64,000 nucleotides of DNA, from positions 124,001-188,000 of IMG/VR virus record IMGVR_UViG_3300022935_000005. One strand, given 5' to 3'. The translations under genes and the position numbers were made by a program. This document shows positions 1 to 64,000 of this stretch, one piece after another. Position 1 is the stretch's first letter. The number at the start of each line of letters is the position of its first letter. This DNA comes from a virus. A model generated the notes under the pieces. The model was given only the letters and a program-made list of their open reading frames with translations, had not been told where the DNA came from and did not search any database.

Positions 1-669
1 GTTGAGATTAGAGCAATGACTGCTAGAGAAGAGGATATTCTCACCTCAAAGGCGCTGATTAAGAAAGGTACTGTGATTAGCCATCTGATTAAGTCATGTA
101 TGATCGACAAAAGAGTTGATCCTGACACACTTTTGGCAGGTGACAGAAACGCTTTGATGGTTGCGCTTAGAGTGACGGGCTACGGCGCAGAGTATAAGGT
201 GGAAGTTGATTGCCCTGCGTGCAGCGAGAGATCAAAACATTCCTTCAATTTAGGTGAGCTGCCTATTAAGACTCTTGATCTAGATCCTATTGCTGAAGGT
301 CAAAATGTTTTCGAGACTACGCTACCAGTTACTAAGGCTAAGATTAGGTTCAAGCTTCTAACAGGTCACGATGAGCAGGAGATTATGACGATCTCCGAAC
401 GTCGTAAGAAACAAGGTCAAAGAGCAGAGAATCTTGTTACACAACGTTTAAAGTACGCCATTGTTTCAGCAAACGGTATTAATGATAAGACAAAGCTCGA
501 TATGATGGTTAATAACCTCCCAGCTCGTGATTCGTTATTCTTGCGGAAGTTTATCGACAACAACGAGCCTGGCATTGAGATGAAGTCCTGGATGGATTGT
601 CCTTCATGCCTTGAACATTCGGAGGTGAGGCTGCCTTTAGGCGCCGCGTTTTTTTGGCCTGACGAGTGA
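1..669 (+). CDS. T4 gp26-like baseplate/tail assembly protein (5' partial)
   Basis: The frame is open from base 1 and the residues before the first ATG (16) read VEIRA, joining an MTAREEDILTS stretch that in this family (T4_baseplate, gp26-like) lies inside the N-terminus. The true start is therefore probably upstream of the window. Two Cys pairs, CPAC near residue 67 and CPSC near residue 197, look like a zinc-knuckle pair. The product ends FFWPDE. The family acts in assembly of the baseplate hub/tail tip and is not necessarily in the virion. It lies two genes before the tape measure, the position of tail assembly chaperones, and its 3' end carries a T7 run that could shift ribosomes into the next frame. 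Confidence 0.75.
   Translation, partial: VEIRAMTAREEDILTSKALIKKGTVISHLIKSCMIDKRVDPDTLLAGDRNALMVALRVTGYGAEYKVEVDCPACSERSKHSFNLGELPIKTLDLDPIAEGQNVFETTLPVTKAKIRFKLLTGHDEQEIMTISERRKKQGQRAENLVTQRLKYAIVSANGINDKTKLDMMVNNLPARDSLFLRKFIDNNEPGIEMKSWMDCPSCLEHSEVRLPLGAAFFWPDE
649..655 (+). promoter_or_regulatory. Candidate +1 frameshift site (T7 run)
   Basis: Seven T residues sit at the last codons of the gp26-like gene, read TTT TTT TGG in frame 0. Skipping one T joins frame 0 to the open +1 frame that runs to 910. A -1 shift meets a TGA at 660 and gives nothing. A one-base homopolymer error in the assembly would give the same picture. Confidence 0.4.
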
Positions 670-910
670 GAATAAAGAAGTCTATCTAGAGCAGATCTTT
701 AATCTTATGTATTATATGGGCTTCACGTATGTTGAAGCCTATAACATTCCTATTTGGGTTCGAATATGGATGATAACGAGGCTGAACAAAGAACTTAAGC
801 GAGCGGGTGATGCTGGTTCTCGAGCCGCTCACCAGAATGATCCTGAGACTCGCGCTCTAATGAGTCGTCACAGGTCACAAGTACCGTCAAAATTGCGTAG
901 ATTTACATAG
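656..910 (+). CDS. Probable frameshift extension of the tail assembly protein
   Basis: This frame is open from 641 to 910. The residues before the first ATG (707), reading KEVYLEQIFNL, form a helix continuous with what follows (MYYMGFTYVEAYNIP). There is no ATG, GTG or TTG between 641 and 707, only CTG at 659, and no Shine-Dalgarno close to 707. The product therefore looks like the C-terminal part of a +1 fusion with the gp26-like protein, comparable in position to the G/GT-type tail chaperones that precede tape measure genes. About 84 residues, helical and basic. Alternatively it is a free 67-residue protein from ATG 707. Confidence 0.5.
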   Translation, partial: GLTSENKEVYLEQIFNLMYYMGFTYVEAYNIPIWVRIWMITRLNKELKRAGDAGSRAAHQNDPETRALMSRHRSQVPSKLRRFT

Positions 911-931
911 TTATAGAATGAGGTGAATGAT

Positions 932-1177
932 ATGCAAAGTGTTAACGATACATTTCTCAGAGATTGTGCTCTTTACGTCAAGGGTGAGATATCAGAAATC
1001 AAGCTAAAGGGTAACAAAGATGCTGTGAACCTTTTTGCGAAAGTTCTATCAGAGTCCCGGCGCTTTTATGTAGCCCTACAGTCTGGTGAGATGAAGGATG
1101 TCATACCACTTCTAGAGAGGAAGAGGGCCGCCTCTAGGGCCCTACGTAAAAAGACAGGTTATGTTTGGCCCCTATGA
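932..1177 (+). CDS. Small unknown protein before the tape measure
   Basis: Encodes 81 residues. ATG 932 is preferred over the in-frame GTG 923 because a GAGGTGA box lies about 6 bases upstream of it. Predicted alpha-helical, rich in Lys/Arg/Glu, no Cys-rich motif or membrane segment. I do not recognise the family. Its position between the gp26-like gene and the tape measure suggests a role in tail assembly. Confidence 0.6.
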   Translation: MQSVNDTFLRDCALYVKGEISEIKLKGNKDAVNLFAKVLSESRRFYVALQSGEMKDVIPLLERKRAASRALRKKTGYVWPL

Positions 1178-1205
1178 TCAAATAAAGGGCGCAGATTCTC
1201 GTTCG

Positions 1206-1217
1206 TTATATTTAATG
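1206..1217 (+). promoter_or_regulatory. Candidate late promoter (TATATTTAA type)
   Basis: TTATATTTAATG lies about 40 bases before the tape measure start. The same TATATTTAA core is found at 26412 and 45028, also 30-40 bases before structural genes. It sits in the loop of an 8-bp inverted repeat (1196-1203 TTCTCGTT, 1231-1238 AACGAGAA). Confidence 0.35.
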
Positions 1218-1253
1218 GTAAGGTAGCGTTAACGAGAAGTGTAAGAGCATAGC

Positions 1254-4200
1254 ATGGCTGATTCAAAAGAATTACAAACTCAACTACAGATTAATCAGCA
1301 GATCAACAAAGTTCTGGCTGACCGTGCTAAGCAGATGGACGCTCTATCTAAGCAGATAGGCGGCCAGGCGCAGCTTGCTAAAGAGCTGTGCAAAGCGATG
1401 GAGTGTCAAGATCTCGACGGTCTAGAAGACAGAATAGCTGGTCTATCTTCAACACTTAGCTCTGCTGCTGAGGAAGCTTCAAAGGCTGGTGGTGCCCTAG
1501 ACAAGATGGGCCAAGACGGCCAGAAGTCTACCGGCGGTCTCGGGGACACTCTCGGTAATATACTAAGTAAGTTTACACCGATGAAAGCCGCAGCTGTTGG
1601 TGCTGCATCTGGAATGATGAAGACATTCAGCCGTCTGCCAGGGATGTTCAGTATGATCTCTGGCGGGATCGGTAGCGTTGTTGGTGGCCTATTCAACGTC
1701 GGTAAGTCTATAGTCGGTATTCCGTTTCAGGTCTTGGGCGAGTTCACGAAAGCTGCTGCATCTACAACCGGCGGAGTCAATGAGCTTCGCCAAGCCATGG
1801 AAGAGCTTAAAGGCGAGATGGGCGACTTGTCGAAAGGCGAAGGCGCCGCCGTTATGGAAGGGTTTGACAACTTACGCTCTTCGTCATCGGCTTTAGCGCA
1901 ATCTGGTCTAAGCGTAAGCCAAGTTTTTGGATATGGCTCTGGTGGTGCCGCTGCCATGCTAAAGGCGGTTGGTGAGATAGCAAAAGCCGCAGGCCCTCAA
2001 TTCTCAATGCTGAAAGATCAGATCGCCGGCGCGGCTGACAAGATGGTCATGATGAACAAGGGTCTTGGCATGACCAATGAAGCCCTTGCTGAAATGGCAA
2101 GAAAGGCCCACAATACCGGTAAGGATGTAGGGACTGAGCTCGTTGAGATGGGTTCAATGGCTATCCAGATGGGTAACAAGTTTGGCGTTTCTGCCAAGAC
2201 GATCGGTAAAAACATGTCTGCTCTTACTGAAGATGTTGCAAACTTCGGTAACATGAGCAAGAAAGAACTTGCTGCTACTGCTACCTACATGGCTAAGCTT
2301 GGTATGGAAGCAAAAGACCTACAGGGAGTTATTGATAAGTTCGATGATTTTGAATCTGCCGCCGGCTCCGTAGCACAGCTGAACCAAGCGTTCGGTCTCC
2401 AGCTTGACACTATGGAAATGATGAACGCGCAAAACCCAGCTGAGCGTATTGACAAGATGCGTGAAGCATTCCATGCTGCCGGTAAATCCGTCGACGACAT
2501 GTCAAGAGCAGAAAAGAAGCTAATGGCTGAACAGATGGGTCTGTCCGTTTCTGCTATGGAGAATGCGCTAGCCACAGAAAACATGGGCGTTGCTTATGAA
2601 GACATGGAGGCGGCAGCTGAAGAATCCGAAGCCAACAAGATGTCTGAAAAAGAAGTCATGCTTGAGCTCTCGAAATCAATCCAGAAACTAGTTCATAGTG
2701 GTCAGGGTGTCGACGGCTTCTTTGATGCATTCGCAAAAGGTTTCAGCCGGGGGTTCGCTCAGAATAAAGAGTATAAAGAATCCATAATGGAGATCAAGAA
2801 AGCTTTCAAGGTTGTTATGGACTTCGGCAAGAAGCTCGGCGGGATGTTTGCTGATTTGATGGGTAAACTCGGCCTCTTTGATGCTGTCAAGAAGATCTTT
2901 AATGCAGAAGCCTTAAAAGGACTTTTCGATAAGCTGACAGGATATTTCCAAAAGTTCTCTGATTCTATTTCTGGTGGCGGCGATTATAGCATAGTTGATC
3001 TTATAAAAGATGTATTCGGGGATGTCTATGACTATATAACAGGCGGAGCCGGTGCAGAAGGTGCCAGTGCCTTCAGCAAGTTTTTTGAGAATATCATTCG
3101 TGTTATTGGTGATGCGCTAGCAGACTTGATCCCATTCCTCGCCACGAAGCTCGGTGATCTTATGAATAGTGTTGCCAGCTTCTTATCCGACCCCGGAGGA
3201 CTTGATGGCGCATCTGACGGCCTATCTACCGGCATCGGCGGTGCGTTTGCTGACGCATTCGCCAAGATTGGACCAGCGCTTCAAGATGCATGGCCGCCGA
3301 TTTGGGAAGGCCTACAAAACATGTTCTGGGCAGTGATGGATAGATTCGGGCCATTGATCTTCAAGGTCATGGCTGGTATTGTTGCATTCAATGTTGCGAA
3401 AGCTGTTGTCGCTGGTTTGATAGAAGCTGCCGGCGCAGCCATTGTCGCGAAGATTGTTGGCTTTTTCACTGGCGACTTGGGTGGTAAGGTAGGAGCAGGC
3501 CTAGAGAAAGAAGGCGGCGACGCCATGAAGAAAGAGGGTGGCGGTTTCTTTGAGGGCTTAAAAAGCATGATTGAAAAGATCGGAGAGATAAGCCCTAAAG
3601 ACGTCGTCAAAGCCGGATTTAACCTTACAATACTCGCCGCCTTCGCAGGGATTTCTCTAGTCTTGTTTGCAGGAGCCATCGCATTAGCCTATGCTATATT
3701 AAAAGATGTGCCCTTCACAGGCTTGCTCAAGGTATTTTTAGCCCTAGCAATAGCGATAGCAGCTATGGTCCCCTTTGTGTTTGCCGCACTCATGATGGAA
3801 CCGACAACGATTACAACCGCCGGTCTCATGATGCTTGTCGGTGCGTTGTTCTTTACTGTGTCTGTAGTCGCTTTTGCGGCAGGGATCAGAATAGCATACG
3901 AAGTATTGAAGGCTATTCCGTTTGTAGACTTTGTTAAAATACTTGGGATGCTGGCGCTGACTCTAATGGCTACTATTGCTCTTGGCGCTGTCGGTATGCT
4001 CTTTGGATCATTCGTGACAGCAGTACCAATAATGATAGTCGGTATGGTCGCCGCAGCGCTACTGTTCACAGCAGGTGTACTGATATTTGGGAAAGCCCTG
4101 CAAGAGCTTCTGCCTACGTTCAAGAAGATATCTGACAGCCTACCGATAATCGGGCCAGCTATTGGGGCGATTATAGTCATGGTCGGAATAATAGCAGGTA

Positions 4201-5672
4201 TGGCCGGTCTCGGTGTGGCCTTCGCGGCAATTGGAATTTTTGCTCCAATTCTGGCGGGCGGATTTAAGGTTGCCGCCGACTTCTTCGTTGGTGCGATGGG
4301 TGATATCAAGCGTATGATAAGCGCTCTCATGTCTCTGGAGATACCGAACGTTGATGACGTCGCCAAGAGAATAAACGTTATTGCCAAAGTCGCCGAAGTG
4401 ATGCAGTCTCTTGCGGGTATCGGGCTCGATGCAGCGAAGCTGGGTGTTGTATCGCAGTTGATGGGTGGACCATCTATGTCGGAAATATTCACTTCAATCG
4501 GCGATCTTCTTGGGAAGATTACTGATTCGCTCGTGACGATCATGGTTACCCTCGTATTTCTCGCAGGGGTACTTCCTGACGGCTCTGAAAAGAAAGTGGA
4601 AGTCATCGCTGGTGCTCTTGGTGCCGTCGCTGAACTCGCGTCTGCATTGATGACACCGCTCCAGGCGCTCTCGGAAATATCGAGTGGCATGTTCGGCAAG
4701 GACGTCGCGAAAACAATGGGAGCAATCGTTGACGGTATAATCAAGCTTTTAGACGCGATTAAAGATACTCTACCCGATATGCTTTTAACTCTTATTGTGA
4801 TGGCTAACTTAGTCGGAGATCCAGAGAAGGCCGGCCCAAGGATGAAGGTTGTTGTCGATGCTATGGCAGCGGTTGGGAATTTCGCCAAAGCTATTGGAGA
4901 CGTCTCCAAGCTCATACCTAAAGATGATAGCTGGTTCGGTGGTGATGATTTGGCTACGAGAATAGGACAAATGGCAAAGATGATAACAACCATCGTTAAT
5001 TCTGTCAAGAACGAGATGCCGAAGCTCATCAATGCTGTACTTGACGCCGCGGCGGGTCTAGGTGATGATGCCGCTGTGGAACTGGCGTTGAAGAAAGTTG
5101 ATGTTGTCTCCAAAGCCATGGCCGCTGTTGGTTCTTTTGCCGATACAGTATCGAAGTTGTCGGGCATGCAGGTTCCTGAAGGATCTTCTGTCGGTGGCCT
5201 TGTTAAGAATGTCGTCCAGGGTATGGTCAGCTCTCTCACTGGAGAGAATAGCATTGCGACCCTGTTCACCACACTCGAATCGATGACGCTTAATGAAGCG
5301 GCTTTGACCACACTTGACACAGCGGGTAAGATGACCAAGGGTCTTATCGACTTCTCTCAAGCACTCACTGAGTTGACGACTGCTTCGGAAGGAATGGGAC
5401 CAGCTGAAACTATGGGCGCTGCCGTCACAGCGATGGTGGATAACGCAAAGGCTGCGATAACTGCTCTAAACAGCGTTGGAGAACTCAACGCCAAAGTAGC
5501 TCTTGATAATTTCGCGAAAGCGATCGGGACAGGCGATGGCCAATTTAACGTTACCAACGAACCGGTAAATATTACTCTTAATGTACAGGTTACCATGGAT
5601 GCTGACAAGGTCGGCAAGGTCTTGGTAGATAAATCTGTTATGACCACCGCGCTAGCATCAGCAGAAGGATAG
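1254..5672 (+). CDS. Tail tape measure protein
   Basis: At 1472 residues it is among the longest genes here and lies between the tail-assembly genes and the baseplate genes, the normal place for a tape measure protein. This protein sets tail length and is thought to pass into the host envelope during DNA entry. The N-terminal half is Ala/Gly/Lys-rich and helical with many short amphipathic repeats. Residues about 790-1010 hold a cluster of six to eight hydrophobic segments that look membrane-spanning. The C-terminal quarter is again helical. No lysozyme or peptidase motif was seen. The start ATG has only a weak upstream GTAAGAG. Long open frames on the opposite strand are composition shadows. 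Confidence 0.88.
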   Translation: MADSKELQTQLQINQQINKVLADRAKQMDALSKQIGGQAQLAKELCKAMECQDLDGLEDRIAGLSSTLSSAAEEASKAGGALDKMGQDGQKSTGGLGDTLGNILSKFTPMKAAAVGAASGMMKTFSRLPGMFSMISGGIGSVVGGLFNVGKSIVGIPFQVLGEFTKAAASTTGGVNELRQAMEELKGEMGDLSKGEGAAVMEGFDNLRSSSSALAQSGLSVSQVFGYGSGGAAAMLKAVGEIAKAAGPQFSMLKDQIAGAADKMVMMNKGLGMTNEALAEMARKAHNTGKDVGTELVEMGSMAIQMGNKFGVSAKTIGKNMSALTEDVANFGNMSKKELAATATYMAKLGMEAKDLQGVIDKFDDFESAAGSVAQLNQAFGLQLDTMEMMNAQNPAERIDKMREAFHAAGKSVDDMSRAEKKLMAEQMGLSVSAMENALATENMGVAYEDMEAAAEESEANKMSEKEVMLELSKSIQKLVHSGQGVDGFFDAFAKGFSRGFAQNKEYKESIMEIKKAFKVVMDFGKKLGGMFADLMGKLGLFDAVKKIFNAEALKGLFDKLTGYFQKFSDSISGGGDYSIVDLIKDVFGDVYDYITGGAGAEGASAFSKFFENIIRVIGDALADLIPFLATKLGDLMNSVASFLSDPGGLDGASDGLSTGIGGAFADAFAKIGPALQDAWPPIWEGLQNMFWAVMDRFGPLIFKVMAGIVAFNVAKAVVAGLIEAAGAAIVAKIVGFFTGDLGGKVGAGLEKEGGDAMKKEGGGFFEGLKSMIEKIGEISPKDVVKAGFNLTILAAFAGISLVLFAGAIALAYAILKDVPFTGLLKVFLALAIAIAAMVPFVFAALMMEPTTITTAGLMMLVGALFFTVSVVAFAAGIRIAYEVLKAIPFVDFVKILGMLALTLMATIALGAVGMLFGSFVTAVPIMIVGMVAAALLFTAGVLIFGKALQELLPTFKKISDSLPIIGPAIGAIIVMVGIIAGMAGLGVAFAAIGIFAPILAGGFKVAADFFVGAMGDIKRMISALMSLEIPNVDDVAKRINVIAKVAEVMQSLAGIGLDAAKLGVVSQLMGGPSMSEIFTSIGDLLGKITDSLVTIMVTLVFLAGVLPDGSEKKVEVIAGALGAVAELASALMTPLQALSEISSGMFGKDVAKTMGAIVDGIIKLLDAIKDTLPDMLLTLIVMANLVGDPEKAGPRMKVVVDAMAAVGNFAKAIGDVSKLIPKDDSWFGGDDLATRIGQMAKMITTIVNSVKNEMPKLINAVLDAAAGLGDDAAVELALKKVDVVSKAMAAVGSFADTVSKLSGMQVPEGSSVGGLVKNVVQGMVSSLTGENSIATLFTTLESMTLNEAALTTLDTAGKMTKGLIDFSQALTELTTASEGMGPAETMGAAVTAMVDNAKAAITALNSVGELNAKVALDNFAKAIGTGDGQFNVTNEPVNITLNVQVTMDADKVGKVLVDKSVMTTALASAEG

Positions 5673-5676
5673 TAAA

Positions 5677-5874
5677 GTGACTAAAGGTATAAACGGTGAA
5701 GATCAAGATAGAGCAGCTCTTAGAGAGAAGTTTTTAGAAGACCTAAGAAAACTTGAGAAACTTGAAGTACCGCTTCCGATGCGTAATCTGTTAGAGATCA
5801 TTGAATTGGTTAAGAAAGACGAGGAAGCTCTAGAAGTTTTAAGAGAAGAGATACTTAAAAATCATGGCCAATGA
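5677..5874 (+). CDS. Small charged helical protein
   Basis: A GTG start four bases after the tape measure stop gives 65 residues. The product is almost entirely charged helix (coiled-coil-like heptads, LRKLEKLEVPLPMRNLLEII), and its end overlaps the next gene by 11 bases. Family unknown. Translational coupling between the tape measure and the baseplate gene suggests a structural or chaperone role. Confidence 0.6.
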   Translation: MTKGINGEDQDRAALREKFLEDLRKLEKLEVPLPMRNLLEIIELVKKDEEALEVLREEILKNHGQ

Positions 5875-8800
5875 AAAAGACTACATTCCAGAAGGTTCAA
5901 GCCCAAACGGCGCCGTTAAAGAGGGCGATGACCTGAGCACCTCTGCAAAGGCCACGCTGGGGTCGTATCTGAGTTCTCTGACCAAGTCTCCTGACACTAA
6001 GAATGCTTTTCCAATAGATGATAATCCTATCGCTGAAACGTCTCTTAGGGGTACATCTGGACTACCAGCAGAATTTAAGACGGGTGGAGCCGATGAGACT
6101 CAAGGATTTACAAGAACGTTCCCGACGGGTGGGAAGTCGTCCGAGTCAGCAGTTAATAATTTTGAGACATTAAGCAACTCTGGAAAGATATCAACTTTAT
6201 CCGACGTTCTAAATAAGAACGCTCAAACTGATGGCCATAATCTATTAAGAGATGTGGTCTCAAACAGGGAACCCGGCGAACCCGGTGTCGGTGATCCTAC
6301 GGGGGCGTCTGCTGTCAAGTCTCCCTCCGGCGAGACACCAGTACAAAAGAAGATATCTAGTATGCTCCGGACTGGTAACAGGTTCGACCCGACGCCTGGA
6401 TCAAGTCCCTATATCGAAGATGGCCGATTCACAGAGCCCGGAATTCCTATAACTCAAAGCGGTTTTGGTGTATACGACGACGATGCTGTAAGGACAAGTT
6501 TGAATGATCTTCACAAGATCGCTCACTCGTTGATGGTGCGCTCCACTGGTCACAGGATGAGTAATTCCTCAGATCCAGACGGCGGAAGCGCGGTGTCGAC
6601 AACTGATGTTCAGATGGGCTCTGCAAAGGTTGACGTAGAGAAGCTTCGTCCTACCAACGTCTATGCGTCTCCAGAGAAGATACAGCTTCAAAATGCCGAA
6701 CTTCGTTATGACGATATTACAGGGGCCGCCTTACCAGCACAAAAGACTTTTGGTAATCTTTCATCTTATAGGGAACCTTTTGAGCATGCTGTTTTTGCGA
6801 ACCTTAATACAGCTGTGCAGGCGCTTGGTGAGTATCTTTTAGGTGCTGCAGTGTTTACTGCACTTATTACCCTTGTGGAACTCTTAGAGTCGACAGAAAA
6901 ACCCCACAATCCTAAGTCTCCGCGTAGCCTTGCGAAGGGAAGATGGTATAAGGAAGGTACTATCCTCCGTATTCTACGGCAGGCAGGATTTCCTCGACTA
7001 GATCGTCCAGCTTGGAAATGTGCGATATACGGTTTAGCTGCTTGGTTGAAGATTCCGCCATCCGCTCTTCCCGATGCGTCAGATGAGGCACCTTCCCCGA
7101 TCCCGTCTTTTCCACCCTTGCCTGAGGTCAGTGCTGTAACAGGTATGTCTTCCGTCGCGGCATGGTTTTCAGAAGTTGCAGCATCTGGCGATGATGTGCT
7201 GTTCAACGCGCTTTATGGATCTGGGTACTACGCAAACGTGATGAGAGTAGTTAGAAGAGATTTAGACAGAATGTTGGAGACTGTGACTCTGGACAGTGGC
7301 ACAACATCCGGACCAGACGGCGCTCGAGCCATTTTCGATATGATAATGAACTTGAACAGATATCCTGCCTGGAATTTCTTCGTTTCAATTTTGACGATGG
7401 GCGACGCTTGGCTGAATTCATACAACAAATATGTGAAGTTTAACGCGCTAAGCACGACTGGCCAGACGAGAACCCAAATGAGCCGACAGCCTGGGAGTGA
7501 CAAACAGGCTTGGAGACACCGATCGGCGCCAGCTCTTGTGCTTCTAAACGAGAAGTACACTAATGCTGCTACCGCTTTTGGGTACCACCCGACATTTATG
7601 CAAGAGTTGCACTCCAGAATTGGAGATGACGAATCAAGAACACCAGTTCCGTACGGCGATAACCTGAGACCGGGTGGAAACAACAGGGGTGTTAAAGGGA
7701 ATGCTGCACAGTCTTCGATCCGGTATAGCAGAGAAGACGTAGAGTTGATTGAAAACGAACTTGATGCAGAGTATTGTCCCTTCTACTTTCATGACCTTCG
7801 TACTAACGAGGTGATAAGCTTCCATGCCTTCTTGAATGATCTAAAAGACTCATATAGCGTGTCATACTCTGAGAGCGCGGGATATGGGAGGATAGACAAG
7901 GTCAAGATCTACCAAGACACAACAAGAAGTATAAGTTTATCATGGACGCTTGTGTCTACTTCACCTGACGATTTTGATTCCATGTGGTGGAGTGTAAACA
8001 AGCTCGTCTCTATGCTTTACCCTTCATTCTCACCAGGGAAATCTGTCAAAGCCGGTGATAAGAAGTTTGTAATGCCGTTCTCTCAGATCCCGACGGCGTC
8101 GCCAGTCATAAGACTAAGGGTGGGTGATGTCGTAAGGAGTAACTATAGCAGGTTTAATCTCGCAAGGATATTCGGTTTGTCAGAGATAAAGCTTGCGCCG
8201 GCAGACGCAGAGAAGGGTAAGAGTACTGAAGTCAATAAAGAACTGGCCGCTGCTGGCTTTGATATATCTGCCGCGTCCGCAGTAAGTTCTGCGAAAGCAG
8301 ATTCTGACAAAGAATATAAAGAAGCATTCGATGCCGCAACCAAAGAACGAACGGCACGCTTCTCAACAGAACCTGCCTCCGCTGCTGATGTTGCCCATGG
8401 ATACCTACCGGGTGATGAGACGTGGGGCTACGCGATACTTTCGCCAAGTTCAGCAGGTTATACGACATATGACACTAAAGCTGGGAAGATAATTCCCGCT
8501 GCTTCAACTGGTGATAAAAGCCAAAACACTCATAACACGAACCCGCCCGATGGCGGTGATCATGTAACTTCAAAGGCTTTTAGATCTCGTCCGACGACGT
8601 CCGGTAAGGTTAAGATTCTAGAGAGGCAAGTGTACTCAAGTTACGATGCCGAAGGTGAACTAGAGGCATCTTATGCGGAATATTTTGTGCAGTATGAAGA
8701 TCAAGATGATGCAGCAGACCCGTACGGACCAGCAAGCGCCAAGGGACATTTTCACACTTATGTCGTTACGTCGAATGATCTTGCGCCTATTCCAGCTACA

Positions 8801-9274
8801 ATCAAGAAGCTTACACCAGCTGATCCTGCAATCACATTAGACACTCAAATAGAGGATGTTGATAAATTCTTTGATCCCAAGAATAACGCAATTGTTCGAT
8901 CTTTTGAAGCCGCCGGCGGCCGAGGACTAGCGGGTGTTATAACAAGCATGGACTTCGACTGGAATGAAGCACAATGGGATATGAGTGGGCTGGGACGTCG
9001 CGCTCCAACGATGTTGACGATTTCGATTTCGTTTAGCCCGATTCATGATATTATTCCAGGCCTGGATAGTAATGGTATGATGAGGTCCATGAACTATCCT
9101 GTCGGAGGTCTCGCGGGACCGATGGCGACAGATTATCATGACAAGGGTGGAATTAGAAGTCCGTTTAACAGTGCAAAAACACCAGAGGTTAGTTCGAAAG
9201 TCACCGATGATCGTTCAGCGAACTACGACAACTTTGCTAAATCAATAGACAAAGACGGCGAAGGTGGAGGATAA
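5864..9274 (+). CDS. Large tail-tube-end/baseplate adaptor protein
   Basis: Encodes 1136 residues. The first 250 are low-complexity and Ser/Gly/Pro-rich. Around residues 625-725 is a segment starting PFYFHDLRTNEVISFHAFL with alternating strands (SYSVSYSESAGYGRIDKVKIY), which resembles the tube-like domain of tail-tube initiators (T4 gp48/gp54, P2 gpU and CIS tube proteins). The tail near residue 1040 (SMDFDWNEAQWDM...PTMLTISISFSPIHD) is typical of the same fold. Order tape measure, this gene, LysM-like gene, hub matches the T-U-X-D arrangement of contractile tails. The domain assignment is by pattern, not by search. It is far longer than classical homologues, so it may combine several baseplate functions. 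Confidence 0.6.
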   Translation: MANEKDYIPEGSSPNGAVKEGDDLSTSAKATLGSYLSSLTKSPDTKNAFPIDDNPIAETSLRGTSGLPAEFKTGGADETQGFTRTFPTGGKSSESAVNNFETLSNSGKISTLSDVLNKNAQTDGHNLLRDVVSNREPGEPGVGDPTGASAVKSPSGETPVQKKISSMLRTGNRFDPTPGSSPYIEDGRFTEPGIPITQSGFGVYDDDAVRTSLNDLHKIAHSLMVRSTGHRMSNSSDPDGGSAVSTTDVQMGSAKVDVEKLRPTNVYASPEKIQLQNAELRYDDITGAALPAQKTFGNLSSYREPFEHAVFANLNTAVQALGEYLLGAAVFTALITLVELLESTEKPHNPKSPRSLAKGRWYKEGTILRILRQAGFPRLDRPAWKCAIYGLAAWLKIPPSALPDASDEAPSPIPSFPPLPEVSAVTGMSSVAAWFSEVAASGDDVLFNALYGSGYYANVMRVVRRDLDRMLETVTLDSGTTSGPDGARAIFDMIMNLNRYPAWNFFVSILTMGDAWLNSYNKYVKFNALSTTGQTRTQMSRQPGSDKQAWRHRSAPALVLLNEKYTNAATAFGYHPTFMQELHSRIGDDESRTPVPYGDNLRPGGNNRGVKGNAAQSSIRYSREDVELIENELDAEYCPFYFHDLRTNEVISFHAFLNDLKDSYSVSYSESAGYGRIDKVKIYQDTTRSISLSWTLVSTSPDDFDSMWWSVNKLVSMLYPSFSPGKSVKAGDKKFVMPFSQIPTASPVIRLRVGDVVRSNYSRFNLARIFGLSEIKLAPADAEKGKSTEVNKELAAAGFDISAASAVSSAKADSDKEYKEAFDAATKERTARFSTEPASAADVAHGYLPGDETWGYAILSPSSAGYTTYDTKAGKIIPAASTGDKSQNTHNTNPPDGGDHVTSKAFRSRPTTSGKVKILERQVYSSYDAEGELEASYAEYFVQYEDQDDAADPYGPASAKGHFHTYVVTSNDLAPIPATIKKLTPADPAITLDTQIEDVDKFFDPKNNAIVRSFEAAGGRGLAGVITSMDFDWNEAQWDMSGLGRRAPTMLTISISFSPIHDIIPGLDSNGMMRSMNYPVGGLAGPMATDYHDKGGIRSPFNSAKTPEVSSKVTDDRSANYDNFAKSIDKDGEGGG

Positions 9275-9276
9275 TA

Positions 9277-9570
9277 ATGCCAACAAGATACAAAAGATCT
9301 CCACGCATAAAAGGCGGCAAGTCTTATGGCACGTATTCCGCAGGTTATGCTATAAACAGAGCTGTTAATTCAGGCGCACTAGATTTTGTCAAGAGGGTCA
9401 CAGTAGAAAATGATCGTCTTGATATTATCGCTGGTGAATACTACGGAGACGGAACCCTGTGGTGGGTGATTGCTGCTGCTAGTGGGATTGGGTGGGGTCT
9501 TCAAGTTCCAGCTGGGATTGAATTAATTATTCCTGTCAACATTGGACAGATAGAAGCCCTGGTGGGGTAA
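9277..9570 (+). CDS. LysM-like baseplate wedge protein (T4 gp53 / gpX-like)
   Basis: Encodes 97 residues. The segment EYYGDGTLWWVIAAASGI followed by a glycine- and proline-bearing hydrophobic end (QVPAGIELIIPV) is the usual signature of gp53/gpX-type proteins, in which a LysM fold links tail tube end and baseplate. Two bases separate it from the upstream gene and it abuts the hub gene directly, so the three are translated together. Size and context agree with the family. Confidence 0.75.
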   Translation: MPTRYKRSPRIKGGKSYGTYSAGYAINRAVNSGALDFVKRVTVENDRLDIIAGEYYGDGTLWWVIAAASGIGWGLQVPAGIELIIPVNIGQIEALVG

Positions 9571-12500
9571 ATGGCAATATACGACTCCAAACTTGGTGAC
9601 ATAATAGCCGCTCTTGGTCGGTACTATAGCATCGTGTCAAAAGAAAAATTCACCTCGATCCTTGCGTTCGGTGATGAAAATACGATAGACAAGTTTGGGA
9701 ACGTTGATTTTGACTCTACACCTGAGATCGAGAAATTAGCTAGGACGTTTAACGACGCCACCGAGGGCGGAGTTATCATGTCGAAGAACGTAGAGGCTCT
9801 TAAAGATATAGTAACTGGTGACTCTGATTCTTTGAAGCTCGCGATGAAAACGTATCAATACGTTGGAGAGCCAGACACGTTTTCGTCTATATTCTCGAGC
9901 GATGATTACAAGAAGATATGTTCTCCCATAAGTGTTAGGGACATGTGCCGTATAACTCCAGGGTCTGACGGTAGCGAAGACGGTACAATCAACGGTGCAT
10001 TTGCTTCTCCAACGAAGTTTACCCCTAACCTTTGCGCTCTCCAAATTAAAAATCCAAAGCTGGTCCCTGCTACCCGCGACTCCGGGGCTGCTGCCTTATT
10101 TATGAATGCTATCCCGACTCTAGAGTTCTCGAGATGCCAACCGTATCTCGATATAACACTTGTCTCGCCTATGAAAGGCCTCAGCGAAGACGGTCGTATA
10201 CAAACACTTAGCTTGATGCAACATGTAGCAGGGCAGAGCCAGCCTGCAACAGACGTAGACAAAGCTTTGGCGACAGCATTAAACGAAGAAGCTGTGCAGG
10301 GTAAGCTGGAGAGTGAAGAAGCCCGTGCTGCAGCCGGCCTTGACGGCGACGGTAAGAAAACATCGGGAGGTTCTGATACCATCGCTTCCGCCGAAGACTT
10401 AGATGTAGCGACTGTTGGGATGGAGATCTTCACCGCTCCCCAAACTCTAGTCCCAACACTAAACGGTCAACTAGAGGGATATACTGATTTCGAAGCGTTC
10501 TCTAACGTTAAGGGAGACGATGGTAAACCAGTCTCTGCAGGCGGCCGCAGGGGAGCTCCTATCATTGACCCTTTCCGTCCTTTGATGAGTATAGAAGATT
10601 TCGGTATTTCTGTTACACCCTCGAAGGGGATGATGTCACACAAGACTGCTGATCTTTCCCTTGTCTTACATGACAGATCTCGTCTGACGGAAATATCCGA
10701 GTTCGTGAAACCAGATCTATACGGTCGGACTGAGCTTTTGATAACCTACGGATGGTCTCACCCTGATAACGACTTAGCAAGCGGAAATTATTACGGTGCA
10801 TTCTTGGACGCGCTTAAGGTGACCGAAAAATATATGATCGTCAACAGCTCGTTTTCTTTTGACGACGTAGGGCAAGTCAAGATTAAACTTAAGCTATCGA
10901 TGAAAGGCGCCTCGAATGTCGATACAAATAATATCAGCCAAGGTGAAGACGTAGAAGATGCGATGCAGGCGCTTAAAGATATGGTCGATGTGATCAAAAA
11001 ACTTAAAGCTACTGCCCTTAAAGATGCCGCTGCGACGGGCGGAACGAAGGAAGCGAAGGACGTCTTTGGAAAGTCGTTTTTTAGTGCTGCATCTGATACA
11101 AGCCGCGCTTTGACGATGGATGAAGAAACACAGAAAGCGTTAAAGAAGTATATATCTGCGAACAGGGGTGCCGAAGGTACGTCAGGTCAGCTGGCAGATA
11201 CTTTGGAAGACATGTTCGGTAAAGATGGGAAAGGTGGCGCCGCCGCGCAACTAAAGAAGACAATCGCGGATGCAGTTGGCGAGAAGATAAGCCACTTGAA
11301 AAAGATGCGCCAGTCGAAAAAAGATCCATTTGCCAAAGAAGTGACAGGTCATAATGGCAGTAAAAGCTTTGTCAATATCCCACAGTGGTCGAATAATCAT
11401 ATTTCGTACGGCGCGTTACTCATGTATATGGTGGGAAAACCTCTTGCTGCCACTAAGAGATTTGACGAGATCCAGTTTTTGTTCTATCCTATGAATGATA
11501 AGTCTTCTTATCTAAAGGATTTAACGACTGCTGAAATCCCAATCAACTTAAAGCAGTTTGACTTAGTCTTTAAAGAAAACACGAAGAATACAGTTAATCT
11601 TCCTCTTGGTAGGTTTATGGGTATGATGGGTAAAGAGTTTATCCATAATCAGACTGCAGAAGCGTTCGGTCTTGCTTCTTTGTACGACACTGACAAAGAA
11701 GGTAAAAAGACAGTGAAAGAGAAATTCAAGGAAGATCCAACAAAGCTTAACGACGAGAAAAAGAAGCGCCTTGAAGATGCCTACGGGGACACTTCGGAGC
11801 TTGAATTCAAGATGCCAAGAGTTAGGTTTCATATTGAAGCTGTACCTGCAAAAGATACAGGTCATCCCGAAGGCCGCCGTGCAACGATACTCAGGATCCA
11901 TATATACGATTCAGTATGTACTCCCTACACTGCGCTTAATAGGTTGTCTCAAGCCACACGTTCAAACTCGATGGGTCTTTTAACAACTGCTGCTACGAAC
12001 ACAACTCGAGCGATGAACACAGAGGCGGAATTCGGTCTTGACGCCGATATTTCAGTCGATCACAAAACAGCATTTTTAGAGCAGCTACAGGAAGCGCTAG
12101 ACTACGGTTTACTGGAAGCTGTACCCTCGATGTCTGAAGATGATATGAAATCTTATGATCCAGCCACTCAACCTGATACGTACTTTAGGGTTAAAGGCGG
12201 GTTTCCCGCGCTAAAGGGGTTCATCCAAAGCACAATGCCGTCGATAATATATGGTTCTACAAACTCCGCTGTGTTATCTGCTGACTTATCATCTATGAAT
12301 GACCCGAAGCTTGCCTCGATTAACATGATGCGTGGGGGAATGGGCGGAGGTACAACCGCACAGGGCGTTAGAGACGCTGGCTTACCATTACAGACAGCCC
12401 CGGTCACTCTTTCAATGAATACATTTGGATGTCCAGTAATAAGTTATGGACAGAACTTTTTTGTTGACTTCGGCACCGGGACCACAATAGATAATGTGTT

Positions 12501-12642
12501 TGTTGTCTCGGGGATCGACCACTCTCTTTCAAAGGGAAAGTTCGAGACGAAAATCAAGATGACACAGGTCGACGCGTTTGGTAGCTATACCAGCATGATA
12601 ACGAATATCACTAAGACACTAACAGCATTAAAAGATTCGTAG
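9571..12642 (+). CDS. Baseplate hub protein (gpD/gp27-type), enlarged
   Basis: Encodes 1023 residues and starts immediately after the LysM-like gene. The C-terminal 120 residues contain a beta-rich segment ending in VVSGIDHSLSKGKFETKIKM, the characteristic end of contractile-tail hub proteins (GIDH followed by T-x-I/L strands). A second beta-rich region lies near residues 340-480 (DLSLVLHDRSRLTEISEF, TELLITYGWSHPD), also hub-like. Between these are helical, Lys/Asp-rich insertions. Hub proteins of this class are normally 350-450 residues, so this is a strongly extended version. It closes the tail module. Confidence 0.7.
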   Translation: MAIYDSKLGDIIAALGRYYSIVSKEKFTSILAFGDENTIDKFGNVDFDSTPEIEKLARTFNDATEGGVIMSKNVEALKDIVTGDSDSLKLAMKTYQYVGEPDTFSSIFSSDDYKKICSPISVRDMCRITPGSDGSEDGTINGAFASPTKFTPNLCALQIKNPKLVPATRDSGAAALFMNAIPTLEFSRCQPYLDITLVSPMKGLSEDGRIQTLSLMQHVAGQSQPATDVDKALATALNEEAVQGKLESEEARAAAGLDGDGKKTSGGSDTIASAEDLDVATVGMEIFTAPQTLVPTLNGQLEGYTDFEAFSNVKGDDGKPVSAGGRRGAPIIDPFRPLMSIEDFGISVTPSKGMMSHKTADLSLVLHDRSRLTEISEFVKPDLYGRTELLITYGWSHPDNDLASGNYYGAFLDALKVTEKYMIVNSSFSFDDVGQVKIKLKLSMKGASNVDTNNISQGEDVEDAMQALKDMVDVIKKLKATALKDAAATGGTKEAKDVFGKSFFSAASDTSRALTMDEETQKALKKYISANRGAEGTSGQLADTLEDMFGKDGKGGAAAQLKKTIADAVGEKISHLKKMRQSKKDPFAKEVTGHNGSKSFVNIPQWSNNHISYGALLMYMVGKPLAATKRFDEIQFLFYPMNDKSSYLKDLTTAEIPINLKQFDLVFKENTKNTVNLPLGRFMGMMGKEFIHNQTAEAFGLASLYDTDKEGKKTVKEKFKEDPTKLNDEKKKRLEDAYGDTSELEFKMPRVRFHIEAVPAKDTGHPEGRRATILRIHIYDSVCTPYTALNRLSQATRSNSMGLLTTAATNTTRAMNTEAEFGLDADISVDHKTAFLEQLQEALDYGLLEAVPSMSEDDMKSYDPATQPDTYFRVKGGFPALKGFIQSTMPSIIYGSTNSAVLSADLSSMNDPKLASINMMRGGMGGGTTAQGVRDAGLPLQTAPVTLSMNTFGCPVISYGQNFFVDFGTGTTIDNVFVVSGIDHSLSKGKFETKIKMTQVDAFGSYTSMITNITKTLTALKDS

Positions 12643-12646
12643 CATG

Positions 12647-12674
12647 TGAAAATTGTAGCTGCGCTGTGTAATAT
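12647..12674 (+). promoter_or_regulatory. Promoter TGAAAA-N16-TAATAT, possibly leaderless
   Basis: TGAAAA (12647-12652), a 16-base spacer and TAATAT (12669-12674) match the pattern seen upstream of several other operons in this window. The -10 box ends 5 bases before ATG 12680 and no Shine-Dalgarno precedes that ATG, so the transcript may begin at the start codon. Confidence 0.5.
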
Positions 12675-12679
12675 TCCAT

Positions 12680-13873
12680 ATGCGTTTACTAATCTATAAG
12701 CAGGTCACGGGCTTTCCGTATGATGTAATACTGCAGGATGGTATGCTGAAACCAGCACAGGAGTTGGAGGAGCATGACTTCTGCGTCGGTGACTTAACAG
12801 CACCTGCTGCTATCGAAGACCTTTTAAGACTCTATGGCTACGAGGTACCAGACTTGATCCCTCGTGAGTATAAGAACAGCTTCAAAGAGTGTGGTTATAC
12901 AGGTGATGTTCCATGGTCATATGTAATTCCCACCCCGCGGTTTAAGCAAATACTGATGCCATTCCTAAAAGACATACAAGAAATGACAGCAGAGGTAAGC
13001 AAGTCAGAGTATTCTTCATTCTTTCAAGACACGAATGCACTCTTTTCGATGCTCGAGCCCTGTACCCTAAATGAGAAGTCTGCTCGTTCGATTCTTGAAA
13101 ACGAAGATAACCATGTCCTTAATTCTTTTGTAAGTTCATCTGTAGGCGGCTCTTTACCCGTACCACAGTATTCTAGGTCTTCGACAAAGACTGGACGTCT
13201 AGTGGTGAAATCAGGCCCTCAAATATTAACGATGAAGAAAGACCACAGGGCTGTTCTAAGAGCATCATCACGAAACAAAAAGTTATACGAAATAGACTTT
13301 GTTTCTCTTGAGCCGCGAGTTGCTTTGAACATCGCTGGTGCGGACCTACGGGGTGATGTATACACTTCATTCTCTGAGAACTTGGGGCTTGGAATCAGCA
13401 GAGATGCAGCGAAGTTAGCAGTATTATGTACTTTATACGGCGCCGGGAAGTATAGGCTGGAAAGTATGCTCAGAGATGAAGGTTCTGATATACCAGTAGA
13501 GAAGCTAATGAAAGAGGTTGCAAATTACTTTAAGGTAGACAGCCTGAGTAAAAGCCTATCAGATCAAGCAAAGACTGGATCCATCACTAACCTTTTTGGT
13601 CGACCTATCGAGGTTGATGACCAGCGCCCCTCTATCTTGGTTAATAACTTCCTGCAATCTACTGCCGTTGATGTATCTCTTGCCGGCTTTCTGGATTTTT
13701 GCAGACAGTTCGCGGGTGTCGTAAAACCCTTATTTATTATCCATGACGCTCTGCTATTTGAGGCAGATCCTAAGAAACTTACGGCGGTATCTGAATATGT
13801 ATCTAATGGATACGATATGCAGGGTGTAGGCAAGTTCCCACTGAAGATTACGGAGTTAAACTCTAATGAATGA
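12680..13873 (+). CDS. Minimal family A DNA polymerase
   Basis: Encodes 397 residues carrying only the polymerase part of a Pol I-type enzyme. Motif A is IDFVSLEPRV (about residue 204, catalytic Asp and Glu kept). Motif B is RDAAKLAVLCTLYG (about residue 240, Arg, Lys and Tyr kept, Leu at the Phe762 position). Motif C is IIHDALLFE (about residue 354). In motif C the catalytic Asp is present but the adjacent Glu of the usual HDE is Ala. No 3'-5' or 5'-3' exonuclease domain is fused: a separate DEDDh exonuclease lies two genes downstream and 5'-nucleases are separate genes. A full family C polymerase is also encoded at 34322, so this enzyme may serve repair, priming or gap filling. The thumb region is short. 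Confidence 0.85.
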   Translation: MRLLIYKQVTGFPYDVILQDGMLKPAQELEEHDFCVGDLTAPAAIEDLLRLYGYEVPDLIPREYKNSFKECGYTGDVPWSYVIPTPRFKQILMPFLKDIQEMTAEVSKSEYSSFFQDTNALFSMLEPCTLNEKSARSILENEDNHVLNSFVSSSVGGSLPVPQYSRSSTKTGRLVVKSGPQILTMKKDHRAVLRASSRNKKLYEIDFVSLEPRVALNIAGADLRGDVYTSFSENLGLGISRDAAKLAVLCTLYGAGKYRLESMLRDEGSDIPVEKLMKEVANYFKVDSLSKSLSDQAKTGSITNLFGRPIEVDDQRPSILVNNFLQSTAVDVSLAGFLDFCRQFAGVVKPLFIIHDALLFEADPKKLTAVSEYVSNGYDMQGVGKFPLKITELNSNE

Positions 13874-14402
13874 AGAAATGCTCAGAAGTTACATCAAGAA
13901 GATGATTCTAGAAGAAAATGAAGAGGCTGCCAAGCCAGAAGAGAAAGAGAAGGAATCGAAACGCTCTGGAGAAACCAAACCCGGAGAAATAGGATCCTCC
14001 GTCGGTCGGGGTCGCTGGAACAAAGACGTTCAAGAAGCCGGGGCCCTCGCGAAAGAAAACCCGAAGCAGCTTATGAAGAATCTTAAGATAGAGAAGTCAG
14101 GTTCAGAACTTCAGGGGATTGCCGATATTTTGAAGCAAGCTCTTTCTGGTGCTGACGTTATGAAGCGAGCATATGCTCCGGGACTGTCTCAAAAGAGGCA
14201 GGGAGACATGACTGGAATCATTATTAAAATGGGTGATCTCGATAGTCGTAATGGAGCGAAGTACATTCATCATACCCTCATCGGTGCTAAGAACGCCGGT
14301 AAGTTGAGTCTTAGTATTCCGGTCCAAGTCGACAGGCTAGGCGATGGCTCTGTTGTCGTATACAAATCTTCAAAGAAAAATTCTTGGCCTGAAAATGCGT
14401 AG
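13866..14402 (+). CDS. Unknown protein with capsid-targeting-like N-terminus
   Basis: Encodes 178 residues; its start overlaps the polymerase stop by 8 bases. The first 17 residues, an amphipathic helix ending MILEEN, have the shape of a T4 capsid-targeting propeptide (helix followed by L/I-x-E). A Lys/Glu linker follows, then a helical and finally beta-rich C-terminal domain. Function not recognised. The location among replication genes is unusual for a virion-internal protein, so the N-terminal resemblance alone is not proof. Confidence 0.6.
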   Translation: MNEEMLRSYIKKMILEENEEAAKPEEKEKESKRSGETKPGEIGSSVGRGRWNKDVQEAGALAKENPKQLMKNLKIEKSGSELQGIADILKQALSGADVMKRAYAPGLSQKRQGDMTGIIIKMGDLDSRNGAKYIHHTLIGAKNAGKLSLSIPVQVDRLGDGSVVVYKSSKKNSWPENA

Positions 14403-14407
14403 TAGCA

Positions 14408-14435
14408 TGTAAACCCCCATGTTTTCTTTTACATT
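14408..14435 (+). promoter_or_regulatory. Promoter TGTAAA-N16-TACATT
   Basis: TGTAAA (14408-14413), a 16-base spacer and TACATT (14430-14435) stand 21 bases before the exonuclease start. Same box spacing as the other promoters in the window. Confidence 0.4.
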
Positions 14436-14456
14436 ATCTTGAATGAGAGGTGTAAT

Positions 14457-15296
14457 ATGAAGCATTTGGAAAAAGACGGAGTAGTAACACTAGAGAAGCT
14501 ACTTGCACTAGCAGCTCCAGACAGAGATCCAGCGCCAGGTGATGTACCGGCTGTGATCATTGATGTCGAGACAACTGGTCTAAATAAGGATAATGACGAG
14601 ATTATCCAGATTGCAATGCGACCCTTCTTTGTATCGCCGGCAACCGGCGAAGTTTCAGGCGTCAAGAAGAGCATTGAGTATCTTCAAGAACCGGCTAATC
14701 CTCTAAGCCAGATTATTACTGACATAACTGGATTTGTTGATGAGGATCTAAAGGGTCATTCCATCCCATGGGATAAAGTTGCAAAGATCTTATCGAAATG
14801 TCAGTTTGCGATTGCTCATAACGCTTCATTCGATAGACAGTGGATTGAGAAGGCGCTCCAAAAGAATGGACAGATTGTACCTTCAGACGTCGTCTGGTGC
14901 TGCTCAATGACCCAAGTTGATTGGACAGTCATCTGTCGCGCTTCGAAGGCTCTAGAGGTGCTCTGCGCTTGGCATGGTTTCTTTTATGATTCGCACAATG
15001 CCGTTGCTGACGTTGATGCGACTCTTCATCTTTTAAGGCATGAAAAGTACATGACTGAGATGCTAAGCAATGCTATGCAACCTGATTATCACGTCTTCGC
15101 TGCTGGCTCCTTGAGAGAAGAGAATCATCTTCTTAAGCAGCGCCGTTATCGTTGGAATCCAGAACTTGGGTGTTGGTGGAAAGAAGTAAGTAACCTCGCG
15201 AAAGCAGAGGAAGAGTCACTTTGGCTTTCTCAAAACCTTCAAAAATGTGAGCCGCAATATTTCGAAGTTGAGCCACAACACCGCTTTACTACATAA
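14457..15296 (+). CDS. DnaQ-like 3'-5' exonuclease (DEDDh)
   Basis: Encodes 279 residues from ATG 14457, chosen for the GAGAGG box 6 bases upstream over the in-frame TTG 14439. ExoI is VIIDVETTGL (about residue 34), ExoII AIAHNASFDR (about 116), ExoIII HNAVADVDAT (about 181), giving the full D-E-D-H-D metal and catalytic set. The C-terminal 80 residues include a Trp-rich YRWNPELGCWWKE segment, often seen after phage DnaQ-like domains. It is the likely proofreading partner for the exonuclease-free polymerase encoded just before it, or for the family C enzyme. Confidence 0.88.
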   Translation: MKHLEKDGVVTLEKLLALAAPDRDPAPGDVPAVIIDVETTGLNKDNDEIIQIAMRPFFVSPATGEVSGVKKSIEYLQEPANPLSQIITDITGFVDEDLKGHSIPWDKVAKILSKCQFAIAHNASFDRQWIEKALQKNGQIVPSDVVWCCSMTQVDWTVICRASKALEVLCAWHGFFYDSHNAVADVDATLHLLRHEKYMTEMLSNAMQPDYHVFAAGSLREENHLLKQRRYRWNPELGCWWKEVSNLAKAEEESLWLSQNLQKCEPQYFEVEPQHRFTT

Positions 15297-15304
15297 TTAA
15301 AGAT

Positions 15305-15493
15305 ATGAAATATCTTAGAATGCTTATACGGGAAATGTTGGCCGAAGAAGAAGTTTTAGGTGAGCCAGACGAGAGCGCCGAGGATGAGCGAGAGGCTGAC
15401 GAGCAAGCAGTTACCACTGCAGTTGCGGGTGCGACAACTCCTATCGGAACGGGCTCAACATACCCAAATAAGAAAAAGAAAAAAAAGACTTGA
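15305..15493 (+). CDS. Small acidic protein with capsid-targeting-like N-terminus
   Basis: Encodes 62 residues. N-terminal amphipathic helix YLRMLIREMLAEE, then an acidic stretch, then DEQ...AVAGATTPIGTG and a Lys-rich end. The DEQ..AV.GATT element also ends the protein at 47623. The helix followed by LAE resembles a prohead-protease site. Function unknown. Confidence 0.6.
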   Translation: MKYLRMLIREMLAEEEVLGEPDESAEDEREADEQAVTTAVAGATTPIGTGSTYPNKKKKKKT

Positions 15494-15518
15494 AAAATTA
15501 AGAATTTAGACTTATACT
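15491..15518 (+). promoter_or_regulatory. Promoter of the SSB gene
   Basis: TTGAAAA (15490-15496) and TATACT (15513-15518) are spaced 17 bases from TTGAAA (16 from TGAAAA), close to a consensus sigma70 promoter. It reads into a 66-base leader before the SSB gene. Confidence 0.65.
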
Positions 15519-15524
15519 ACTAAT

Positions 15525-15536
15525 GTCCTCACGGAC
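15525..15536 (+). promoter_or_regulatory. Hairpin at the SSB mRNA 5' end
   Basis: GTCC-TCAC-GGAC forms a 4-bp stem near the predicted transcript start, about 50 bases before the GGAGG box. T4 gene 32 is autoregulated through a leader RNA structure. A similar role here is only a suggestion. Confidence 0.25.
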
Positions 15537-15584
15537 AAATTAACTGCAAATTGCCTATTGCACATTAAACATTTGGAGGTTATC

Positions 15585-16397
15585 ATGGCAATTGATTTTG
15601 ATGCACTTCGTAAGAAGCTCGGCCAGCTATCTGGCACAAACTCTCGCCGCAACGTTATGTGGCGACCACAAGAGGGAGAAGAGTCCGTAGTACGTCTCCT
15701 CGCGTTCTCAGGTAATGATGACGGTCTACCGTTTGCTGAGCGTTGGTTTTACTACAACATTGGAAACAACCCTGGTCTTTTGGCGCCATATCAGTTCGGT
15801 AATCCTGATCCCATCCAGGAGCTTATCACAAAGCTCCGTGATGAGGGCACCAAGGAGTCTTATGAGCTTGCGAAGAAGCTCTACCCTAAGGCTCGCTACT
15901 ACGCTCCAGTTGTAGTTCGAGGTGAAGAAGACAAGGGCGTACGTATCTGGTCTTTCGGAAAGACCGTATACCAGTCTCTTCTTAACATCATGCTTGATGA
16001 AGATTATGGCGACATCACTGATGTGATGGAAGGTCGTGACATTAAGGTTGTTTGTACTAAAGCGCCCGGTCGCCAGTGGGCAACGACCGAAGTCCGTCCC
16101 CGAGGGAAGCAGAGCAAGCTTGCTGACAGCAAGAAGCAGATCACTGAGTGGACTGACGGAATTCCTTCCCTGGAAGAGATGTATGAAGAGAAGTCTTATG
16201 ACACTCTGACAAAGATCGTAAATGATTGGTTGAACGGTGACGAAGATAACTCTTCTACCGACGACAACTTTGGCACGTCTCGTGGCTCTACAAGCAACTC
16301 AACTACCAGCTCTACAACAAACAACAGCGAAGCTGCGGTTAGTGATAAGTTCAAGAGTCTTGATGATGCTTTTGCCGATCTCGAAGATGACTTTTAG
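15585..16397 (+). CDS. gp32-like single-stranded DNA-binding protein
   Basis: Encodes 270 residues from ATG 15585 (GGAGG 8 bases upstream). The layout matches T4 gp32: short N-terminal helix (DFDALRKKLGQL), an OB-fold core with VMWRPQEGEESVVRLLAF and VRIWSFGKTVYQSLLNIM, and a Ser/Thr/Asn-rich linker leading to an acidic tip (SLDDAFADLEDDF) as used for partner binding. Only one Cys is present, so the zinc-binding loop of T4 gp32 is missing. It has its own promoter and strong terminator, fitting a protein made in large amounts. Confidence 0.85.
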   Translation: MAIDFDALRKKLGQLSGTNSRRNVMWRPQEGEESVVRLLAFSGNDDGLPFAERWFYYNIGNNPGLLAPYQFGNPDPIQELITKLRDEGTKESYELAKKLYPKARYYAPVVVRGEEDKGVRIWSFGKTVYQSLLNIMLDEDYGDITDVMEGRDIKVVCTKAPGRQWATTEVRPRGKQSKLADSKKQITEWTDGIPSLEEMYEEKSYDTLTKIVNDWLNGDEDNSSTDDNFGTSRGSTSNSTTSSTTNNSEAAVSDKFKSLDDAFADLEDDF

Positions 16398-16419
16398 ACA
16401 AAAGCTGTCCTCGTGACTT

Positions 16420-16453
16420 CAAGGGAGGGAAGAAATTCCCTCCCTTGTTTTTT
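16420..16453 (+). terminator. Rho-independent terminator after SSB
   Basis: A perfect 12-bp stem (CAAGGGAGGGAA, loop GAAA, TTCCCTCCCTTG) followed by six T residues. Confidence 0.92.
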
Positions 16454-16496
16454 ATGAACATCTAGTTACATAATCTTATAGTTGTTCTATGAACAT
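16445..16496 (+). promoter_or_regulatory. UvsX control region with TATGAACAT direct repeats
   Basis: TTGTTT (16445-16450), an 18-base spacer and CATAAT (16469-16474) form a weak promoter. TATGAACAT occurs twice, at 16453-16461 inside the spacer and at 16488-16496 touching the AGGAG box. The second copy could act on translation and the first on transcription. Confidence 0.35.
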
Positions 16497-16508
16497 AGGA
16501 GTGTTTTA

Positions 16509-17702
16509 ATGTCAAAAAAGAAGCAAGACAACAGCGATGAGTTTACCTCTGACCTGATTAAGTCACTGAATAAAGAACATGGTTCTCGAATTGCCTACAA
16601 TCTGTCAACTGATGAGTCACCAACCCACGTGAATCGGTGGATTAGTACAGGATCTAAGCAGTTGGATTATATCATCGCGAATCGTCCGAATGGTGGTTTG
16701 CCAGAGGGGCGTATTGTAGAGATCTTCGGGCCGCCATCTATCGGAAAATCTCATATTGCGATTCAAATTGCTCGGTCTACACAGGCAATGGGCGGAATTG
16801 TCGTCTATATTGACACTGAAAACGCAACTAGTGTAGAGAACCTTTCGATGCTTGGTGTCGATATCAGCAAGCGATTTGTATATGTTGACACGCACTGCAC
16901 AGAGGAGGTTATGTCTATCGCTGAGTCGACTATTCTCAAGGCGAAGGCGATGGATAAGGATGTACCTGTCACGATCATCTGGGATTCCGTCGCTGCTACA
17001 TCTCCTAAAGCTGAGCTTGTCGGCGACTATGACAAAGAGACAATCGGCTTACAGGCTCGAGCTATCTCGAAAGGAATGAGAAAGATTACAGGCGTAATCG
17101 CAAATCAGAACGTGTTGATGATCTGTTTGAACCAGATTAGGACAAAGATTGGAGTTATGTATGGAGATCCTACTACTACACCCGGTGGTAAGGCAATCCC
17201 TTTTCACTCATCTGTACGAATTAAACTGGGGGCAGGGCAGCAGATCACGAACAAGAATAAGGAAGTAATTGGAATTCACGTTCGTGCAAAGACTATCAAG
17301 AACAAGGTCGCCCCACCTTTTAGAGAATGTAATTTTGAGATTCATTTCGGAAAAGGAATATTCGAGCATGAGCAGGTGTTCGATGAGCTGAGGAAGTTCG
17401 GCGCTGCCACAATAGATGACAAGACAATCAGCATTAGCGGAACCGGAAGCTGGAAGTCCCTTGTTGTTGCCAGCGCTTCTACAGGAGAAGTGATTGTTGA
17501 AAAGAAGTTCTATAAAGCTGATTTTGGTGATGTCTGGAATGATCCTGAATATCATGGGTATGTAGAAGCGCTGTTAGAAGCTTGCATGACAAGAAAGCTA
17601 GAAAACCCTGCTGACGCTCATCTTGACACGGAGTCATACGAAGAAGTGAGAGCCGCTGCTCTCGATCTAGACTTGGATGGTATTGAGGACTTAGATGTCT
17701 AA
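16509..17702 (+). CDS. uvsX: UvsX/RecA-family recombinase
   Basis: Encodes 397 residues from ATG 16509 (AGGAG 8 bases upstream; the in-frame TTG 16482 has no such box). The Walker A is GPPSIGKS (residues 74-81), Walker B ends TIIWDSVAA, and the L2 region reads TTPGGKAIPFHSSVRI, as in RecA. The C-terminal 110 residues depart from RecA and end in an acidic tip. It forms filaments on single-stranded DNA and drives strand exchange, with the SSB encoded just upstream as natural partner. Its last 8 bases overlap the 5'-nuclease gene. Confidence 0.92.
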   Translation: MSKKKQDNSDEFTSDLIKSLNKEHGSRIAYNLSTDESPTHVNRWISTGSKQLDYIIANRPNGGLPEGRIVEIFGPPSIGKSHIAIQIARSTQAMGGIVVYIDTENATSVENLSMLGVDISKRFVYVDTHCTEEVMSIAESTILKAKAMDKDVPVTIIWDSVAATSPKAELVGDYDKETIGLQARAISKGMRKITGVIANQNVLMICLNQIRTKIGVMYGDPTTTPGGKAIPFHSSVRIKLGAGQQITNKNKEVIGIHVRAKTIKNKVAPPFRECNFEIHFGKGIFEHEQVFDELRKFGAATIDDKTISISGTGSWKSLVVASASTGEVIVEKKFYKADFGDVWNDPEYHGYVEALLEACMTRKLENPADAHLDTESYEEVRAAALDLDLDGIEDLDV

Positions 17703-18642
17703 TGATCGTCCTGTTCTAGTGTTAGATGGACTGAATGTCTTCTACAGGCACTGGGCAGCGAATCCCACTATGGATACCAACGGTGAACATGTCGGTGGGA
17801 TAGTGGGGTTTCTGAAGGGCATACAACTGTTGTGCGAAAGGTATCAACCAAGTGATATAGTGGTCACTTGGGAGGGTGGGGGCTCTGTACGCCGGCGAGG
17901 GGTAAGCTCTACATACAAGTCTGGCCGTCGCCCTGCAAAGTTAAACCGCTTTTACGAAGATATACCCGACACTGTCGAGAATAGAAATTCACAAGTAGCA
18001 AGACTTGTTTCATTATTACGAAAAGCTGGAATCAAGCAAGTGTATGTATCTGACTGCGAAGGTGATGATATCGTTGCTTACATCGTAAACGCCGTCTTTA
18101 AAGATAAAGAGTGTATTGTCGTATCAACTGATAAAGATTTTTTTCAATTGATAAACGACAGGGTAAGAGTGTGGTCGCCCGGAAGCAAAAAAGAGTGGAG
18201 TATAGAGAGCGTTATCGATAACTTTGGCGTTCACCCAGAAAATTTTTGTCTCGCAAGATGCTTCATTGGTGACGCCTCTGACGGTCTAAAAGGTGCCCCT
18301 GGAGTTGGGTTTAAAAACCTCTCGAAGAGATTTCCGCAGTTTGGAAATTCTGACAGTCTTACTGTGGATGACATAGTTACTGAATGTGAAAAGCTTCGAG
18401 TACAAAAGAGTCTTAAGCTCTATGATAATATCATTGAACACGAAGAGAACATACGAAAGAACTGGAAGCTTATGTATCTCGGCTTAGGTAAGTTGTCTGC
18501 AAGCCAGGCACAGAAAATAGAGTCAGCTCTCCAGAACGATACCACCCGTGATAAACTTGGGTTCATCAGAGAACTGATGAAGATACAGATCACTAACGTT
18601 GATTATGACAAGCTTTTTATGACCTTGAAGGTATTAAAGTAG
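17695..18642 (+). CDS. 5'-3' exonuclease / flap nuclease (RNase H-like)
   Basis: Encodes 315 residues. A PIN-type domain starts VLVLDGLNVFYR with the first metal Asp. Further acidic residues are in SDCEGDDIVAYI and VSTDKDFFQLI, and a helix-hairpin-helix follows at GDASDGLKGAPGVGFK. This is the layout of T4 RNase H and the Pol I 5'-nuclease domain, which remove RNA primers and flaps. It sits between recombinase and helicase in one transcription unit. A second member of the family is encoded at 57932. Confidence 0.85.
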   Translation: MSNDRPVLVLDGLNVFYRHWAANPTMDTNGEHVGGIVGFLKGIQLLCERYQPSDIVVTWEGGGSVRRRGVSSTYKSGRRPAKLNRFYEDIPDTVENRNSQVARLVSLLRKAGIKQVYVSDCEGDDIVAYIVNAVFKDKECIVVSTDKDFFQLINDRVRVWSPGSKKEWSIESVIDNFGVHPENFCLARCFIGDASDGLKGAPGVGFKNLSKRFPQFGNSDSLTVDDIVTECEKLRVQKSLKLYDNIIEHEENIRKNWKLMYLGLGKLSASQAQKIESALQNDTTRDKLGFIRELMKIQITNVDYDKLFMTLKVLK

Positions 18643-18659
18643 ACTAACAGAGGATTTTT

Positions 18660-20069
18660 ATGCAGCCCGCAACAAGCAAGACAGCAATTTTAGATGATCT
18701 GCCCGCCGGCCAGTTCGCACACTATAACAAGCCTTTTCAAGAGAAGATCTTTCAAGGCTTGTTGACGGACTTAAACTGGGCCGCTCAGATGGTTGAAGTT
18801 ATGAGGCCTGATTTTTTCGAGCTGCGTTATCTAGAATATCTTTGTGATAAGTACTTCAACTACTTTAGAGAATATCGGTGCTTTCCAACTCAATCACTTT
18901 TGATTTCGATCATCAAAGATGCGCTTAGCGAAGACGGCGATATCATCCTAAGGGATCAGATTGTATCTTACTTGATTCGGATGCGCGAGAATCCTAACCC
19001 TGGTGATATTGCCTATGTTAAGGAAAAGTCGTTGGACTTCTGCAAGAGGCAGGCATTCAAGGAAGCCCTTGAGCAGTCGGTAGAATTGATTAGTACTGAC
19101 AACTTCGAGTCTGTAATCTCGTTGATGAAAAACGCTGTATCAATCGGCATGCCGAATACGGTTGGGCACGACTTCTTTGAAGATATTGAAGCTCGCTTTC
19201 AGAAGATTGACCGATGTGTATGTCCCACGGGTATTCCAGAACTAGATGCTAAGGACGTTCTAGCAGGTGGGTTGGGTCGAGGTGAGATTGGGGTCGTTAC
19301 CGCGAACACAGGTGTTGGTAAGTCTCACTTTCTTGTGCAGATGGGTGCTAATGCAATGAGAAACGGAAAGAATGTTCTGCATTACACATTCGAGCTGACT
19401 GAACAGGCTGTGGGTATTCGATACGATTCGAACCTCTGTAATATACCGTCTTCAGATGTTCACGATCACAAAAAGCAAGTCAAAGAGTTTTACGAAAAGA
19501 ATGAAGACTTAGGACGCTTGATGATTAAGGAGTATCCAACTGGTACCGCGTCAGTAACGACCATTAGAAACCACATTGAGAAACTTGCTTTACGAAACTT
19601 CAAACCTTCTCTGATACTTATCGATTATGCAGACATTATGAGATCAACACGCCAGTATGACTCTTTACGTCATGAGCTTAAGCTTATTTATGAAGAGCTC
19701 AGAAATCTTGCAATGGAACTAAGGGTACCAGTGTGGACAGCGAGCCAAGCGAATAGAGACTCGGCAAATTCTGACATCGTTGGTCTTGAGAATATGTCGG
19801 AAGCATATGGGAAGGCAATGGTTGCTGACTTAGTTGTTTCGCTTTCAAGAAAGGCAACTGAGAAAGCTACTGGGACCGGTCGTATCTTTATCGCTAAAAA
19901 CCGCGCTGGTAAGGACGGGATTCTTTTTCCTATACACATTGACACCGCGCGCTCTAGTATTAAAGTAATCGATAGTGAGTCGGCGACTCTCGCTGAAGCC
20001 CGCCAGGACGAACAACGCGAGACAAAAGACCTGATTAGAAAGAAGTGGAAAGAGATTAATAGAGTTTAA
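18660..20069 (+). CDS. Replicative DNA helicase, DnaB/T4 gp41 type
   Basis: Encodes 469 residues. The N-terminal 150 residues are helical (DnaB-N-like). The RecA-type motor starts near residue 190, with Walker A TANTGVGKS (214-222), Walker B LILIDYADI (about 320) and motif H3-like VPVWTASQANR. An arginine-finger-type region follows (FIAKNRAGKDG). It unwinds the fork for the polymerase. No separate primase gene is visible in the window. Confidence 0.9.
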   Translation: MQPATSKTAILDDLPAGQFAHYNKPFQEKIFQGLLTDLNWAAQMVEVMRPDFFELRYLEYLCDKYFNYFREYRCFPTQSLLISIIKDALSEDGDIILRDQIVSYLIRMRENPNPGDIAYVKEKSLDFCKRQAFKEALEQSVELISTDNFESVISLMKNAVSIGMPNTVGHDFFEDIEARFQKIDRCVCPTGIPELDAKDVLAGGLGRGEIGVVTANTGVGKSHFLVQMGANAMRNGKNVLHYTFELTEQAVGIRYDSNLCNIPSSDVHDHKKQVKEFYEKNEDLGRLMIKEYPTGTASVTTIRNHIEKLALRNFKPSLILIDYADIMRSTRQYDSLRHELKLIYEELRNLAMELRVPVWTASQANRDSANSDIVGLENMSEAYGKAMVADLVVSLSRKATEKATGTGRIFIAKNRAGKDGILFPIHIDTARSSIKVIDSESATLAEARQDEQRETKDLIRKKWKEINRV

Positions 20070-20073
20070 TAAG

Positions 20074-22596
20074 ATGGAGACAGAAGTGTCGAAAACATAT
20101 ACGTACCAAGAAGTATACGCTCGGTGTCTTGAGTATTTTTCAGGAGACGAGTTAGCAGCTAATGTCGTCGCGACTAAATACTTGCTTACCAATCAAGATG
20201 AAGAATTTCTGGAGTTGAGTCCGGATGATATGCACCGACGTATTGCTGGCGAACTAGCTAGGATTGAGCAAAAATATCCGAATCCCCTGACAGAGGGTGA
20301 AATATACTCTCTGTTAAAAGACTTTAGTCAGGTAGTTCCTCAAGGCTCTCCAATGTCTGGTATCGGAAATGACCAAAGAATCCAGTCACTATCCAACTGT
20401 TTTGTTATAGAGTCACCAGAGGACAGTTATGGTGGAATCTTGAAGACTGATCAGGAGTTAGTACAGATTGCGAAGCGTCGTGGGGGTGTCGGCTTTGACC
20501 TTAGCACAATTAGACCGAAGGGCCTTACCACAGCCAACGCAGCTAGGACTACAGACGGCATTGAAGTCTTCATGGATAGATTTAGCAATTCGTGTCGAGA
20601 AGTCGCTCAGGGAGGCCGTAGAGGGGCTCTGATGCTAACGATATCTGTTCACCATCCACAAATCCGTGACTTCATAAAGATAAAGCAAGATTTGACGAGG
20701 GTGACGGGTGCCAACATCTCTGTTCGTGTTACAGATGAATTTATGGAGGCCGTACGAAATAACGAAGAAGTCGAGCTTCGATGGCCCGTAGACTCTTCTA
20801 ACCCGAAGATCAGTGTTGTTGATGACGCCGCTGAAATCTGGCACGAGATTATTGAAGGCGCTCACGCTGCCGCAGAACCTGGTGTCCTCTTTTGGGACAC
20901 TGCAAAGTCCATGACACCTTCTGATGTATATACTAAAGAAGGCTTCGGTTCTGTGTCGACAAACCCATGCGGTGAAATTATTCTATCACCATACGATAGT
21001 TGCCGGTTGATGCTTGTGAACCTGACAGCGTTCGTGAAGAATCCATTCTCTTCTCGTGCTGAATTTGACTTTGACGAGTACTCTAGCGTTGTGATTAAAG
21101 CGCAGCGCTTGATGGACGACATGGTTGATCTTGAAGTTGAGCAAGTCGATAAGATTCTTGACAAGATCGATCGTGACCCAGAGTCTGATCATGTTAAGTA
21201 TCATGAGAGGTCCCTGTGGAATAATATTCGAACAGCTGCTCTGAAGGGTCGTAGGACAGGGCTTGGGATTACTGGTCTTGGTGACGCTCTTGCCATGATA
21301 GGTGTCACTTACGGCTCTGAAGAGTCTGTTGATGTCGTAGAAGACATTTATAAGACTCTTGCCTTGAACGCTTATAGAAGTTCGTGCACACTTGCGAAAG
21401 AACGTGGCGCCTTCGAAGTTTACGACTTTGAGAGAGAATCAAACCATAAGTTTATCCAGCGCCTCTATGAAGCAGACCCTGAATTAGAAAAATTGTCGAG
21501 AGCCTACGGACGTAGAAACATTGCGTTAACCACAACAGCTCCAGCCGGATCTGTCTCTGTGCTGACGCAAACAACATCTGGAATCGAGCCAGCTTTCATG
21601 CTTCATTACACTCGCCGCAAAAAGTTGACTGGTCAAGATGCCGATGCTCGAGTAGATTTCGTGGATGATTCCGGCGATAGGTGGCAGGAATATACCGTCT
21701 ATCACCATGGCTTCAGGCAGTGGATGGACACAATAGAGATTGGTGAAGGCGAAACAATGAGCAACGAAAAGCTTGTTGAGATGAGCCCTTATGCCGGCGC
21801 AACAGCCAATGAGATTGATTGGGTTGCTAAGGTCAAGATGCAAGCGGCCGCCCAGAAGTGGGTTTGTCATGCGATATCGAACACCACAAACCTCCCTAAC
21901 GATATTGACGTGGAGACAGTCAAGCAAGTGTATATGAAGGGGTGGGAGCTTGGATGTAAGGGAGTAACTGTCTACAGAGATGGTAGCCGTTCAGGGGTTC
22001 TTGTCGCTGCTGAAGAAAGTCATGATGACCCTCGAGAGTCTTCTGAGATACTTGTTAATACAGCGCCTCGCCGACCCGAAGATTTAGAGTGTGATATACA
22101 CCAAGCAAATATTAAGGGGGAAGCATGGACCATTCTGATAGGCCTTTTGAATGGCCAGCCATATGAGGTCATTGGGGGACTGTCGGAGTACGTAGAGATT
22201 CCCAGGAGACACACAACAGGTGTGATTAAGAAAAGAGTTAGGAAGTCTGTTCCCTCCAAGTATGATCTCGTTGTAGGATCAAATGGCGATGAATTTATAA
22301 TCAAGGATGTCGTGAAAGTGTTTGATAACCCAAACCACTCTGCGTTCACACGTACATTATCGCTAGCGCTTCGTCACGGTGTACCAGTTCAATATCTTGT
22401 CGAACAGTTACAGAAAGATAAAGATGCAGATCTGTTTAGCTTCTCTAAAGTAATTGCTAGATGTCTAAAGAAATACATCGCGGACGGTACCAGGGCGAGT
22501 AATGGAGTACTAAGCTCTTGCTGCGACAGTCCGAATGTAGTATACCAAGAAGGATGTGCCACATGTATTAACTGTGGTATGGCGAAGTGTGGATAA
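20074..22596 (+). CDS. nrdJ: Adenosylcobalamin-dependent class II ribonucleotide reductase
   Basis: Encodes 840 residues if started at ATG 20074. GTG 20086 is at least as likely because GGAGA lies 6 bases before it. Recognisable elements are the first redox Cys in SLSNCFVIES (about residue 107), the active-site NPCGEI (about 298), the radical-loop region TTTAPAGSVSVL, and a C-terminal cysteine cluster (CCDSP...GCATCINCG) as in NrdJ enzymes that accept electrons through a C-terminal tail. It reduces ribonucleotides to deoxyribonucleotides using coenzyme B12 and no oxygen, so the host must make or import cobalamin. Between residues 660 and 780 is the extra domain typical of large NrdJ proteins. 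Confidence 0.93.
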   Translation: METEVSKTYTYQEVYARCLEYFSGDELAANVVATKYLLTNQDEEFLELSPDDMHRRIAGELARIEQKYPNPLTEGEIYSLLKDFSQVVPQGSPMSGIGNDQRIQSLSNCFVIESPEDSYGGILKTDQELVQIAKRRGGVGFDLSTIRPKGLTTANAARTTDGIEVFMDRFSNSCREVAQGGRRGALMLTISVHHPQIRDFIKIKQDLTRVTGANISVRVTDEFMEAVRNNEEVELRWPVDSSNPKISVVDDAAEIWHEIIEGAHAAAEPGVLFWDTAKSMTPSDVYTKEGFGSVSTNPCGEIILSPYDSCRLMLVNLTAFVKNPFSSRAEFDFDEYSSVVIKAQRLMDDMVDLEVEQVDKILDKIDRDPESDHVKYHERSLWNNIRTAALKGRRTGLGITGLGDALAMIGVTYGSEESVDVVEDIYKTLALNAYRSSCTLAKERGAFEVYDFERESNHKFIQRLYEADPELEKLSRAYGRRNIALTTTAPAGSVSVLTQTTSGIEPAFMLHYTRRKKLTGQDADARVDFVDDSGDRWQEYTVYHHGFRQWMDTIEIGEGETMSNEKLVEMSPYAGATANEIDWVAKVKMQAAAQKWVCHAISNTTNLPNDIDVETVKQVYMKGWELGCKGVTVYRDGSRSGVLVAAEESHDDPRESSEILVNTAPRRPEDLECDIHQANIKGEAWTILIGLLNGQPYEVIGGLSEYVEIPRRHTTGVIKKRVRKSVPSKYDLVVGSNGDEFIIKDVVKVFDNPNHSAFTRTLSLALRHGVPVQYLVEQLQKDKDADLFSFSKVIARCLKKYIADGTRASNGVLSSCCDSPNVVYQEGCATCINCGMAKCG

Positions 22597-22608
22597 TAAG
22601 GAGTTATA

Positions 22609-23211
22609 ATGCACTGGACAACAGAAATTGATCCCAAAGTTAAAGAAATAGAACTAAGAAAGCAGCCTGTAATAATCAGGGTCAATAAATTTGATGAAGA
22701 TTCTGCAAAGAAGTTCGCTCAAGAGATGGCACAAGCCCATAACACAGGCCAGAAAGTAATTCCTATTGTCATTGATTCATACGGTGGCCAAGTCTACAGT
22801 TTAATGTCAATGATCAGTGCGATAAAGCATTCAGAAATTCCTGTTGCTACCATCGTAGAAGGTAAAGCGATGAGCTGTGGAGCTGTATTGTTTTCTTTTG
22901 GTGAAGAAGGCATGCGCTTTATGGATCCAAACGCAACAGTAATGATTCACGACGTCAGCTCCATGGATTTCGGCAAAGTTGAAGAACTAAAAGCGGGAGC
23001 GACAGAAGCCGATAGACTTAACACAACTATCTACACTATGATGGCTCGTAACTGCGGGAAAAAAGATGACTACTTCATGAAGATTGTAGACAAAAAGAAG
23101 CATGCTGATTGGTTCCTCGACGCTGAAGAAGCAAAGAAACATGGGATGGCAAATCAGCTGCGAGTTCCAAAGATTCATATCAAGGTATCTGTTGATATAG
23201 ATTTTGAGTAG
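22609..23211 (+). CDS. clpP: ClpP-like serine protease
   Basis: Encodes 200 residues with AGGAG before the ATG. The ClpP/crotonase fold is marked by IDSYGGQVYS (oxyanion region), the nucleophile in GKAMSCGAVLF, the His in VMIHDVSS and the Asp in FLDAEEAKKHGM, so the Ser-His-Asp triad appears complete. Length is that of ordinary ClpP. No prohead context (portal or capsid) is nearby, so a role in regulated proteolysis, perhaps with host ClpX/ClpA, is more likely than a maturation protease. That role is inferred. Confidence 0.8.
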   Translation: MHWTTEIDPKVKEIELRKQPVIIRVNKFDEDSAKKFAQEMAQAHNTGQKVIPIVIDSYGGQVYSLMSMISAIKHSEIPVATIVEGKAMSCGAVLFSFGEEGMRFMDPNATVMIHDVSSMDFGKVEELKAGATEADRLNTTIYTMMARNCGKKDDYFMKIVDKKKHADWFLDAEEAKKHGMANQLRVPKIHIKVSVDIDFE

Positions 23212-23219
23212 AGGGCAAC

Positions 23220-24140
23220 ATGGACAAAGTATTCTACAACAAAAGCTCCGCCGATTCATTGGGATGGGATCCCTCGTGGTTCGGAGCAGATGAACATGAT
23301 GATGATTTAGTAAAAGCAATTAAGAAGTGGCAAAAGTCTCACGGATTAACTGCTGATGGGTTATGCGGTCCTGCGACGTATAGAAGAATTTGGACAGAGA
23401 GAGAAGATGAGATATCAGACTTTTCTCCTTCCCAAAGCTCATGTCGATCAGGCGATAAGTTTATTGTTCATAACGGTAATTTCCTACCTATAGAGTGGGA
23501 CAAAGTTGTTCTGTGGGACGAACCTGATGGTCTAGGATGCAAAGACGGTACTTACACCAGCTATGCCGGGAAACCTGATAGACGACCGCACTATTTTGTT
23601 AACCACTGGGACGTCTGCTTGTCTACTGAGTCAATGGCAAACGTGATTGCGAAAAGAGGAATATCAATCCATTTTGGTATCGACAATGATGGCACGATTT
23701 ACCAGCTATTAGATACGCAGCATGCCGCTTGGCAGGCTGGCGGTAGGAAATGGAATCATGAGAGTATTGGCGTCGAGATTGCAAATGCCTTCTACCCGAA
23801 ATACCAGAGCTGGTATGAACGTAAGGGCTTCGGCTCCAGACCTATCAACCCTGCTGGTTCCGTAAAGTGTCACGGTAGAGGATTGGAAGAGCACCTTGGG
23901 TTCTATGACGTTCAAATTGACGCTTTAAAAGCTCTCTGGAAGGCGCTTCACAAAGGGTTAGATATACCCTTACAATGTCCGACTGATTCTTCAGGTGAGC
24001 TAATTACAACTGTTGATAAAGAGTGCGAAAGATCTAGGTTTTCCGGGTTCATAAACCACTACAATCTTACTAAGAGAAAGATCGATTGCGCTGGTCTAGA
24101 TTTAGCCGCTCTTTTAGATGAGTGTCGGAGAGAAGTATAA
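23220..24140 (+). CDS. N-acetylmuramoyl-L-alanine amidase endolysin
   Basis: Encodes 306 residues. Residues about 25-60 form a peptidoglycan-binding repeat (AIKKWQKSHGLTADGLCGP). From about residue 125 comes an Amidase_2/PGRP domain with SIHFGIDNDGTIYQLLD, HAAWQAGG and SIGVEIANAF, and the late zinc-ligand region HYNLTKRKIDCAG. It cleaves the bond between muramic acid and the stem peptide at lysis. There is no signal peptide, so release probably depends on a holin; holin- and spanin-like genes are 25 kb away at 48.8-51.1 kb. Confidence 0.85.
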   Translation: MDKVFYNKSSADSLGWDPSWFGADEHDDDLVKAIKKWQKSHGLTADGLCGPATYRRIWTEREDEISDFSPSQSSCRSGDKFIVHNGNFLPIEWDKVVLWDEPDGLGCKDGTYTSYAGKPDRRPHYFVNHWDVCLSTESMANVIAKRGISIHFGIDNDGTIYQLLDTQHAAWQAGGRKWNHESIGVEIANAFYPKYQSWYERKGFGSRPINPAGSVKCHGRGLEEHLGFYDVQIDALKALWKALHKGLDIPLQCPTDSSGELITTVDKECERSRFSGFINHYNLTKRKIDCAGLDLAALLDECRREV

Positions 24141-25138
24141 TGGTACATGTTGATTATGTTTGGGTTGACGGACTGGAATCACCCCTTGTGCGTTCAAAGA
24201 CAAAGATCGTAACTCCATCTGTAAGCCAGAAAGGTGAAATGGAGATCCAAATTGCTGAATGGACGTTTGACGGCTCCTCGACGAACCAGGCAGTCACAAG
24301 CAACTCTGAGCTTTTGCTTAAGCCACACAGAGTCTATCAGTTATCAGATCAACACTACATTGCTCTTTGCGAAGTCTGTGATCCAGCTTCTGGAGAACCA
24401 CACGACACAAATTACCGAGCCGTCTTAAGGGATAAGATAGCAGAGTCTGGTGACAAGGGACTGTGGGTAGGTTTTGAACAGGAGTTTTTTATCACCAAGA
24501 ACGACAAGAACGTTTTGTGGCCTAAGCATGGTCTGCCACCACAGGACACTAGGTACTACTGTTCCTCTGGTGGACCCATCAGACATAGAAAACTTGTGAG
24601 AGAACACGCTACGATCTGTAACAAGGCTGGAATTAGCGTCGTTGGCTATAATACTGAGGTTTCCCCCGGGCAGTGGGAATATCAAGTATTTGCAGAAGAT
24701 CCGCTAAAGGCTGCTGACGACCTGTGGGTTAGTAGATACATTCTGCAATTGTGTTGTGAGACATACGACATTGGTATAGATTGGCACCCGAAACCGCACG
24801 AGGGCTGGAACGGATCTGGATGTCATACGAATTTTTCGACTAACTCCATGAGAGAATCAGGTGGCGAAGAGTTGTTCAGAGCGATTATGGAAACTGCGTC
24901 AGCCAAACATTCTGAGCATATGCAGAACTACGGGAAGTTGAACAGGAGGAGAATGACAGGAGAGCATGAAACATCTTCTTACAGTGAATTTTCGTGGGGC
25001 GTCGGTTCCAGAAATACAAGTGTCAGAGTCCCTGTGGCGACAGCCGAGGAGTGGAAGGGTTACGTAGAAGACCGCCGCCCCGCTTCAAATTGTGACCCTT
25101 ATAGAGTCGTAAGGTGTGTGCTCGAATATGTAAAGTAG
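24140..25138 (+). CDS. glnA: Type II glutamine synthetase
   Basis: Encodes 332 residues from ATG 24140, which shares one base with the amidase stop (TAATG) and has GGAG upstream. The sequence is of the eukaryote-like GSII class: VDYVWVDG start, WTFDGSSTNQA, GFEQEFF, EVSPGQWEYQ, NGSGCHTNFST and EDRRPASNCDPYRV. The substrate and metal residues of the family are in place, so it should be active in making glutamine from glutamate, ammonia and ATP. It probably supports nucleotide synthesis during infection or shifts host nitrogen state. GSII is rare in phages as far as I know. Confidence 0.9.
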   Translation: MVHVDYVWVDGLESPLVRSKTKIVTPSVSQKGEMEIQIAEWTFDGSSTNQAVTSNSELLLKPHRVYQLSDQHYIALCEVCDPASGEPHDTNYRAVLRDKIAESGDKGLWVGFEQEFFITKNDKNVLWPKHGLPPQDTRYYCSSGGPIRHRKLVREHATICNKAGISVVGYNTEVSPGQWEYQVFAEDPLKAADDLWVSRYILQLCCETYDIGIDWHPKPHEGWNGSGCHTNFSTNSMRESGGEELFRAIMETASAKHSEHMQNYGKLNRRRMTGEHETSSYSEFSWGVGSRNTSVRVPVATAEEWKGYVEDRRPASNCDPYRVVRCVLEYVK

Positions 25139-25140
25139 TT

Positions 25141-25578
25141 ATGGAGAATTTAGAACTTATAGCTACTCATATGTGCAAAGAATCTTGTGTCGGATATCAT
25201 GGTAACCTATTTGGTGGAACCATGCTGGCATGGTTGGATGAAGCCGGTGTCGCCTTCGCTTCACAAGTCTGCGGTTCGCCAAGAATGGTGACAAAGTCAA
25301 TATCAGAAGTCATCTTCGTGCGGCCTGTTCGTCCTGGGCAAATCATAAAGATATACGGTGATGTCGTGAATATTGGCAACACGTCTATTAAGATTAGATT
25401 GTTTGCAAGGCGACACAGCGTAGTGAACGGCTCACAAAAGCCTGTCTGCGATGTTGAGATGACGTTTGTCAGAATTGATGGCGACGGTGAGCCTGTACCA
25501 ATCTTGAATATAAAAGAAAAGTACGCTGATAAAAAGCAGAAGATAGAATCTGAAGTAAGAAAAGATATGGAGTATTGA
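25141..25578 (+). CDS. Hotdog-fold acyl-CoA thioesterase (YciA-like)
   Basis: Encodes 145 residues, starting 2 bases after the glutamine synthetase stop. The pattern HGNLFGGTMLAWLDEAG (with the catalytic-type Asp) followed by TKSISEVIFVRPVRPGQII is that of YciA/BACH-type thioesterases, which hydrolyse acyl-CoA. The C-terminus is a short charged helix. A link to membrane lipid remodelling before lysis is possible but nothing local proves it. Its stop overlaps the ThyX start (TGATG). Confidence 0.75.
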   Translation: MENLELIATHMCKESCVGYHGNLFGGTMLAWLDEAGVAFASQVCGSPRMVTKSISEVIFVRPVRPGQIIKIYGDVVNIGNTSIKIRLFARRHSVVNGSQKPVCDVEMTFVRIDGDGEPVPILNIKEKYADKKQKIESEVRKDMEY

Positions 25579-26327
25579 TGTTAGATAGAGTTGAATTGTA
25601 TGGCGATGGTATTGGAACAGTAGAGTACGTCGAGCACATGGGCAATGATTTGACAATCGTCAATAGCGCCAGAGTTTCATTTGGAAAGCACAAGGAAGAG
25701 TTAGATGAGAAAGACGAGAAGCTTATTAAGTACCTTGTTAACCACGGCCACACGAGTACGTTCGAGCATAATGTTGTCACTTTTCGCTTTGTGGTTCCTC
25801 TCTTTATTAGGAGCCAGCATCACCGTCATAGGACTTGGAGTTATAACGAGATTAGCAGACGGTATACTGACGTTGATCTAAGGTTTTATGAACCGGATAG
25901 TTTTAGGACCCAGCACAAGAGTAATAGACAGGCAAGCAACGTCCAAGAAGAGGTGGATCCTGTAATAATACCTGACTTAAGTGACGCTGGCTATGGGACG
26001 AGAGCATCACAAGTAGTGAGAGAGCACCATGTCCAGAGCTTGAACCTTTATAACAGTTTACTGTCAGCGGGAGTTTGTAGAGAGCAGGCACGAGGGGTGC
26101 TTCCTCAAAACCTCTACACAGAGTATTACGGGACATGTTCATTACATAACGCTCTTCATTTTTGTCGTCTCCGATTGCACGAGGGCGCCCAGTGGGAAAT
26201 TCAAAGAGTGGCTGAGGCCATGGTACAAATAATGTCGACATTGTATCCTGTCGCTGTGTCTGCGTGGATTGACAACTTGGATGATAAAGACCTCCGAAAA
26301 AAAATGAAAAAAAATATTAGCCTGTAA
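25578..26327 (+). CDS. thyX: Flavin-dependent thymidylate synthase
   Basis: Encodes 249 residues. The ThyX motif RHRxxSxNExSxRY is present as RHRTWSYNEISRRY (about residue 87). HTSTFEHNVVTFR precedes it and the C-terminal region ending QWEIQRVAEAM also fits. It makes dTMP from dUMP with FAD and methylene-folate. Because the ThyA-fold protein at 37991 looks specific for dCMP, ThyX is probably the only dTMP synthase encoded in this window. Confidence 0.93.
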   Translation: MLDRVELYGDGIGTVEYVEHMGNDLTIVNSARVSFGKHKEELDEKDEKLIKYLVNHGHTSTFEHNVVTFRFVVPLFIRSQHHRHRTWSYNEISRRYTDVDLRFYEPDSFRTQHKSNRQASNVQEEVDPVIIPDLSDAGYGTRASQVVREHHVQSLNLYNSLLSAGVCREQARGVLPQNLYTEYYGTCSLHNALHFCRLRLHEGAQWEIQRVAEAMVQIMSTLYPVAVSAWIDNLDDKDLRKKMKKNISL

Positions 26328-26376
26328 ATACACAATACTTGCTACTGGCTCTCTTGAGAATTACCTCCATAAACGA

Positions 26377-26411
26377 AACCTGCACGATGTAAAAGTCATG
26401 CAGGTTTTTTT
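26377..26411 (+). terminator. Rho-independent terminator after thyX
   Basis: AACCTGCA (26377-26384) pairs with TGCAGGTT (26399-26406) and runs into seven T residues. Confidence 0.85.
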
Positions 26412-26425
26412 GTTATATTTAAAAG
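26412..26425 (+). promoter_or_regulatory. Candidate late promoter (TATATTTAA type)
   Basis: GTTATATTTAAAAG directly follows the terminator and stands about 30 bases before the first gene of the fibre/LamG block. Confidence 0.35.
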
Positions 26426-26452
26426 TAGGTCGTTAGTTCCGGAGGTTTCACA

Positions 26453-26671
26453 GTGTCAGGTAATCTTGAAAAACTTAGGTCCTTGAGGCAGGAGATTTGT
26501 GCGAAAGAGCAAGAGAGAAAACACTTACTTGAGTGTAGGGTTGTTTTGATCGCAGAGCTCTCCAGTATTCATGAGCAAATGTTGCAAGATAAGTCCGTGT
26601 CTGTGCACTATCTAGATAAAATCACTGAACTACTCACGTTGGTTAGTAACCCAATCGTGAAGGAGGGATAA
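26453..26671 (+). CDS. Small coiled-coil protein
   Basis: A GTG start with GGAGG 9 bases upstream gives 72 residues, helical throughout with heptad Leu spacing and one central hydrophobic stretch (VVLIAELSSI) too short and charged to be a clear membrane segment. First gene of the block after the terminator. Family unknown. Confidence 0.55.
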   Translation: MSGNLEKLRSLRQEICAKEQERKHLLECRVVLIAELSSIHEQMLQDKSVSVHYLDKITELLTLVSNPIVKEG

Positions 26672-26672
26672 G

Positions 26673-26993
26673 ATGTCGTCAGATAATGGGTGGGCAGAAT
26701 ACTCTAGGTTAGTATTGAAAGAGCTTGAGACTTTAGCGACTGGTATCGAAGCGTTAAGAACTGAACTCCAAGACGTGAAACAAGAGTTAGCTAAGTTTCA
26801 GTCTCGAGAGGATAAAGTAGATGAACTTCGCGCTTGGAAAGAGAAGATAGATGAGGTTGCGTCCCCGACGCAATTAAAAGAATTAACTAAGGAAGTCGAA
26901 GACCTCAAACTATTCAAGACTAAAGCGGTGACCGTGTTTGCTGTTGTGCAATTCGGCATGGCGCTTTGGGCTTGGGCTTCAAAGTTTATGTAG
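26673..26993 (+). CDS. Coiled coil with C-terminal membrane anchor
   Basis: Encodes 106 residues. Residues 10-80 are a long coiled coil and the last 22 (AVTVFAVVQFGMALWAWAS) form one membrane segment with three residues after it. This outline resembles XhlA-type lysis helpers and some holin-associated proteins. It might instead be a small structural anchor. GGAGG precedes the ATG. Confidence 0.55.
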   Translation: MSSDNGWAEYSRLVLKELETLATGIEALRTELQDVKQELAKFQSREDKVDELRAWKEKIDEVASPTQLKELTKEVEDLKLFKTKAVTVFAVVQFGMALWAWASKFM

Positions 26994-27051
26994 ATTGAGT
27001 GAGCTTACGTTTACTGGATCTGAAACAATTTAGCAAAATAGAGAGTGAAAA

Positions 27052-28053
27052 ATGGCTATTACAACCCAAATTAGGCTTAAGCAGCTCACTGGGTCGCTTC
27101 CTGTTTCTAGCAGATCGGCTCCGCTGTCGCCTCCAAGTCTTGCAGATGGGCAAGACATTTTAGATGAAATCGCTTCGTCGATTCGTCGCGTTCTAGATTA
27201 TGACACCTCGGCATCATCTTTCTTTGATGCTCCCGCTACGTTCCGTTCGATGGGAACTGAAGGTGTCTTTGTCGCTACTTCTGACCTGTATGTTACAGGG
27301 ACGGCTTATACAACAGCAATTACAGGTTCGGGTGGTCTTGAGCTTGTCGCTTCTAACAACGGCGCTGTTATTATTGATGGAGACTCTGGTGCTACATTCA
27401 CAGAAGACGGCACTGAAGTCTTGATAATCGATGGAGCTGGAGACACTCGATTTGCATCAGCTGGCGGATCTGCTGACGATCCCGATGTCGAAGTCGACGG
27501 GTATTTAAGGCTAGATGGAGCGATGGCAACGTCGGGGTCAGTCTTCTTCCTCGGCACGTCAACACGTCACGACTTAGCAAAGACCACTACAGGAAATCTC
27601 GTGCTGTCTGGTGCCGGCGGCAGACTTTACTTTGTGGATTCTCACGTCACATCGTCAAACTGGTCTGACAAAGACGTCGGTGTACCTTTGGCTACTGCCG
27701 ATTCTCAATGGACGTCGTTTAACAGTCTCGGCTACGACTCCTTGATTGGTGCTATTACGTCGTTAGGGTCTACAGCTTCTGGAGCTACTAAAGCGCTTCA
27801 AGCGTTGTCTTCTGACGTATCCGCTGATTCTGCTACAGGACAACTTAGCGTAGATATTTCTGCTGTACCTGCTGCAGACAGAGATGCTCGAATAGATGTG
27901 TTCGTTAATGGTGTCTTACAAGTGTCAGGTTCTTCCGGTGAAGTCACGGCCGGTACAGCTGATTATAGGCTGTCTGGTGTAGACACTGCGATAGATGCCG
28001 TGTTCTCGTATGCACTTGTTACCGGTGATCAGCTCACGCTTATCGTCAGGTAA
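27052..28053 (+). CDS. Probable tail fibre or virion decoration protein
   Basis: Encodes 333 residues, Ser/Thr/Gly/Ala/Asp-rich with very few Cys. The centre carries beta-helix-like repeats (AVIIDGDSG, VLIIDGAGD) and the C-terminus a short beta domain (ARIDVFVNGVLQVSGS ... LTLIVR) of the kind found at the tips of phage fibres and in collar proteins. It lies directly before the four LamG-type genes and ends at a strong terminator. Role inferred from composition and context. Confidence 0.6.
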   Translation: MAITTQIRLKQLTGSLPVSSRSAPLSPPSLADGQDILDEIASSIRRVLDYDTSASSFFDAPATFRSMGTEGVFVATSDLYVTGTAYTTAITGSGGLELVASNNGAVIIDGDSGATFTEDGTEVLIIDGAGDTRFASAGGSADDPDVEVDGYLRLDGAMATSGSVFFLGTSTRHDLAKTTTGNLVLSGAGGRLYFVDSHVTSSNWSDKDVGVPLATADSQWTSFNSLGYDSLIGAITSLGSTASGATKALQALSSDVSADSATGQLSVDISAVPAADRDARIDVFVNGVLQVSGSSGEVTAGTADYRLSGVDTAIDAVFSYALVTGDQLTLIVR

Positions 28054-28061
28054 GGGTTTGG

Positions 28062-28094
28062 AGGCACGCACCGTGTGATGCGGTGCGTGCCTTT
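28062..28094 (+). terminator. Rho-independent terminator
   Basis: A perfect 12-bp stem AGGCACGCACCG / CGGTGCGTGCCT with a 7-base loop, followed by TTTCT. The T tract is short, so termination may be partial. Confidence 0.75.
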
Positions 28095-28131
28095 CTAGCA
28101 TACAATACGTAATATATAAAGGAACATAATC

Positions 28132-28917
28132 ATGGCAATAGTAATTAGAGCAAGCGGAACTTCACTGGAAGTCCCCAGTTCACCAACGTCAGACTTTACT
28201 ACCGGTCTGTCTGCTAGATACCTATTCACGTCAGACGCATCAGACTCGTTAGGGAACTATGATACAATGACAGCCGAATCTGCTGTAACTTATGATAGTA
28301 GTAACGGCGTTTACTTTGAGAAAATTGGAAACACAAGTAGGATAAGTCTTGGTGCTGACAGCACATCAACGTCGGCATCTAAGTTACTGAATGATATCGG
28401 TACCAACGACGGCACAATATCATTCTGGCTAAATCCTGACACGAATCAGATAGATGATTCGGGCAATGATGCTTCGTTCATCCTTGGCTCTTACGCTGGT
28501 TCGACTATAGGCACCCGAGGTCCCCAGTTTGGGTACTTCGACGATCAACCGACCGTCAATGGTGACAAGGGCGGGTGGCATTTCTTTAGCCGAGTTGGGA
28601 CCGGTTCATCCTTTGAAGGTGTTCTTTGGGAAGGAGATTCCGGGACTACTTGGGTACATATAGTATTCACTTACGATAGTGCAACCGACACAGCCAAGCT
28701 TTACAAAGATGGAAGCCTAGCAGATACGCAAACGTTTGCTAACGGTTTTCCTCAAGATCGCCGAGAGTGGATAATGAACGGTTCAGCCCAAAGCCCAACC
28801 GCTTCAACACTACAGTGGGAGGGATACTTTAAAGACCTCAGCATTTGGGACGGTCGCATCTTAACAGCAGACGAGATCAGTGATCTTTACGACAACGGTC
28901 ACGGCGGCAGCTACTAG
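28132..28917 (+). CDS. LamG-type virion protein A of four
   Basis: Encodes 261 residues. After a short N-terminal tag (MAIVIRASGTSLEVP) comes a concanavalin-like jelly roll: ARYLFTSDASDSLGNY, NDGTISFWLNP, WVHIVFTYDSA...KLYKDGSL and YFKDLSIWDGRIL, ending LYDNGHGGSY. LamG folds bind sugars or proteins and occur on phage tail tips and capsid decorations. The same order of motifs is found in the next three genes, so this is a tandem paralogue family. Confidence 0.75.
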   Translation: MAIVIRASGTSLEVPSSPTSDFTTGLSARYLFTSDASDSLGNYDTMTAESAVTYDSSNGVYFEKIGNTSRISLGADSTSTSASKLLNDIGTNDGTISFWLNPDTNQIDDSGNDASFILGSYAGSTIGTRGPQFGYFDDQPTVNGDKGGWHFFSRVGTGSSFEGVLWEGDSGTTWVHIVFTYDSATDTAKLYKDGSLADTQTFANGFPQDRREWIMNGSAQSPTASTLQWEGYFKDLSIWDGRILTADEISDLYDNGHGGSY

Positions 28918-28926
28918 GGAGGAATT

Positions 28927-29667
28927 ATGCCGATAATATTTAAGGTAAGTCGCTCCATAGACTTTACAACAGATCTCGTGGCTAGGTATCTTTTTACGTC
29001 AGACACATCAGATTCGCTTGGAAATTATTCAGATGTATACGCTGGTTCTGGTGTTACCTTTGATTCATCTGGGGCACGTATGCAGACCACCTCGAACCAT
29101 AAGATCAAATTTGGCGCTGATGGTTTATCGAATCTATCGACAACATTGAATGATCTAAACGGTGTTGGGGGGACGATATCATTCTGGGTTAAGATGAACA
29201 CAGGGTACACCGCTGGTGGGACTGCTGATAATCGTTATATCTTTGGTTCTTACAGAGGCGGGTCAGCCAACCAGCGTGGGGTCCATTTTGGGTACTTTGA
29301 CCAAAACAGCGTTCTCGCTAGCGGCGCAGGCGGATGGCATTTCTTCAATAGCGCCAGTCCAGCCTCGGCCGGATATGAGGGTATCGTCGCGACTGGTGAC
29401 TCTGGTACTTCTGAGGTGCATATAGTCGTTACTATAGACAACGGTGACTTCCGCATGTACAAAGACGGCTCGCTGGTAGGTACCGAGACTGCAAGTTACT
29501 GGCCTGAATATTCTCTTGAGTGGGAGGTAAATGGCTCTGCTGGAAGCTACCTTACCTCGCGTATGTTCGATGGGTGGTTCAAGGACTTGTGCGTGTGGGA
29601 TGGAAGAGTGTTGTCAGCAGCAGAGGTAGCGGCGTTGTACAGCAATGGATCTGCTGGAAGCTTTTAG
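28927..29667 (+). CDS. LamG-type virion protein B of four
   Basis: Encodes 246 residues with GGAGG just upstream. N-terminus MPIIFKVSRSIDF, then VARYLFTSDTSDSLGNY, GGTISFWVKM, GWHFFNSASP, RMYKDGSLVGTE, WFKDLCVWDGRVL and the closing LYSNGSAGSF. It is closest to copy A in the core and to copy C in the N-terminal tag. No signal peptide. Probable receptor-binding or decoration role. Confidence 0.75.
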   Translation: MPIIFKVSRSIDFTTDLVARYLFTSDTSDSLGNYSDVYAGSGVTFDSSGARMQTTSNHKIKFGADGLSNLSTTLNDLNGVGGTISFWVKMNTGYTAGGTADNRYIFGSYRGGSANQRGVHFGYFDQNSVLASGAGGWHFFNSASPASAGYEGIVATGDSGTSEVHIVVTIDNGDFRMYKDGSLVGTETASYWPEYSLEWEVNGSAGSYLTSRMFDGWFKDLCVWDGRVLSAAEVAALYSNGSAGSF

Positions 29668-29675
29668 GGGGAAAC

Positions 29676-30470
29676 ATGCCAATCATATTTAAGATAGATA
29701 ATATAATCGACAACTTGGTATCTGCGATAAATTCTCGCTGGAAGCTAGAGACAAATGCTGATGACTCTGTAGGTTCCAACGACGGCACTGTTGTTTCTGC
29801 GACTGGTGCTGGTACAGACGTTTCATTTGGTACCGCTGGGGATACTTCTGCTGCAATCTTTGCGGGAGGACAAGCCAACCAGCACGTCAATGGAAAAATA
29901 TCTCTTCCAACAGCAGCAACAGATGACTTTAACTTTGAATATGGTTCTGGGACGATATCTTTTTGGGTAAGACCTGCAAACATTTCAACGTTTTACATGT
30001 TGTCAGATTACGCACCTTCATCTGAACCGGATGGGTTTGCGTTCTGGCAAGCAATGGACTACTACAGTTATAAGTACGATGAAGAGGGACCGGCCACCCG
30101 GCTTCTCTTGATAAGTTCTCCCTCATCGGACAGCTTAGCAGGATCGGTCTTAGCGGCTTCAAACACTCGGGTTTCCGCTAACAACTGGTCTCACATATGT
30201 TACGTAAAGAACCATAACGTGAGTACATTGTACATAAACGGTGAGCCGGTAGAGCAGAAAGTATGGAATGACAACAGGCCGTTTGTCAGCAGCGCTTCTT
30301 CGCTGGTACCGGGATCAACTAGAAATGTTGGCATCGGTTCTCAGACGGGAACAGTTGGGCAAAGGTATCCGGGAGCTATAAAAGATGTCATTGTTGCCAA
30401 GGGTTACGCGGCGAGCTCTCTTCAAGTCAAGCAGCTTTATTTAGCTGGTAACGAAGCACCTGATCTATAG
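29676..30470 (+). CDS. LamG-type virion protein C of four
   Basis: Encodes 264 residues from ATG 29676 (GGGGGA upstream); the open frame extends to 29520 but that part overlaps copy B. It shares the N-terminal MPIIFK tag with copy B, then INSRWKLETNADDSVGSNDG, GTISFWVRPAN, NWSHICYVK and TLYINGEPV. The ending (AIKDVIVAKGY, LYLAGNEAPDL) is the most divergent of the four and lacks the GGSY tail. Confidence 0.72.
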   Translation: MPIIFKIDNIIDNLVSAINSRWKLETNADDSVGSNDGTVVSATGAGTDVSFGTAGDTSAAIFAGGQANQHVNGKISLPTAATDDFNFEYGSGTISFWVRPANISTFYMLSDYAPSSEPDGFAFWQAMDYYSYKYDEEGPATRLLLISSPSSDSLAGSVLAASNTRVSANNWSHICYVKNHNVSTLYINGEPVEQKVWNDNRPFVSSASSLVPGSTRNVGIGSQTGTVGQRYPGAIKDVIVAKGYAASSLQVKQLYLAGNEAPDL

Positions 30471-30479
30471 GAGAGAACT

Positions 30480-31199
30480 ATGATTATTGTTAGAGCAAGC
30501 GGAACCTCATCGGAATCCCCTAATTTTACTACCGATCTGTCTGTGAGATACCTTCTAACTTCGAACTACGATGATTCCGTCACTTCTGATTCTGCAACTG
30601 CAGTCAGCTCGCCAGACGGAGTTAATTCTGAAGGCTTTTCGTCGAGTCAGGGGTATCTTCAGATGCCGAGCTCATTCGCATCCGCGATGTTTTGGGACAC
30701 TGGAGACGGTACTCTGTCTTGGTGGAACACTTTTGATGAAGTACCCCCTACAAACAACGTCTACGCTTTTACAGATCGTGAAGGTGGAAACTCCAACGAT
30801 ACAGGGGCTATAAGCATTTATCTCGGCGGAGATTACCTCCGGTTTTATAGGAACTACGAAAATTCACAAGGTAATTACGGTCCATCCATGACAAGAGCTG
30901 AGTCAGGGCTAGATTATACCTCGCCTTTTCAGCAGAACCATATCGTCTTAGTTAAGGACACGACATCATCGACTATGAAGGTCTACGTGGACGGTGCCGA
31001 AGTCGATTCTGTGGCCTGGGGCTCAACCGATCAGTGGGTGATCAGCGCATCCAGGACATGGTACATAGGAAACTATAATACGGGTACTTATTATGATTGG
31101 CCTGGTAGAATCGCGGATGTAGCTGTGTGGAAAGGACGTGCACTTAGCGCTAGCGAGGTAACCGCACTCTACAATAAAGGCCAGGGCGGAAGCTACTAG
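30480..31199 (+). CDS. LamG-type virion protein D of four
   Basis: Encodes 239 residues. The tag IIVRASGTSSESP matches copy A rather than its neighbour C. The core has RYLLTSNYDDSV, DGTLSWWNTF, NHIVLVKDTTSSTMKVYVDGA and RIADVAVWKGRALSASEV, and the tail LYNKGQGGSY matches copy A. The alternating A/B/C/D tag pattern suggests duplication with exchange of ends. Confidence 0.72.
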   Translation: MIIVRASGTSSESPNFTTDLSVRYLLTSNYDDSVTSDSATAVSSPDGVNSEGFSSSQGYLQMPSSFASAMFWDTGDGTLSWWNTFDEVPPTNNVYAFTDREGGNSNDTGAISIYLGGDYLRFYRNYENSQGNYGPSMTRAESGLDYTSPFQQNHIVLVKDTTSSTMKVYVDGAEVDSVAWGSTDQWVISASRTWYIGNYNTGTYYDWPGRIADVAVWKGRALSASEVTALYNKGQGGSY

Positions 31200-31205
31200 T
31201 CTACA

Positions 31206-31232
31206 TGTAAATCCGGTACCAGTCCATATAAT
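31206..31232 (+). promoter_or_regulatory. Promoter TGTAAA-N15-TATAAT, possibly leaderless
   Basis: TGTAAA (31206-31211), a 15-base spacer and TATAAT (31227-31232). The start codon follows after exactly 5 bases and no ribosome site is visible, as at 12669-12680. Confidence 0.5.
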
Positions 31233-31237
31233 ACATC

Positions 31238-31660
31238 ATGAGCTGGATACCACCGAAATCTCCTTTTGATTTACTTCAAGAAAGGTATTGGCCAGACGAT
31301 TGGAAAATTCTGATCGTCTGTCTTTTATTGAACCAAACAAGCCGTAAACAAGTTGAGCCAATGATCGAGTCATTCTTCGAGAAGTGGCCTGATCCAGAGT
31401 CAGCTTCCAATGCTGATGAAGATGAGATGCGTGATCTTGTCCGTCCTCTTGGCATGTTCAACCGCCGGGTGAAATCCATCAAAAAGATGTCTCAACAGTT
31501 CATGTCTGGTTTCGATAACGCAATCGAGCTTTATGGTTGTGGAAAGTATGCCGATGACACCTACCGAATCTTTATGAAGGGTGAGTGGAGAGATGTTGAG
31601 CCAAATGATCATGCTCTGAACGATTATCACGGATATTTACGGGAGGTGTATTCTGCCTGA
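31238..31660 (+). CDS. MBD4-like HhH-GPD mismatch DNA glycosylase
   Basis: Encodes 140 residues, essentially only the catalytic domain. Motif by motif it follows vertebrate MBD4: SPFDLLQERYWPDDWKILI, LLLNQTSRKQ, LVRPLGMFNRRVKSI, IELYGCGKYADDTYRIF and VEPNDHALNDYH, with the catalytic Asp at about residue 124. MBD4-type enzymes remove T, U and 5-hydroxymethyluracil opposite G. The gene overlaps the Nei-like glycosylase gene by 8 bases, so the two form a base-excision repair pair. In a phage with modified cytosine it would repair deaminated bases; that link is inferred. Confidence 0.75.
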   Translation: MSWIPPKSPFDLLQERYWPDDWKILIVCLLLNQTSRKQVEPMIESFFEKWPDPESASNADEDEMRDLVRPLGMFNRRVKSIKKMSQQFMSGFDNAIELYGCGKYADDTYRIFMKGEWRDVEPNDHALNDYHGYLREVYSA

Positions 31661-32465
31661 AGGTCCTGAGGTAAAGAAGACCACAGACGGATTGAGAGAG
31701 TTCTTCTTAAATGAGGAGATAACTGCTCTAGATTTCGGATCTGGAAGGTACGCCAAGAAAGAACCCATCGGCTACTCATCTTTTTGCGAAGAACTTCCAA
31801 AGCTGGTGACAGCAGTTGGATGCAAGGGAAAGTTCATCTATTTTGTGTTTGCAGACGGCAGCAGCATGTGGAACACTTTAGGCATGACAGGATGGTGGTC
31901 AGAGACAGCAGGCTATCATCCTCGCGCTGCGTTGTATGTCAATGATGATAAACATATGGTGTATAACGATATGAGGAATTTTGGGACCTTCAAGTTTGTC
32001 AGCACATACGATGAGCTAAAGAAGAAACTTAACTCCTTAGGCCCAGACTTGCTCTCTGAAGATGTTTCGTTAGATGTATTTAAGAAAAGCCTTACGAAAG
32101 GAAAGAGGGCTGAGAAACCCATCTCGCAACTCTTGATGGATCAATCTGTCGTGTCAGGAATTGGAAACTACCTCAAGGCAGAGATCTTGTACAGCTGCAA
32201 GATGTCTCCTCATCGGCTGTGTCAAGATATCTCTGATGGCGAGTTCGAGTCGCTGCTTTACGCTTCAAGAAGTATTATGAAGTTATCGTATAGCACTGGT
32301 GGTGCGACCATCCGAAATTATAAAAGCACGACTGGTAAAAATGGCATGTACACTAGAAGGTTCGCTGTCTATAATCAAAAGAGTGATCCTCTTGGAAACG
32401 CTGTAGTCAGAGAAACGACGGCTGATAAAAGGACCACACACTGGGTTCCAAGTATTCAGAAATAA
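31653..32465 (+). CDS. Fpg/Nei-family DNA glycosylase, zincless, CTG start
   Basis: Fpg/Nei enzymes need Pro at position 2 and Glu at 3. The frame reads CTG-Pro-Glu-Gly-Pro-Glu-Val from 31653, with GGAGGT at 31642-31647, 5 bases upstream. The start is therefore probably CTG 31653 (270 residues); the later TTG 31692 would remove the catalytic Pro. The body has the two-domain layout with VVSGIGNYLKAEILYSC (H2TH) and a C-terminal hairpin TTADKRTTHWVPSIQ that keeps the Arg-Thr-Thr and Pro-x-x-Gln framework but no zinc Cys, as in NEIL1-type zincless fingers. It removes oxidised bases and nicks the strand. Confidence 0.8.
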   Translation: MPEGPEVKKTTDGLREFFLNEEITALDFGSGRYAKKEPIGYSSFCEELPKLVTAVGCKGKFIYFVFADGSSMWNTLGMTGWWSETAGYHPRAALYVNDDKHMVYNDMRNFGTFKFVSTYDELKKKLNSLGPDLLSEDVSLDVFKKSLTKGKRAEKPISQLLMDQSVVSGIGNYLKAEILYSCKMSPHRLCQDISDGEFESLLYASRSIMKLSYSTGGATIRNYKSTTGKNGMYTRRFAVYNQKSDPLGNAVVRETTADKRTTHWVPSIQK

Positions 32466-32474
32466 GGAGTTAAA

Positions 32475-32705
32475 ATGGAAAACTTAAATCTAACTGATAA
32501 TGCGATTTCCCATATCGCCAAGCTCGTACAGGTCGCGATTTTGACAGGTACTGATATCGTCGACAACTTACGAATGGCTCAGTTTGTAACTGTGAATGGC
32601 CAGATTGAAGTGTCACCCGACTACCAAGAGACTTTTGACGCCAATATTCAGAAGATGCTTTCAGAAGCCACTCAGCTCGCTGCGGATGGTGAAGCACAGG
32701 AGTAA
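32475..32705 (+). CDS. Conserved-looking small phage protein
   Basis: Encodes 76 residues, AGGAG before the ATG. Helical: LTDNAISHIAKLVQVAILTGTDIVDNLRM then SPDYQETFDANIQKMLSEA. I associate this type of sequence with uncharacterised proteins of marine T4-like phages, but no function is known to me. It is cotranscribed with the repair and dCTPase genes. Confidence 0.6.
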   Translation: MENLNLTDNAISHIAKLVQVAILTGTDIVDNLRMAQFVTVNGQIEVSPDYQETFDANIQKMLSEATQLAADGEAQE

Positions 32706-32707
32706 AG

Positions 32708-33073
32708 ATGCAAGATAGGCTAGAGCAGATTTTTGAACTCCGCCAGGAGTTTATGTCTAAGATTAATCAAAAGATACCGGGAGCTTACCCTGAATGGCCC
32801 ATTGATCTTTCTTCAAAGGCAGATCAGAAAGCTGTTCGAGAATTTGCGTTCCGAGGTATGGAAGAGCTCTTTGAGGCTCTGTTACATCTCAAGAACTGGA
32901 AAGACCATAGAGCTGGGTCTGGTGACTTTGATCGAGACGAGTTTGTTGAAGAGATGATTGATGCCTATAAATACTTTACTGCAATTTTGATTCTCATGGG
33001 TGTAGATAGCCAGGAGTTTTTCGAGTGCTACGTTAATAAGCACAATAAGATTTGCGATAGGCTAAATCAATGA
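32708..33073 (+). CDS. All-alpha dCTPase/dUTPase-like pyrophosphatase (T4 gp56-like)
   Basis: Encodes 121 residues. The all-alpha NTP-pyrophosphatase metal motif is visible as GMEELFEAL and, about 30 residues later, FVEEMIDAYKYF (E-x-x-E ... E-x-x-D). The end (LMGVDSQEFFECYVNKHN) lines up with the end of T4 gp56 (GLGMNAEEIFKLYYLKNK). T4 gp56 hydrolyses dCTP and dUTP so that only modified cytosine enters DNA. The same role would fit the cytosine-modification genes at 38-43 kb. A plain dUTPase is the alternative. Confidence 0.68.
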   Translation: MQDRLEQIFELRQEFMSKINQKIPGAYPEWPIDLSSKADQKAVREFAFRGMEELFEALLHLKNWKDHRAGSGDFDRDEFVEEMIDAYKYFTAILILMGVDSQEFFECYVNKHNKICDRLNQ

Positions 33074-33094
33074 ACGAACTTCATACTTAACTGT

Positions 33095-33865
33095 ATGAAG
33101 GCACCTCAAAGAATCCTAAAGAGAAAGATTAAAATCTTAAGTTCAGAGCTTAAGATGCTACAATCTTACAAAACTGATATCGCGTTGTTGAACGATGACT
33201 ACAAGTCTGAGTTCCTTCGCGATATGCTGTATATAGAGGATAAGTTATCTTCGACACCAGAAGACGATTCGAAACCAGATGAGAATCAGGATTCAAAAGA
33301 CATCGTAGACACGCTGAGATTAGATCCCTCAAAATCGAACCAGCGCTGGAAAAAAACGGAAGACGGGTGGAAACTCGAAGATGATGAAGAAGACAGCAGA
33401 GAATCTCCAGAAGATTCTTCGATAGACGAAAAACCAGATATTCCAGCCTGGGCGAAAAAGTTATATAAAAAGATCGCATTAGCAGCCCATCCAGACAGGA
33501 CATTACAGGAAGAAGAGGCGAAGAGAAAAAGATTGAATAAGTTGTTTGCTGACGCAGCTCAAGCCATAACTGATGGTGAATTTAAGAGCCTGCTCGGGTA
33601 TGCGCTAGAGCTGGACATAGAGGTAGACGAAGATCCAACCAGCATCCCGCTGCTTCAAGCCAGAGTTGATACTCTGAAACAAGAAATATCTCAAATCCAA
33701 GGTTCTCTAGAGTGGTTGTGGGGCGAGCATCTTGGGGCTCATGATATCCGAGCGAAGATAGCAATGGGGTATTTCTCTAAGAAGAACCTGCTTTTGAAAA
33801 ATGAAGACCTGCTTGTTACAATAAAAGAAATGGAGCAAGCTAATGAAGCCCGGGGATCTAGTTAA
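33095..33865 (+). CDS. J-domain-like protein
   Basis: Encodes 256 residues. N-terminal coiled coil (1-45), an acidic linker, then around residues 120-180 a J-domain-like stretch with LYKKIALAAHPDR carrying the HPD tripeptide, and a C-terminal coiled coil. J proteins stimulate the ATPase of DnaK (Hsp70). No DnaK gene is seen, so the host chaperone is the likely partner. No Gly/Phe region or zinc domain as in full DnaJ. The -10-like CATACT lies 7-12 bases before the ATG and no Shine-Dalgarno is evident. Confidence 0.65.
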   Translation: MKAPQRILKRKIKILSSELKMLQSYKTDIALLNDDYKSEFLRDMLYIEDKLSSTPEDDSKPDENQDSKDIVDTLRLDPSKSNQRWKKTEDGWKLEDDEEDSRESPEDSSIDEKPDIPAWAKKLYKKIALAAHPDRTLQEEEAKRKRLNKLFADAAQAITDGEFKSLLGYALELDIEVDEDPTSIPLLQARVDTLKQEISQIQGSLEWLWGEHLGAHDIRAKIAMGYFSKKNLLLKNEDLLVTIKEMEQANEARGSS

Positions 33866-34043
33866 TTTTACGTCACCTGTTCATTTTTTCGACGATTTAG
33901 GCGAGAATTACTGGGTTACGGGTATTGCTTTAGTGTTAGATGCTAACGAATACGACGTAACATGTTTGTCGTCTGGTATTATCCTATATTCATCGTGGCA
34001 AGAGATAGGTCAAGAGCATGAGAGTATGAAGTATGTCACCTGA
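33843..34043 (+). CDS. Small beta-rich protein (SH3-like)
   Basis: Encodes 66 residues, overlapping the J-domain gene by 23 bases with GGAG before the ATG. MKPGDLVNFTSPV and several short strands (WVTGIALVLDANEYDVTCLS) give the look of the small SH3-like barrels common in large phages. Function unknown. Confidence 0.55.
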   Translation: MKPGDLVNFTSPVHFFDDLGENYWVTGIALVLDANEYDVTCLSSGIILYSSWQEIGQEHESMKYVT

Positions 34044-34260
34044 AGTTCAAAAGATTATTCTTGAAGCTGCTCGATTAGCTGGTGATGAGCTTAAGGGTAA
34101 ACTTCCACCCCACCACATGCACCCAAAAGGTAGAAATTCCTACGCTCACATTTTTGAGAGAATTAAGTCAAAGATGGGAAGAAGTTACAAAGAGTGTGAA
34201 GATTGGGAAGCTCAAAAGATTCTGGATCTCATTGAGTATTACTCAAATAACCCCTGCTGA
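34033..34260 (+). CDS. Small conserved-looking phage protein
   Basis: Encodes 75 residues, overlapping the upstream gene by 11 bases. Contains HHMHPKGRNSYAHIFERIK, rich in His and basic residues, and a helical C-terminus. Family not recognised. Last gene before a new promoter. Confidence 0.55.
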   Translation: MSPEVQKIILEAARLAGDELKGKLPPHHMHPKGRNSYAHIFERIKSKMGRSYKECEDWEAQKILDLIEYYSNNPC

Positions 34261-34265
34261 ATTCG

Positions 34266-34293
34266 TGAAAATGTCCTGTCTGTGTGGTATAAT
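34266..34293 (+). promoter_or_regulatory. Promoter of the polymerase III gene
   Basis: TGAAAA (34266-34271), a 16-base spacer and TATAAT (34288-34293). The seven bases from TTCGTG onward recur at the same distance (20 bases) before TATAAT at 56706-56737. Confidence 0.68.
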
Positions 34294-34321
34294 AAACCAA
34301 ACGTAGACAGGAGTTTTTATT

Positions 34322-37300
34322 ATGCGTCGTTCATCTCTTCTTGTGCCTGACAGGTTCATCTCTCTTCATTCCCATGATGGGTTTAGTACCTTCGATGGCT
34401 TAGGCTATCCTCAAGAGCACATCGATTTTGTGATTGAGAATGGGATGGACGGGTGGTGTCTTACCAACCATGGTCACATGAATTCTTTCGGTCACGCTTT
34501 TTTGCACGCTGAAAAGATTGCGAAGCGTGGCGGAAACTTTAAGTTTGTACCAGGGTGCGAGATGTATGTCCATCCTGATCTAGATGCGTGGCGCCTTGAC
34601 ATGCAGATCCGAGAAGCTGCTAAGAAGGGTGATAAGGCCGCGCTCATGACTCTTCGTTCTCAGCGAGAAGCTATTGCTACACCACTGACTGCAATTGTTG
34701 ATGGTGATGACGAAATTGTAGATGTTGGCACCGAAGATGCTGGTCTCACTGTTGAGAATGAAGAAGAAACCAAGTCTGCAAAGTTCTATGATCCAATCAA
34801 ACGCCGCCATCATTTGGTAGTCCTTCCCAAGACGAGCGAAGGTCTCCAGCGTCTTTTTCACCTCGTCAGTAAGGGGTATCAGGAGGGCTTCTATCGCTTC
34901 CCACGTATCGACTATAAGATGCTAAAGGAAGCGGCCGCTGGTGGTCATCTGATGGTTTCTACAGCTTGTATCGGCGGTCCAATCGCTTACGAGGTTTTCC
35001 GTCATGCTCAGCAAGTTGAGTTTGATGATCTTTCGTATAAGTTGATGGATGACCCGACTTTCCGAAACAACGTCTTGACTGGCGTTGGAAATGCGTACCA
35101 GGGTCTTGTAGACGCTGTTGGTATCGATGATGTTAATCTCGAACTTCAATTTAATAAGCTTCCTGCGCAGCATCTGGTCAACCGCGCGATTATTGAGTTT
35201 GCTAACAAGAACGGGCTACAAGATAAGCTGGTAGTCACAACCGATTCTCACTACGCACGTCCAGAACACTGGCGAGAGCGTGAGCTCTATAAGAAGCTTG
35301 GGTGGCTTAACTATCGAGAGTTTGATCCCTCCAAGTTGCCGCAAGGTATTGAAGACTTGAAGTGTGAACTATATCCTAAGAACAACGAACAGGTTTGGGA
35401 TACGTACCTTAAGACAACTGACGGTATGGATTTTTATGATGATGAGGTAGTGCACAACGCCATCACTCGCCCGTATGATCTTGTCCACAACGAAATCCAA
35501 CAGATTACCCCTGATCGTTCGATGAAGCTGCCCTCTTACGTCGTTCCTGAAGGTACTACTGACGATAAGGCTCTACTTGAAGCCTGTAAGAAGGGTTTGG
35601 TCGAGCGTGGTCTTGCGCACGATGAAAAGTACATCAAGCGTCTCAAGTATGAGCTAAAGATCATCAAGGAAAAGAATTTTTCTCGATATTTCTTGACCAT
35701 GGGCGCCATCATCGATATCGCTAAGAAGGCGATGCTGGTCGGTCCAGGCCGCGGTTCTGCTGCCGGAAGTCTCGTGGCGTATGTTCTCCGTCTTACCGAC
35801 GTTGATCCATTTGAGTATGATCTCATGTTTGAGAGGTTCCTCAACCCAAGCCGTGAAGGTGCACCAGATATTGATACTGATGTAGGTGACCGTGATCTTC
35901 TTATCAACATGATGAAAGAGGAGTGGGGCGACGAAAACATCGTTCCAATCTCTAACTACAACACTTTTAAGCTTAAGTCTCTGGTCAAGGACATCTCTCG
36001 CTTTTACGGGATCCCGTTCGATGAAGTCAACAAGGCTTTGGCTCCTGTAGAGGATGACGTGAAGCGTGCCGTGTTCAAGCCCGGCACTGATAAAAACTTG
36101 TTTGTCTTGCTTTATGAAGATGCGATTGCTCACTCGAAGACATTTCGCGACTTTATTGAGAAGTACCCTGAGGTTGCCGAGCCGATTCAGGTACTCTTTA
36201 AGCAGAACAAGGCACTTGGCCGCCACGCCGGTGGATGTATTGTTTCGGAAAACATCGCTGAGCGTATGCCTCTGATTAAAGCCCGCGGCGAACTACAAAC
36301 TCCGTGGGTTGAAGGTATGAACTACAAGCATCTTGAAACCTTCGGCTGGATTAAGTTTGACCTTCTCGGTCTTGAAACACTACGTATTGTTCAGCGTACT
36401 ATCGAGCTGATTCTTCAGCGCCGGGAGGGTATCGAGGATCCGACATTCTCGCAAGTCTATGAGTGGTTCAACAATAACATGGACCCCAAGGTTCTCGATA
36501 TGGACGACCAGCATGTTTATAAGCATGTCTACGAAGAAGGTCGCTTCCCAGGAGTCTTCCAGCTGGCTGGTCGAGGTGCTAGAAACCTCTTTATGAAAGC
36601 AAAGCCCAAGAGCATCATCGACATTGCTACTCTGACATCGATTTATCGCCCGGGCCCTCTCACTGCGAAAGTAGACAAACTGTATATCCAGGCAAAGAAC
36701 AACCCTGATGATATTGACTACGGCCATCCTCTTATCAAGGAAGTTCTTGAAGAGACATACGGTATGATTGTCTTCCAAGAGCAGATCATGAAGTTGTGTT
36801 CCGTGGTGGCTGGCTTCCCGGAGGAGGAAACGGACACAGTCCGCCGGAGCATTATGAAGCGTAAAGCTTCTGAAGCCGCTGAGTCCCTTGCTAAGGCTCG
36901 AGCGATTAAGGAACAGTTTGTTGCTGGTGCCGTCAAGAATGGTGTCGACGCACAGCTTGCCGATGATCTGTACGAAAAGATTCTCTACTTCTCAGGCTAC
37001 GGTTTCAATAAGGCGCACGCTGTTTCGTACGCTATTGACTCGTACTACTGCGCTTGGCTTCTAACATACTTTGAGGAAGAGTGGCTTTGCGCTTATCTCG
37101 AGGCGATGTCTGGTAATGACAAGAAGCGTAGTAAGGCCTTTGGTGAGGTTAAGGCTCTCGGCTATCGAGTCGTTCCGCTTGATATCAATTATGCAACCAA
37201 GAAGTGGACTATCCTCGACGGTAAGAAGTTCATGCCTTCTTTCCTTTCTTGTAAGGGCGTCGGAGAATCTGCGATCGATGAGATTGTCGCTAATCGGCCG

Positions 37301-37936
37301 TACCAGAATATCGACGATCTGTTATGGGACGAGGATGGTAAGTGGCGCCACTCTAAGTTCAACAAGCGGGCAATGGAAGCGTTAATTAATATTCGCGCAT
37401 TCGAATCCATGGATCTTGTAGGCGACGGTAAGACATTCGAGAGCTATAAGCACATGCATGAAGTCATTATAAACCGGAACACCGATATCAAGAAATGGAC
37501 TAAGCGTGATCCAGAGCGAGGAAAGAGTAATTTCAAAGAGGCGCTATTGGATACTGAGGGAATCGGTAATTGGACCCGTCGTGAGATGGTCGAAAATAGC
37601 ATGAAGCATTTCGGTTCATTTAACGCCTCCACACTCGTTAATGAGGAAATTCAGGCTCGGCTCTCTAAGAAGAATGTACGTTGTATCGATGACATCGACG
37701 AGCATGATGTATATTGGTTCTTGGTGACAGACGCTAAGCCGAAGCTTACTAAAAACAAGAAGCCATATCTTTTGGTGACGGCCACAGGACTAGACGGCAA
37801 AAATATCAGGATATTCTGCTGGGGCTGGGATGGTCAGACAGAGTTGCCCCTCTACAGCCTTTGTGTTGCAGAAGTTAAGAAAAATGATTTCGGATATCAA
37901 ACTTCTATGAGTAAAGTCAAGCTTCTTCGTATATGA
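34322..37936 (+). CDS. dnaE: DNA polymerase III alpha subunit (family C)
   Basis: Encodes 1204 residues, full length for DnaE. The PHP domain begins SLHSHDGFSTFDG (about residue 13). The palm has PGRGSAAGSLVAYVL (about 474) and the catalytic PDIDTD (about 516). The fingers/beta-binding region includes GYGFNKAHAVSYA (about 900). Helix-hairpin-helix and OB-like segments follow to the C-terminus. Residues 110-160 hold an acidic insertion within the PHP region. It is probably the main replicative polymerase; no other holoenzyme subunit (clamp, clamp loader) is in the window. It stands at the head of a long operon with its own promoter and AGGAG box. Confidence 0.92.
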   Translation: MRRSSLLVPDRFISLHSHDGFSTFDGLGYPQEHIDFVIENGMDGWCLTNHGHMNSFGHAFLHAEKIAKRGGNFKFVPGCEMYVHPDLDAWRLDMQIREAAKKGDKAALMTLRSQREAIATPLTAIVDGDDEIVDVGTEDAGLTVENEEETKSAKFYDPIKRRHHLVVLPKTSEGLQRLFHLVSKGYQEGFYRFPRIDYKMLKEAAAGGHLMVSTACIGGPIAYEVFRHAQQVEFDDLSYKLMDDPTFRNNVLTGVGNAYQGLVDAVGIDDVNLELQFNKLPAQHLVNRAIIEFANKNGLQDKLVVTTDSHYARPEHWRERELYKKLGWLNYREFDPSKLPQGIEDLKCELYPKNNEQVWDTYLKTTDGMDFYDDEVVHNAITRPYDLVHNEIQQITPDRSMKLPSYVVPEGTTDDKALLEACKKGLVERGLAHDEKYIKRLKYELKIIKEKNFSRYFLTMGAIIDIAKKAMLVGPGRGSAAGSLVAYVLRLTDVDPFEYDLMFERFLNPSREGAPDIDTDVGDRDLLINMMKEEWGDENIVPISNYNTFKLKSLVKDISRFYGIPFDEVNKALAPVEDDVKRAVFKPGTDKNLFVLLYEDAIAHSKTFRDFIEKYPEVAEPIQVLFKQNKALGRHAGGCIVSENIAERMPLIKARGELQTPWVEGMNYKHLETFGWIKFDLLGLETLRIVQRTIELILQRREGIEDPTFSQVYEWFNNNMDPKVLDMDDQHVYKHVYEEGRFPGVFQLAGRGARNLFMKAKPKSIIDIATLTSIYRPGPLTAKVDKLYIQAKNNPDDIDYGHPLIKEVLEETYGMIVFQEQIMKLCSVVAGFPEEETDTVRRSIMKRKASEAAESLAKARAIKEQFVAGAVKNGVDAQLADDLYEKILYFSGYGFNKAHAVSYAIDSYYCAWLLTYFEEEWLCAYLEAMSGNDKKRSKAFGEVKALGYRVVPLDINYATKKWTILDGKKFMPSFLSCKGVGESAIDEIVANRPYQNIDDLLWDEDGKWRHSKFNKRAMEALINIRAFESMDLVGDGKTFESYKHMHEVIINRNTDIKKWTKRDPERGKSNFKEALLDTEGIGNWTRREMVENSMKHFGSFNASTLVNEEIQARLSKKNVRCIDDIDEHDVYWFLVTDAKPKLTKNKKPYLLVTATGLDGKNIRIFCWGWDGQTELPLYSLCVAEVKKNDFGYQTSMSKVKLLRI

Positions 37937-37990
37937 TTAGCTTGGTACAAAAAGTCTACACTTAAATCTAACTGGAGTAAAATTAGTAAC

Positions 37991-39013
37991 ATGCACTTAG
38001 GCACTTATGAAGGTTTCACTGACTGTTATGTTGATATGATTTCAAAGGTCATGCGTGAACCGCAATACGAATCTGCACCTCGCGGCCAGAATATCAAAGA
38101 GATCCTCGGGGCTTCATTTACAATCAAGAACCCTCGTGACAGAATTCCTTACGTCGTAGGTCGTAAGTTTAGCATGAGTTACATGGTCGCTGAGCTGATA
38201 TGGTATCTTGCGGGTGATAATAGTACTGAGTGGATATCGAAGTATTCATCCTTCTGGAAAGATATTAGTGACGACGGTGTGACTGCAAATTCAGCGTATG
38301 GTGCCCGTCTCTTTAAGCCGCATGACAAGATTGCGCAGGGCAGATATACTCAGCTCGATTACGTGATTGAAGAGCTTAAACGAGATCCTGATTCTCGGCG
38401 AGCTGTCATGCATCTAAGAGTTCCAGATGACTCTATTGATGCGAAGCTTGATGTACCTTGTACACTAGCTCTACAGTTTTTTATTAGAAACGGTGCTCTA
38501 CACCAAGTTGCTAACATGAGAAGCTCGGACTTGATTTTTGGGATTGCTTACGATATTCCCGCATTCACAATGTTTCAAGAACTGATTGCAAATGAGCTTG
38601 GCGTTGATGTGGGTACGTACACTCACACAAGCAACTCACTCCATATCTACGAACGTCATTTTGATATGGCTGAAGAGATTACTAGAACGGGCCTCGTTGA
38701 TGAATCGCTGAATCTACAACAGGCAAATGGTCCTATGCCACCGCTGGTAGGTGATATCAAAGAAGTCCAAGAGAAGGTGGCTGAAGTCTACGAGTATGAA
38801 TCCCAACTACAGCGTTGCGAGAATTTACAGGATGTAATAAACCTACATGATTTAAGCCAGTCTTTCTCTGATTCTATGTTCCGTGATTTTGCAACTATTC
38901 TTACGTCATCTCGTCTAAGAAAACTTGGTCATAAAGCGGATGCGCGAGCAATGTCCGCGCAGACGTCCTTTAGCGGATATTCTTTTAATGTCAGGAGTAA
39001 CTCTAATGCATAA
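37991..39013 (+). CDS. ThyA-fold deoxycytidylate hydroxymethylase (T4 gp42-like)
   Basis: Encodes 340 residues of the thymidylate synthase superfamily: RDPDSRRAVM (phosphate site), catalytic Cys157 in VPCTLALQFF, MRSSDLIFGIAYD and THTSNSLHIYERH. At the position of E. coli ThyA Asn177, which reads uracil, this protein has Asp188. T4 dCMP hydroxymethylase has Asp at the same place, and both share NMRSxD and Cys-Thr instead of Cys-His at the active site. It should therefore act on dCMP, making hydroxymethyl- or methyl-dCMP. ThyX is encoded separately. The gene overlaps the galactopyranose mutase gene by 8 bases. The C-terminal 90 residues are an added helical region. Confidence 0.75.
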   Translation: MHLGTYEGFTDCYVDMISKVMREPQYESAPRGQNIKEILGASFTIKNPRDRIPYVVGRKFSMSYMVAELIWYLAGDNSTEWISKYSSFWKDISDDGVTANSAYGARLFKPHDKIAQGRYTQLDYVIEELKRDPDSRRAVMHLRVPDDSIDAKLDVPCTLALQFFIRNGALHQVANMRSSDLIFGIAYDIPAFTMFQELIANELGVDVGTYTHTSNSLHIYERHFDMAEEITRTGLVDESLNLQQANGPMPPLVGDIKEVQEKVAEVYEYESQLQRCENLQDVINLHDLSQSFSDSMFRDFATILTSSRLRKLGHKADARAMSAQTSFSGYSFNVRSNSNA

Positions 39014-40151
39014 GAAATACGACTACCTTATCGTAGGTGCTGGCCTTTTCGGTGCCACTTTCGCTCGGCAGCTGACTGATGCGGGATACACATGTCTAGT
39101 TGTTGATAGACGGAGCCACATCGGCGGGAATGTATACAGCGAAAAGAGAAACGGCATCGATGTTCACGTCTACGGTGCTCACATTTTCCACACTAATGAT
39201 GACCGTATTTGGGACTATGTAAATCGATTTACAGAGTTTAACAATTACATTAACAAGCCTAAGGTTCGGTACGGTAACAACATCTATTCTTTCCCGATCA
39301 ATTTGATGACTCTTCACCAGCTCTGGGGTGTTACGTCACCAGCAGAAGCAGAAGCAAAGCTAAAAGAGGTCAGGATTCCTTGTGAGAATCCCGACAATCT
39401 AGAAGATTGGATTCTATCACAGGTAGGCCCGGAGATCTATCAGACGTTCATTAGGGGGTACACGATGAAGCAGTGGCAGCGTGACCCAAGAGAGCTACCA
39501 GCCTCTATTATCAAGCGGCTACCGATTCGAATGATTTTCGAAGAGAATTACTTTTTTGACAAGTACCAAGGTATTCCAGTAGGCGGGTATACGCAAATGG
39601 TCGCGAATATGTTAGAGGGTATTGAGGTCAGGACAGGGGTCGAGTATTTTACCGACCGGTCAGAGCTTGAGTCCTTGGCACACAACGTAGTATTTACCGG
39701 TAAGGTCGATGAATATTTCGATTACTGTGAGGGTGAGCTAGAGTATCGAACCCTACGGTTCGAACATGAAGAGCTTGAGGGCGATTTTCAAGGTAACGCG
39801 GTTGTGAATTATACACATCCAGAAGTGCCCTTCACACGTATTCTAGAGCATAAGCATTTTCAGCCCCAGACGGCTTCGAAGATTGAGAACACAATCGTCA
39901 CTCGAGAGTATTCTGCAGAGTATAAGCGAGGAAAGACACCGTACTATCCGATCAACGATGCGCGAAATACTGCTCTATACCAAAAGTATGCTGCCATGAA
40001 AGCTGCGACTCCTAACGTCATTTTTGGCGGGAGGTTATCTGAATACAAGTACTATGATATGCATCAGGTGATCGGTTCTGCTCTTGTTAAGGCAAGAAAA
40101 GAAATTGAAAAACGTAAGAGCAACGACTACAATATAACAGTTGAATCATAA
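39006..40151 (+). CDS. glf: UDP-galactopyranose mutase
   Basis: Encodes 381 residues from ATG 39006 (AGGAG upstream). The FAD-binding start LIVGAGLFGATFARQL, the DRRSHIGGNVY region, GAHIFHTND, SFPINLMTLHQLW and the late FGGRLSEYKYYDMHQ are the standard Glf signature at full length. It converts UDP-galactopyranose to UDP-galactofuranose using reduced flavin. It is sandwiched between the dCMP hydroxymethylase and a glycosyltransferase, which suggests that a furanose sugar is made for DNA or another phage target. Confidence 0.92.
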   Translation: MHKKYDYLIVGAGLFGATFARQLTDAGYTCLVVDRRSHIGGNVYSEKRNGIDVHVYGAHIFHTNDDRIWDYVNRFTEFNNYINKPKVRYGNNIYSFPINLMTLHQLWGVTSPAEAEAKLKEVRIPCENPDNLEDWILSQVGPEIYQTFIRGYTMKQWQRDPRELPASIIKRLPIRMIFEENYFFDKYQGIPVGGYTQMVANMLEGIEVRTGVEYFTDRSELESLAHNVVFTGKVDEYFDYCEGELEYRTLRFEHEELEGDFQGNAVVNYTHPEVPFTRILEHKHFQPQTASKIENTIVTREYSAEYKRGKTPYYPINDARNTALYQKYAAMKAATPNVIFGGRLSEYKYYDMHQVIGSALVKARKEIEKRKSNDYNITVES

Positions 40152-40162
40152 GGAGATTTGTA

Positions 40163-41218
40163 ATGAGAGTACTTTATAGCTTTTGGGGCTTTATCACCCC
40201 GCTCGAAAAGAACACAGTTGTCAACACACCAGACGGTGAGCGAGGTAACAGGGTTGATTTTGTCAATGAACTAATGTCTCGAGGGCATACTCCAGTTCAG
40301 CTGCAGAAGATGCGCGATGAAGAGCAGTACCCAGGCGTTGAGTATGATGCAACTGGCTTCCCAGATGGTGACATTCTGTACGTTGAGTGGAGGTGGCCAA
40401 CTTGGAAGAACAGCGGAGAAAACCCAGCTGAATCTGATTACAATCGACAATGCGAGGTTCTTGATTACTATCACGCTCAGGGTGTTCCGATTATTATTCA
40501 CGACGGTGATTTGAAGATGACTCCTGAGGAAGAACTCCGATGGCCAAACGCTATTCTAGCAGATGCCTGTGTGTCACCGCAGCACCAGACCCGTAATCGT
40601 ATCACAATTCCGTGGTGCAATTACCTTAAGCGGTATTTCGAGCCAGTTGAGTATTCGTACAACTACACATACGTTGGAAACAACTACGAGCGAGAGGATC
40701 CATTTGAGAAGTATTATGTACAGCCCTCTCAGCGGCTTCGCATGGCCGGCCTACAGACATCCATCTACGGTAACTGGCTTCAAAAGTCTCCAGAGCGAAT
40801 TGATCCAGCTCTTTTGCTAGCCAAGACGCCAAGCGTTGCTTTTGGGCCACGTCTTTCCTACAAGGATATTTTCGCAGTCTTAAACGAGTCGATTACTGTG
40901 ACTCACATTACCAAGCCTGCTTACACTCCTTATGGGAACATCACAGGTCGATTCTTCGAGGCAATCAAGAGTAACGTTCCAGCCTTGGTGCCGATTGAGT
41001 TTCAGCATGCTGTTCCAGTGGGCCTTAAGGATGAGTCCCTACTCGTAAGAAGCGCTGACGATGTTGTTGAGAAAGTAAAGTGGCTTTCTACATTAAATGC
41101 TTCCGAGAGAAAAGCTCTTGTTGACGCTCAAGAAGAAGCATTACGAACCGTGATAAACCCTCATCCCGGATACCGAGTTGACCTTCTTGAAAGTGTTGCA
41201 GGAGATTTTATCCGATGA
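40163..41218 (+). CDS. GT-B-type glycosyltransferase
   Basis: Encodes 351 residues, AGGAG before the ATG. The N-terminal half starts with a Rossmann-like strand (MRVLYSFWGFITP) and a short nucleotide-free loop. The C-terminal half has PYGNITGRFFEAIKSNVPALVP followed by LLVRSADDVVEKVKWLSTL, the usual donor-binding end of GT-B enzymes. Residues 330-345 are helical. No close family comes to mind. Given its neighbours it may move galactofuranose (or arabinofuranose) onto hydroxymethylcytosine in DNA; transfer to a virion or cell-surface glycan is the alternative. Its stop overlaps the kinase start by 4 bases. Confidence 0.65.
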   Translation: MRVLYSFWGFITPLEKNTVVNTPDGERGNRVDFVNELMSRGHTPVQLQKMRDEEQYPGVEYDATGFPDGDILYVEWRWPTWKNSGENPAESDYNRQCEVLDYYHAQGVPIIIHDGDLKMTPEEELRWPNAILADACVSPQHQTRNRITIPWCNYLKRYFEPVEYSYNYTYVGNNYEREDPFEKYYVQPSQRLRMAGLQTSIYGNWLQKSPERIDPALLLAKTPSVAFGPRLSYKDIFAVLNESITVTHITKPAYTPYGNITGRFFEAIKSNVPALVPIEFQHAVPVGLKDESLLVRSADDVVEKVKWLSTLNASERKALVDAQEEALRTVINPHPGYRVDLLESVAGDFIR

Positions 41219-41733
41219 AAGTAGCTTTTATTGGTCCTGACATGACTGGCAAGTCGAATATTGCTGAAGCGTTATCAGAGAGGTTGTCGATTCCAGTATT
41301 CAAGAACTCTGGAGAGTGGAAGACACAGCTGGATAGCCCAAATTACTTCCTGAACTTGCTTCGTTACGGCGGTCCGTTTTTAATGGATTTTATGAAGCAG
41401 ACCAACGTAAGCGTTATTCTGGACAGGTTCTACCCTTGTGAGCTAGTATACTCTCAAGCGTTCGATAGAGACACTGATCATCAAGCCATCGCGTGGATGG
41501 ATGAGCAGTTTTCGAATGAAGGAGGAGTCTTTATTCTTTGCCTGAGAAAAGATTATTCTGGACTAGTCGATGATGTATTCCCAGAAGACCTCCCTGGGGA
41601 GAAACTAGAAGAGATTGGCTCTCTTTATAAGGATTTTGCGAAGTGGTCCCAATGTGAAGTGATGACTCTATACACTGATGATTGGGATATCAATAGACAG
41701 ATTAAAGACATAACTGATTTTTTGGGAGTTTGA
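41215..41733 (+). CDS. P-loop deoxynucleoside monophosphate kinase
   Basis: Encodes 172 residues. The P-loop is GPDMTGKSNIAEAL (residues 7-20), followed by VILDRFYPCELVYSQAF, which matches the DR-x-x-x-S region of thymidylate-kinase-like enzymes. A LID-like segment (LRKDYSGLVDD) follows. In T4 the dNMP kinase gp1 phosphorylates hydroxymethyl-dCMP. The overlap with the glycosyltransferase gene and closeness to the dCMP hydroxymethylase favour the same role, though substrate cannot be read from sequence. Confidence 0.68.
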   Translation: MKVAFIGPDMTGKSNIAEALSERLSIPVFKNSGEWKTQLDSPNYFLNLLRYGGPFLMDFMKQTNVSVILDRFYPCELVYSQAFDRDTDHQAIAWMDEQFSNEGGVFILCLRKDYSGLVDDVFPEDLPGEKLEEIGSLYKDFAKWSQCEVMTLYTDDWDINRQIKDITDFLGV

Positions 41734-41734
41734 C

Positions 41735-42727
41735 ATGAGTTTGCGTAAAGCGTTAGTTACAGGGTGTTGTGGTTTTATTGGATCTCATCTTACTAGGATG
41801 TTAGTAGGACAAGGTTGGTACGTAGAGGGTGTTGATGATTTGTCGAACGGCGATCTTACATCTATCGATGACCTAAAATTCAGAGCAGTACATGATTCTT
41901 TGTTACCGTTCTATAATGCTGAACCCTCGGCTGGTAGTCTTCTTGTGATGACGTGCGATTTCGCTTCGCCAGCTGTCTTAGAGAGGGTTACAACTGGAAG
42001 TTATGATGTTATTTTCCATCTTGCTGCAAACCCCCGTGTTGAGTTCTCCGTACAAAATCCAGCTTTGACAACTAATGATAACGTTCAAAAGACTGTAGAG
42101 CTGATGTCAGCCGCAAGAAATAATATCGATCGTTTTGTCTTCGCTGCTTCTTCTGCCGCATATGGAAACGGTGTAGAGTTGCCTACTACAGAACAAGAGC
42201 AGTGTAATCCCACTTCACCATATGGTCTACAGAAGCTTGTTGTAGAGCAATTCGGTAAGCTGTATAGTGAGTTATACGGCATGGATTTTGCCGCCTTGAG
42301 GTTCTTCAATGTGTACGGTCCAGGTCAGGACGGGACTAGCCCTTACTCAACAGCAATATCTGCTTGGTGCACACGCCTAAAGAAAGGTGAGCCTCTACGA
42401 AGTGATGGTGACGGCCAGCAGTCAAGAGATCTAGTCTATGTCGAAGATGTAGCTAGCGCTCTAACGCAGGTAGCGAATCATCCAGAGAGACTTGGGTTTG
42501 AGGTCTTTAATGTTGGGACCGGTATTGCCTTGACGAACAAAGAAGTTCTAGATCATCTGACAAAGCTGTTTCCTGATGCTGAAGTAAATCATGCTCCTGA
42601 AAGACCTGGCGACGTTAAGCACACTCTAGCTGCCGCTGATCACATCAAGGAGAAAATTGGGTGGGAACCTAAGGTTGAATTTTGGGATGGTCTGACAGCC
42701 ACACTAGAGTGGTGGAAGCTAGCATGA
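41735..42727 (+). CDS. galE: NAD-dependent UDP-sugar 4-epimerase (GalE-like)
   Basis: Encodes 330 residues of the extended short-chain dehydrogenase family. NAD site TGCCGFIGSH (residues 9-18), IFHLAANPRVEFS, catalytic Ser in FAASSAAYG and Tyr/Lys in YGLQK, then RFFNVYGPGQ and RDLVYVEDVA. GalE-type enzymes make UDP-galactose from UDP-glucose, the substrate for the mutase two genes upstream. UDP-xylose/arabinose or other 4-epimerisations are also possible. The stop overlaps the cupin start by 4 bases. Confidence 0.82.
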   Translation: MSLRKALVTGCCGFIGSHLTRMLVGQGWYVEGVDDLSNGDLTSIDDLKFRAVHDSLLPFYNAEPSAGSLLVMTCDFASPAVLERVTTGSYDVIFHLAANPRVEFSVQNPALTTNDNVQKTVELMSAARNNIDRFVFAASSAAYGNGVELPTTEQEQCNPTSPYGLQKLVVEQFGKLYSELYGMDFAALRFFNVYGPGQDGTSPYSTAISAWCTRLKKGEPLRSDGDGQQSRDLVYVEDVASALTQVANHPERLGFEVFNVGTGIALTNKEVLDHLTKLFPDAEVNHAPERPGDVKHTLAAADHIKEKIGWEPKVEFWDGLTATLEWWKLA

Positions 42728-43155
42728 ATCGCTCTGCCTGGCGTGGCAAGTCCTCGAAAATAAAGAAGCCATGGGGCTTCGAAATAAAGTGGACCGGCCT
42801 TTTTAATGGAAAAGAGATTCATATCTCTGATGGGAAAAGAACGAGTCTGAAGTTTAACTCTCACAAAAGCGAGATTCTTTACGTGTCAGTAGGAAGAGTT
42901 AGTATTGAATGTGCAGATGAGAATCACTTTTTAGATCCCGTAGGATCCCCGTCAAGGCTCGTTGAATTAAAGGCTGGTGAATTCATTAATGTCCAAGCAG
43001 GCTGTCCTTATAGGGTGACAGCATTAATGAATAGCATAGTGTTTGAAATATCTGATAATACTTCAGATGTTGGAAGGATTATTCTAGAAGATGATTATGG
43101 GAGAGAAGTGGATCAAACTGGCATGTGGATATTTAATCCTCCAAAGTCAGAGTAA
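42724..43155 (+). CDS. Cupin-domain protein
   Basis: Encodes 143 residues from ATG 42724. KKPWGFEIKW opens a single beta barrel, with SHKSEILYVSVGRVSIE and LKAGEFINVQAGCPYRVTAL, resembling the cupin of type II phosphomannose isomerases (RPWG motif). The metal His positions are poorly kept, so a binding or auxiliary role is as likely as catalysis. It closes the sugar cassette. Confidence 0.65.
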   Translation: MNRSAWRGKSSKIKKPWGFEIKWTGLFNGKEIHISDGKRTSLKFNSHKSEILYVSVGRVSIECADENHFLDPVGSPSRLVELKAGEFINVQAGCPYRVTALMNSIVFEISDNTSDVGRIILEDDYGREVDQTGMWIFNPPKSE

Positions 43156-43187
43156 AAGTTAGTGAAGATGCCTATAATGGAGTATAC

Positions 43188-44066
43188 ATGAGCACACTAG
43201 ATCCTAATTCAGTAAACGTAGTAATCTATCACGCCGATTGTACCGATGGATTCGGCGCCGCCTACTCTGCATGGAAGTGCTTGGGCAATAGAGCAGAATA
43301 CTACCCATGCAAGCACGGGACAGAGCCACCCAACGTGAAAGGAAAGAATGTTGTCATTCTTGACTTTTCATTTAACAATGAAACGACAAAGAAGATGATC
43401 GAAGAGTCTGCCGCACTCTTGATTATCGACCACCACAAGTCTGCGATGGTTGAGCTTCATGACATTCCTAACACGCATTTCGATATGACAAAGTCAGGTG
43501 CGATGCTTTCATGGGAATTCTTTCACCCTGGGAAAGAGCCACCGAAGTTTATCAAATACATCATGGATAGAGACTTGTGGACCTGGGAACTTGACTACTC
43601 AAAAGAGTTCTCTGCCGCGTTCGATATGGTTCCTTTTGAGTTCGAAGAATTTGAAAAGTTTGAAGATGATTCCGTCTTTGACGATGCAGTGAAGAGAGGC
43701 TCATACATTCTTGCTTATAGTAAGACTGTTATAAAGAAAGTCTGCGAAAAAGCACAACAAAGAAAACTGGATGACAAAGATGTCTTAGTTGTCAATGCAT
43801 CTCACTGGATGTCAGAGATTGGTGCTCGTCTAGCTCCTGATTGCGATTTTGCTTTAATCTGGTACTGGGATCACGAGGAGGGCCACACAAAGGTTAGTCT
43901 CCGTTCATTCCATGATACTGTTGATGTAGCTGAGGTCGCAAAAAGGTTTGGCGGCGGCGGCCATAGAAAGGCTTCCGGGTTCCAGCTCCCAAAGGGATCC
44001 CACATAGAGGATATATTTGATAAACCAAAAAAGACCTTGAGGTCCAGAAAGAAGCAGGAAGAGTAA
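43188..44066 (+). CDS. DHH/DHHA1 phosphoesterase
   Basis: Encodes 292 residues. Motifs: YHADCTDGFGAA, VILDFSF, IIDHHKS (DHH), MDRDLW, and the DHHA1 end FGGGGHRKASGF. Enzymes with this layout degrade short RNA (NrnA), phosphoesters or cyclic dinucleotides. In a phage it may recycle nanoRNA for nucleotide supply or remove nucleotide signals used in host defence; the sequence does not choose. The last 20 residues are a basic tail. Confidence 0.8.
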   Translation: MSTLDPNSVNVVIYHADCTDGFGAAYSAWKCLGNRAEYYPCKHGTEPPNVKGKNVVILDFSFNNETTKKMIEESAALLIIDHHKSAMVELHDIPNTHFDMTKSGAMLSWEFFHPGKEPPKFIKYIMDRDLWTWELDYSKEFSAAFDMVPFEFEEFEKFEDDSVFDDAVKRGSYILAYSKTVIKKVCEKAQQRKLDDKDVLVVNASHWMSEIGARLAPDCDFALIWYWDHEEGHTKVSLRSFHDTVDVAEVAKRFGGGGHRKASGFQLPKGSHIEDIFDKPKKTLRSRKKQEE

Positions 44067-44069
44067 TTG

Positions 44070-44624
44070 ATGAGTAAGGTTTATTCTACGATCTTAGCCG
44101 ATCCACCCTGGATGCAACGTGGAGGTGGTAAATCAAAACGAGGTGCTGACAGGCACTACCCTTTGATGAAAGAGGCAGATATCAAGAAAGTCATGTCTGA
44201 CATGCTGGATGGCAAAGTGGCCGACAATGCTCACATGTATATGTGGGTCGCCAATAACCACCTTCCTGAAGCGCTGAGAATAATAGAGCATCTGGGTTTC
44301 AAATATATCACCAATCTTGTATGGGCTAAGACTCATTTCGGTTTAGGAAGGTACTTCCGCGGCCAGCATGAGCTGTGCATATTCGCTACTAAGGGCCGCG
44401 GCTTTTCTGCTAGGACACAAGCTAATAACGTTCCCTCCCTTATTGGGGGTAAACTAGTTTCTCCTACCCGCCACAGTGCGAAGCCCGCCGAGATGTACGA
44501 ATTGATAGAAGGTAGAAGTGAGGGCCCCTTTCTGGAGCTGTTTGCGAGGACGAGACGCCCCGGCTGGGATGCGTTGGGTAATGAAGTACCTGAGGAAAAA
44601 GATGCAAAGACCGAACTGGGATGA
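44070..44624 (+). CDS. MT-A70-family adenine methyltransferase
   Basis: Encodes 184 residues from ATG 44070 (AGGAAGAG upstream). ILADPPW is the catalytic motif near residue 11. Also seen are HMYMWVANNHLPEAL, NLVWAKTHFGLGRYFRGQHEL and RPGWDALGNEVP, the normal course of the phage/bacterial MT-A70 group. It methylates N6 of adenine, presumably in phage DNA to resist restriction. Its end overlaps the dCMP deaminase gene by 23 bases. Confidence 0.82.
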   Translation: MSKVYSTILADPPWMQRGGGKSKRGADRHYPLMKEADIKKVMSDMLDGKVADNAHMYMWVANNHLPEALRIIEHLGFKYITNLVWAKTHFGLGRYFRGQHELCIFATKGRGFSARTQANNVPSLIGGKLVSPTRHSAKPAEMYELIEGRSEGPFLELFARTRRPGWDALGNEVPEEKDAKTELG

Positions 44625-45021
44625 CATATGGATGAAGTTTGCCTATTTGATTGCTGACCGGTCATATGACCCGCGTCACAAGGTGGGTTCTGTAGTTGTT
44701 ACTGACTCAAACACACAAGTGCTAGCAATAGGCTACAATGGAAATTATTCAGGCGGTCCAAATGAAGTCGAGTCAAACACACCTGGCGAGTCTGGCATGA
44801 TCCACGCGGAGATCAATGCAATGATAAAGCTAGACTTCAATAATCCGAATAGAAAGATAATGTATTTGACGCTAAGTCCTTGTCGAGCCTGCGCGAAAGC
44901 TATTGTCAATGGTGGCATTTCTGAGGTGGTGTACAGCGAAGAATATCGCGATACTTCTGGCTTAGAACTACTAAGTCACGCAGGAGTCAAAGTCAGAAGG
45001 CACGATATTAAGCAACTCTAG
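44602..45021 (+). CDS. dCMP deaminase
   Basis: Encodes 139 residues. ATG 44602 is preferred because GAGGAA lies 6-7 bases upstream; the frame is open to 44518 with further ATGs at 44569 and 44581. Zinc motif IHAEINAM (about residue 66) and PCRACAKAI (about 90) are typical. It converts dCMP to dUMP for ThyX and lowers the dCMP pool, so it competes with the dCMP hydroxymethylase for substrate. Confidence 0.88.
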   Translation: MQRPNWDDIWMKFAYLIADRSYDPRHKVGSVVVTDSNTQVLAIGYNGNYSGGPNEVESNTPGESGMIHAEINAMIKLDFNNPNRKIMYLTLSPCRACAKAIVNGGISEVVYSEEYRDTSGLELLSHAGVKVRRHDIKQL

Positions 45022-45027
45022 ATGACT

Positions 45028-45042
45028 TTGTATATTTAATGA
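45028..45042 (+). promoter_or_regulatory. Candidate late promoter (TATATTTAA type)
   Basis: TTTGTATATTTAATG stands about 35 bases before the first gene of the virion-internal block, like the copies at 1206 and 26412. Confidence 0.35.
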
Positions 45043-45075
45043 TGTTACGTTTAGCTATGATGGAGATGTGATAGC

Positions 45076-46494
45076 ATGAAAAAGAATCTTACAGAGTCCC
45101 TTGCATACGAGTGCGTGCGATTAGTTTTTAAGTCTAGGTTAGAGGACTTGACTGAAGCTGCCCTCAACGAAGGGGTATCCGACGGCATTATGCTGTTGGA
45201 GAAGTTTGACGAAAACGACGCCGCCAATCTTGAAAAAAATGTGAAGGCGATAGCAGATATGATAGGTAGCCTCGAAAGCAAGCTTTCAAACGCTGGTGAG
45301 GGCTGGAAGCCTGTGGTCGACTCCCTAAAAAATCAAGTCAGCGGTTTGGATACGAAAGCTATTGCTCAACTTGCTATAAGCGGTGACACAAAGAAGCTAG
45401 CAAAAGCCTCCGCTGAATATACGAAGAAAGTCCAGACCATCGCGTCTGAGGTAGCAGCTATCCTTGACGCCACCGAGCAGATGAGAAAGAACCTCAAGAA
45501 TTTTGAGGGTGATGTCGGCGATAACAAGTCTGAAACGATCGCCTCTCTTTCTGACAAAGTAGAGAAGTTCCCCGATGTCAGCAAGCTTGAGAAGGGCATA
45601 GATTCTGTTTATAAGGTCCCTAAGTGGTTCCAGTCGGCATGGGCAGAGGGATCCAAGTCAGCTGAGAAAGAAACTAAGGGTGGGTTTTTTAAGAAAGCTA
45701 TGTCCTTCATTGGAGGCCTCTTCAAAGGCGCCAAGACCGGTCGTGTTGTTGATGCCAAGGTTCTGGCGGACGCGATCAAAGCGACCCCCTATGAGGCTCT
45801 GATGGCTCTAGATCTTCAAGGAGAAGTTCAAGCACTAACAGGGGCTTCCCAGGGAACAGCGGGAGAAACTGCCGAATTGGCTTCCGCAGGAGTCGCTGCA
45901 TCTGGCGATGGCGAAGGAGGCGAGTCATCTGGCGGCGCAGACGCGGAAGCAGTAGAGAAGGAGTTGGGAGCTCCTCCCGCTTCAGAAGAGGAGTCGGCAG
46001 AAGAGCAAGCCGCCGCCGAAGAGGAGCTAAAAGCAGCAGCTCAAGATGCAGCCAGCGAACCAGTGCCGCCAGCCGTTGCTGCCGCAAAGGCGTTAGACGA
46101 CTGGCAGGCGGGTCTTTCAAAGTCTTCGCAGCAGGCTCTCGCTACAAAGGACCGCATTGGCTCACTGAAAACAGCTATTAATACATCTTTAGAAGGCGGA
46201 GCTGATGCGTTAGCAAAAGAAGTCCAGTCTGCAGTTGCCAGTTGGAGATCAGAACATGAAGAGACATTGATGAAATCTCGCCGATTTGCTAAGAAGAATT
46301 TTGATTCTCTCGAAAGTTTGATTCCGCAGTTAGTATCAATGATGTTAAAAAAGACTTCAGAATCTCAACTAAAGTTGACTAAAGGGATGGTCCACAAGAC
46401 AGTCCACAATGCGCTTAGCCGAAAGTTTAATGCTTCCGGAACTCTACTTGAGTCTTCTAGATGGCAAAAGCTCGCCGGAATGGGGGAAAAGTAG
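45076..46494 (+). CDS. Probable virion-internal coiled-coil protein
   Basis: Encodes 472 residues. N-terminal amphipathic helix with L-x-E sites (EDLTEAALNEG at about 25-33). Long coiled-coil stretch to about 190, then GGFFKKAMSFIGGLFKGAK, a short membrane-active-looking helix at about 200. An Ala/Glu-rich linker follows (280-345) and a helical C-terminus. No enzyme motif. First gene after a candidate late promoter. Fits a core or ejected protein, but this is inferred from composition and the N-terminal pattern. Confidence 0.5.
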   Translation: MKKNLTESLAYECVRLVFKSRLEDLTEAALNEGVSDGIMLLEKFDENDAANLEKNVKAIADMIGSLESKLSNAGEGWKPVVDSLKNQVSGLDTKAIAQLAISGDTKKLAKASAEYTKKVQTIASEVAAILDATEQMRKNLKNFEGDVGDNKSETIASLSDKVEKFPDVSKLEKGIDSVYKVPKWFQSAWAEGSKSAEKETKGGFFKKAMSFIGGLFKGAKTGRVVDAKVLADAIKATPYEALMALDLQGEVQALTGASQGTAGETAELASAGVAASGDGEGGESSGGADAEAVEKELGAPPASEEESAEEQAAAEEELKAAAQDAASEPVPPAVAAAKALDDWQAGLSKSSQQALATKDRIGSLKTAINTSLEGGADALAKEVQSAVASWRSEHEETLMKSRRFAKKNFDSLESLIPQLVSMMLKKTSESQLKLTKGMVHKTVHNALSRKFNASGTLLESSRWQKLAGMGEK

Positions 46495-46905
46495 ATGTCA
46501 GTTGATACGAAATTTCTTCTTGAAGCATTTCGATATGAGTATAATACTCGCTTAAATGAGATCATCGGTGAGGTTGACGCGTTTGATGAAGATGGAAACA
46601 TGCTGTTATCACCTGACCTGAAGGTTCGCCACAAAGACTCGGGATTAGAATATACGATCGATAGAGTCGAGGGCGAGGAGGGTGATATCCAGATATTCTT
46701 AAGAGCTCCTGAAGAGCCACGCTTTGAGCCTCAACCAGAGGAAGCAGAGCTTTTAGGTGAACCAAGAATGGAAGACATTCTGGGAGAGCAAGACCCCGCT
46801 CCTGAGACAGTTTCACTTTTACAGGATGAACCTGTTGATTCCCAAGAAGAGACAATTTTTGTGATCGATCAAGAAGAGTTCGAGAAAGACTACGAGGTAG
46901 ACTGA
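46495..46905 (+). CDS. Acidic protein with L-x-E N-terminus
   Basis: Encodes 136 residues starting directly after the previous stop. N-terminal helix DTKFLLEAFRYEYNTRLNE, then a small beta segment (LSPDLKVRHKDSGLEYTID, a KOW/SH3-like look) and a long acidic, Pro-rich tail. The pattern LEYTIDRVEGEEGDIQIFL suggests a small barrel. Function unknown; probable virion component by neighbourhood. Confidence 0.5.
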   Translation: MSVDTKFLLEAFRYEYNTRLNEIIGEVDAFDEDGNMLLSPDLKVRHKDSGLEYTIDRVEGEEGDIQIFLRAPEEPRFEPQPEEAELLGEPRMEDILGEQDPAPETVSLLQDEPVDSQEETIFVIDQEEFEKDYEVD

Positions 46906-46906
46906 G

Positions 46907-47620
46907 ATGCCAGCAATTACAGACAAAGAGATTTTGCAAGTTATTCAAGAGACGTTAGGAAAACCCAAGGTCTCGAAAAAAATTCTTAATGAAGCCTATG
47001 TGCTACAACCCAAGAAGTACGACATTCAAACTGACGTTTTGAGTGAAAAATCTATTGCTGCCAATATCCAAGATTTCGAAGATACAGTAAAGATCGTGAA
47101 CGAAGTGTCTGCAAAGCTTGATACTGTAGACAGAACAGACTTGAACGCCAAAGACAGCGGCTTTCGAGAACTAAAGGTCGCAGAAGCCTATAACTTAAAT
47201 AACGCGTTTTTGACCTCATTACACTTTGATAACATAGCTGATCCAACCTCTAAAGTCTCTATGGATTCTTTGGCGTACATAAGACTCTCACGTGATTTTG
47301 GCAGTTTTGAAGACTGGCAAAAGGATTTCATAGCATGCGCGTTATCTGCTAGGGATGGGTATGTTGTAACAGTGTATAATGGTTCTTTAAACAGATACAT
47401 GAACATTATGATTGATGATTGTCAGGTTGGGATGATGGCAAACTGCTTTCCCGTGATCTGCCTGTCTGTTAGAGAAAGAAACTACTTTAGGGATTATCTA
47501 AATGATCGCCGTTCTTACGTCTTTGCTATGATGAAAGAACTTCGATGGTCATTGATCGAGAAAAGAATTAAAAGAGCCGACAAAGTGGCAAAACTTTTGT
47601 CAACACCATTAGGGGACTAG
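46907..47620 (+). CDS. Superoxide-dismutase-fold virion protein, metal site lost
   Basis: Encodes 237 residues. After an N-terminal helix and KKILNEAY (L-x-E), residues about 90-225 follow the Fe/Mn superoxide dismutase pattern: EAYNLNNAFLTSL, DFGSFEDWQKDF, GYVVTVYN, and FPVICLSVRERNYFRDYLND where active enzymes have D-x-W-E-H-A-Y. Both metal ligands of that last motif are replaced (Asp by Ser, His by Arg). The fold is probably kept for structure and the protein is unlikely to dismutate superoxide. Related proteins occur near structural genes of marine phages as far as I recall. Confidence 0.6.
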   Translation: MPAITDKEILQVIQETLGKPKVSKKILNEAYVLQPKKYDIQTDVLSEKSIAANIQDFEDTVKIVNEVSAKLDTVDRTDLNAKDSGFRELKVAEAYNLNNAFLTSLHFDNIADPTSKVSMDSLAYIRLSRDFGSFEDWQKDFIACALSARDGYVVTVYNGSLNRYMNIMIDDCQVGMMANCFPVICLSVRERNYFRDYLNDRRSYVFAMMKELRWSLIEKRIKRADKVAKLLSTPLGD

Positions 47621-47622
47621 TC

Positions 47623-48249
47623 ATGAAAAGAAGCGACCTGAAAGAGTATTTCCGCCGTCAATATTCAATCCTCGTAGAGCAGGAAGAAGAAGAAGATCTG
47701 TTTGCTACGGACGATGAAGGTGATGAGGGCGGTGATGACGAAGCCGGTGATGAGGATACAGGTGGTGAAGGTGCCGGTGAAGAGGAAGCTGAAGCCGAAG
47801 CCGAAGAGGAAGAAGAAGTTGAAGTTGATGAAGAAGACAAGCAGAGATTTCAGCGCTCAATAGACGATCACCTCCAAGCTCTTTTAATAGACATTGAAGC
47901 AGACGCCATAAAGTCGGCTGCAGTACAGGAAGAGAGCTACAGCCTGAAAAGATTATTTTTGTTTGAGTCTTCTGACGTTTCTTTAGACGTTGATAAGTTT
48001 GCTAGTGAGGTTGCTCGTCTCATCCTCAACTTCGATGCGTTTGTTGACGTTGAAGAGTTAATGTTAACTAAAGTCAGAAATTTTCTTCTTGACAAGCACG
48101 GACAAGAAGTGGCTGATGAAGTAGAGAATCTTTTATCTGGTCGTCACGACATTAGAAGAAAAGAAGACGTTCGTCATGATGAAGAAGAAGTTGACGAGCA
48201 AGTTCCTATTGCTGTTGGCGCAACTACAGCGGCAGGAGGAGGCGCGTGA
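47623..48249 (+). CDS. Acidic virion-internal-type protein
   Basis: Encodes 208 residues. N-terminus MKRSDLKEYFRRQYSILVE followed by about 45 residues almost all Glu, Asp, Gly and Ala. A helical domain covers 75-190, and the end DEQVPIAVGATT recalls the end of the small protein at 15305. Helix plus LVE is the capsid-targeting-like pattern. Function unknown. The stop overlaps the next GTG start. Confidence 0.5.
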   Translation: MKRSDLKEYFRRQYSILVEQEEEEDLFATDDEGDEGGDDEAGDEDTGGEGAGEEEAEAEAEEEEEVEVDEEDKQRFQRSIDDHLQALLIDIEADAIKSAAVQEESYSLKRLFLFESSDVSLDVDKFASEVARLILNFDAFVDVEELMLTKVRNFLLDKHGQEVADEVENLLSGRHDIRRKEDVRHDEEEVDEQVPIAVGATTAAGGGA

Positions 48250-48524
48250 GCGATACTTTCGTTACAAGAAAGTCTGTGCACATCAACCTTATGAAAGAGA
48301 CCCATGCGGAATTTAGGGTCTTGGCGTTTAGAAAGAAGCTGTCGATGCAAGCAATAGTTGAAGGGCTCGTTTCACAACTAGTTAACGGTCATCCAGCTTT
48401 GAATAAGATTGTAGATAATATAGCGGCCGCCAAGAAAGACGAAGATTTTCGAAAAGTTATTGGTACTGATGCCGAAAGTGTATATGATATTCTAGAGGGT
48501 CTTGATTCTCTTAAGGGTGATTGA
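48246..48524 (+). CDS. Ribbon-helix-helix DNA-binding protein
   Basis: A GTG start overlapping the upstream stop gives 92 residues. KSVHINLMKETHAEFRVLAFRKKLSMQAIVEGLVSQLV has the strand-helix-helix outline of Arc/CopG proteins (polar strand, then L-x-x-L-A and a second helix). The C-terminal 35 residues are helical. It may be a local transcription regulator or a structural DNA-binding protein. Confidence 0.6.
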   Translation: MSDTFVTRKSVHINLMKETHAEFRVLAFRKKLSMQAIVEGLVSQLVNGHPALNKIVDNIAAAKKDEDFRKVIGTDAESVYDILEGLDSLKGD

Positions 48525-48526
48525 TA

Positions 48527-48787
48527 ATGTTCGAGTTCTTGTTTGCAAGCAGCCGGATTAAGCGACTTGAAAGAAGACTTGATTACCTCGAAAAGCAGAA
48601 TGAAGTGCTTACGATGGCTCTCAGGTCAATACAAGACAACCTAATATCAGCAGCAGCGAATAGTAAGTCTCTTGAGAGAGATGTTAGAGAGATTAGAGCG
48701 TTATTGAACGAGTTCGTTCGTCAAGCAGAAGAAGCTCACAATGCCTACCTACTAAGTACCCTACCAGATGATGGGTATGAACACTGA
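48527..48787 (+). CDS. Coiled-coil protein
   Basis: Encodes 86 residues from ATG 48527. MFEFLFAS then a heptad-repeat coiled coil from residue 10 to 70 (RIKRLERRLDYLEKQNEVL). No membrane segment is certain; the first 8 residues are hydrophobic. Function unknown; next to the holin-like gene. Confidence 0.5.
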   Translation: MFEFLFASSRIKRLERRLDYLEKQNEVLTMALRSIQDNLISAAANSKSLERDVREIRALLNEFVRQAEEAHNAYLLSTLPDDGYEH

Positions 48788-48827
48788 CGTCGGTGATATT
48801 TATCAAATGTAACGCTGGAGGTTACCC

Positions 48828-49109
48828 ATGTCTGATCAAAGACTAGATGATGCCGTGGAGCATGTGGAAGAGATAGCTGATAGAGTTCAAGAGGCCGCCG
48901 AAAAGCTGGCTGGTAGCGATAAGTTAGGTGCGATCGATCAGATTGTGGGCAGAGTAATATCTAGAAAGTTCTTTGTTTTTTTAACGGCTACGGGCTTGTT
49001 AACTTGGTCAAATTTAGACAGCGACACGTGGGGTCTTATAGCCGTTATATATATCGGCGGACAGACAGTAATCGATGCAGCGGTTGCCTGGAAGCATGGG
49101 AATAGATAA
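48828..49109 (+). CDS. Holin-like membrane protein
   Basis: Encodes 93 residues with GGAGG upstream. An amphipathic helix (1-40) leads to two hydrophobic segments, FFVFLTATGLLTW and TWGLIAVIYIGGQTVIDAA, separated by a short NLDSD turn, and a basic end. The two-segment layout with inside-facing ends is that of class II holins. The spanin-like gene follows 2 bases later, which supports a lysis role. Confidence 0.6.
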   Translation: MSDQRLDDAVEHVEEIADRVQEAAEKLAGSDKLGAIDQIVGRVISRKFFVFLTATGLLTWSNLDSDTWGLIAVIYIGGQTVIDAAVAWKHGNR

Positions 49110-49111
49110 CG

Positions 49112-49486
49112 ATGTTACCTCTTGTGATTTGGCAAAAAATAAAGAATTGGTGTAAAGAGCGGTGGGAGCTTATCGCTGGTTTTCTCGTTGGGATATTTAC
49201 TCTGTTGTTATTTCTAAAGAGAGACGACGCTAAAGACGTCCTTGACAAGAAAGATGATTTGCAACAAGACATATCAAATTCAGAAACTAAAGCACGTGAA
49301 CAACTAGAAGAAGAGTGGAACTCTAATATAGATGAATTTCTTACTAGAAACTCAAAGATCGAAGAAGAGCATAAGCAGAAACTCCGCGAAGTCGAAGATG
49401 ACAAAAAAGACAGAGTTAAGGAACTTATGAGTTCTGATAAACCAGAACAAGAGATAGCTGAAGCGTTGGCGAAGCTTTTAAAATAA
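49112..49486 (+). CDS. Inner-membrane spanin-like protein
   Basis: Encodes 124 residues: one N-terminal membrane segment (WELIAGFLVGIFTLLLFL, about 18-35) followed by a highly charged coiled coil to the C-terminus. That is the outline of Rz-type inner-membrane spanins. No lipoprotein partner is nested in it. The holin-like gene directly upstream supports the reading. Confidence 0.55.
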   Translation: MLPLVIWQKIKNWCKERWELIAGFLVGIFTLLLFLKRDDAKDVLDKKDDLQQDISNSETKAREQLEEEWNSNIDEFLTRNSKIEEEHKQKLREVEDDKKDRVKELMSSDKPEQEIAEALAKLLK

Positions 49487-49502
49487 ACACAATGGAGAAA
49501 AA

Positions 49503-50615
49503 ATGAGTAAGTATTCACTTAAGAAAGCGTTATTAGGAGAAGCCACGCAGCCACGCAAACTATCAGCTCGTGAGCTTAGAAGTATGATTATGTCTGAATC
49601 TCGTCGAACTCTTAAAGAGCACACTATACCTGATAAGAATGCGGATATCAATGATATGGATGCCGATGCTGTTTGGGACATCATGACAGGTGATAATGTT
49701 GAAGAAGCACAGGCTCTTCTTGACAGAATTGGTTCCGCCACTGGATGGGGCGGAGGTGCTCTAAGCAAGGCTGGTATTACTGGCGAAACTCTAAAAGACA
49801 AAGCAGAGGAGATCTTCAAGGATAAAGCGACTTTTGCTGGCCGGGTGAGTGGCATGGTCGCAAAGCTTGATGCTGCAGAAGGGTTCGCAAAACCAGAGAT
49901 GCCTGCCCTGGAGGGTGGTGATGCCGCTGCTCTACAAGACGCTCTTGATGAGGAAGGCGAATTCAACGTCGATATCGGCTCTGACTTTGGCGGAGGTACG
50001 GCGGATTTCCAGGAATACGCCGCTGAAAAGCTTGAAGACGAGGTCACTTCTGGAGAAAAGAAAGAAGAAGGCGCTTGGAGAAAAGGTGATGTTCTACTTG
50101 AGCGCTGGACTCGTTTAGCGGGAATTGTACATCCTCAACCGATCAATGAGATTGAGTCCGATAAGAGGTTTCCATTCCCAGGTGCTGGGAAGGTCATGCC
50201 TGGAGCCGCAAACATTGGTGACTCCGGATCAATTGATCTTAACGCCGCTGAGGGCGAGGCGAAAGCTTTCCTAACGAAGGGTAAAGACAACGCTGGCGAC
50301 GATCTAAGTGTGACACAAAATCAGAGCATGAAGAATAGCAAGATGAAGCCGACCCAAACTAATGTCAAGGCTGCAAAATCGATGTTGTTCGCTCTCGCAA
50401 ATATCGGTCAAGACATGGAGGGAGCCTTTGCCTCTTCTGAAGGCGAGATCATTGACGGTCACCACCGCTGGTCTGGTCAATGGCTAAGGTCTGGTGGAGA
50501 TGCCGACATGACAGGCGTTCACGTCGTTGATAAGGGTGGCATGAGCACCCCTGAATTCCTGACAATGCTGACAGTCGTCGGTAATGCAATGGGACGACCA
50601 ACTAAGCTAGCGTAA
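49503..50615 (+). CDS. Virion-type protein with ParB/Srx-like C-terminal domain
   Basis: Encodes 370 residues. N-terminus MSKYSLKKALLGEAT, then a second helix with RSMIMSES, is capsid-targeting-like. A helical/acidic middle follows. The C-terminal 100 residues contain KPTQTNVKAAKSMLFALANI and IIDGHHRWSG (about residue 316), the signature loop of ParB/sulfiredoxin folds (G-H-x-R). Such domains bind or hydrolyse nucleotides or DNA. Its place among probable internal proteins suggests an injected activity, which is speculative. Confidence 0.55.
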   Translation: MSKYSLKKALLGEATQPRKLSARELRSMIMSESRRTLKEHTIPDKNADINDMDADAVWDIMTGDNVEEAQALLDRIGSATGWGGGALSKAGITGETLKDKAEEIFKDKATFAGRVSGMVAKLDAAEGFAKPEMPALEGGDAAALQDALDEEGEFNVDIGSDFGGGTADFQEYAAEKLEDEVTSGEKKEEGAWRKGDVLLERWTRLAGIVHPQPINEIESDKRFPFPGAGKVMPGAANIGDSGSIDLNAAEGEAKAFLTKGKDNAGDDLSVTQNQSMKNSKMKPTQTNVKAAKSMLFALANIGQDMEGAFASSEGEIIDGHHRWSGQWLRSGGDADMTGVHVVDKGGMSTPEFLTMLTVVGNAMGRPTKLA

Positions 50616-50618
50616 GTG

Positions 50619-50646
50619 TTTACCCTGAAGAGTAAGCCAGTACAAT
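50619..50646 (+). promoter_or_regulatory. Promoter TTTACC-N16-TACAAT, possibly leaderless
   Basis: TTTACC (50619-50624), a 16-base spacer and TACAAT (50641-50646) end 6 bases before ATG 50653. No ribosome site is visible. Confidence 0.35.
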
Positions 50647-50652
50647 ATATCC

Positions 50653-51120
50653 ATGAAAGAATTGCTTAAAAACTTTATTTGTTCGTGGATTTGTTGCTGG
50701 CTTATTTTTTACCCAACCTTATCCTACGCAGACGACAAGGTTGTGGTAGACGACCCAATACCGATAAATAAAGGTCAAGTTGCTCCCTTTTCCGGTGTTT
50801 TGTTTCCTACTCTTAAAGCAGCGCAGCTGACAGCCCAGCTAGAGTCCTTTGAAGCTTCATGCGCATTAAAGACAAAGAAAGAAGTTGATCTCGCTGTCAG
50901 TGTTGTTCAACTGAAGCTGGATAATTGTTCGTCTTCTAGAGCTGTTCTAGAAGATATGTACAAAACGCAGATACAGTCACAGAGAGAGTACATAAATTTT
51001 CTAGAGAAAAAAGCTACTTCTCCGAAAATATCCAGAGAAGTTGTTTTTATTATTGGTATTGTAGCTGGGGTGGGAATTACAATAGGCGCTGGCTACGCCA
51101 TGCGGCAAGCAGCTCAATAA
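50653..51120 (+). CDS. Exported protein with C-terminal membrane anchor (spanin-like?)
   Basis: Encodes 155 residues. A hydrophobic N-terminal signal (FICSWICCWLIFYPTLSYA) is followed by KGQVAPFSGVLFPTLKAAQL, a coiled-coil region with two Cys, and a C-terminal membrane segment (VVFIIGIVAGVGITIGAGYA). A periplasmic coiled coil between envelope anchors fits a spanin or other lysis helper. No proper lipobox is visible at the signal cleavage area. Function uncertain. Confidence 0.5.
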   Translation: MKELLKNFICSWICCWLIFYPTLSYADDKVVVDDPIPINKGQVAPFSGVLFPTLKAAQLTAQLESFEASCALKTKKEVDLAVSVVQLKLDNCSSSRAVLEDMYKTQIQSQREYINFLEKKATSPKISREVVFIIGIVAGVGITIGAGYAMRQAAQ

Positions 51121-51139
51121 CCTAAGCAAACTAATTCCC

Positions 51140-51168
51140 CACCCCATATTTAGCATATGAGGTGTTTT
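51140..51168 (+). promoter_or_regulatory. Hairpin covering a ribosome-binding site
   Basis: CACCCCATAT (51140-51149) pairs with ATATGAGGTG (51155-51164), with one mismatch and a 5-base loop, followed by TTTT. It contains the GAGGTG box of the gene starting at 51172. It may be a terminator for the upstream gene, a translation switch, or both. Confidence 0.45.
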
Positions 51169-51171
51169 GTT

Positions 51172-52161
51172 ATGTCAAGAAGATACGAAGCTTTTAGAAA
51201 GAAGATTGGGTCTTTATTATTCGAGGACTCTTACGTTACACACGGTACCATAGACAATATGCGTGCCGGTCATATCGACGACCAGCCTGACTCTGATCCG
51301 CTGTCAATTAACGATTTACCAGTAGATCCAGCACCTCAAGCAGCAGTACAGCTCTCTCAGGATGTACCTCCGATAGATGATCCTGAATATACACCTGTTA
51401 ATAAAGTCGAGCTAGCAGCAGCTTTGTCTGCGTTGGCTAAAGAATTACCGGATGAGAAGGAAATGATTGGAAATACATACGAGAAGTTTAGAAAGTTTGT
51501 AGACGATAACCAAGATGTTGGGATTAAAATTGTTGACAATGGCGGTTCTTTATCACCAGAAGAAGTTAATGAAGCAAGGGTCCTCATAAGAAACTATTTG
51601 CTTACAGAAGCTCTTAGTGATACAGACCTTTACGGTAATAAATATGACGAAGATCCGTTGGGAGATCTGGACGGCCCGTCCGAAGAAGAGCTCAAGGCAA
51701 TTGAGAATCCAGCGAAGGATCAAGACACATTAGCGGATATTGCAAAAGAAATGGGCGTTAGTACTTCTGGAGTTAAGAGACTCGAGGCAGAAGCGATTAA
51801 GAAGATGAGACTGTTTGCCGTTCATTTCCCGCAAGATGAGCAAGCAATAAAAGAAATGGCTATGGAATATTTCGCAAAAGGGCTACATGAGCTAGACTTG
51901 ATTGATGCTGAAGATGCCGCCGACCTTATGACAAGTCCAGATGCTTTTCTTCTTCCATCCTTTAGGCAGTTCATGTGGGATTCATTTCTGAATAACGTCT
52001 ATAAAAAAATGCTTAGAGATGCTGAAGCGCAGGGTATATCTGAAGATAACTTAAGTGACCTGCAGCCCGGGCTGCTAGACAGAGCCAGAGATTACTTCAC
52101 AAGATTAGCAGATTCTAAAAAGATGAAGGTACTAGTATCTTCTTTGGCTGTCGCAGAGTAA
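51172..52161 (+). CDS. Virion-type protein with sigma region 4-like HTH
   Basis: Encodes 329 residues from ATG 51172. N-terminus YEAFRKKIGSLLFEDS is capsid-targeting-like (helix then LFE). At residues about 185-215, DTLADIAKEMGVSTSGVKR followed by LEAEAIKKMRLF matches the helix-turn-helix of sigma70 region 4.2 in shape and key positions. No sigma region 2 is present, so it is not a whole sigma factor. It may bind -35 DNA or RNA polymerase, or use the HTH to hold DNA in the head. Confidence 0.6.
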   Translation: MSRRYEAFRKKIGSLLFEDSYVTHGTIDNMRAGHIDDQPDSDPLSINDLPVDPAPQAAVQLSQDVPPIDDPEYTPVNKVELAAALSALAKELPDEKEMIGNTYEKFRKFVDDNQDVGIKIVDNGGSLSPEEVNEARVLIRNYLLTEALSDTDLYGNKYDEDPLGDLDGPSEEELKAIENPAKDQDTLADIAKEMGVSTSGVKRLEAEAIKKMRLFAVHFPQDEQAIKEMAMEYFAKGLHELDLIDAEDAADLMTSPDAFLLPSFRQFMWDSFLNNVYKKMLRDAEAQGISEDNLSDLQPGLLDRARDYFTRLADSKKMKVLVSSLAVAE

Positions 52162-52163
52162 CG

Positions 52164-52553
52164 ATGAAAATTAGCATGCTGATGAAGGAGTATATGGAGG
52201 AAACTAGCAGACGCTCTACAGCGTACAATAGAAGTTTGCTTCCTGAATCCTTTAGTACACTTCACACCATGCCTGTTGAGGTTGTGGAAAACCACTGGAA
52301 AGTTTTAGAGGCACCAGAACGCTTAGCAAGAAAATATGAATTTAATACGCAAGAGCAAAGAGCGTTGTTTCTAAATGAGCTTCTCCATGAAGAGTCAGCA
52401 CATGGTCATTTTGCTAAAATAACAATCGAAGGTCTTGAGTTGCTTGTCGAGGTTTGGACTCATGACCTAGAGCGTGTGACGGAACTGGACCAAGAATATG
52501 CAGAGGCTTGCGATTCTCTCTATAACGATGTAATGCTAATGAGGAGATTCTGA
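52164..52553 (+). CDS. Pterin dehydratase (PCD/DCoH)-fold protein
   Basis: Encodes 129 residues. After a short N-terminal helix, HWKVLEAPERLARKYEF and LLHEESAHGHFAKITIEG then LLVEVWTHDLERVTELDQEYA reproduce the course of pterin-4a-carbinolamine dehydratases (W, H-x-H/H-H-P, T-H, L-T-x-x-D). The catalytic HHP appears as HGHF, so activity is doubtful. Its stop overlaps the next ATG. Confidence 0.5.
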   Translation: MKISMLMKEYMEETSRRSTAYNRSLLPESFSTLHTMPVEVVENHWKVLEAPERLARKYEFNTQEQRALFLNELLHEESAHGHFAKITIEGLELLVEVWTHDLERVTELDQEYAEACDSLYNDVMLMRRF

Positions 52554-53023
52554 TGAGTGAGCATACCGGTAATCCAGAGATTCGCGTAATTAATGAAGAG
52601 TATGAGCGAGTCCTGTCAAATCCAGACAATATTATCGTGTCAGAAGAGCTCCAGCAGCTCATAGATTTGCCAATGGAACCGTCTGAAGAAGTCTATCCTT
52701 ATGATGAAGAAGCTCCCTTAGATACAGCTGCAGTAACTATACTTAATTCTGAAGGTATGCCCATGTCAGTTCGTGGTGCATTGGCAGAGCTTAGTTACTC
52801 TGGAGAAGCATACACTATCACAATACAGGCCGAAAAGGTCAGACAGGGCTTTCTAGAGGCTTTAGACACCAACGTTCGGAACTCACAAGACATCCAGCTA
52901 ATTGTTGATGGCGTATACGAGTCTGACATGACGGCTAGAATCTATAAGTGGGCTGTTAAATCAGTTGCACCACATGTACAAGAGTTTACATTACACTTTA
53001 GGAGCAAAGATGGCATCTTTTGA
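52553..53023 (+). CDS. Unknown protein in virion block
   Basis: Encodes 156 residues beginning in the stop of the previous gene (TGATG). Acidic N-terminal half, then mixed alpha/beta (AYTITIQAEKVRQGFLEAL, QDIQLIVDGVYESDM, VQEFTLHFRSKDG). No motif recognised. Overlaps the next small gene by 14 bases, indicating coupled translation. Confidence 0.5.
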   Translation: MSEHTGNPEIRVINEEYERVLSNPDNIIVSEELQQLIDLPMEPSEEVYPYDEEAPLDTAAVTILNSEGMPMSVRGALAELSYSGEAYTITIQAEKVRQGFLEALDTNVRNSQDIQLIVDGVYESDMTARIYKWAVKSVAPHVQEFTLHFRSKDGIF

Positions 53024-53186
53024 TAAATTTATTGCTGACCTTGATCGACGTCAAGAGGAAAAGCGCAAGAGGTTAGAGCAGCTCCGTCAGGCGCAAGAAG
53101 AACTATCTGTAAGAGATAGAGTTAAGCTATACGCTGAGAAATGGCAGAATAGTATTAGATACTCTTCAAGCAAGGAGAGCAAGTAA
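53010..53186 (+). CDS. Small basic coiled-coil protein
   Basis: Encodes 58 residues from ATG 53010 (AGGAG 5 bases upstream); the open frame continues upstream to 52965 but without a ribosome site. DKFIADLDRRQEEKRKRLEQ is one charged helix. Function unknown. Confidence 0.5.
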   Translation: MASFDKFIADLDRRQEEKRKRLEQLRQAQEELSVRDRVKLYAEKWQNSIRYSSSKESK

Positions 53187-54049
53187 TGGACATCAACTTG
53201 TTATCAGAAAAGATAGCTGCCCTCCTTTTAGAGGAAGAGTTTTCTGACGAAAGAGCGAAGCAGGATGATATTACTTCTGCAATCAAGGCCCACAATTTAG
53301 AGGCGCCGACTAAGAAGGACGATGAGAAAGCCCAAACCATAACAGACGAAGCTGAAGAAGACAAAGACTCTGAAGATGAGCAAGACGAAGAAGAGATCGA
53401 TCCAAAGCCGACCCCAGAACCTGAAGAGGATGACGAGAATGAGTCGTTCGAAGCCGAAGTTAAGGCACCCCCTAAAGATCCTACGGTAGATGACATAGCT
53501 GATCAGATCAACAATCTCCGCGCCGGCAAAAGCTTAAAAGATGAAGGTGTGCTGAGTCAATTAAACGATTATTTCGAGAAGCTTGGACAAGCAGAAGAGA
53601 GGTCACTTTATGTATTCCTCAGCTCTCTGGCTGCGATCCTCACCGGGGGTGCGACTGGCGAAGAAGCACCGCGTCCTGAGACGATGGGTGTCAACATTGA
53701 CATGAAGCCGAAGAAGGTAAAACAACCAACTGCTTCTGCGGTTCCCCAAGTCGACATGACTGGAGCTCAAGCTCCGATAACGGTCGGCGAAGTTTCTGAC
53801 ACAACTGCTTATAAACTCATGGTTCTTGAGGGCCACGGTCCAGGTGATCGCCATAGATGTGTAGATGGCAGACTTGTCAAATTTGGTAGCAGAGACTGCA
53901 TCAGGGATGTAAAGAAGAGGATAAATGATACCATGTCTTTACGAGATGGGTGTGGCACTGGCACCGCCGACAGAGCTAGCTTAAATGGCGTTCTGAAATT
54001 TTTAAGACAGAAGCTTCGTGCTGCCAACAAAATCTATGCAGACAGATAG
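53186..54049 (+). CDS. Probable virion-internal acidic protein
   Basis: Encodes 287 residues; ATG shares a base with the previous stop (TAATG). N-terminus INLLSEKIAALLLEEE is capsid-targeting-like with LLE, followed by a 70-residue acidic and Pro-rich linker. The C-terminal domain has GPGDRHRCVDGRLVKFGSRDC with two Cys and a His that could hold metal, then a helical end. Family not recognised. Confidence 0.5.
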   Translation: MDINLLSEKIAALLLEEEFSDERAKQDDITSAIKAHNLEAPTKKDDEKAQTITDEAEEDKDSEDEQDEEEIDPKPTPEPEEDDENESFEAEVKAPPKDPTVDDIADQINNLRAGKSLKDEGVLSQLNDYFEKLGQAEERSLYVFLSSLAAILTGGATGEEAPRPETMGVNIDMKPKKVKQPTASAVPQVDMTGAQAPITVGEVSDTTAYKLMVLEGHGPGDRHRCVDGRLVKFGSRDCIRDVKKRINDTMSLRDGCGTGTADRASLNGVLKFLRQKLRAANKIYADR

Positions 54050-54061
54050 TAGGAGCGCTTT

Positions 54062-54853
54062 GTGCTTAGAGAAGCCAGGACCAGACTACATACATTATCT
54101 TACACTGAATTTGAGCGTGTCGCCACTGAGCTTTGCTGTTCTTCTTTAGAGGTTTTCCCGATATTCGAATGTGTCAAAGTATTTGCTCGCTTGAATAGCG
54201 TCGGTGATGTAACGTATGCTAGACACCCTGAAGACGTAAATAGAGATGACATATCTTTATTTGAAGTGTCATCCAGGATAAAAGACTCTGCTCGAGCGGC
54301 AGCTGTAGAGCTGGCACTAACAGAGCTCGAGAGTGCCTTAAAACTAGAGTGGCCCTTCTCGGCTGGTTCTTCGACGTGGTTACAACTAGAAATACTGCAC
54401 CCATCGATACAATCTCGTGCCGTCCAAAATAGTCCATCCATCGTGATCAGGAAAGCATGCCGACTTCGCACACGAGGAGGAAGGGTTATTTGCGAATCTT
54501 CTCCTGTCGTAGAGAGAATATTTGAAAGATTCAAGCCTCAGTGTCCACAATCACTCTCTACATTTAGCTTATTATGTGCACCAAGTATAACTTTGAAGAA
54601 TATCGCGGGTCATGGAGTTCTATCAGAAAGTGTAAAGTTGGCGTCTGAAGGTCTTTTAATGGAAGCGAGTTCGTATCTTACCAAAGCTTTGATTTACGAA
54701 AATAAAATGACAGAGTCTACACCCGGTTTCTTTTTCGAGTTCGGTGGAGAGCAAATCAGGGTAGTCAGCGATAAATACTTCAACAAGGAAGTAGGAAACT
54801 CTAGTAAGATGAACAGTACACTTCCAATACCGATAGCCGGGTGGGTAAAATGA
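54062..54853 (+). CDS. Unknown protein
   Basis: A GTG start with AGGAG 6 bases upstream gives 263 residues, mixed alpha/beta. Segments such as TWLQLEILHPSIQS and GFFFEFGGEQIRVVSDKYF are beta-rich and recall nucleotidyltransferase/ligase-like folds, but no catalytic K-x-D-G or metal motif is visible. Unlike its neighbours it has no L-x-E N-terminal helix. Function unknown. Confidence 0.5.
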   Translation: MLREARTRLHTLSYTEFERVATELCCSSLEVFPIFECVKVFARLNSVGDVTYARHPEDVNRDDISLFEVSSRIKDSARAAAVELALTELESALKLEWPFSAGSSTWLQLEILHPSIQSRAVQNSPSIVIRKACRLRTRGGRVICESSPVVERIFERFKPQCPQSLSTFSLLCAPSITLKNIAGHGVLSESVKLASEGLLMEASSYLTKALIYENKMTESTPGFFFEFGGEQIRVVSDKYFNKEVGNSSKMNSTLPIPIAGWVK

Positions 54854-55080
54854 AAAACTGGGAAATCATAGAAGAAGCTATTGAGCTTGGGTCCCGATGT
54901 GAAGTCGAGACTTGGCTCGAATTAAAAAAGATGTTGCTGCTCACTCTGCCGGCTATGGAGAGAACAAAATTTTCCACTAGAGACCCGGACACTAAAATGC
55001 AATCCTTAAACCAGCTAGAAAAAGAAATAATTGATAATTATAGAAGGAAGACAGGCATCGACTTGGAGGTACCCAGGTGA
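54850..55080 (+). CDS. Small helical protein
   Basis: Encodes 76 residues from ATG 54850, overlapping the upstream stop (ATGA). Helical, WEIIEEAIELGSRCEVETW and DTKMQSLNQLEKEI. Family unknown; its end overlaps the next GTG start by 4 bases. Confidence 0.5.
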   Translation: MKNWEIIEEAIELGSRCEVETWLELKKMLLLTLPAMERTKFSTRDPDTKMQSLNQLEKEIIDNYRRKTGIDLEVPR

Positions 55081-56285
55081 GTAATCAAAATGAGACATTT
55101 ATAAGGGAGCAAGTTCGTAAGATTCTCCTGGAGTTTGACGGTGATGCGGCTTGGGCCGTCGACAGATTCGGCGCAGGCCCTCGGTTGAATGTGATGAAGG
55201 CGTTGATTATGCCCTTTGTCGACGTTTTCAAGGTCGCATTTGTAGCAGCAAAAGACATCACATCAGCCGCCCTTGACATCACTCACTATGCGCTAACGTT
55301 TGATGGCGAAAAGCAGAAAAACATCAAGGAACGCTTTCGACAGAGAAGAGAAAAATACAAGGGTCAAATGAAGAACGCCATGAAGAACACAGATGCAGCC
55401 CTAAACAGCCCTGATGCTAAGATGTTTACGTTCTTAGCAGCACCACAGCTTGTTCTTGCAAAAGCCGCCGGCGGCCTTGCGTGGAGTGCTTCAGAGCCAG
55501 TTAGAGACAAGGTCGAAGATTTCTTTGGTGGTTCTTTAGGTATAGGCGACCGCGCGATATCTGCGTCGACTGATGCTGATAAATCACCCGGCTTAATGGC
55601 AGACCTTAAGAGAGCGTTCTTTGGAGAGGGACTTGACGAGATTGATGAGATAGAGCTGATCTTGATAGAGCAGGAAAAGCAGAAAGACTTTAAGCCACCG
55701 ACAGAAGATGAGTTAGCAGAAATGGCTGCTGAATATATCAAGGAGTCCGGGTTCGATAAACAGATAGATGAGGCGTGGGACTCTATCATAGAAGATAAGC
55801 AGAAAGAGATTGACGAAGTCTTAGAGTCTCAACGTGCAAAAATAGAAGGCTTAACAGCTTTATCAATGGCCGAAACCCTAGAAGAAGCAGAAACAGCCGT
55901 AGGAAATTTAAAATCTCTAGACATAGATTTGTCAGAGCCCTTCACAAAAGTTAAAGAAGCGCTAAAGCAAGAAGCTGAAAAACTCAAGGCAGGGGGTCCA
56001 GAAACTGAAAAAATCATTGCCGCTCTACGAAAGTCACCCGAGGGTAAGGGGCTTGCCAAAGATGCTCCGCCCGAAGAGTTCCTTCCGATAATTGAAGCTA
56101 GTCTACTGGGCAGCACATTCAGCTCAGTGGTCGAGGATGCCAAGAACGAAGGTGCTGGTGAACTACTAGGCTTCGTCGCGGAAATGTCACCAGACGATCT
56201 AAAAAAGTTATCCTCTATGAGCCCTCGTGGAAAAGAGTACGCCGATATGATTTTCAAGTTTAGAGATGATCTCTTAAGCGTCTGA
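55077..56285 (+). CDS. Probable virion-internal protein with L-x-E N-terminus
   Basis: A GTG start gives 402 residues. N-terminus ETFIREQVRKILLEFDGD is the clearest capsid-targeting-like helix of the set. Residues 45-75 and 115-140 contain hydrophobic helices (ALIMPFVDVFKVAFVAA, FTFLAAPQLVLAKAAGGLAW) that may touch membranes. A long charged helical region and a helical C-terminus follow. Fits an ejected or core protein; no enzyme motif seen. Last gene of the block. Confidence 0.5.
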   Translation: MSNQNETFIREQVRKILLEFDGDAAWAVDRFGAGPRLNVMKALIMPFVDVFKVAFVAAKDITSAALDITHYALTFDGEKQKNIKERFRQRREKYKGQMKNAMKNTDAALNSPDAKMFTFLAAPQLVLAKAAGGLAWSASEPVRDKVEDFFGGSLGIGDRAISASTDADKSPGLMADLKRAFFGEGLDEIDEIELILIEQEKQKDFKPPTEDELAEMAAEYIKESGFDKQIDEAWDSIIEDKQKEIDEVLESQRAKIEGLTALSMAETLEEAETAVGNLKSLDIDLSEPFTKVKEALKQEAEKLKAGGPETEKIIAALRKSPEGKGLAKDAPPEEFLPIIEASLLGSTFSSVVEDAKNEGAGELLGFVAEMSPDDLKKLSSMSPRGKEYADMIFKFRDDLLSV

Positions 56286-56341
56286 TTTCTTTTATATCTG
56301 CAAGTTAGTCGATATAATGTCTTCAATCACGGGAGCTAACT

Positions 56342-56698
56342 ATGCAAAACAATAATCAAAGAAACTGGATACCTGAAATCTATTATGAAGAGACAGATGA
56401 GGGTATCACATCTCATATTCCTTTTATATCAGTGCCAGCTAATGAGCAAATGCCGAATGTTCTATTCATGTTTGAGTCTAGGGAGACTGGGGAAGAAGAA
56501 GTGGGTCCTGATGGCGAACCAATGCCGATTGTAGATCTAGACCTTCACCAGTATGCAAATATGAATATTTTACGTGATAATTTGCCAGCAAGTGTTTATG
56601 ATACTGTAAGGCAAGCTCTTGGCCTTGAGCCTCTCGCGGAGGCCACAGAGAAAGGAAAAAAGATAACAGAGAGTGTGAGAGATAAGCTCTCTACCTAA
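56342..56698 (+). CDS. Conserved-looking phage protein
   Basis: Encodes 118 residues, GGGAG before the ATG. WIPEIYYEETDEGITSHIPF, LFMFESRETGEEEVGPDGE and LDLHQYANMNILRDNL form a pattern I associate with uncharacterised proteins of marine T4-like phages. No known function. A TATAAT-like box (56315 region) precedes it without a clear -35. Confidence 0.6.
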   Translation: MQNNNQRNWIPEIYYEETDEGITSHIPFISVPANEQMPNVLFMFESRETGEEEVGPDGEPMPIVDLDLHQYANMNILRDNLPASVYDTVRQALGLEPLAEATEKGKKITESVRDKLST

Positions 56699-56709
56699 TC
56701 TGACATTCG

Positions 56710-56737
56710 TGTAAATTGCTGTTAACTAGTGTATAAT
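56710..56737 (+). promoter_or_regulatory. Promoter TGTAAA-N16-TATAAT
   Basis: TGTAAA (56710-56715), a 16-base spacer and a perfect TATAAT (56732-56737), 35 bases before the nuclease-like gene. The flank TTCGTG at 56706 is repeated before the polymerase promoter at 34262. Confidence 0.68.
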
Positions 56738-56772
56738 AATCCTGTAAGTCATTCAACAGGAGGTGCTAGTTT

Positions 56773-57438
56773 ATGCGACAATACTTGAACCGCGAGAGAT
56801 CGGTAGAAGCTATAAAAAATATCAAATCTCTTTTCTCAGATCTTGACGGCGTGTACAGCAAGTATGGAATCGATATCAGTCGAGATGTTGGTCGAAAGAA
56901 TATTTTGATTTCCGCCGCTCAGGAACACTTCTTTGCGCAAGCCATCGCGAGCCTTGTTGGTGAGTGCTCAAATGACGGCCGCACTGGAATGGCTGATATT
57001 GTTATCGACAGTTTAGACGACAGAGAAGTTGAGTGTAAGGTCGTATGTCAAGGAAAGAAGGGATCTTGGTCTCTTCAAGCCGACAAAGCCTCTCTGGAAA
57101 GAAAGGGAAGCTGCGATTTTTTATATCTTCTTTTTGACAGAGATCACGAAAACGTAGCAGTGTTTTTATTCTCTGATCTTGTAGCAGATGATTTTTACGA
57201 TCCAGCACCAGGATCGAGGGGCAAAGCTCGACTTAAGAAATCCTCAGCGTTTAAGAAATGCTTGCCTATCGTAGGTGACTTCCAGAATCTCCGTGAAGAG
57301 TACGTAAGAAAGTATACCGCTAGCGTCTCCGCCGCCGAAACACCGGCTCAAAAAACTAAAGCTGAACAAAAGCTGGAAATGTGGTACAATAAAGAAGATT
57401 CATATCGTATCAAACTGGAGAGTGTCAATGAGTTATAA
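56773..57438 (+). CDS. PD-(D/E)XK-like nuclease
   Basis: Encodes 221 residues with AGGAGG upstream. MADIVIDSLDDREVECKV has the Asp...Glu-x-Lys arrangement of PD-(D/E)XK nucleases. AQEHFFAQAIASLVGE upstream supplies the usual helix with acidic residues, and SCDFLYLLFD follows as the next strand. Closest in look to type II restriction-like enzymes. It may attack host DNA or incoming phage DNA lacking the phage's own base modification. Specificity is unknown. Confidence 0.55.
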   Translation: MRQYLNRERSVEAIKNIKSLFSDLDGVYSKYGIDISRDVGRKNILISAAQEHFFAQAIASLVGECSNDGRTGMADIVIDSLDDREVECKVVCQGKKGSWSLQADKASLERKGSCDFLYLLFDRDHENVAVFLFSDLVADDFYDPAPGSRGKARLKKSSAFKKCLPIVGDFQNLREEYVRKYTASVSAAETPAQKTKAEQKLEMWYNKEDSYRIKLESVNEL

Positions 57439-57925
57439 AGACTTTCCTGTAGGGAGCGTTGTCTATTTTCTACACAAAGAAAGAGTTGTACCCGCACAGG
57501 TTTACGAAAAGATAGTCAGAACATCGATGGACGGATCAAAATCTACGTATCTTGTGAAGGTTAGGTCGAAGTCTAAGGCCCCAGCTCAAGATGGGTTTAC
57601 TGTATTTGAACTTGATCCATCGAACATATCTGTGTTTCAAACCCCAGACGAGATCAAGCAGTTTATGGTCGAAAGAGCGACCGAAGCAGTTTCTAGTTTA
57701 GTGGATCTTGCTGTACAGGCATCCTCAATCTTTGAAAATGTTGTTTCACCTGCCACTGCTGATGCGAGCTTACCTACCGAGCCTGACTCCGTTAAAGAAG
57801 ACCACGAATCCTGGCACGTTCCCGCCGCCGAGCGACCCCTAAAGGGTGCTTCTTCAAAGCCCAATGCCAACGAATACGCAGAAGTAGACTTAGGAAACGG
57901 GCAAAAAGCAAGAATTAAAATGTGA
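57428..57925 (+). CDS. Unknown protein with SWHxPAA tail motif
   Basis: Encodes 167 residues from ATG 57428, overlapping the nuclease gene by 11 bases. N-terminal small beta domain (FPVGSVVYFLHKERVVPAQV), helical middle, then a disordered tail with ESWHVPAAERPLKGAS. Nearly the same tail motif ends the unrelated protein at 62235. Function unknown. Confidence 0.55.
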   Translation: MSYKDFPVGSVVYFLHKERVVPAQVYEKIVRTSMDGSKSTYLVKVRSKSKAPAQDGFTVFELDPSNISVFQTPDEIKQFMVERATEAVSSLVDLAVQASSIFENVVSPATADASLPTEPDSVKEDHESWHVPAAERPLKGASSKPNANEYAEVDLGNGQKARIKM

Positions 57926-57931
57926 GGAAAT

Positions 57932-58771
57932 ATGAGACATCTAATTCTAGATGCTAACAACTTGCTGTTTCGCGCGCGCCATGCGTGCTATCAGCGAAAT
58001 TATGACCACGTGATTATTCACACATTCTTTCGGAGCATCAAGCCGATCGTAGAAAGGTTTGATCCAGACTGTGTGTATTTTGTTCTCGATGGTTATCCGA
58101 AGAAGAGAATGGAGCTAGCATCTGACTACAAGGGAACTAGAGAGTATCACGATAAAGACAACTTTCGTGTCCAGCGCAAGAAGTCTGTCGCAATGATTAA
58201 AGAAAGTGTCCCCTTTCTTGTCATGCGTCATCCAGAGATGGAGGCAGATGATGTTATCGCTGATCTAGTTTTAAGAAAGCTGCCTGCTCAGGATGAGAAG
58301 ATTATTTGCTCCAGTGATACTGACTTTATCCAGCTTTGTCAAGTCCAGGGCAATGAGGTTAAGCTTTACAATCCTGTAAAGAAAGATTTCCGCGAACCAC
58401 CTGAGTACCCCTACGCTGAATGGAAGGCTCTACGGGGTGACGCCGCAGATAACATTCCTGGTCTTCGTGGAATCGGCAACAAAAGGGCGACCACTCTTCT
58501 TACTGAGGCAGATGCGCTCGCAGATTTCTTTGAGAAGAAGCCTGATATGAAGCCACAGTATCTTCATAATCTAGAAATGATTGAGCTAAGAGCGATGTCT
58601 GAAAAAGAGTTCGATGAGGTAGACATGTGGTTTGCGTCTGATTCACTTCAAACGCTCAGGGAAACCTTTACGTCAATGAACTTGAAAAGTATGATTACAG
58701 ACAAAGCTTGGAACAATTACACAAAGCCATTTGGAGGTCTGAAAGATGGACGAGAATGTTTTATCAAATGA
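57932..58771 (+). CDS. Second 5'-3' exonuclease / flap nuclease
   Basis: Encodes 279 residues. HLILDANNLLFRARH (first metal Asp), YFVLDGYPKKRMELASDYKGTR, MEADDVIADLVL, CSSDTDFIQL and the helix-hairpin-helix GDAADNIPGLRGIGNKRA are all present, so the active site looks complete and is closer to Pol I-type 5'-nucleases than the copy at 17695. It removes flaps and primers; having two copies suggests separate work in replication and in repair or recombination. Confidence 0.85.
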   Translation: MRHLILDANNLLFRARHACYQRNYDHVIIHTFFRSIKPIVERFDPDCVYFVLDGYPKKRMELASDYKGTREYHDKDNFRVQRKKSVAMIKESVPFLVMRHPEMEADDVIADLVLRKLPAQDEKIICSSDTDFIQLCQVQGNEVKLYNPVKKDFREPPEYPYAEWKALRGDAADNIPGLRGIGNKRATTLLTEADALADFFEKKPDMKPQYLHNLEMIELRAMSEKEFDEVDMWFASDSLQTLRETFTSMNLKSMITDKAWNNYTKPFGGLKDGRECFIK

Positions 58772-58937
58772 AGAAATCCAGCGATTAAGAAGCCTGGGCG
58801 TCTTGACAGAGACTGAGATCGCGATGAGGCAAGGAGATCTTCTTGTTGCTGTTGACGTAGTTTCTAACACCCGCCGCGTCGTTGATTCTTCTAACGTTAC
58901 AGAGAGTGTGTCTTCTAAAAGGTTACTAAAGGGATGA
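58746..58937 (+). CDS. Small unknown protein between 5'-nuclease and GroEL
   Basis: Encodes 63 residues, overlapping the nuclease by 26 bases and GroEL by 4. GGAGG lies before its ATG. Helical N-terminal half (LSNEEIQRLRSLGVLTETEI), beta-like end (DLLVAVDVVSNTRRVVDS). Its tight overlaps at both ends support that it is real. Confidence 0.55.
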   Translation: MDENVLSNEEIQRLRSLGVLTETEIAMRQGDLLVAVDVVSNTRRVVDSSNVTESVSSKRLLKG

Positions 58938-60511
58938 TAGAACAAACATACAAGGTCGTCAGCTTCGGAGACGATGCCCGTGAACGAGTCCGTGTTGGTG
59001 TAGAGACATTAACGGATGCTGTAAAAGTTACGATGGGACCCAGCGGACACAACGTCTTGATTGAGCAGCCTTCTGCTCCCCCTATATTGACAAAGGACGG
59101 TGTCACAGTCGCTAGAGCAGTGAACTTGCGAGATAAATTTGCGAATCTCGGCGTACAATTAGTTCGTGAAGCAGCACAAAGAACAGCTGAAGAAGCTGGT
59201 GATGGAACAACAACTGCGACTGTTTTGGCTAATGCTCTGTATAGAGAAGGACTGACCGCTCTTGATAATGGGACAGGTCTACGAGAGCTTCGAGAAGGAA
59301 TGCAGACTGCAACAACTGAGCTGTGCCAGAGAGTACAAGATGCTGCCACACCGATAACGTCGGATGACGAGCTTCTTAAAGTCGCAAACATATCTGTTAA
59401 TCATGAGACAGAGCTAGCTCGTTTGATTGTGGAAGCGATAAAAGCAGTGGGAGACCACGGCACAGTGACAGTTGACGAAGCAAAGGGGTTTGCGAGCTCT
59501 CTAGAGGTTGTGGAAGGATGCGAGCTCGATAGAGGATATACTTCGCCTTATTTTGTGAACAAGCCGGCTCGCATGGCTTGTGAGCTCCAGAATCCAGCTA
59601 TTTTGGTAACAGACCAGAAGATATCCGCTGTTAGTCATATTATGCATTTTATGGAGGAGTCGCATAGGGAGAACCGTCCTTTCGTGATAATTTCTCCTGA
59701 AGTTGCTGGTGATGCAATGCAGGCGCTAATTGCGAATACGACAAAGAACATTCTTAAGTCATGTGTTCTCGCAGCACCAGAATTTGGAAATGCACGTCTA
59801 GAATCTCTAAGAGACCTTTGCGTGTTATTGGGGTGCGAGCTCCTGACCGGTGATCCTTCAGGCTGGAGAGAAAAGAAGCTGTCCGACTTAGGCAGCTGTA
59901 AGAAACTATCGGCGTTTCGGTTTAGAACGATATTCGTTGGCGCCCGAGGTTCTAAAGAAGAGTGTGAGAACAGGTCTATGGAGATAAAAGATGCAATGGG
60001 GACGTCAGACGATGATCTAAGACAAGTTCTTTCTCGAAGGCTCCGGCGTCTTAATAGCGGAATCGGGATTCTACGAGTTGGCGGTTCAACGGAAGCGGAA
60101 ATTGGAGAGAGAAAAGATCGTGTTGAAGACGCTCTATACGCCACAAAAGCTGCGATGCAAGAAGGTATTGTGGCAGGGGGTGGTTCTCTTCTAGCAAAAC
60201 TAGCGAAGCAAAGACTAGACAGTAGCGAGAAAATCAGCGCCGGTGAGAAAGTTGTATACACCGCCGCGTGTGAACCGTTACTCCAGATTGCTTTAAACTG
60301 TGGATCGTCTCCTGACGAAATATTAGATGAGGTTGGTGAAAAACCCGCTGGGTACGGATATAATGGTATCAGTGGCGAGGTTTGTGATTTGCTTGATGCG
60401 GGTGTTATTGATCCTGTTAGGGTTACGAGACTAGCACTTCAAAATGCTTCAAGCGTTTCTATAAACCTACTCTCAATTGGCTGTACAATGGTAGAAGATC
60501 AGTTAGACTAA
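58934..60511 (+). CDS. groEL: GroEL chaperonin
   Basis: Encodes 525 residues with normal layout: DAVKVTMGPSGHNVLIE, ATP-site GDGTTTATVLA (about residue 85), apical domain in the middle, and RVEDALYATKAAMQEGIVAGGG with the ATPase Asp near 395. The Gly-Gly-Met C-terminal repeats of bacterial GroEL are missing. No GroES gene is found in the window, so it uses host GroES, a phage co-chaperonin elsewhere, or none. It probably folds large virion proteins. Confidence 0.93.
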   Translation: MIEQTYKVVSFGDDARERVRVGVETLTDAVKVTMGPSGHNVLIEQPSAPPILTKDGVTVARAVNLRDKFANLGVQLVREAAQRTAEEAGDGTTTATVLANALYREGLTALDNGTGLRELREGMQTATTELCQRVQDAATPITSDDELLKVANISVNHETELARLIVEAIKAVGDHGTVTVDEAKGFASSLEVVEGCELDRGYTSPYFVNKPARMACELQNPAILVTDQKISAVSHIMHFMEESHRENRPFVIISPEVAGDAMQALIANTTKNILKSCVLAAPEFGNARLESLRDLCVLLGCELLTGDPSGWREKKLSDLGSCKKLSAFRFRTIFVGARGSKEECENRSMEIKDAMGTSDDDLRQVLSRRLRRLNSGIGILRVGGSTEAEIGERKDRVEDALYATKAAMQEGIVAGGGSLLAKLAKQRLDSSEKISAGEKVVYTAACEPLLQIALNCGSSPDEILDEVGEKPAGYGYNGISGEVCDLLDAGVIDPVRVTRLALQNASSVSINLLSIGCTMVEDQLD

Positions 60512-60530
60512 AACAGGAGTGAGAAATCAT

Positions 60531-60827
60531 ATGTCTAAACCGCAACCAACCTTTAATTTTGACGACTTGGGTCTCTTTAGGGAAGATAAGATTCGAAGAG
60601 AAGTTTTTTCCCTTGAAAATAAAAGAGGTGCTCTTATTCGTTCAGCTCGCGAAAAGTCAGATAAGACAGAGTTAGAACGAATTAATGCGCAGATTTTGCT
60701 AGTTGAGAACGATATTTGTTATCTGCAAAGAGAGCTAGACGTTAGGGAAAAAAGAAAGAAAGCTCACGAAAAATTCCTACAAAAAAATAAGAATAATCGT
60801 GCAAGAGGCGGCAGAACTGTTGTATAA
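60531..60827 (+). CDS. Small coiled-coil protein
   Basis: Encodes 98 residues from ATG 60531 (AGGAG 12 bases upstream; the in-frame GTG 60519 overlaps that box). FNFDDLGLFRED then a charged coiled coil and a basic end (KNNRARGGRT). Function unknown. Confidence 0.55.
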   Translation: MSKPQPTFNFDDLGLFREDKIRREVFSLENKRGALIRSAREKSDKTELERINAQILLVENDICYLQRELDVREKRKKAHEKFLQKNKNNRARGGRTVV

Positions 60828-60828
60828 T
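60800..60828 (+). promoter_or_regulatory. Promoter of the sigma factor operon
   Basis: TGCAAG (60800-60805), 17 bases, TATAAT (60823-60828), within the end of the upstream gene. A TCGTG flank precedes it as at 34264 and 56708. Confidence 0.5.
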
Positions 60829-60882
60829 GTTTATGTTGGTTGGAATGGTTCTAGCTAACTGGTAACAAACAATGGAGGCCAA

Positions 60883-61641
60883 ATGATCTTAGATTCATAT
60901 TTTGAAAAAGTAGGGAACCACTCTCTTCTCAGCAGAGAAGAAGAGGTCGAGCTAGCGAAAGCTATCGAGAATGGCGACGCTCGAGCCCGTAACAAGATGA
61001 TTGAGTCAAATCTTCGTCTTGCTATTTCTATTGCGAAGAATTTTCGTGATAAGGGCTGTTCTTTTGAGGACCTGATTCAAGAATCTAACCTTGGACTTAT
61101 TCGCGCTGTCGATAGGTTCGACTGGCGTAAAGGCTTTAAGTTCAGTACCTACGCTGTGTGGTGGATTCGTCAAGCGGTCCAAGCTCATGTTGCAGGTCAG
61201 TCCGGTGCGATTAAGATGCCAACATCTGCTCGAGCCATCATGTATAAGGCGCAGAAGTTTCGAGAAGAGTACGCTGAGGAGTTCGGATGTGATCCATCGC
61301 CTGATGAAGTTGCAACCGCTGTAGGTATTCCAACTGAGACTCTTAGGGCGATCTACAAATCTGGATCAAATGCTGTCTCTCTGGATCGTCCACTTGCAAG
61401 TGATGATTCTGGTGGTCGTACCTTCGCAGAGGTTGTTGGTGGCGTCGATGATAGCGATCCTGGAGAAGAGCTAGATAAGGTAGCTGTCAGGAAGATTCTG
61501 ACTCAAGCGCTTAGAAAGCTGACACCCCGTGAGGAAAATATTATCCGTCTCCGGTTCGGCCTAAGTGAAGAACCTTCGAATCACCAAGAGTTTCCAGTAA
61601 CCGAACAAATGAAAGAAGAGATGAAAAGGAGAGTTAAGTAA
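60883..61641 (+). CDS. Sigma70-type factor lacking region 4.2
   Basis: Encodes 252 residues with GGAGG before the ATG. Region 1.2 (LLSREEEVELAKAIENGD), 2.1-2.4 (LRLAISIAKNF, FEDLIQESNLGLIRAVDRFDW, FSTYAVWWIRQAV) and region 3 (FREEYAEEFGCDPSPDEVATAV) are all clear. Region 4.1 (LRKLTPREENIIRLRFGL) is followed only by a short charged end. The -35-reading HTH 4.2 is missing here and a matching HTH is encoded by the next gene, which overlaps by one base. It probably directs host RNA polymerase to phage promoters. Confidence 0.88.
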   Translation: MILDSYFEKVGNHSLLSREEEVELAKAIENGDARARNKMIESNLRLAISIAKNFRDKGCSFEDLIQESNLGLIRAVDRFDWRKGFKFSTYAVWWIRQAVQAHVAGQSGAIKMPTSARAIMYKAQKFREEYAEEFGCDPSPDEVATAVGIPTETLRAIYKSGSNAVSLDRPLASDDSGGRTFAEVVGGVDDSDPGEELDKVAVRKILTQALRKLTPREENIIRLRFGLSEEPSNHQEFPVTEQMKEEMKRRVK

Positions 61642-61919
61642 TGAGTATGCCAAAAGGATTCAAAGCACAGAATGGATATGCAACAGTCGGAGACCGCGGG
61701 GGTCTCGGGTATCGAGAGATTGCTGAGGTTATGACGAACAACGGCGATTCGATGAAGCATTCAGCAGCGCGTAATTATTTTCTGCAGGGTATGCGAAAGC
61801 TAGCCGCACCTCTCGCAGAAATGTACGGTATGTCTGCCGATGAGATTGATCGTATTGCTTTGGACCCACGCTTTCAAGAGAGTGTAGCTGATCTCATCGA
61901 AGAGGGAATCACGCTATGA
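61641..61919 (+). CDS. Sigma region 4.2-like HTH protein
   Basis: Encodes 92 residues. After KGFKAQNGYATVGDRGG, the stretch LGYREIAEVMTNNGDSMKHS followed by AARNYFLQGMRKLAAPL has the spacing of sigma region 4.2 (REIA ... turn ... AxRxxFxxGMRKL), with a longer turn. The one-base overlap with the sigma gene (TAATG) points to coupled synthesis. It may complete the sigma factor in trans or act as a late co-factor. Confidence 0.68.
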   Translation: MSMPKGFKAQNGYATVGDRGGLGYREIAEVMTNNGDSMKHSAARNYFLQGMRKLAAPLAEMYGMSADEIDRIALDPRFQESVADLIEEGITL

Positions 61920-62233
61920 TGACAGAGCTCTTCAAGAGACTTCAGTCTATTCATATGCGAACCGCGATCTTAGAAGTTCTAGAGTGGGATGATACTGCTC
62001 TAGAACGATTTATGGACGAATTAGAGTTAATGTTGATAGCTGCTCCTCCCAACGTGGAGAAGGCTCTTTTCTGGATTAGGGAAACTCCGTGGGATGCTTT
62101 TAATGGCACGAAAATGCCACACGAGATTTACGGCATTCTTGATCGGGAGATTAGAAATCAACAGAAGGTCTTTACACAGATGACTGAACTCTCTAGAATG
62201 ACTAGACTACCTCCAGACGAAGAGTGGAATTGA
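61916..62233 (+). CDS. Unknown helical protein
   Basis: Encodes 105 residues, overlapping the upstream stop by 4 bases. Helical, WDDTALERFMDELELML and RETPWDAFNGTKMPHEI, with several Trp. Not recognised; coexpressed with the sigma genes. Confidence 0.5.
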   Translation: MMTELFKRLQSIHMRTAILEVLEWDDTALERFMDELELMLIAAPPNVEKALFWIRETPWDAFNGTKMPHEIYGILDREIRNQQKVFTQMTELSRMTRLPPDEEWN

Positions 62234-62234
62234 T

Positions 62235-62606
62235 ATGAGAAATCTCAAGGCGTATCTAAACCGCCGCCGCATAAAAGACTTAAAGAGTTGGGCTTTACAA
62301 AACAACATATTCAATGAAGAAGATCTAAACAGCTTCTGTGCAAGTAAAGAGTTGATGGTTGGAAATGCTATCTCTGAGTTCACGTTCTTTAAAGAGTTGT
62401 CTAAAGAAGAGAAGCCCAGCAAAGTTAGTCCAACAAACGAAACCACAGAGAACGCTTCTGATGCTAAGAGAACGTCGGAAAGCTGGCATACCCCTGCCGC
62501 TCTTCGTCCTTTAAGAAAAGCAACTCCTGAAGTTACTTCTAGCTCTGCTAGAAAGAAGACAAGAAAGCCGAGATCACGTAAGGGAACTGTTAAGGCAGAA
62601 GAATGA
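62235..62606 (+). CDS. Unknown protein with SWHxPAA tail motif
   Basis: Encodes 123 residues. A helical N-terminal 60 residues is followed by a disordered Ser/Thr/Lys-rich tail carrying ESWHTPAALRPLRKAT, the same motif as in the protein at 57428, and a basic end (KKTRKPRSRKGTVK). The tail may be a docking peptide. Function unknown. Confidence 0.55.
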   Translation: MRNLKAYLNRRRIKDLKSWALQNNIFNEEDLNSFCASKELMVGNAISEFTFFKELSKEEKPSKVSPTNETTENASDAKRTSESWHTPAALRPLRKATPEVTSSSARKKTRKPRSRKGTVKAEE

Positions 62607-62776
62607 TACCAAAGTCAGCAAAAGGGTGGTTGTTCCTAGCATTGACTTTTGTGAATGCAACTTTAACGACACATTTTTTGCTAGAGTCTTTGGTGACTCA
62701 ATCTGTCATCAGCGCGATATCGTGCTTTTTATGCGCGATTGTTTGGTCGACTGAAACAGAAACAAAGAAGGGATAA
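62603..62776 (+). CDS. 57-residue two-segment membrane protein
   Basis: ATG 62603 overlaps the upstream stop (ATGA) and the frame stays open to TAA 62776. Two hydrophobic segments, GWLFLALTFVNATLTTHFLL and SVISAISCFLCAIVWS, are followed by a charged end TETETKKG. Size and layout recall small holins, antiholins or superinfection-exclusion proteins. No Shine-Dalgarno, so translation would be coupled. Confidence 0.5.
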   Translation: MIPKSAKGWLFLALTFVNATLTTHFLLESLVTQSVISAISCFLCAIVWSTETETKKG

Positions 62777-62778
62777 AA

Positions 62779-63444
62779 GTGTACAGAAAGCCTTTAACGG
62801 TGTTGGAGAATAGACTGACACTAAAAAAGAAGTCGCTACCGTTTCCTCCAACCTCAGAGATGGGTGACCAAGACTGGGCCGAGATCCAAGATCTGCAAGA
62901 TACCTTCAACGTCCTAGAAGGGTATGGTCTTGCACTACCACAATTGGGTATTTTAAAGCGCGCCGTTATCGTAAATTTTAACGCATTGGGTTTATCTGAT
63001 ATGCCTGCTGCAGAGGTGATGGTGAATCCTGAGATAGAAGCGTGGGGTGAAGACCAGCGCAACGAGGAAGCATGCTTCTCGGTACCCCATATCTCTGCTT
63101 TTGTTCGCCGACCCATTTCTTGTCGTGTCAAGTATACCAACTTACAGGGAGAGCTTAAAACGATAGAACTAGAGGGTTTTCCCGCTGCTTGTTTACAGCA
63201 TGAGATCGACCACCTTGATGGTACACTATATATCGATAAGTCGGGCCGAGTATACGCTGGGATGTTGTTAAAGAAGTGTCTGAAAGCAGAAAAGAAGCTC
63301 CAGAAAGAAAAAGAAGCTGCGCGTCTGGAGTTCGAGAATGAACATAGGGAGCTTATGGGCTTTACGAAGACTAAAACGACTAGTACTCGAAAGCGCGCCT
63401 CAAAGAAGAGAAAAAAACGTCCAAACCGCTCCAAGAAGAAGTGA
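62779..63444 (+). CDS. def: Peptide deformylase with basic C-terminal tail
   Basis: A GTG start gives 221 residues. Motif 1 is GYGLALPQLG (usual GxGLAAPQ), motif 2 EEACFSVP with the metal Cys, motif 3 LQHEIDHLDGTLYID with both metal His and the catalytic Glu. The first 165 residues form a complete enzyme. The remaining 55 are a coiled helix and a Lys/Arg-rich end not found in ordinary deformylases and may bind RNA or the ribosome. It removes formyl groups from new proteins. Confidence 0.88.
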   Translation: MYRKPLTVLENRLTLKKKSLPFPPTSEMGDQDWAEIQDLQDTFNVLEGYGLALPQLGILKRAVIVNFNALGLSDMPAAEVMVNPEIEAWGEDQRNEEACFSVPHISAFVRRPISCRVKYTNLQGELKTIELEGFPAACLQHEIDHLDGTLYIDKSGRVYAGMLLKKCLKAEKKLQKEKEAARLEFENEHRELMGFTKTKTTSTRKRASKKRKKRPNRSKKK

Positions 63445-63499
63445 GTTCTTTCTGTATAATCTTTACTCGCTCTCTACTATTACTAGACTGGAGCTACAA

Positions 63500-63739
63500 A
63501 TGATTAATCGAATTAAGCTAGAGGAAGGATATATCGTAAGAGTGTCAGAGTTGGGTGAGAGAGGCTTCTTTTATCCTTCCTCTCGCAAGATTAGGATAAC
63601 TTCACGCTGCGTCGGTAACCCGGTCCCGGGCTGGCTCACTCAAGAAGACCTGATACCCATCTCAATACCTTCAAGCTGCGTAGAAGATGACAACAGGTAT
63701 GATGAGAAGCCTTACATGGTCGTGTGGTGCTCTAAATAA
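63500..63739 (+). CDS. Small beta-rich protein
   Basis: Encodes 79 residues from ATG 63500 (TGGAG upstream); the open frame runs back to 63338 inside the deformylase gene. Short strands (EGYIVRVSELGERGFFY, RKIRITSRCVG, PYMVVWCSK) suggest a small barrel. A TATAAT-like box precedes it at about 63460. Function unknown. Confidence 0.5.
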   Translation: MINRIKLEEGYIVRVSELGERGFFYPSSRKIRITSRCVGNPVPGWLTQEDLIPISIPSSCVEDDNRYDEKPYMVVWCSK

Positions 63740-63753
63740 GAAAGGATGTAGAT

Positions 63754-64000
63754 TTGGCAAAGCGAAAAAACGTAAGAGTCAGAAAAGTAAACACAACTAA
63801 CTGGGGTCAGCGTGGTGTCTCGATACCTCTAGCAGCGACGATACTAGTTCCATCAGGTCAATGTCCTTTTGTGATAGATGAATACTCAAGAGAAAATGTG
63901 ATCGATTGGATTATTGACCTGACTGAAGAGAAGCATGAAGTAATCACGTACGATAGGAATGTGTACACTTATTGGTTGCGACATTCATTTAGCCCTTTTT
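63754..64000 (+). CDS. Unknown protein (3' partial)
   Basis: A TTG start with AGGATG 6 bases upstream opens a frame that runs off the window end: 82 residues so far. Basic N-terminus (AKRKNVRVRKVNTTNWG), then QRGVSIPLAATILVPSGQCPF and a mixed remainder. Not recognised. Confidence 0.45.
   Translation, partial: MAKRKNVRVRKVNTTNWGQRGVSIPLAATILVPSGQCPFVIDEYSRENVIDWIIDLTEEKHEVITYDRNVYTYWLRHSFSPF

Follow-up and report, generated by a model that had tools for sequence, protein, structure and literature searches.

A block of six genes (37991–43155) in the window, i.e., the 64,000-nucleotide stretch of DNA that was analysed, raises the question of which modified base its phage makes and which sugar is placed on it. 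All six genes lie on the plus strand, and their frames, gaps, and overlaps (ORF coordinates) were those of the tight packing described in the original prediction. The first gene encodes a dCMP hydroxymethylase-type protein (HMase) of 340 aa with a thymidylate synthase (TS) fold (37991–39013; PF00303, 126.5 bits) and overlaps by 8 bases the gene for a 381-aa UDP-galactopyranose mutase (Glf; 39006–40151; GLF, 261 bits). After a gap of 11 bases follows a 351-aa GT-B glycosyltransferase (GT; 40163–41218), recognised through profile comparison as a divergent relative of the T4 DNA beta-glucosyltransferase (BGT), which overlaps by 4 bases a 172-aa thymidylate-kinase-like P-loop dNMP kinase (41215–41733). 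One base further on, a 330-aa GalE-like nucleotide-sugar 4-epimerase of the extended SDR family (41735–42727; PF01370, 179 bits) overlaps by 4 bases a small, 143-aa cupin of the mannose-6-phosphate-isomerase C-terminal type (42724–43155). The source of the block is a giant uncultured phage.

The comparison set comprised 26 viral loci (GT identity 47–100%), 18 in clade 1 and 8 in clade 2, and because the block recurs in them it was considered more than a chance arrangement. A DnaE-type DNA polymerase III alpha gene, directly upstream of the block (34322–37936, plus strand), is syntenic in 26/26 loci. Glf is single-copy in clade 1 and stands between HMase and GT in 18/18 loci. The clade-2 order is GT-kinase-HMase-epimerase, and these four genes and the cupin stay together with Glf not adjacent. 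Wherever the locus is uncut, in both clades, the kinase is directly 3' of the GT.

The base was approached through the residues of the HMase, which carries Cys157, Asp180, and Asp188. The last stands in place of the TS Asn (motif RSSDLIFGIAYD), the same as in T4 gp42; the TS fold, the catalytic Cys, and this base-reading Asn-to-Asp change place the protein among the dCMP hydroxymethylases of the T4 gp42 type, and folate-dependent activity is predicted. Its closest solved relative is a CMP 5-hydroxymethylase (5jnh/5b6d). As a ThyX thymidylate synthase is also encoded (25575–26327, plus strand; PF02511, 168.8 bits), the phage can make dTMP without the TS-fold gene. The original prediction had also drawn on RB69 and its arabinose. 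The premise is outdated, as in RB69-type DNA the arabinose is attached directly to 5-hydroxycytosine, not to hydroxymethylcytosine (PMC13390438). Since the RB69 5-hydroxy-dCMP synthase is a homologue of the HMase (PMC13390438), the base could be 5-hydroxycytosine here too, the sugar then being attached to the ring itself. This is highly improbable, as the window HMase has RSSD in the TS folate-binding region, where RB69 ORF048c has RSQN, and the Asp of RSxD is common to the window, T4, ATCCB, and L220 proteins (a discriminator drawn from two characterised phages). This folate-side Asp, which the HMase keeps as Asp180, is absent from the RB69 synthase. The RB69/Mosigvirus arabinosyl-cytosine module resembles the block in having a TS-fold enzyme, a thymidylate-kinase-like gene, and sugar genes beside the polymerase; it differs in the residues of its synthase (PMC13390438) and in its isomerase/NTP-transferase sugar genes, without Glf.

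The GT was then compared with known DNA glycosyltransferases. Against the BGT family, its profile gave E 1.8e-8 (probability 95%) over the sugar-nucleotide half only, and control comparisons of the phage's own unrelated glycosyltransferases with BGT gave no match (9% and 0.3%). T4 BGT chains were the only matches of a profile search of the PDB (E 0.0058). The invariant Arg263/Glu266 (17 relatives) align with Arg269/Glu272 of the T4 BGT UDP site. As the GT gave no match to PF09198, the T4 BGT family, and the kinship is seen by profile comparison only, it was not filed as a member; its Pfam match was Glyco_trans_1_2 alone (27 bits). The predicted structure is GT-B (pLDDT 74) with generic GT-B fold matches; the T4 alpha-glucosyltransferase with DNA (1ya6) had the top query TM-score (0.63) among the best 50 matches listed, which is non-specific. 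No match to the GT was found among 50,697 phage records, and none by profile to the phrog_14998 family, whose GTs are therefore a separate kind. If BGT-like (inverting) chemistry holds, the sugar linkage is probably beta.

The T4 glucosyl-hydroxymethylcytosine pathway (gp42, gp1, b-gt) likewise joins a TS-fold dCMP hydroxymethylase to a GT related to BGT, close to the DNA polymerase. Both systems also have a dNMP kinase; that of the window, a candidate hydroxymethyl-dCMP kinase, is at most a possible homologue of gp1 and has weak family matches only (AAA_28 and the phage thymidylate kinase phrog_761, 32 bits). Unlike T4, the window has a DnaE polymerase, a highly divergent GT, and, in addition, Glf and the epimerase, so that the donor is probably not UDP-glucose. 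From the 26 loci, the residues, and the BGT profile, the hydroxymethylase, kinase, and DNA glycosyltransferase part of the original prediction stood, and the phage DNA very probably contains glycosylated hydroxymethylcytosine. It is highly improbable that Glf, GT, and the epimerase instead decorate a virion protein or a host surface glycan, with the HMase adjacent by chance. The phage does have a glycan cluster, and the majority of Glf genes in viruses do not lie next to DNA-modification genes (HMase or BGT lies near Glf in only 2/~159 viral Glf loci outside clade 1). However, the GT-kinase-HMase adjacency survives rearrangement between the clades, and the GT resembles a DNA BGT, unlike the GTs of the phage's cluster.

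Regarding the sugar, the Glf is predicted to be of the E. coli UDP-galactopyranose mutase (UGM) type. It scored 365 bits against the NCBIfam equivalog cut-off of 304 bits for UDP-galactopyranose mutase, which places it in the FAD-dependent UGM family, and its best match was E. coli UGM 1i8t (433 bits). It retains His62 and Lys170 of that enzyme, whereas both positions are Arg in chain 4mo2, taken here as the GalNAc-type mutase of C. jejuni. Glf enzymes can act in vitro on UDP-arabinopyranose, and the sequence of the epimerase does not fix its substrate; hydroxymethylcytosine could thus carry another furanose, e.g., arabinofuranose, that Glf forms from a UDP-pentose or another UDP-hexose. This is very unlikely, given the match to E. 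coli UGM and a block with none of the isomerase/NTP-transferase genes of the RB69 module. Arabinofuranose had originally been named as the main alternative; it was rejected as the leading sugar because the block lacks pentose genes and a UDP-glucuronate decarboxylase.

Glf was also found paired with base-modification genes in unrelated phages. The Lactobacillus phage ATCCB has kinase-HMase-BGT-Glf, L220 has kinase-TAGT-Glf-HMase (TAGT, TET-associated glycosyltransferase), the BGT gene of L084 overlaps its Glf gene, and C48C1 has TET/JBP-GT-Glf. DSL-LC01 has GT-Glf-dUTPase_2 with the HMase 8 kb off, and Aeromonas Aes012 has Glf-GT and also a gp42-type gene. A peptide-pattern search with the L220 TAGT and the L084 BGT found no further viral relatives. 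The ATCCB cluster shares the kinase, HMase, BGT, and Glf functions with the block, but its BGT is a true PF09198 member and neither an epimerase nor a cupin adjoins it; no description of it as a DNA-modification system was found in the literature search. The Glfs of four pairings did not form one clade (AU p = 2.5e-7), and Glf was therefore recruited repeatedly. Rhizobium phages were not counted as support, because no HMase adjoins their Glf and the residue pattern of their TS-like gene is that of RB69.

The independent origin of the BGT-Glf, TAGT-Glf, and TET-GT-Glf pairs lends support to the galactofuranose reading. Sequence alone fixes no donor specificity; the sugar is judged to be galactofuranose at somewhat better than an even chance, and this is the best single reading, unproved but likelier than the original prediction was able to demonstrate. 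As a whole, that prediction was supported in part. Clearly less probable is hydroxymethylcytosine carrying an ordinary pyranose (glucose, galactose, or GalNAc), with the GT drawing either on UDP-glucose, the donor of T4 BGT, or straight on the product of the epimerase, while Glf serves the separate glycan cluster. In clade 2 the GT, kinase, HMase, epimerase, and cupin form one block that lacks Glf, which there lies in a nucleotide-sugar/GT (surface-type glycan) cluster adjoining baseplate genes. Orthologues of the two other GTs beside it persist in the window phage, whose own glycan cluster, of the clade-2 kind, has no Glf, so that the operon Glf could still serve that cluster. Against this stand the independent pairings and the single-copy Glf within all clade-1 HMase operons.

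With galactofuranose as the sugar, the HMase would convert dCMP to 5-hydroxymethyl-dCMP, the kinase would phosphorylate it, host or phage enzymes would complete the triphosphate, and the phage DnaE polymerase would insert it. The epimerase would convert UDP-glucose to UDP-galactose, Glf would form UDP-galactofuranose by ring contraction, and the BGT-like GT would transfer galactofuranose onto hydroxymethylcytosine in finished DNA. The sequences show which genes are present, their order, how far they are conserved, and their key residues; from these we infer every one of the reactions, above all the sugar identity, and that the whole block makes galactofuranosyl-hydroxymethylcytosine for the phage genome is only slightly favoured. 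In the sugar route as first proposed, the Glf step gained support from the independent pairings; the GalE step is softer, and the clade-2 Glf sits in a glycan cluster. Bacterial glycan pathways (GalE-Glf-Galf transferase) similarly supply the donor through an epimerase and Glf, but their acceptor is a lipid or polysaccharide, whereas here it would be DNA. As in T4, the modification likely protects the DNA from restriction enzymes and CRISPR nucleases.

The sugars known on hydroxymethylcytosine or hydroxycytosine DNA of phages are glucose, gentiobiose, arabinose, and a deoxypentose. In agreement with the claimed novelty, no report of galactofuranose on DNA was found in a literature search whose scope one key 2025 preprint fell outside. 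A furanose hexose, if true, would add a new class to the sugars of DNA and would matter for the defence enzymes of type IV restriction and base excision, which read such sugars. It is an even call whether Glf, with base GTs (BGT-like, true BGTs, TAGT, and phrog_14998) and a gp42-type HMase or TET/JBP, marks a widespread galactofuranosyl-hydroxymethylcytosine of several origins. Culturable phages with Glf pairings are ATCCB and Aeromonas Tulanevirus members, among them Aes012.

Profile scores upheld the first names given to the HMase fold and Glf, while GalE-like and cupin are softer, being below curated cut-offs in the window. The best NCBIfam GalE score of the epimerase was 152 against 262 bits, and it passed no curated GalE cut-off; it may still have 4-epimerase activity. 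Its SPYGLQK motif (Tyr163, Lys167) is invariant, and SSxxYG holds no dehydratase/decarboxylase acid. The cupin scored 16.5 against 23.6 bits (PF01050) and had no match among 50,697 phage records; that of relative L018 reached 29.2 bits, and the DDYGR end of the cupin is conserved. For nucleotide supply, a nucleotide pyrophosphohydrolase (32708–33073, plus strand; phrog_12184, 52.8 bits) is a candidate dCTP-removing enzyme. The phage's own genome has no dUTPase_2, and the sole match to MazG is to a MazG-like gene, located at 262 kb of the genome. Downstream, a dCMP deaminase gene (44602–45021, plus strand; start approximate, ORF opening at 44518; PF00383, 69.5 bits) is syntenic in relatives.

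The original prediction described six packed genes at 37991-43155, and all six were found with the overlaps and gaps claimed in the window, which spans positions 124001-188000 of a virus record 280,913 bases long. The genes were assigned to the thymidylate synthase (TS) fold (hydroxymethylase, HMase), UDP-galactopyranose mutase (Glf), and NAD epimerase families, with weak matches to Glyco_trans_1_2 for the glycosyltransferase (GT), P-loop/thymidylate kinase for the kinase, and cupin. Scanning viral contigs with the window GT yielded 26 GT-bearing loci. Eighteen of them (clade 1), including three near-identical to the window, showed the order dnaE-HMase-Glf-GT-kinase-epimerase, followed by cupin, DHH phosphoesterase, and dCMP deaminase, barring contig ends. 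The other eight (clade 2, GT identity 47–62%) showed dnaE-GT-kinase-HMase-epimerase, usually with cupin next and with no adjacent Glf; one of these ended after the kinase. As gene order differed between the clades, GT, kinase, HMase, and epimerase were kept together through rearrangement, beside the replicative polymerase. Downstream of the block, an MT-A70-type methyltransferase was located at 44067-44624; most clade-1 relatives had only a distant version (29–34% identity), and no match was found at this place in contigs L015 and L016 or in clade 2.

An aspartate in place of the TS asparagine marks cytosine substrates, as established for T4 gp42. In the alignment, Cys157 and Asp188 of the window HMase were shared with T4 gp42, RB69 ORF048c, and the Lactobacillus ATCCB protein, and comparison of the FN motifs placed Asp188 at the TS asparagine. 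The product of the RB69 TS-fold enzyme is 5-hydroxy-dCMP (PMC13390438). That enzyme has RSQN, whereas the window HMase has RS(S/N)D, as do those of T4, ATCCB, and contig L220, which mildly favors a hydroxymethyl over a 5-hydroxy product. Since the genome encodes ThyX (25575-26327), the TS-fold gene is dispensable for dTMP synthesis. In Rhizobium Pootjesviridae (phiM9, RHph_N34, L240, and L241), Glf occurred with a TS-like gene carrying RSQN, which hints at glycosylated 5-hydroxycytosine rather than hydroxymethylcytosine there. Two adjoining base-excision-repair genes, HhH-GPD (endonuclease III-like) and formamidopyrimidine-DNA glycosylase, were also present (31238-31660 and 31692-32465), which is an uncommon combination in a phage whose cytosine is predicted to be modified.

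The GT profile, built from 17 relatives, matched only two of all PDB sequences, both T4 DNA beta-glucosyltransferase (BGT; E 0.0058). Comparison with a profile of five BGTs gave a 95% probability (E 1.8e-8) across 132 columns in the nucleotide-sugar half, while for two control GT-B enzymes encoded by this phage the probabilities were 9% and 0.3%. The invariant Arg263 and Glu266 aligned with T4 Arg269 and Glu272; the counterpart of catalytic Asp100 may, at a guess, be Asp114 or Asp116, in a region beyond the scored alignment. A GT-B fold was predicted with moderate model confidence. As family model PF09198 gave no match, the GT was labelled BGT-like without family membership.

Given the conserved block, HMase residues, and BGT-like GT, phage DNA with glycosylated hydroxymethylcytosine is likely, and this part of the original prediction was retained. 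Its choice of galactofuranose gained support from recurrent Glf pairings in unrelated phages, against which stands the location of Glf in clade 2; this sugar is slightly favored. Glf scored above the curated mutase cut-off and retained the His and Lys of the E. coli enzyme at positions presumably governing GalNAc use, where 4mo2, which we take to be the Campylobacter GalNAc-type mutase, has Arg. In the epimerase, the Rossmann and YxxxK motifs were intact, and the SSxxYG motif lacked the acidic residue of dehydratases or decarboxylases. The cupin appears to have partly lost the usual metal-ligand pattern.

In favor of a part for Glf in DNA modification, it was single-copy and inside the operon in every clade-1 locus, and comparable pairings were found in unrelated phages. 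The ATCCB cluster was kinase-HMase-BGT (PF09198)-Glf; L220 had a kinase, a TET-associated glycosyltransferase (PF20691, phrog_842) overlapping Glf, and a gp42-type HMase; and in contig L084, Glf and a BGT homologue shared a 4-base overlap. In Kyanoviridae phage C48C1 (L247 5555-9002), a TET/JBP dioxygenase, a GT (phrog_14998), and Glf had overlapping ends, which would represent a 5-methylcytosine-based path to the same end. Actinomycetia phage DSL-LC01 had a phrog_14998-kind GT, Glf, and a dUTPase_2-family gene, with a gp42-type HMase at a distance of about 8 kb, and Aeromonas Aes012 had Glf and phrog_14998, with a gp42-type gene elsewhere. On a 34-row Glf tree, the clade-1, ATCCB, L220, and L084 Glfs required four label changes, and their grouping as a single clade was rejected (AU p = 2.5e-7; long-branched C48C1, Aes012, and DSL rows excluded). 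Thus, coupling of Glf to base-modification genes arose repeatedly.

Other observations speak against such a part. Glf was frequent among viral contigs, mostly not close to HMase/BGT-type genes; among 184 Glf loci retrieved, HMase was found in 25 clade-1-type loci and L220, and BGT in L084. In nine clade-2 Glf loci, Glf directly preceded a nuclease-like gene and a pair of GT4 enzymes near baseplate genes; most of these loci also had UDP-glucose dehydrogenase and GDP-mannose dehydratase nearby. The genome that contains the window carries an orthologous stretch (nuclease-GT-GT-baseplate) lacking Glf, together with extra GT2, fucosyltransferase-type, and sulfotransferase genes. Glf has relocated between the block and the baseplate-side cluster, and it may serve DNA modification, the glycan cluster, or both. 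In Agrobacterium phage Atu_ph04, hydroxymethylase and Glf are both recorded, with Glf ascribed to cell-wall synthesis (PMC6630229). The literature searched contained no relevant account of galactofuranose, or of Glf, in the modification of phage DNA; priority is not certain.

A second sugar cluster adjoined baseplate genes at genome 36–54 kb (L032, L037), with four GT2-type and two GT4 genes, GDP-mannose dehydratase, and fucose-synthase-like, fucosyltransferase-family, and sulfotransferase genes. A glutamine synthetase-like protein was encoded at 24122-25138 (PF00120, 78 bits). Many otherwise dissimilar proteins shared a short opening motif (M-x-LLREYIRELLxE or MKITKxQLRxIIRE) that resembles a common N-terminal tag; they were seen in contig L041 at 11426-17572 and in L035, L043, L044, and L045, with similar starts at window 13866 and 47623.
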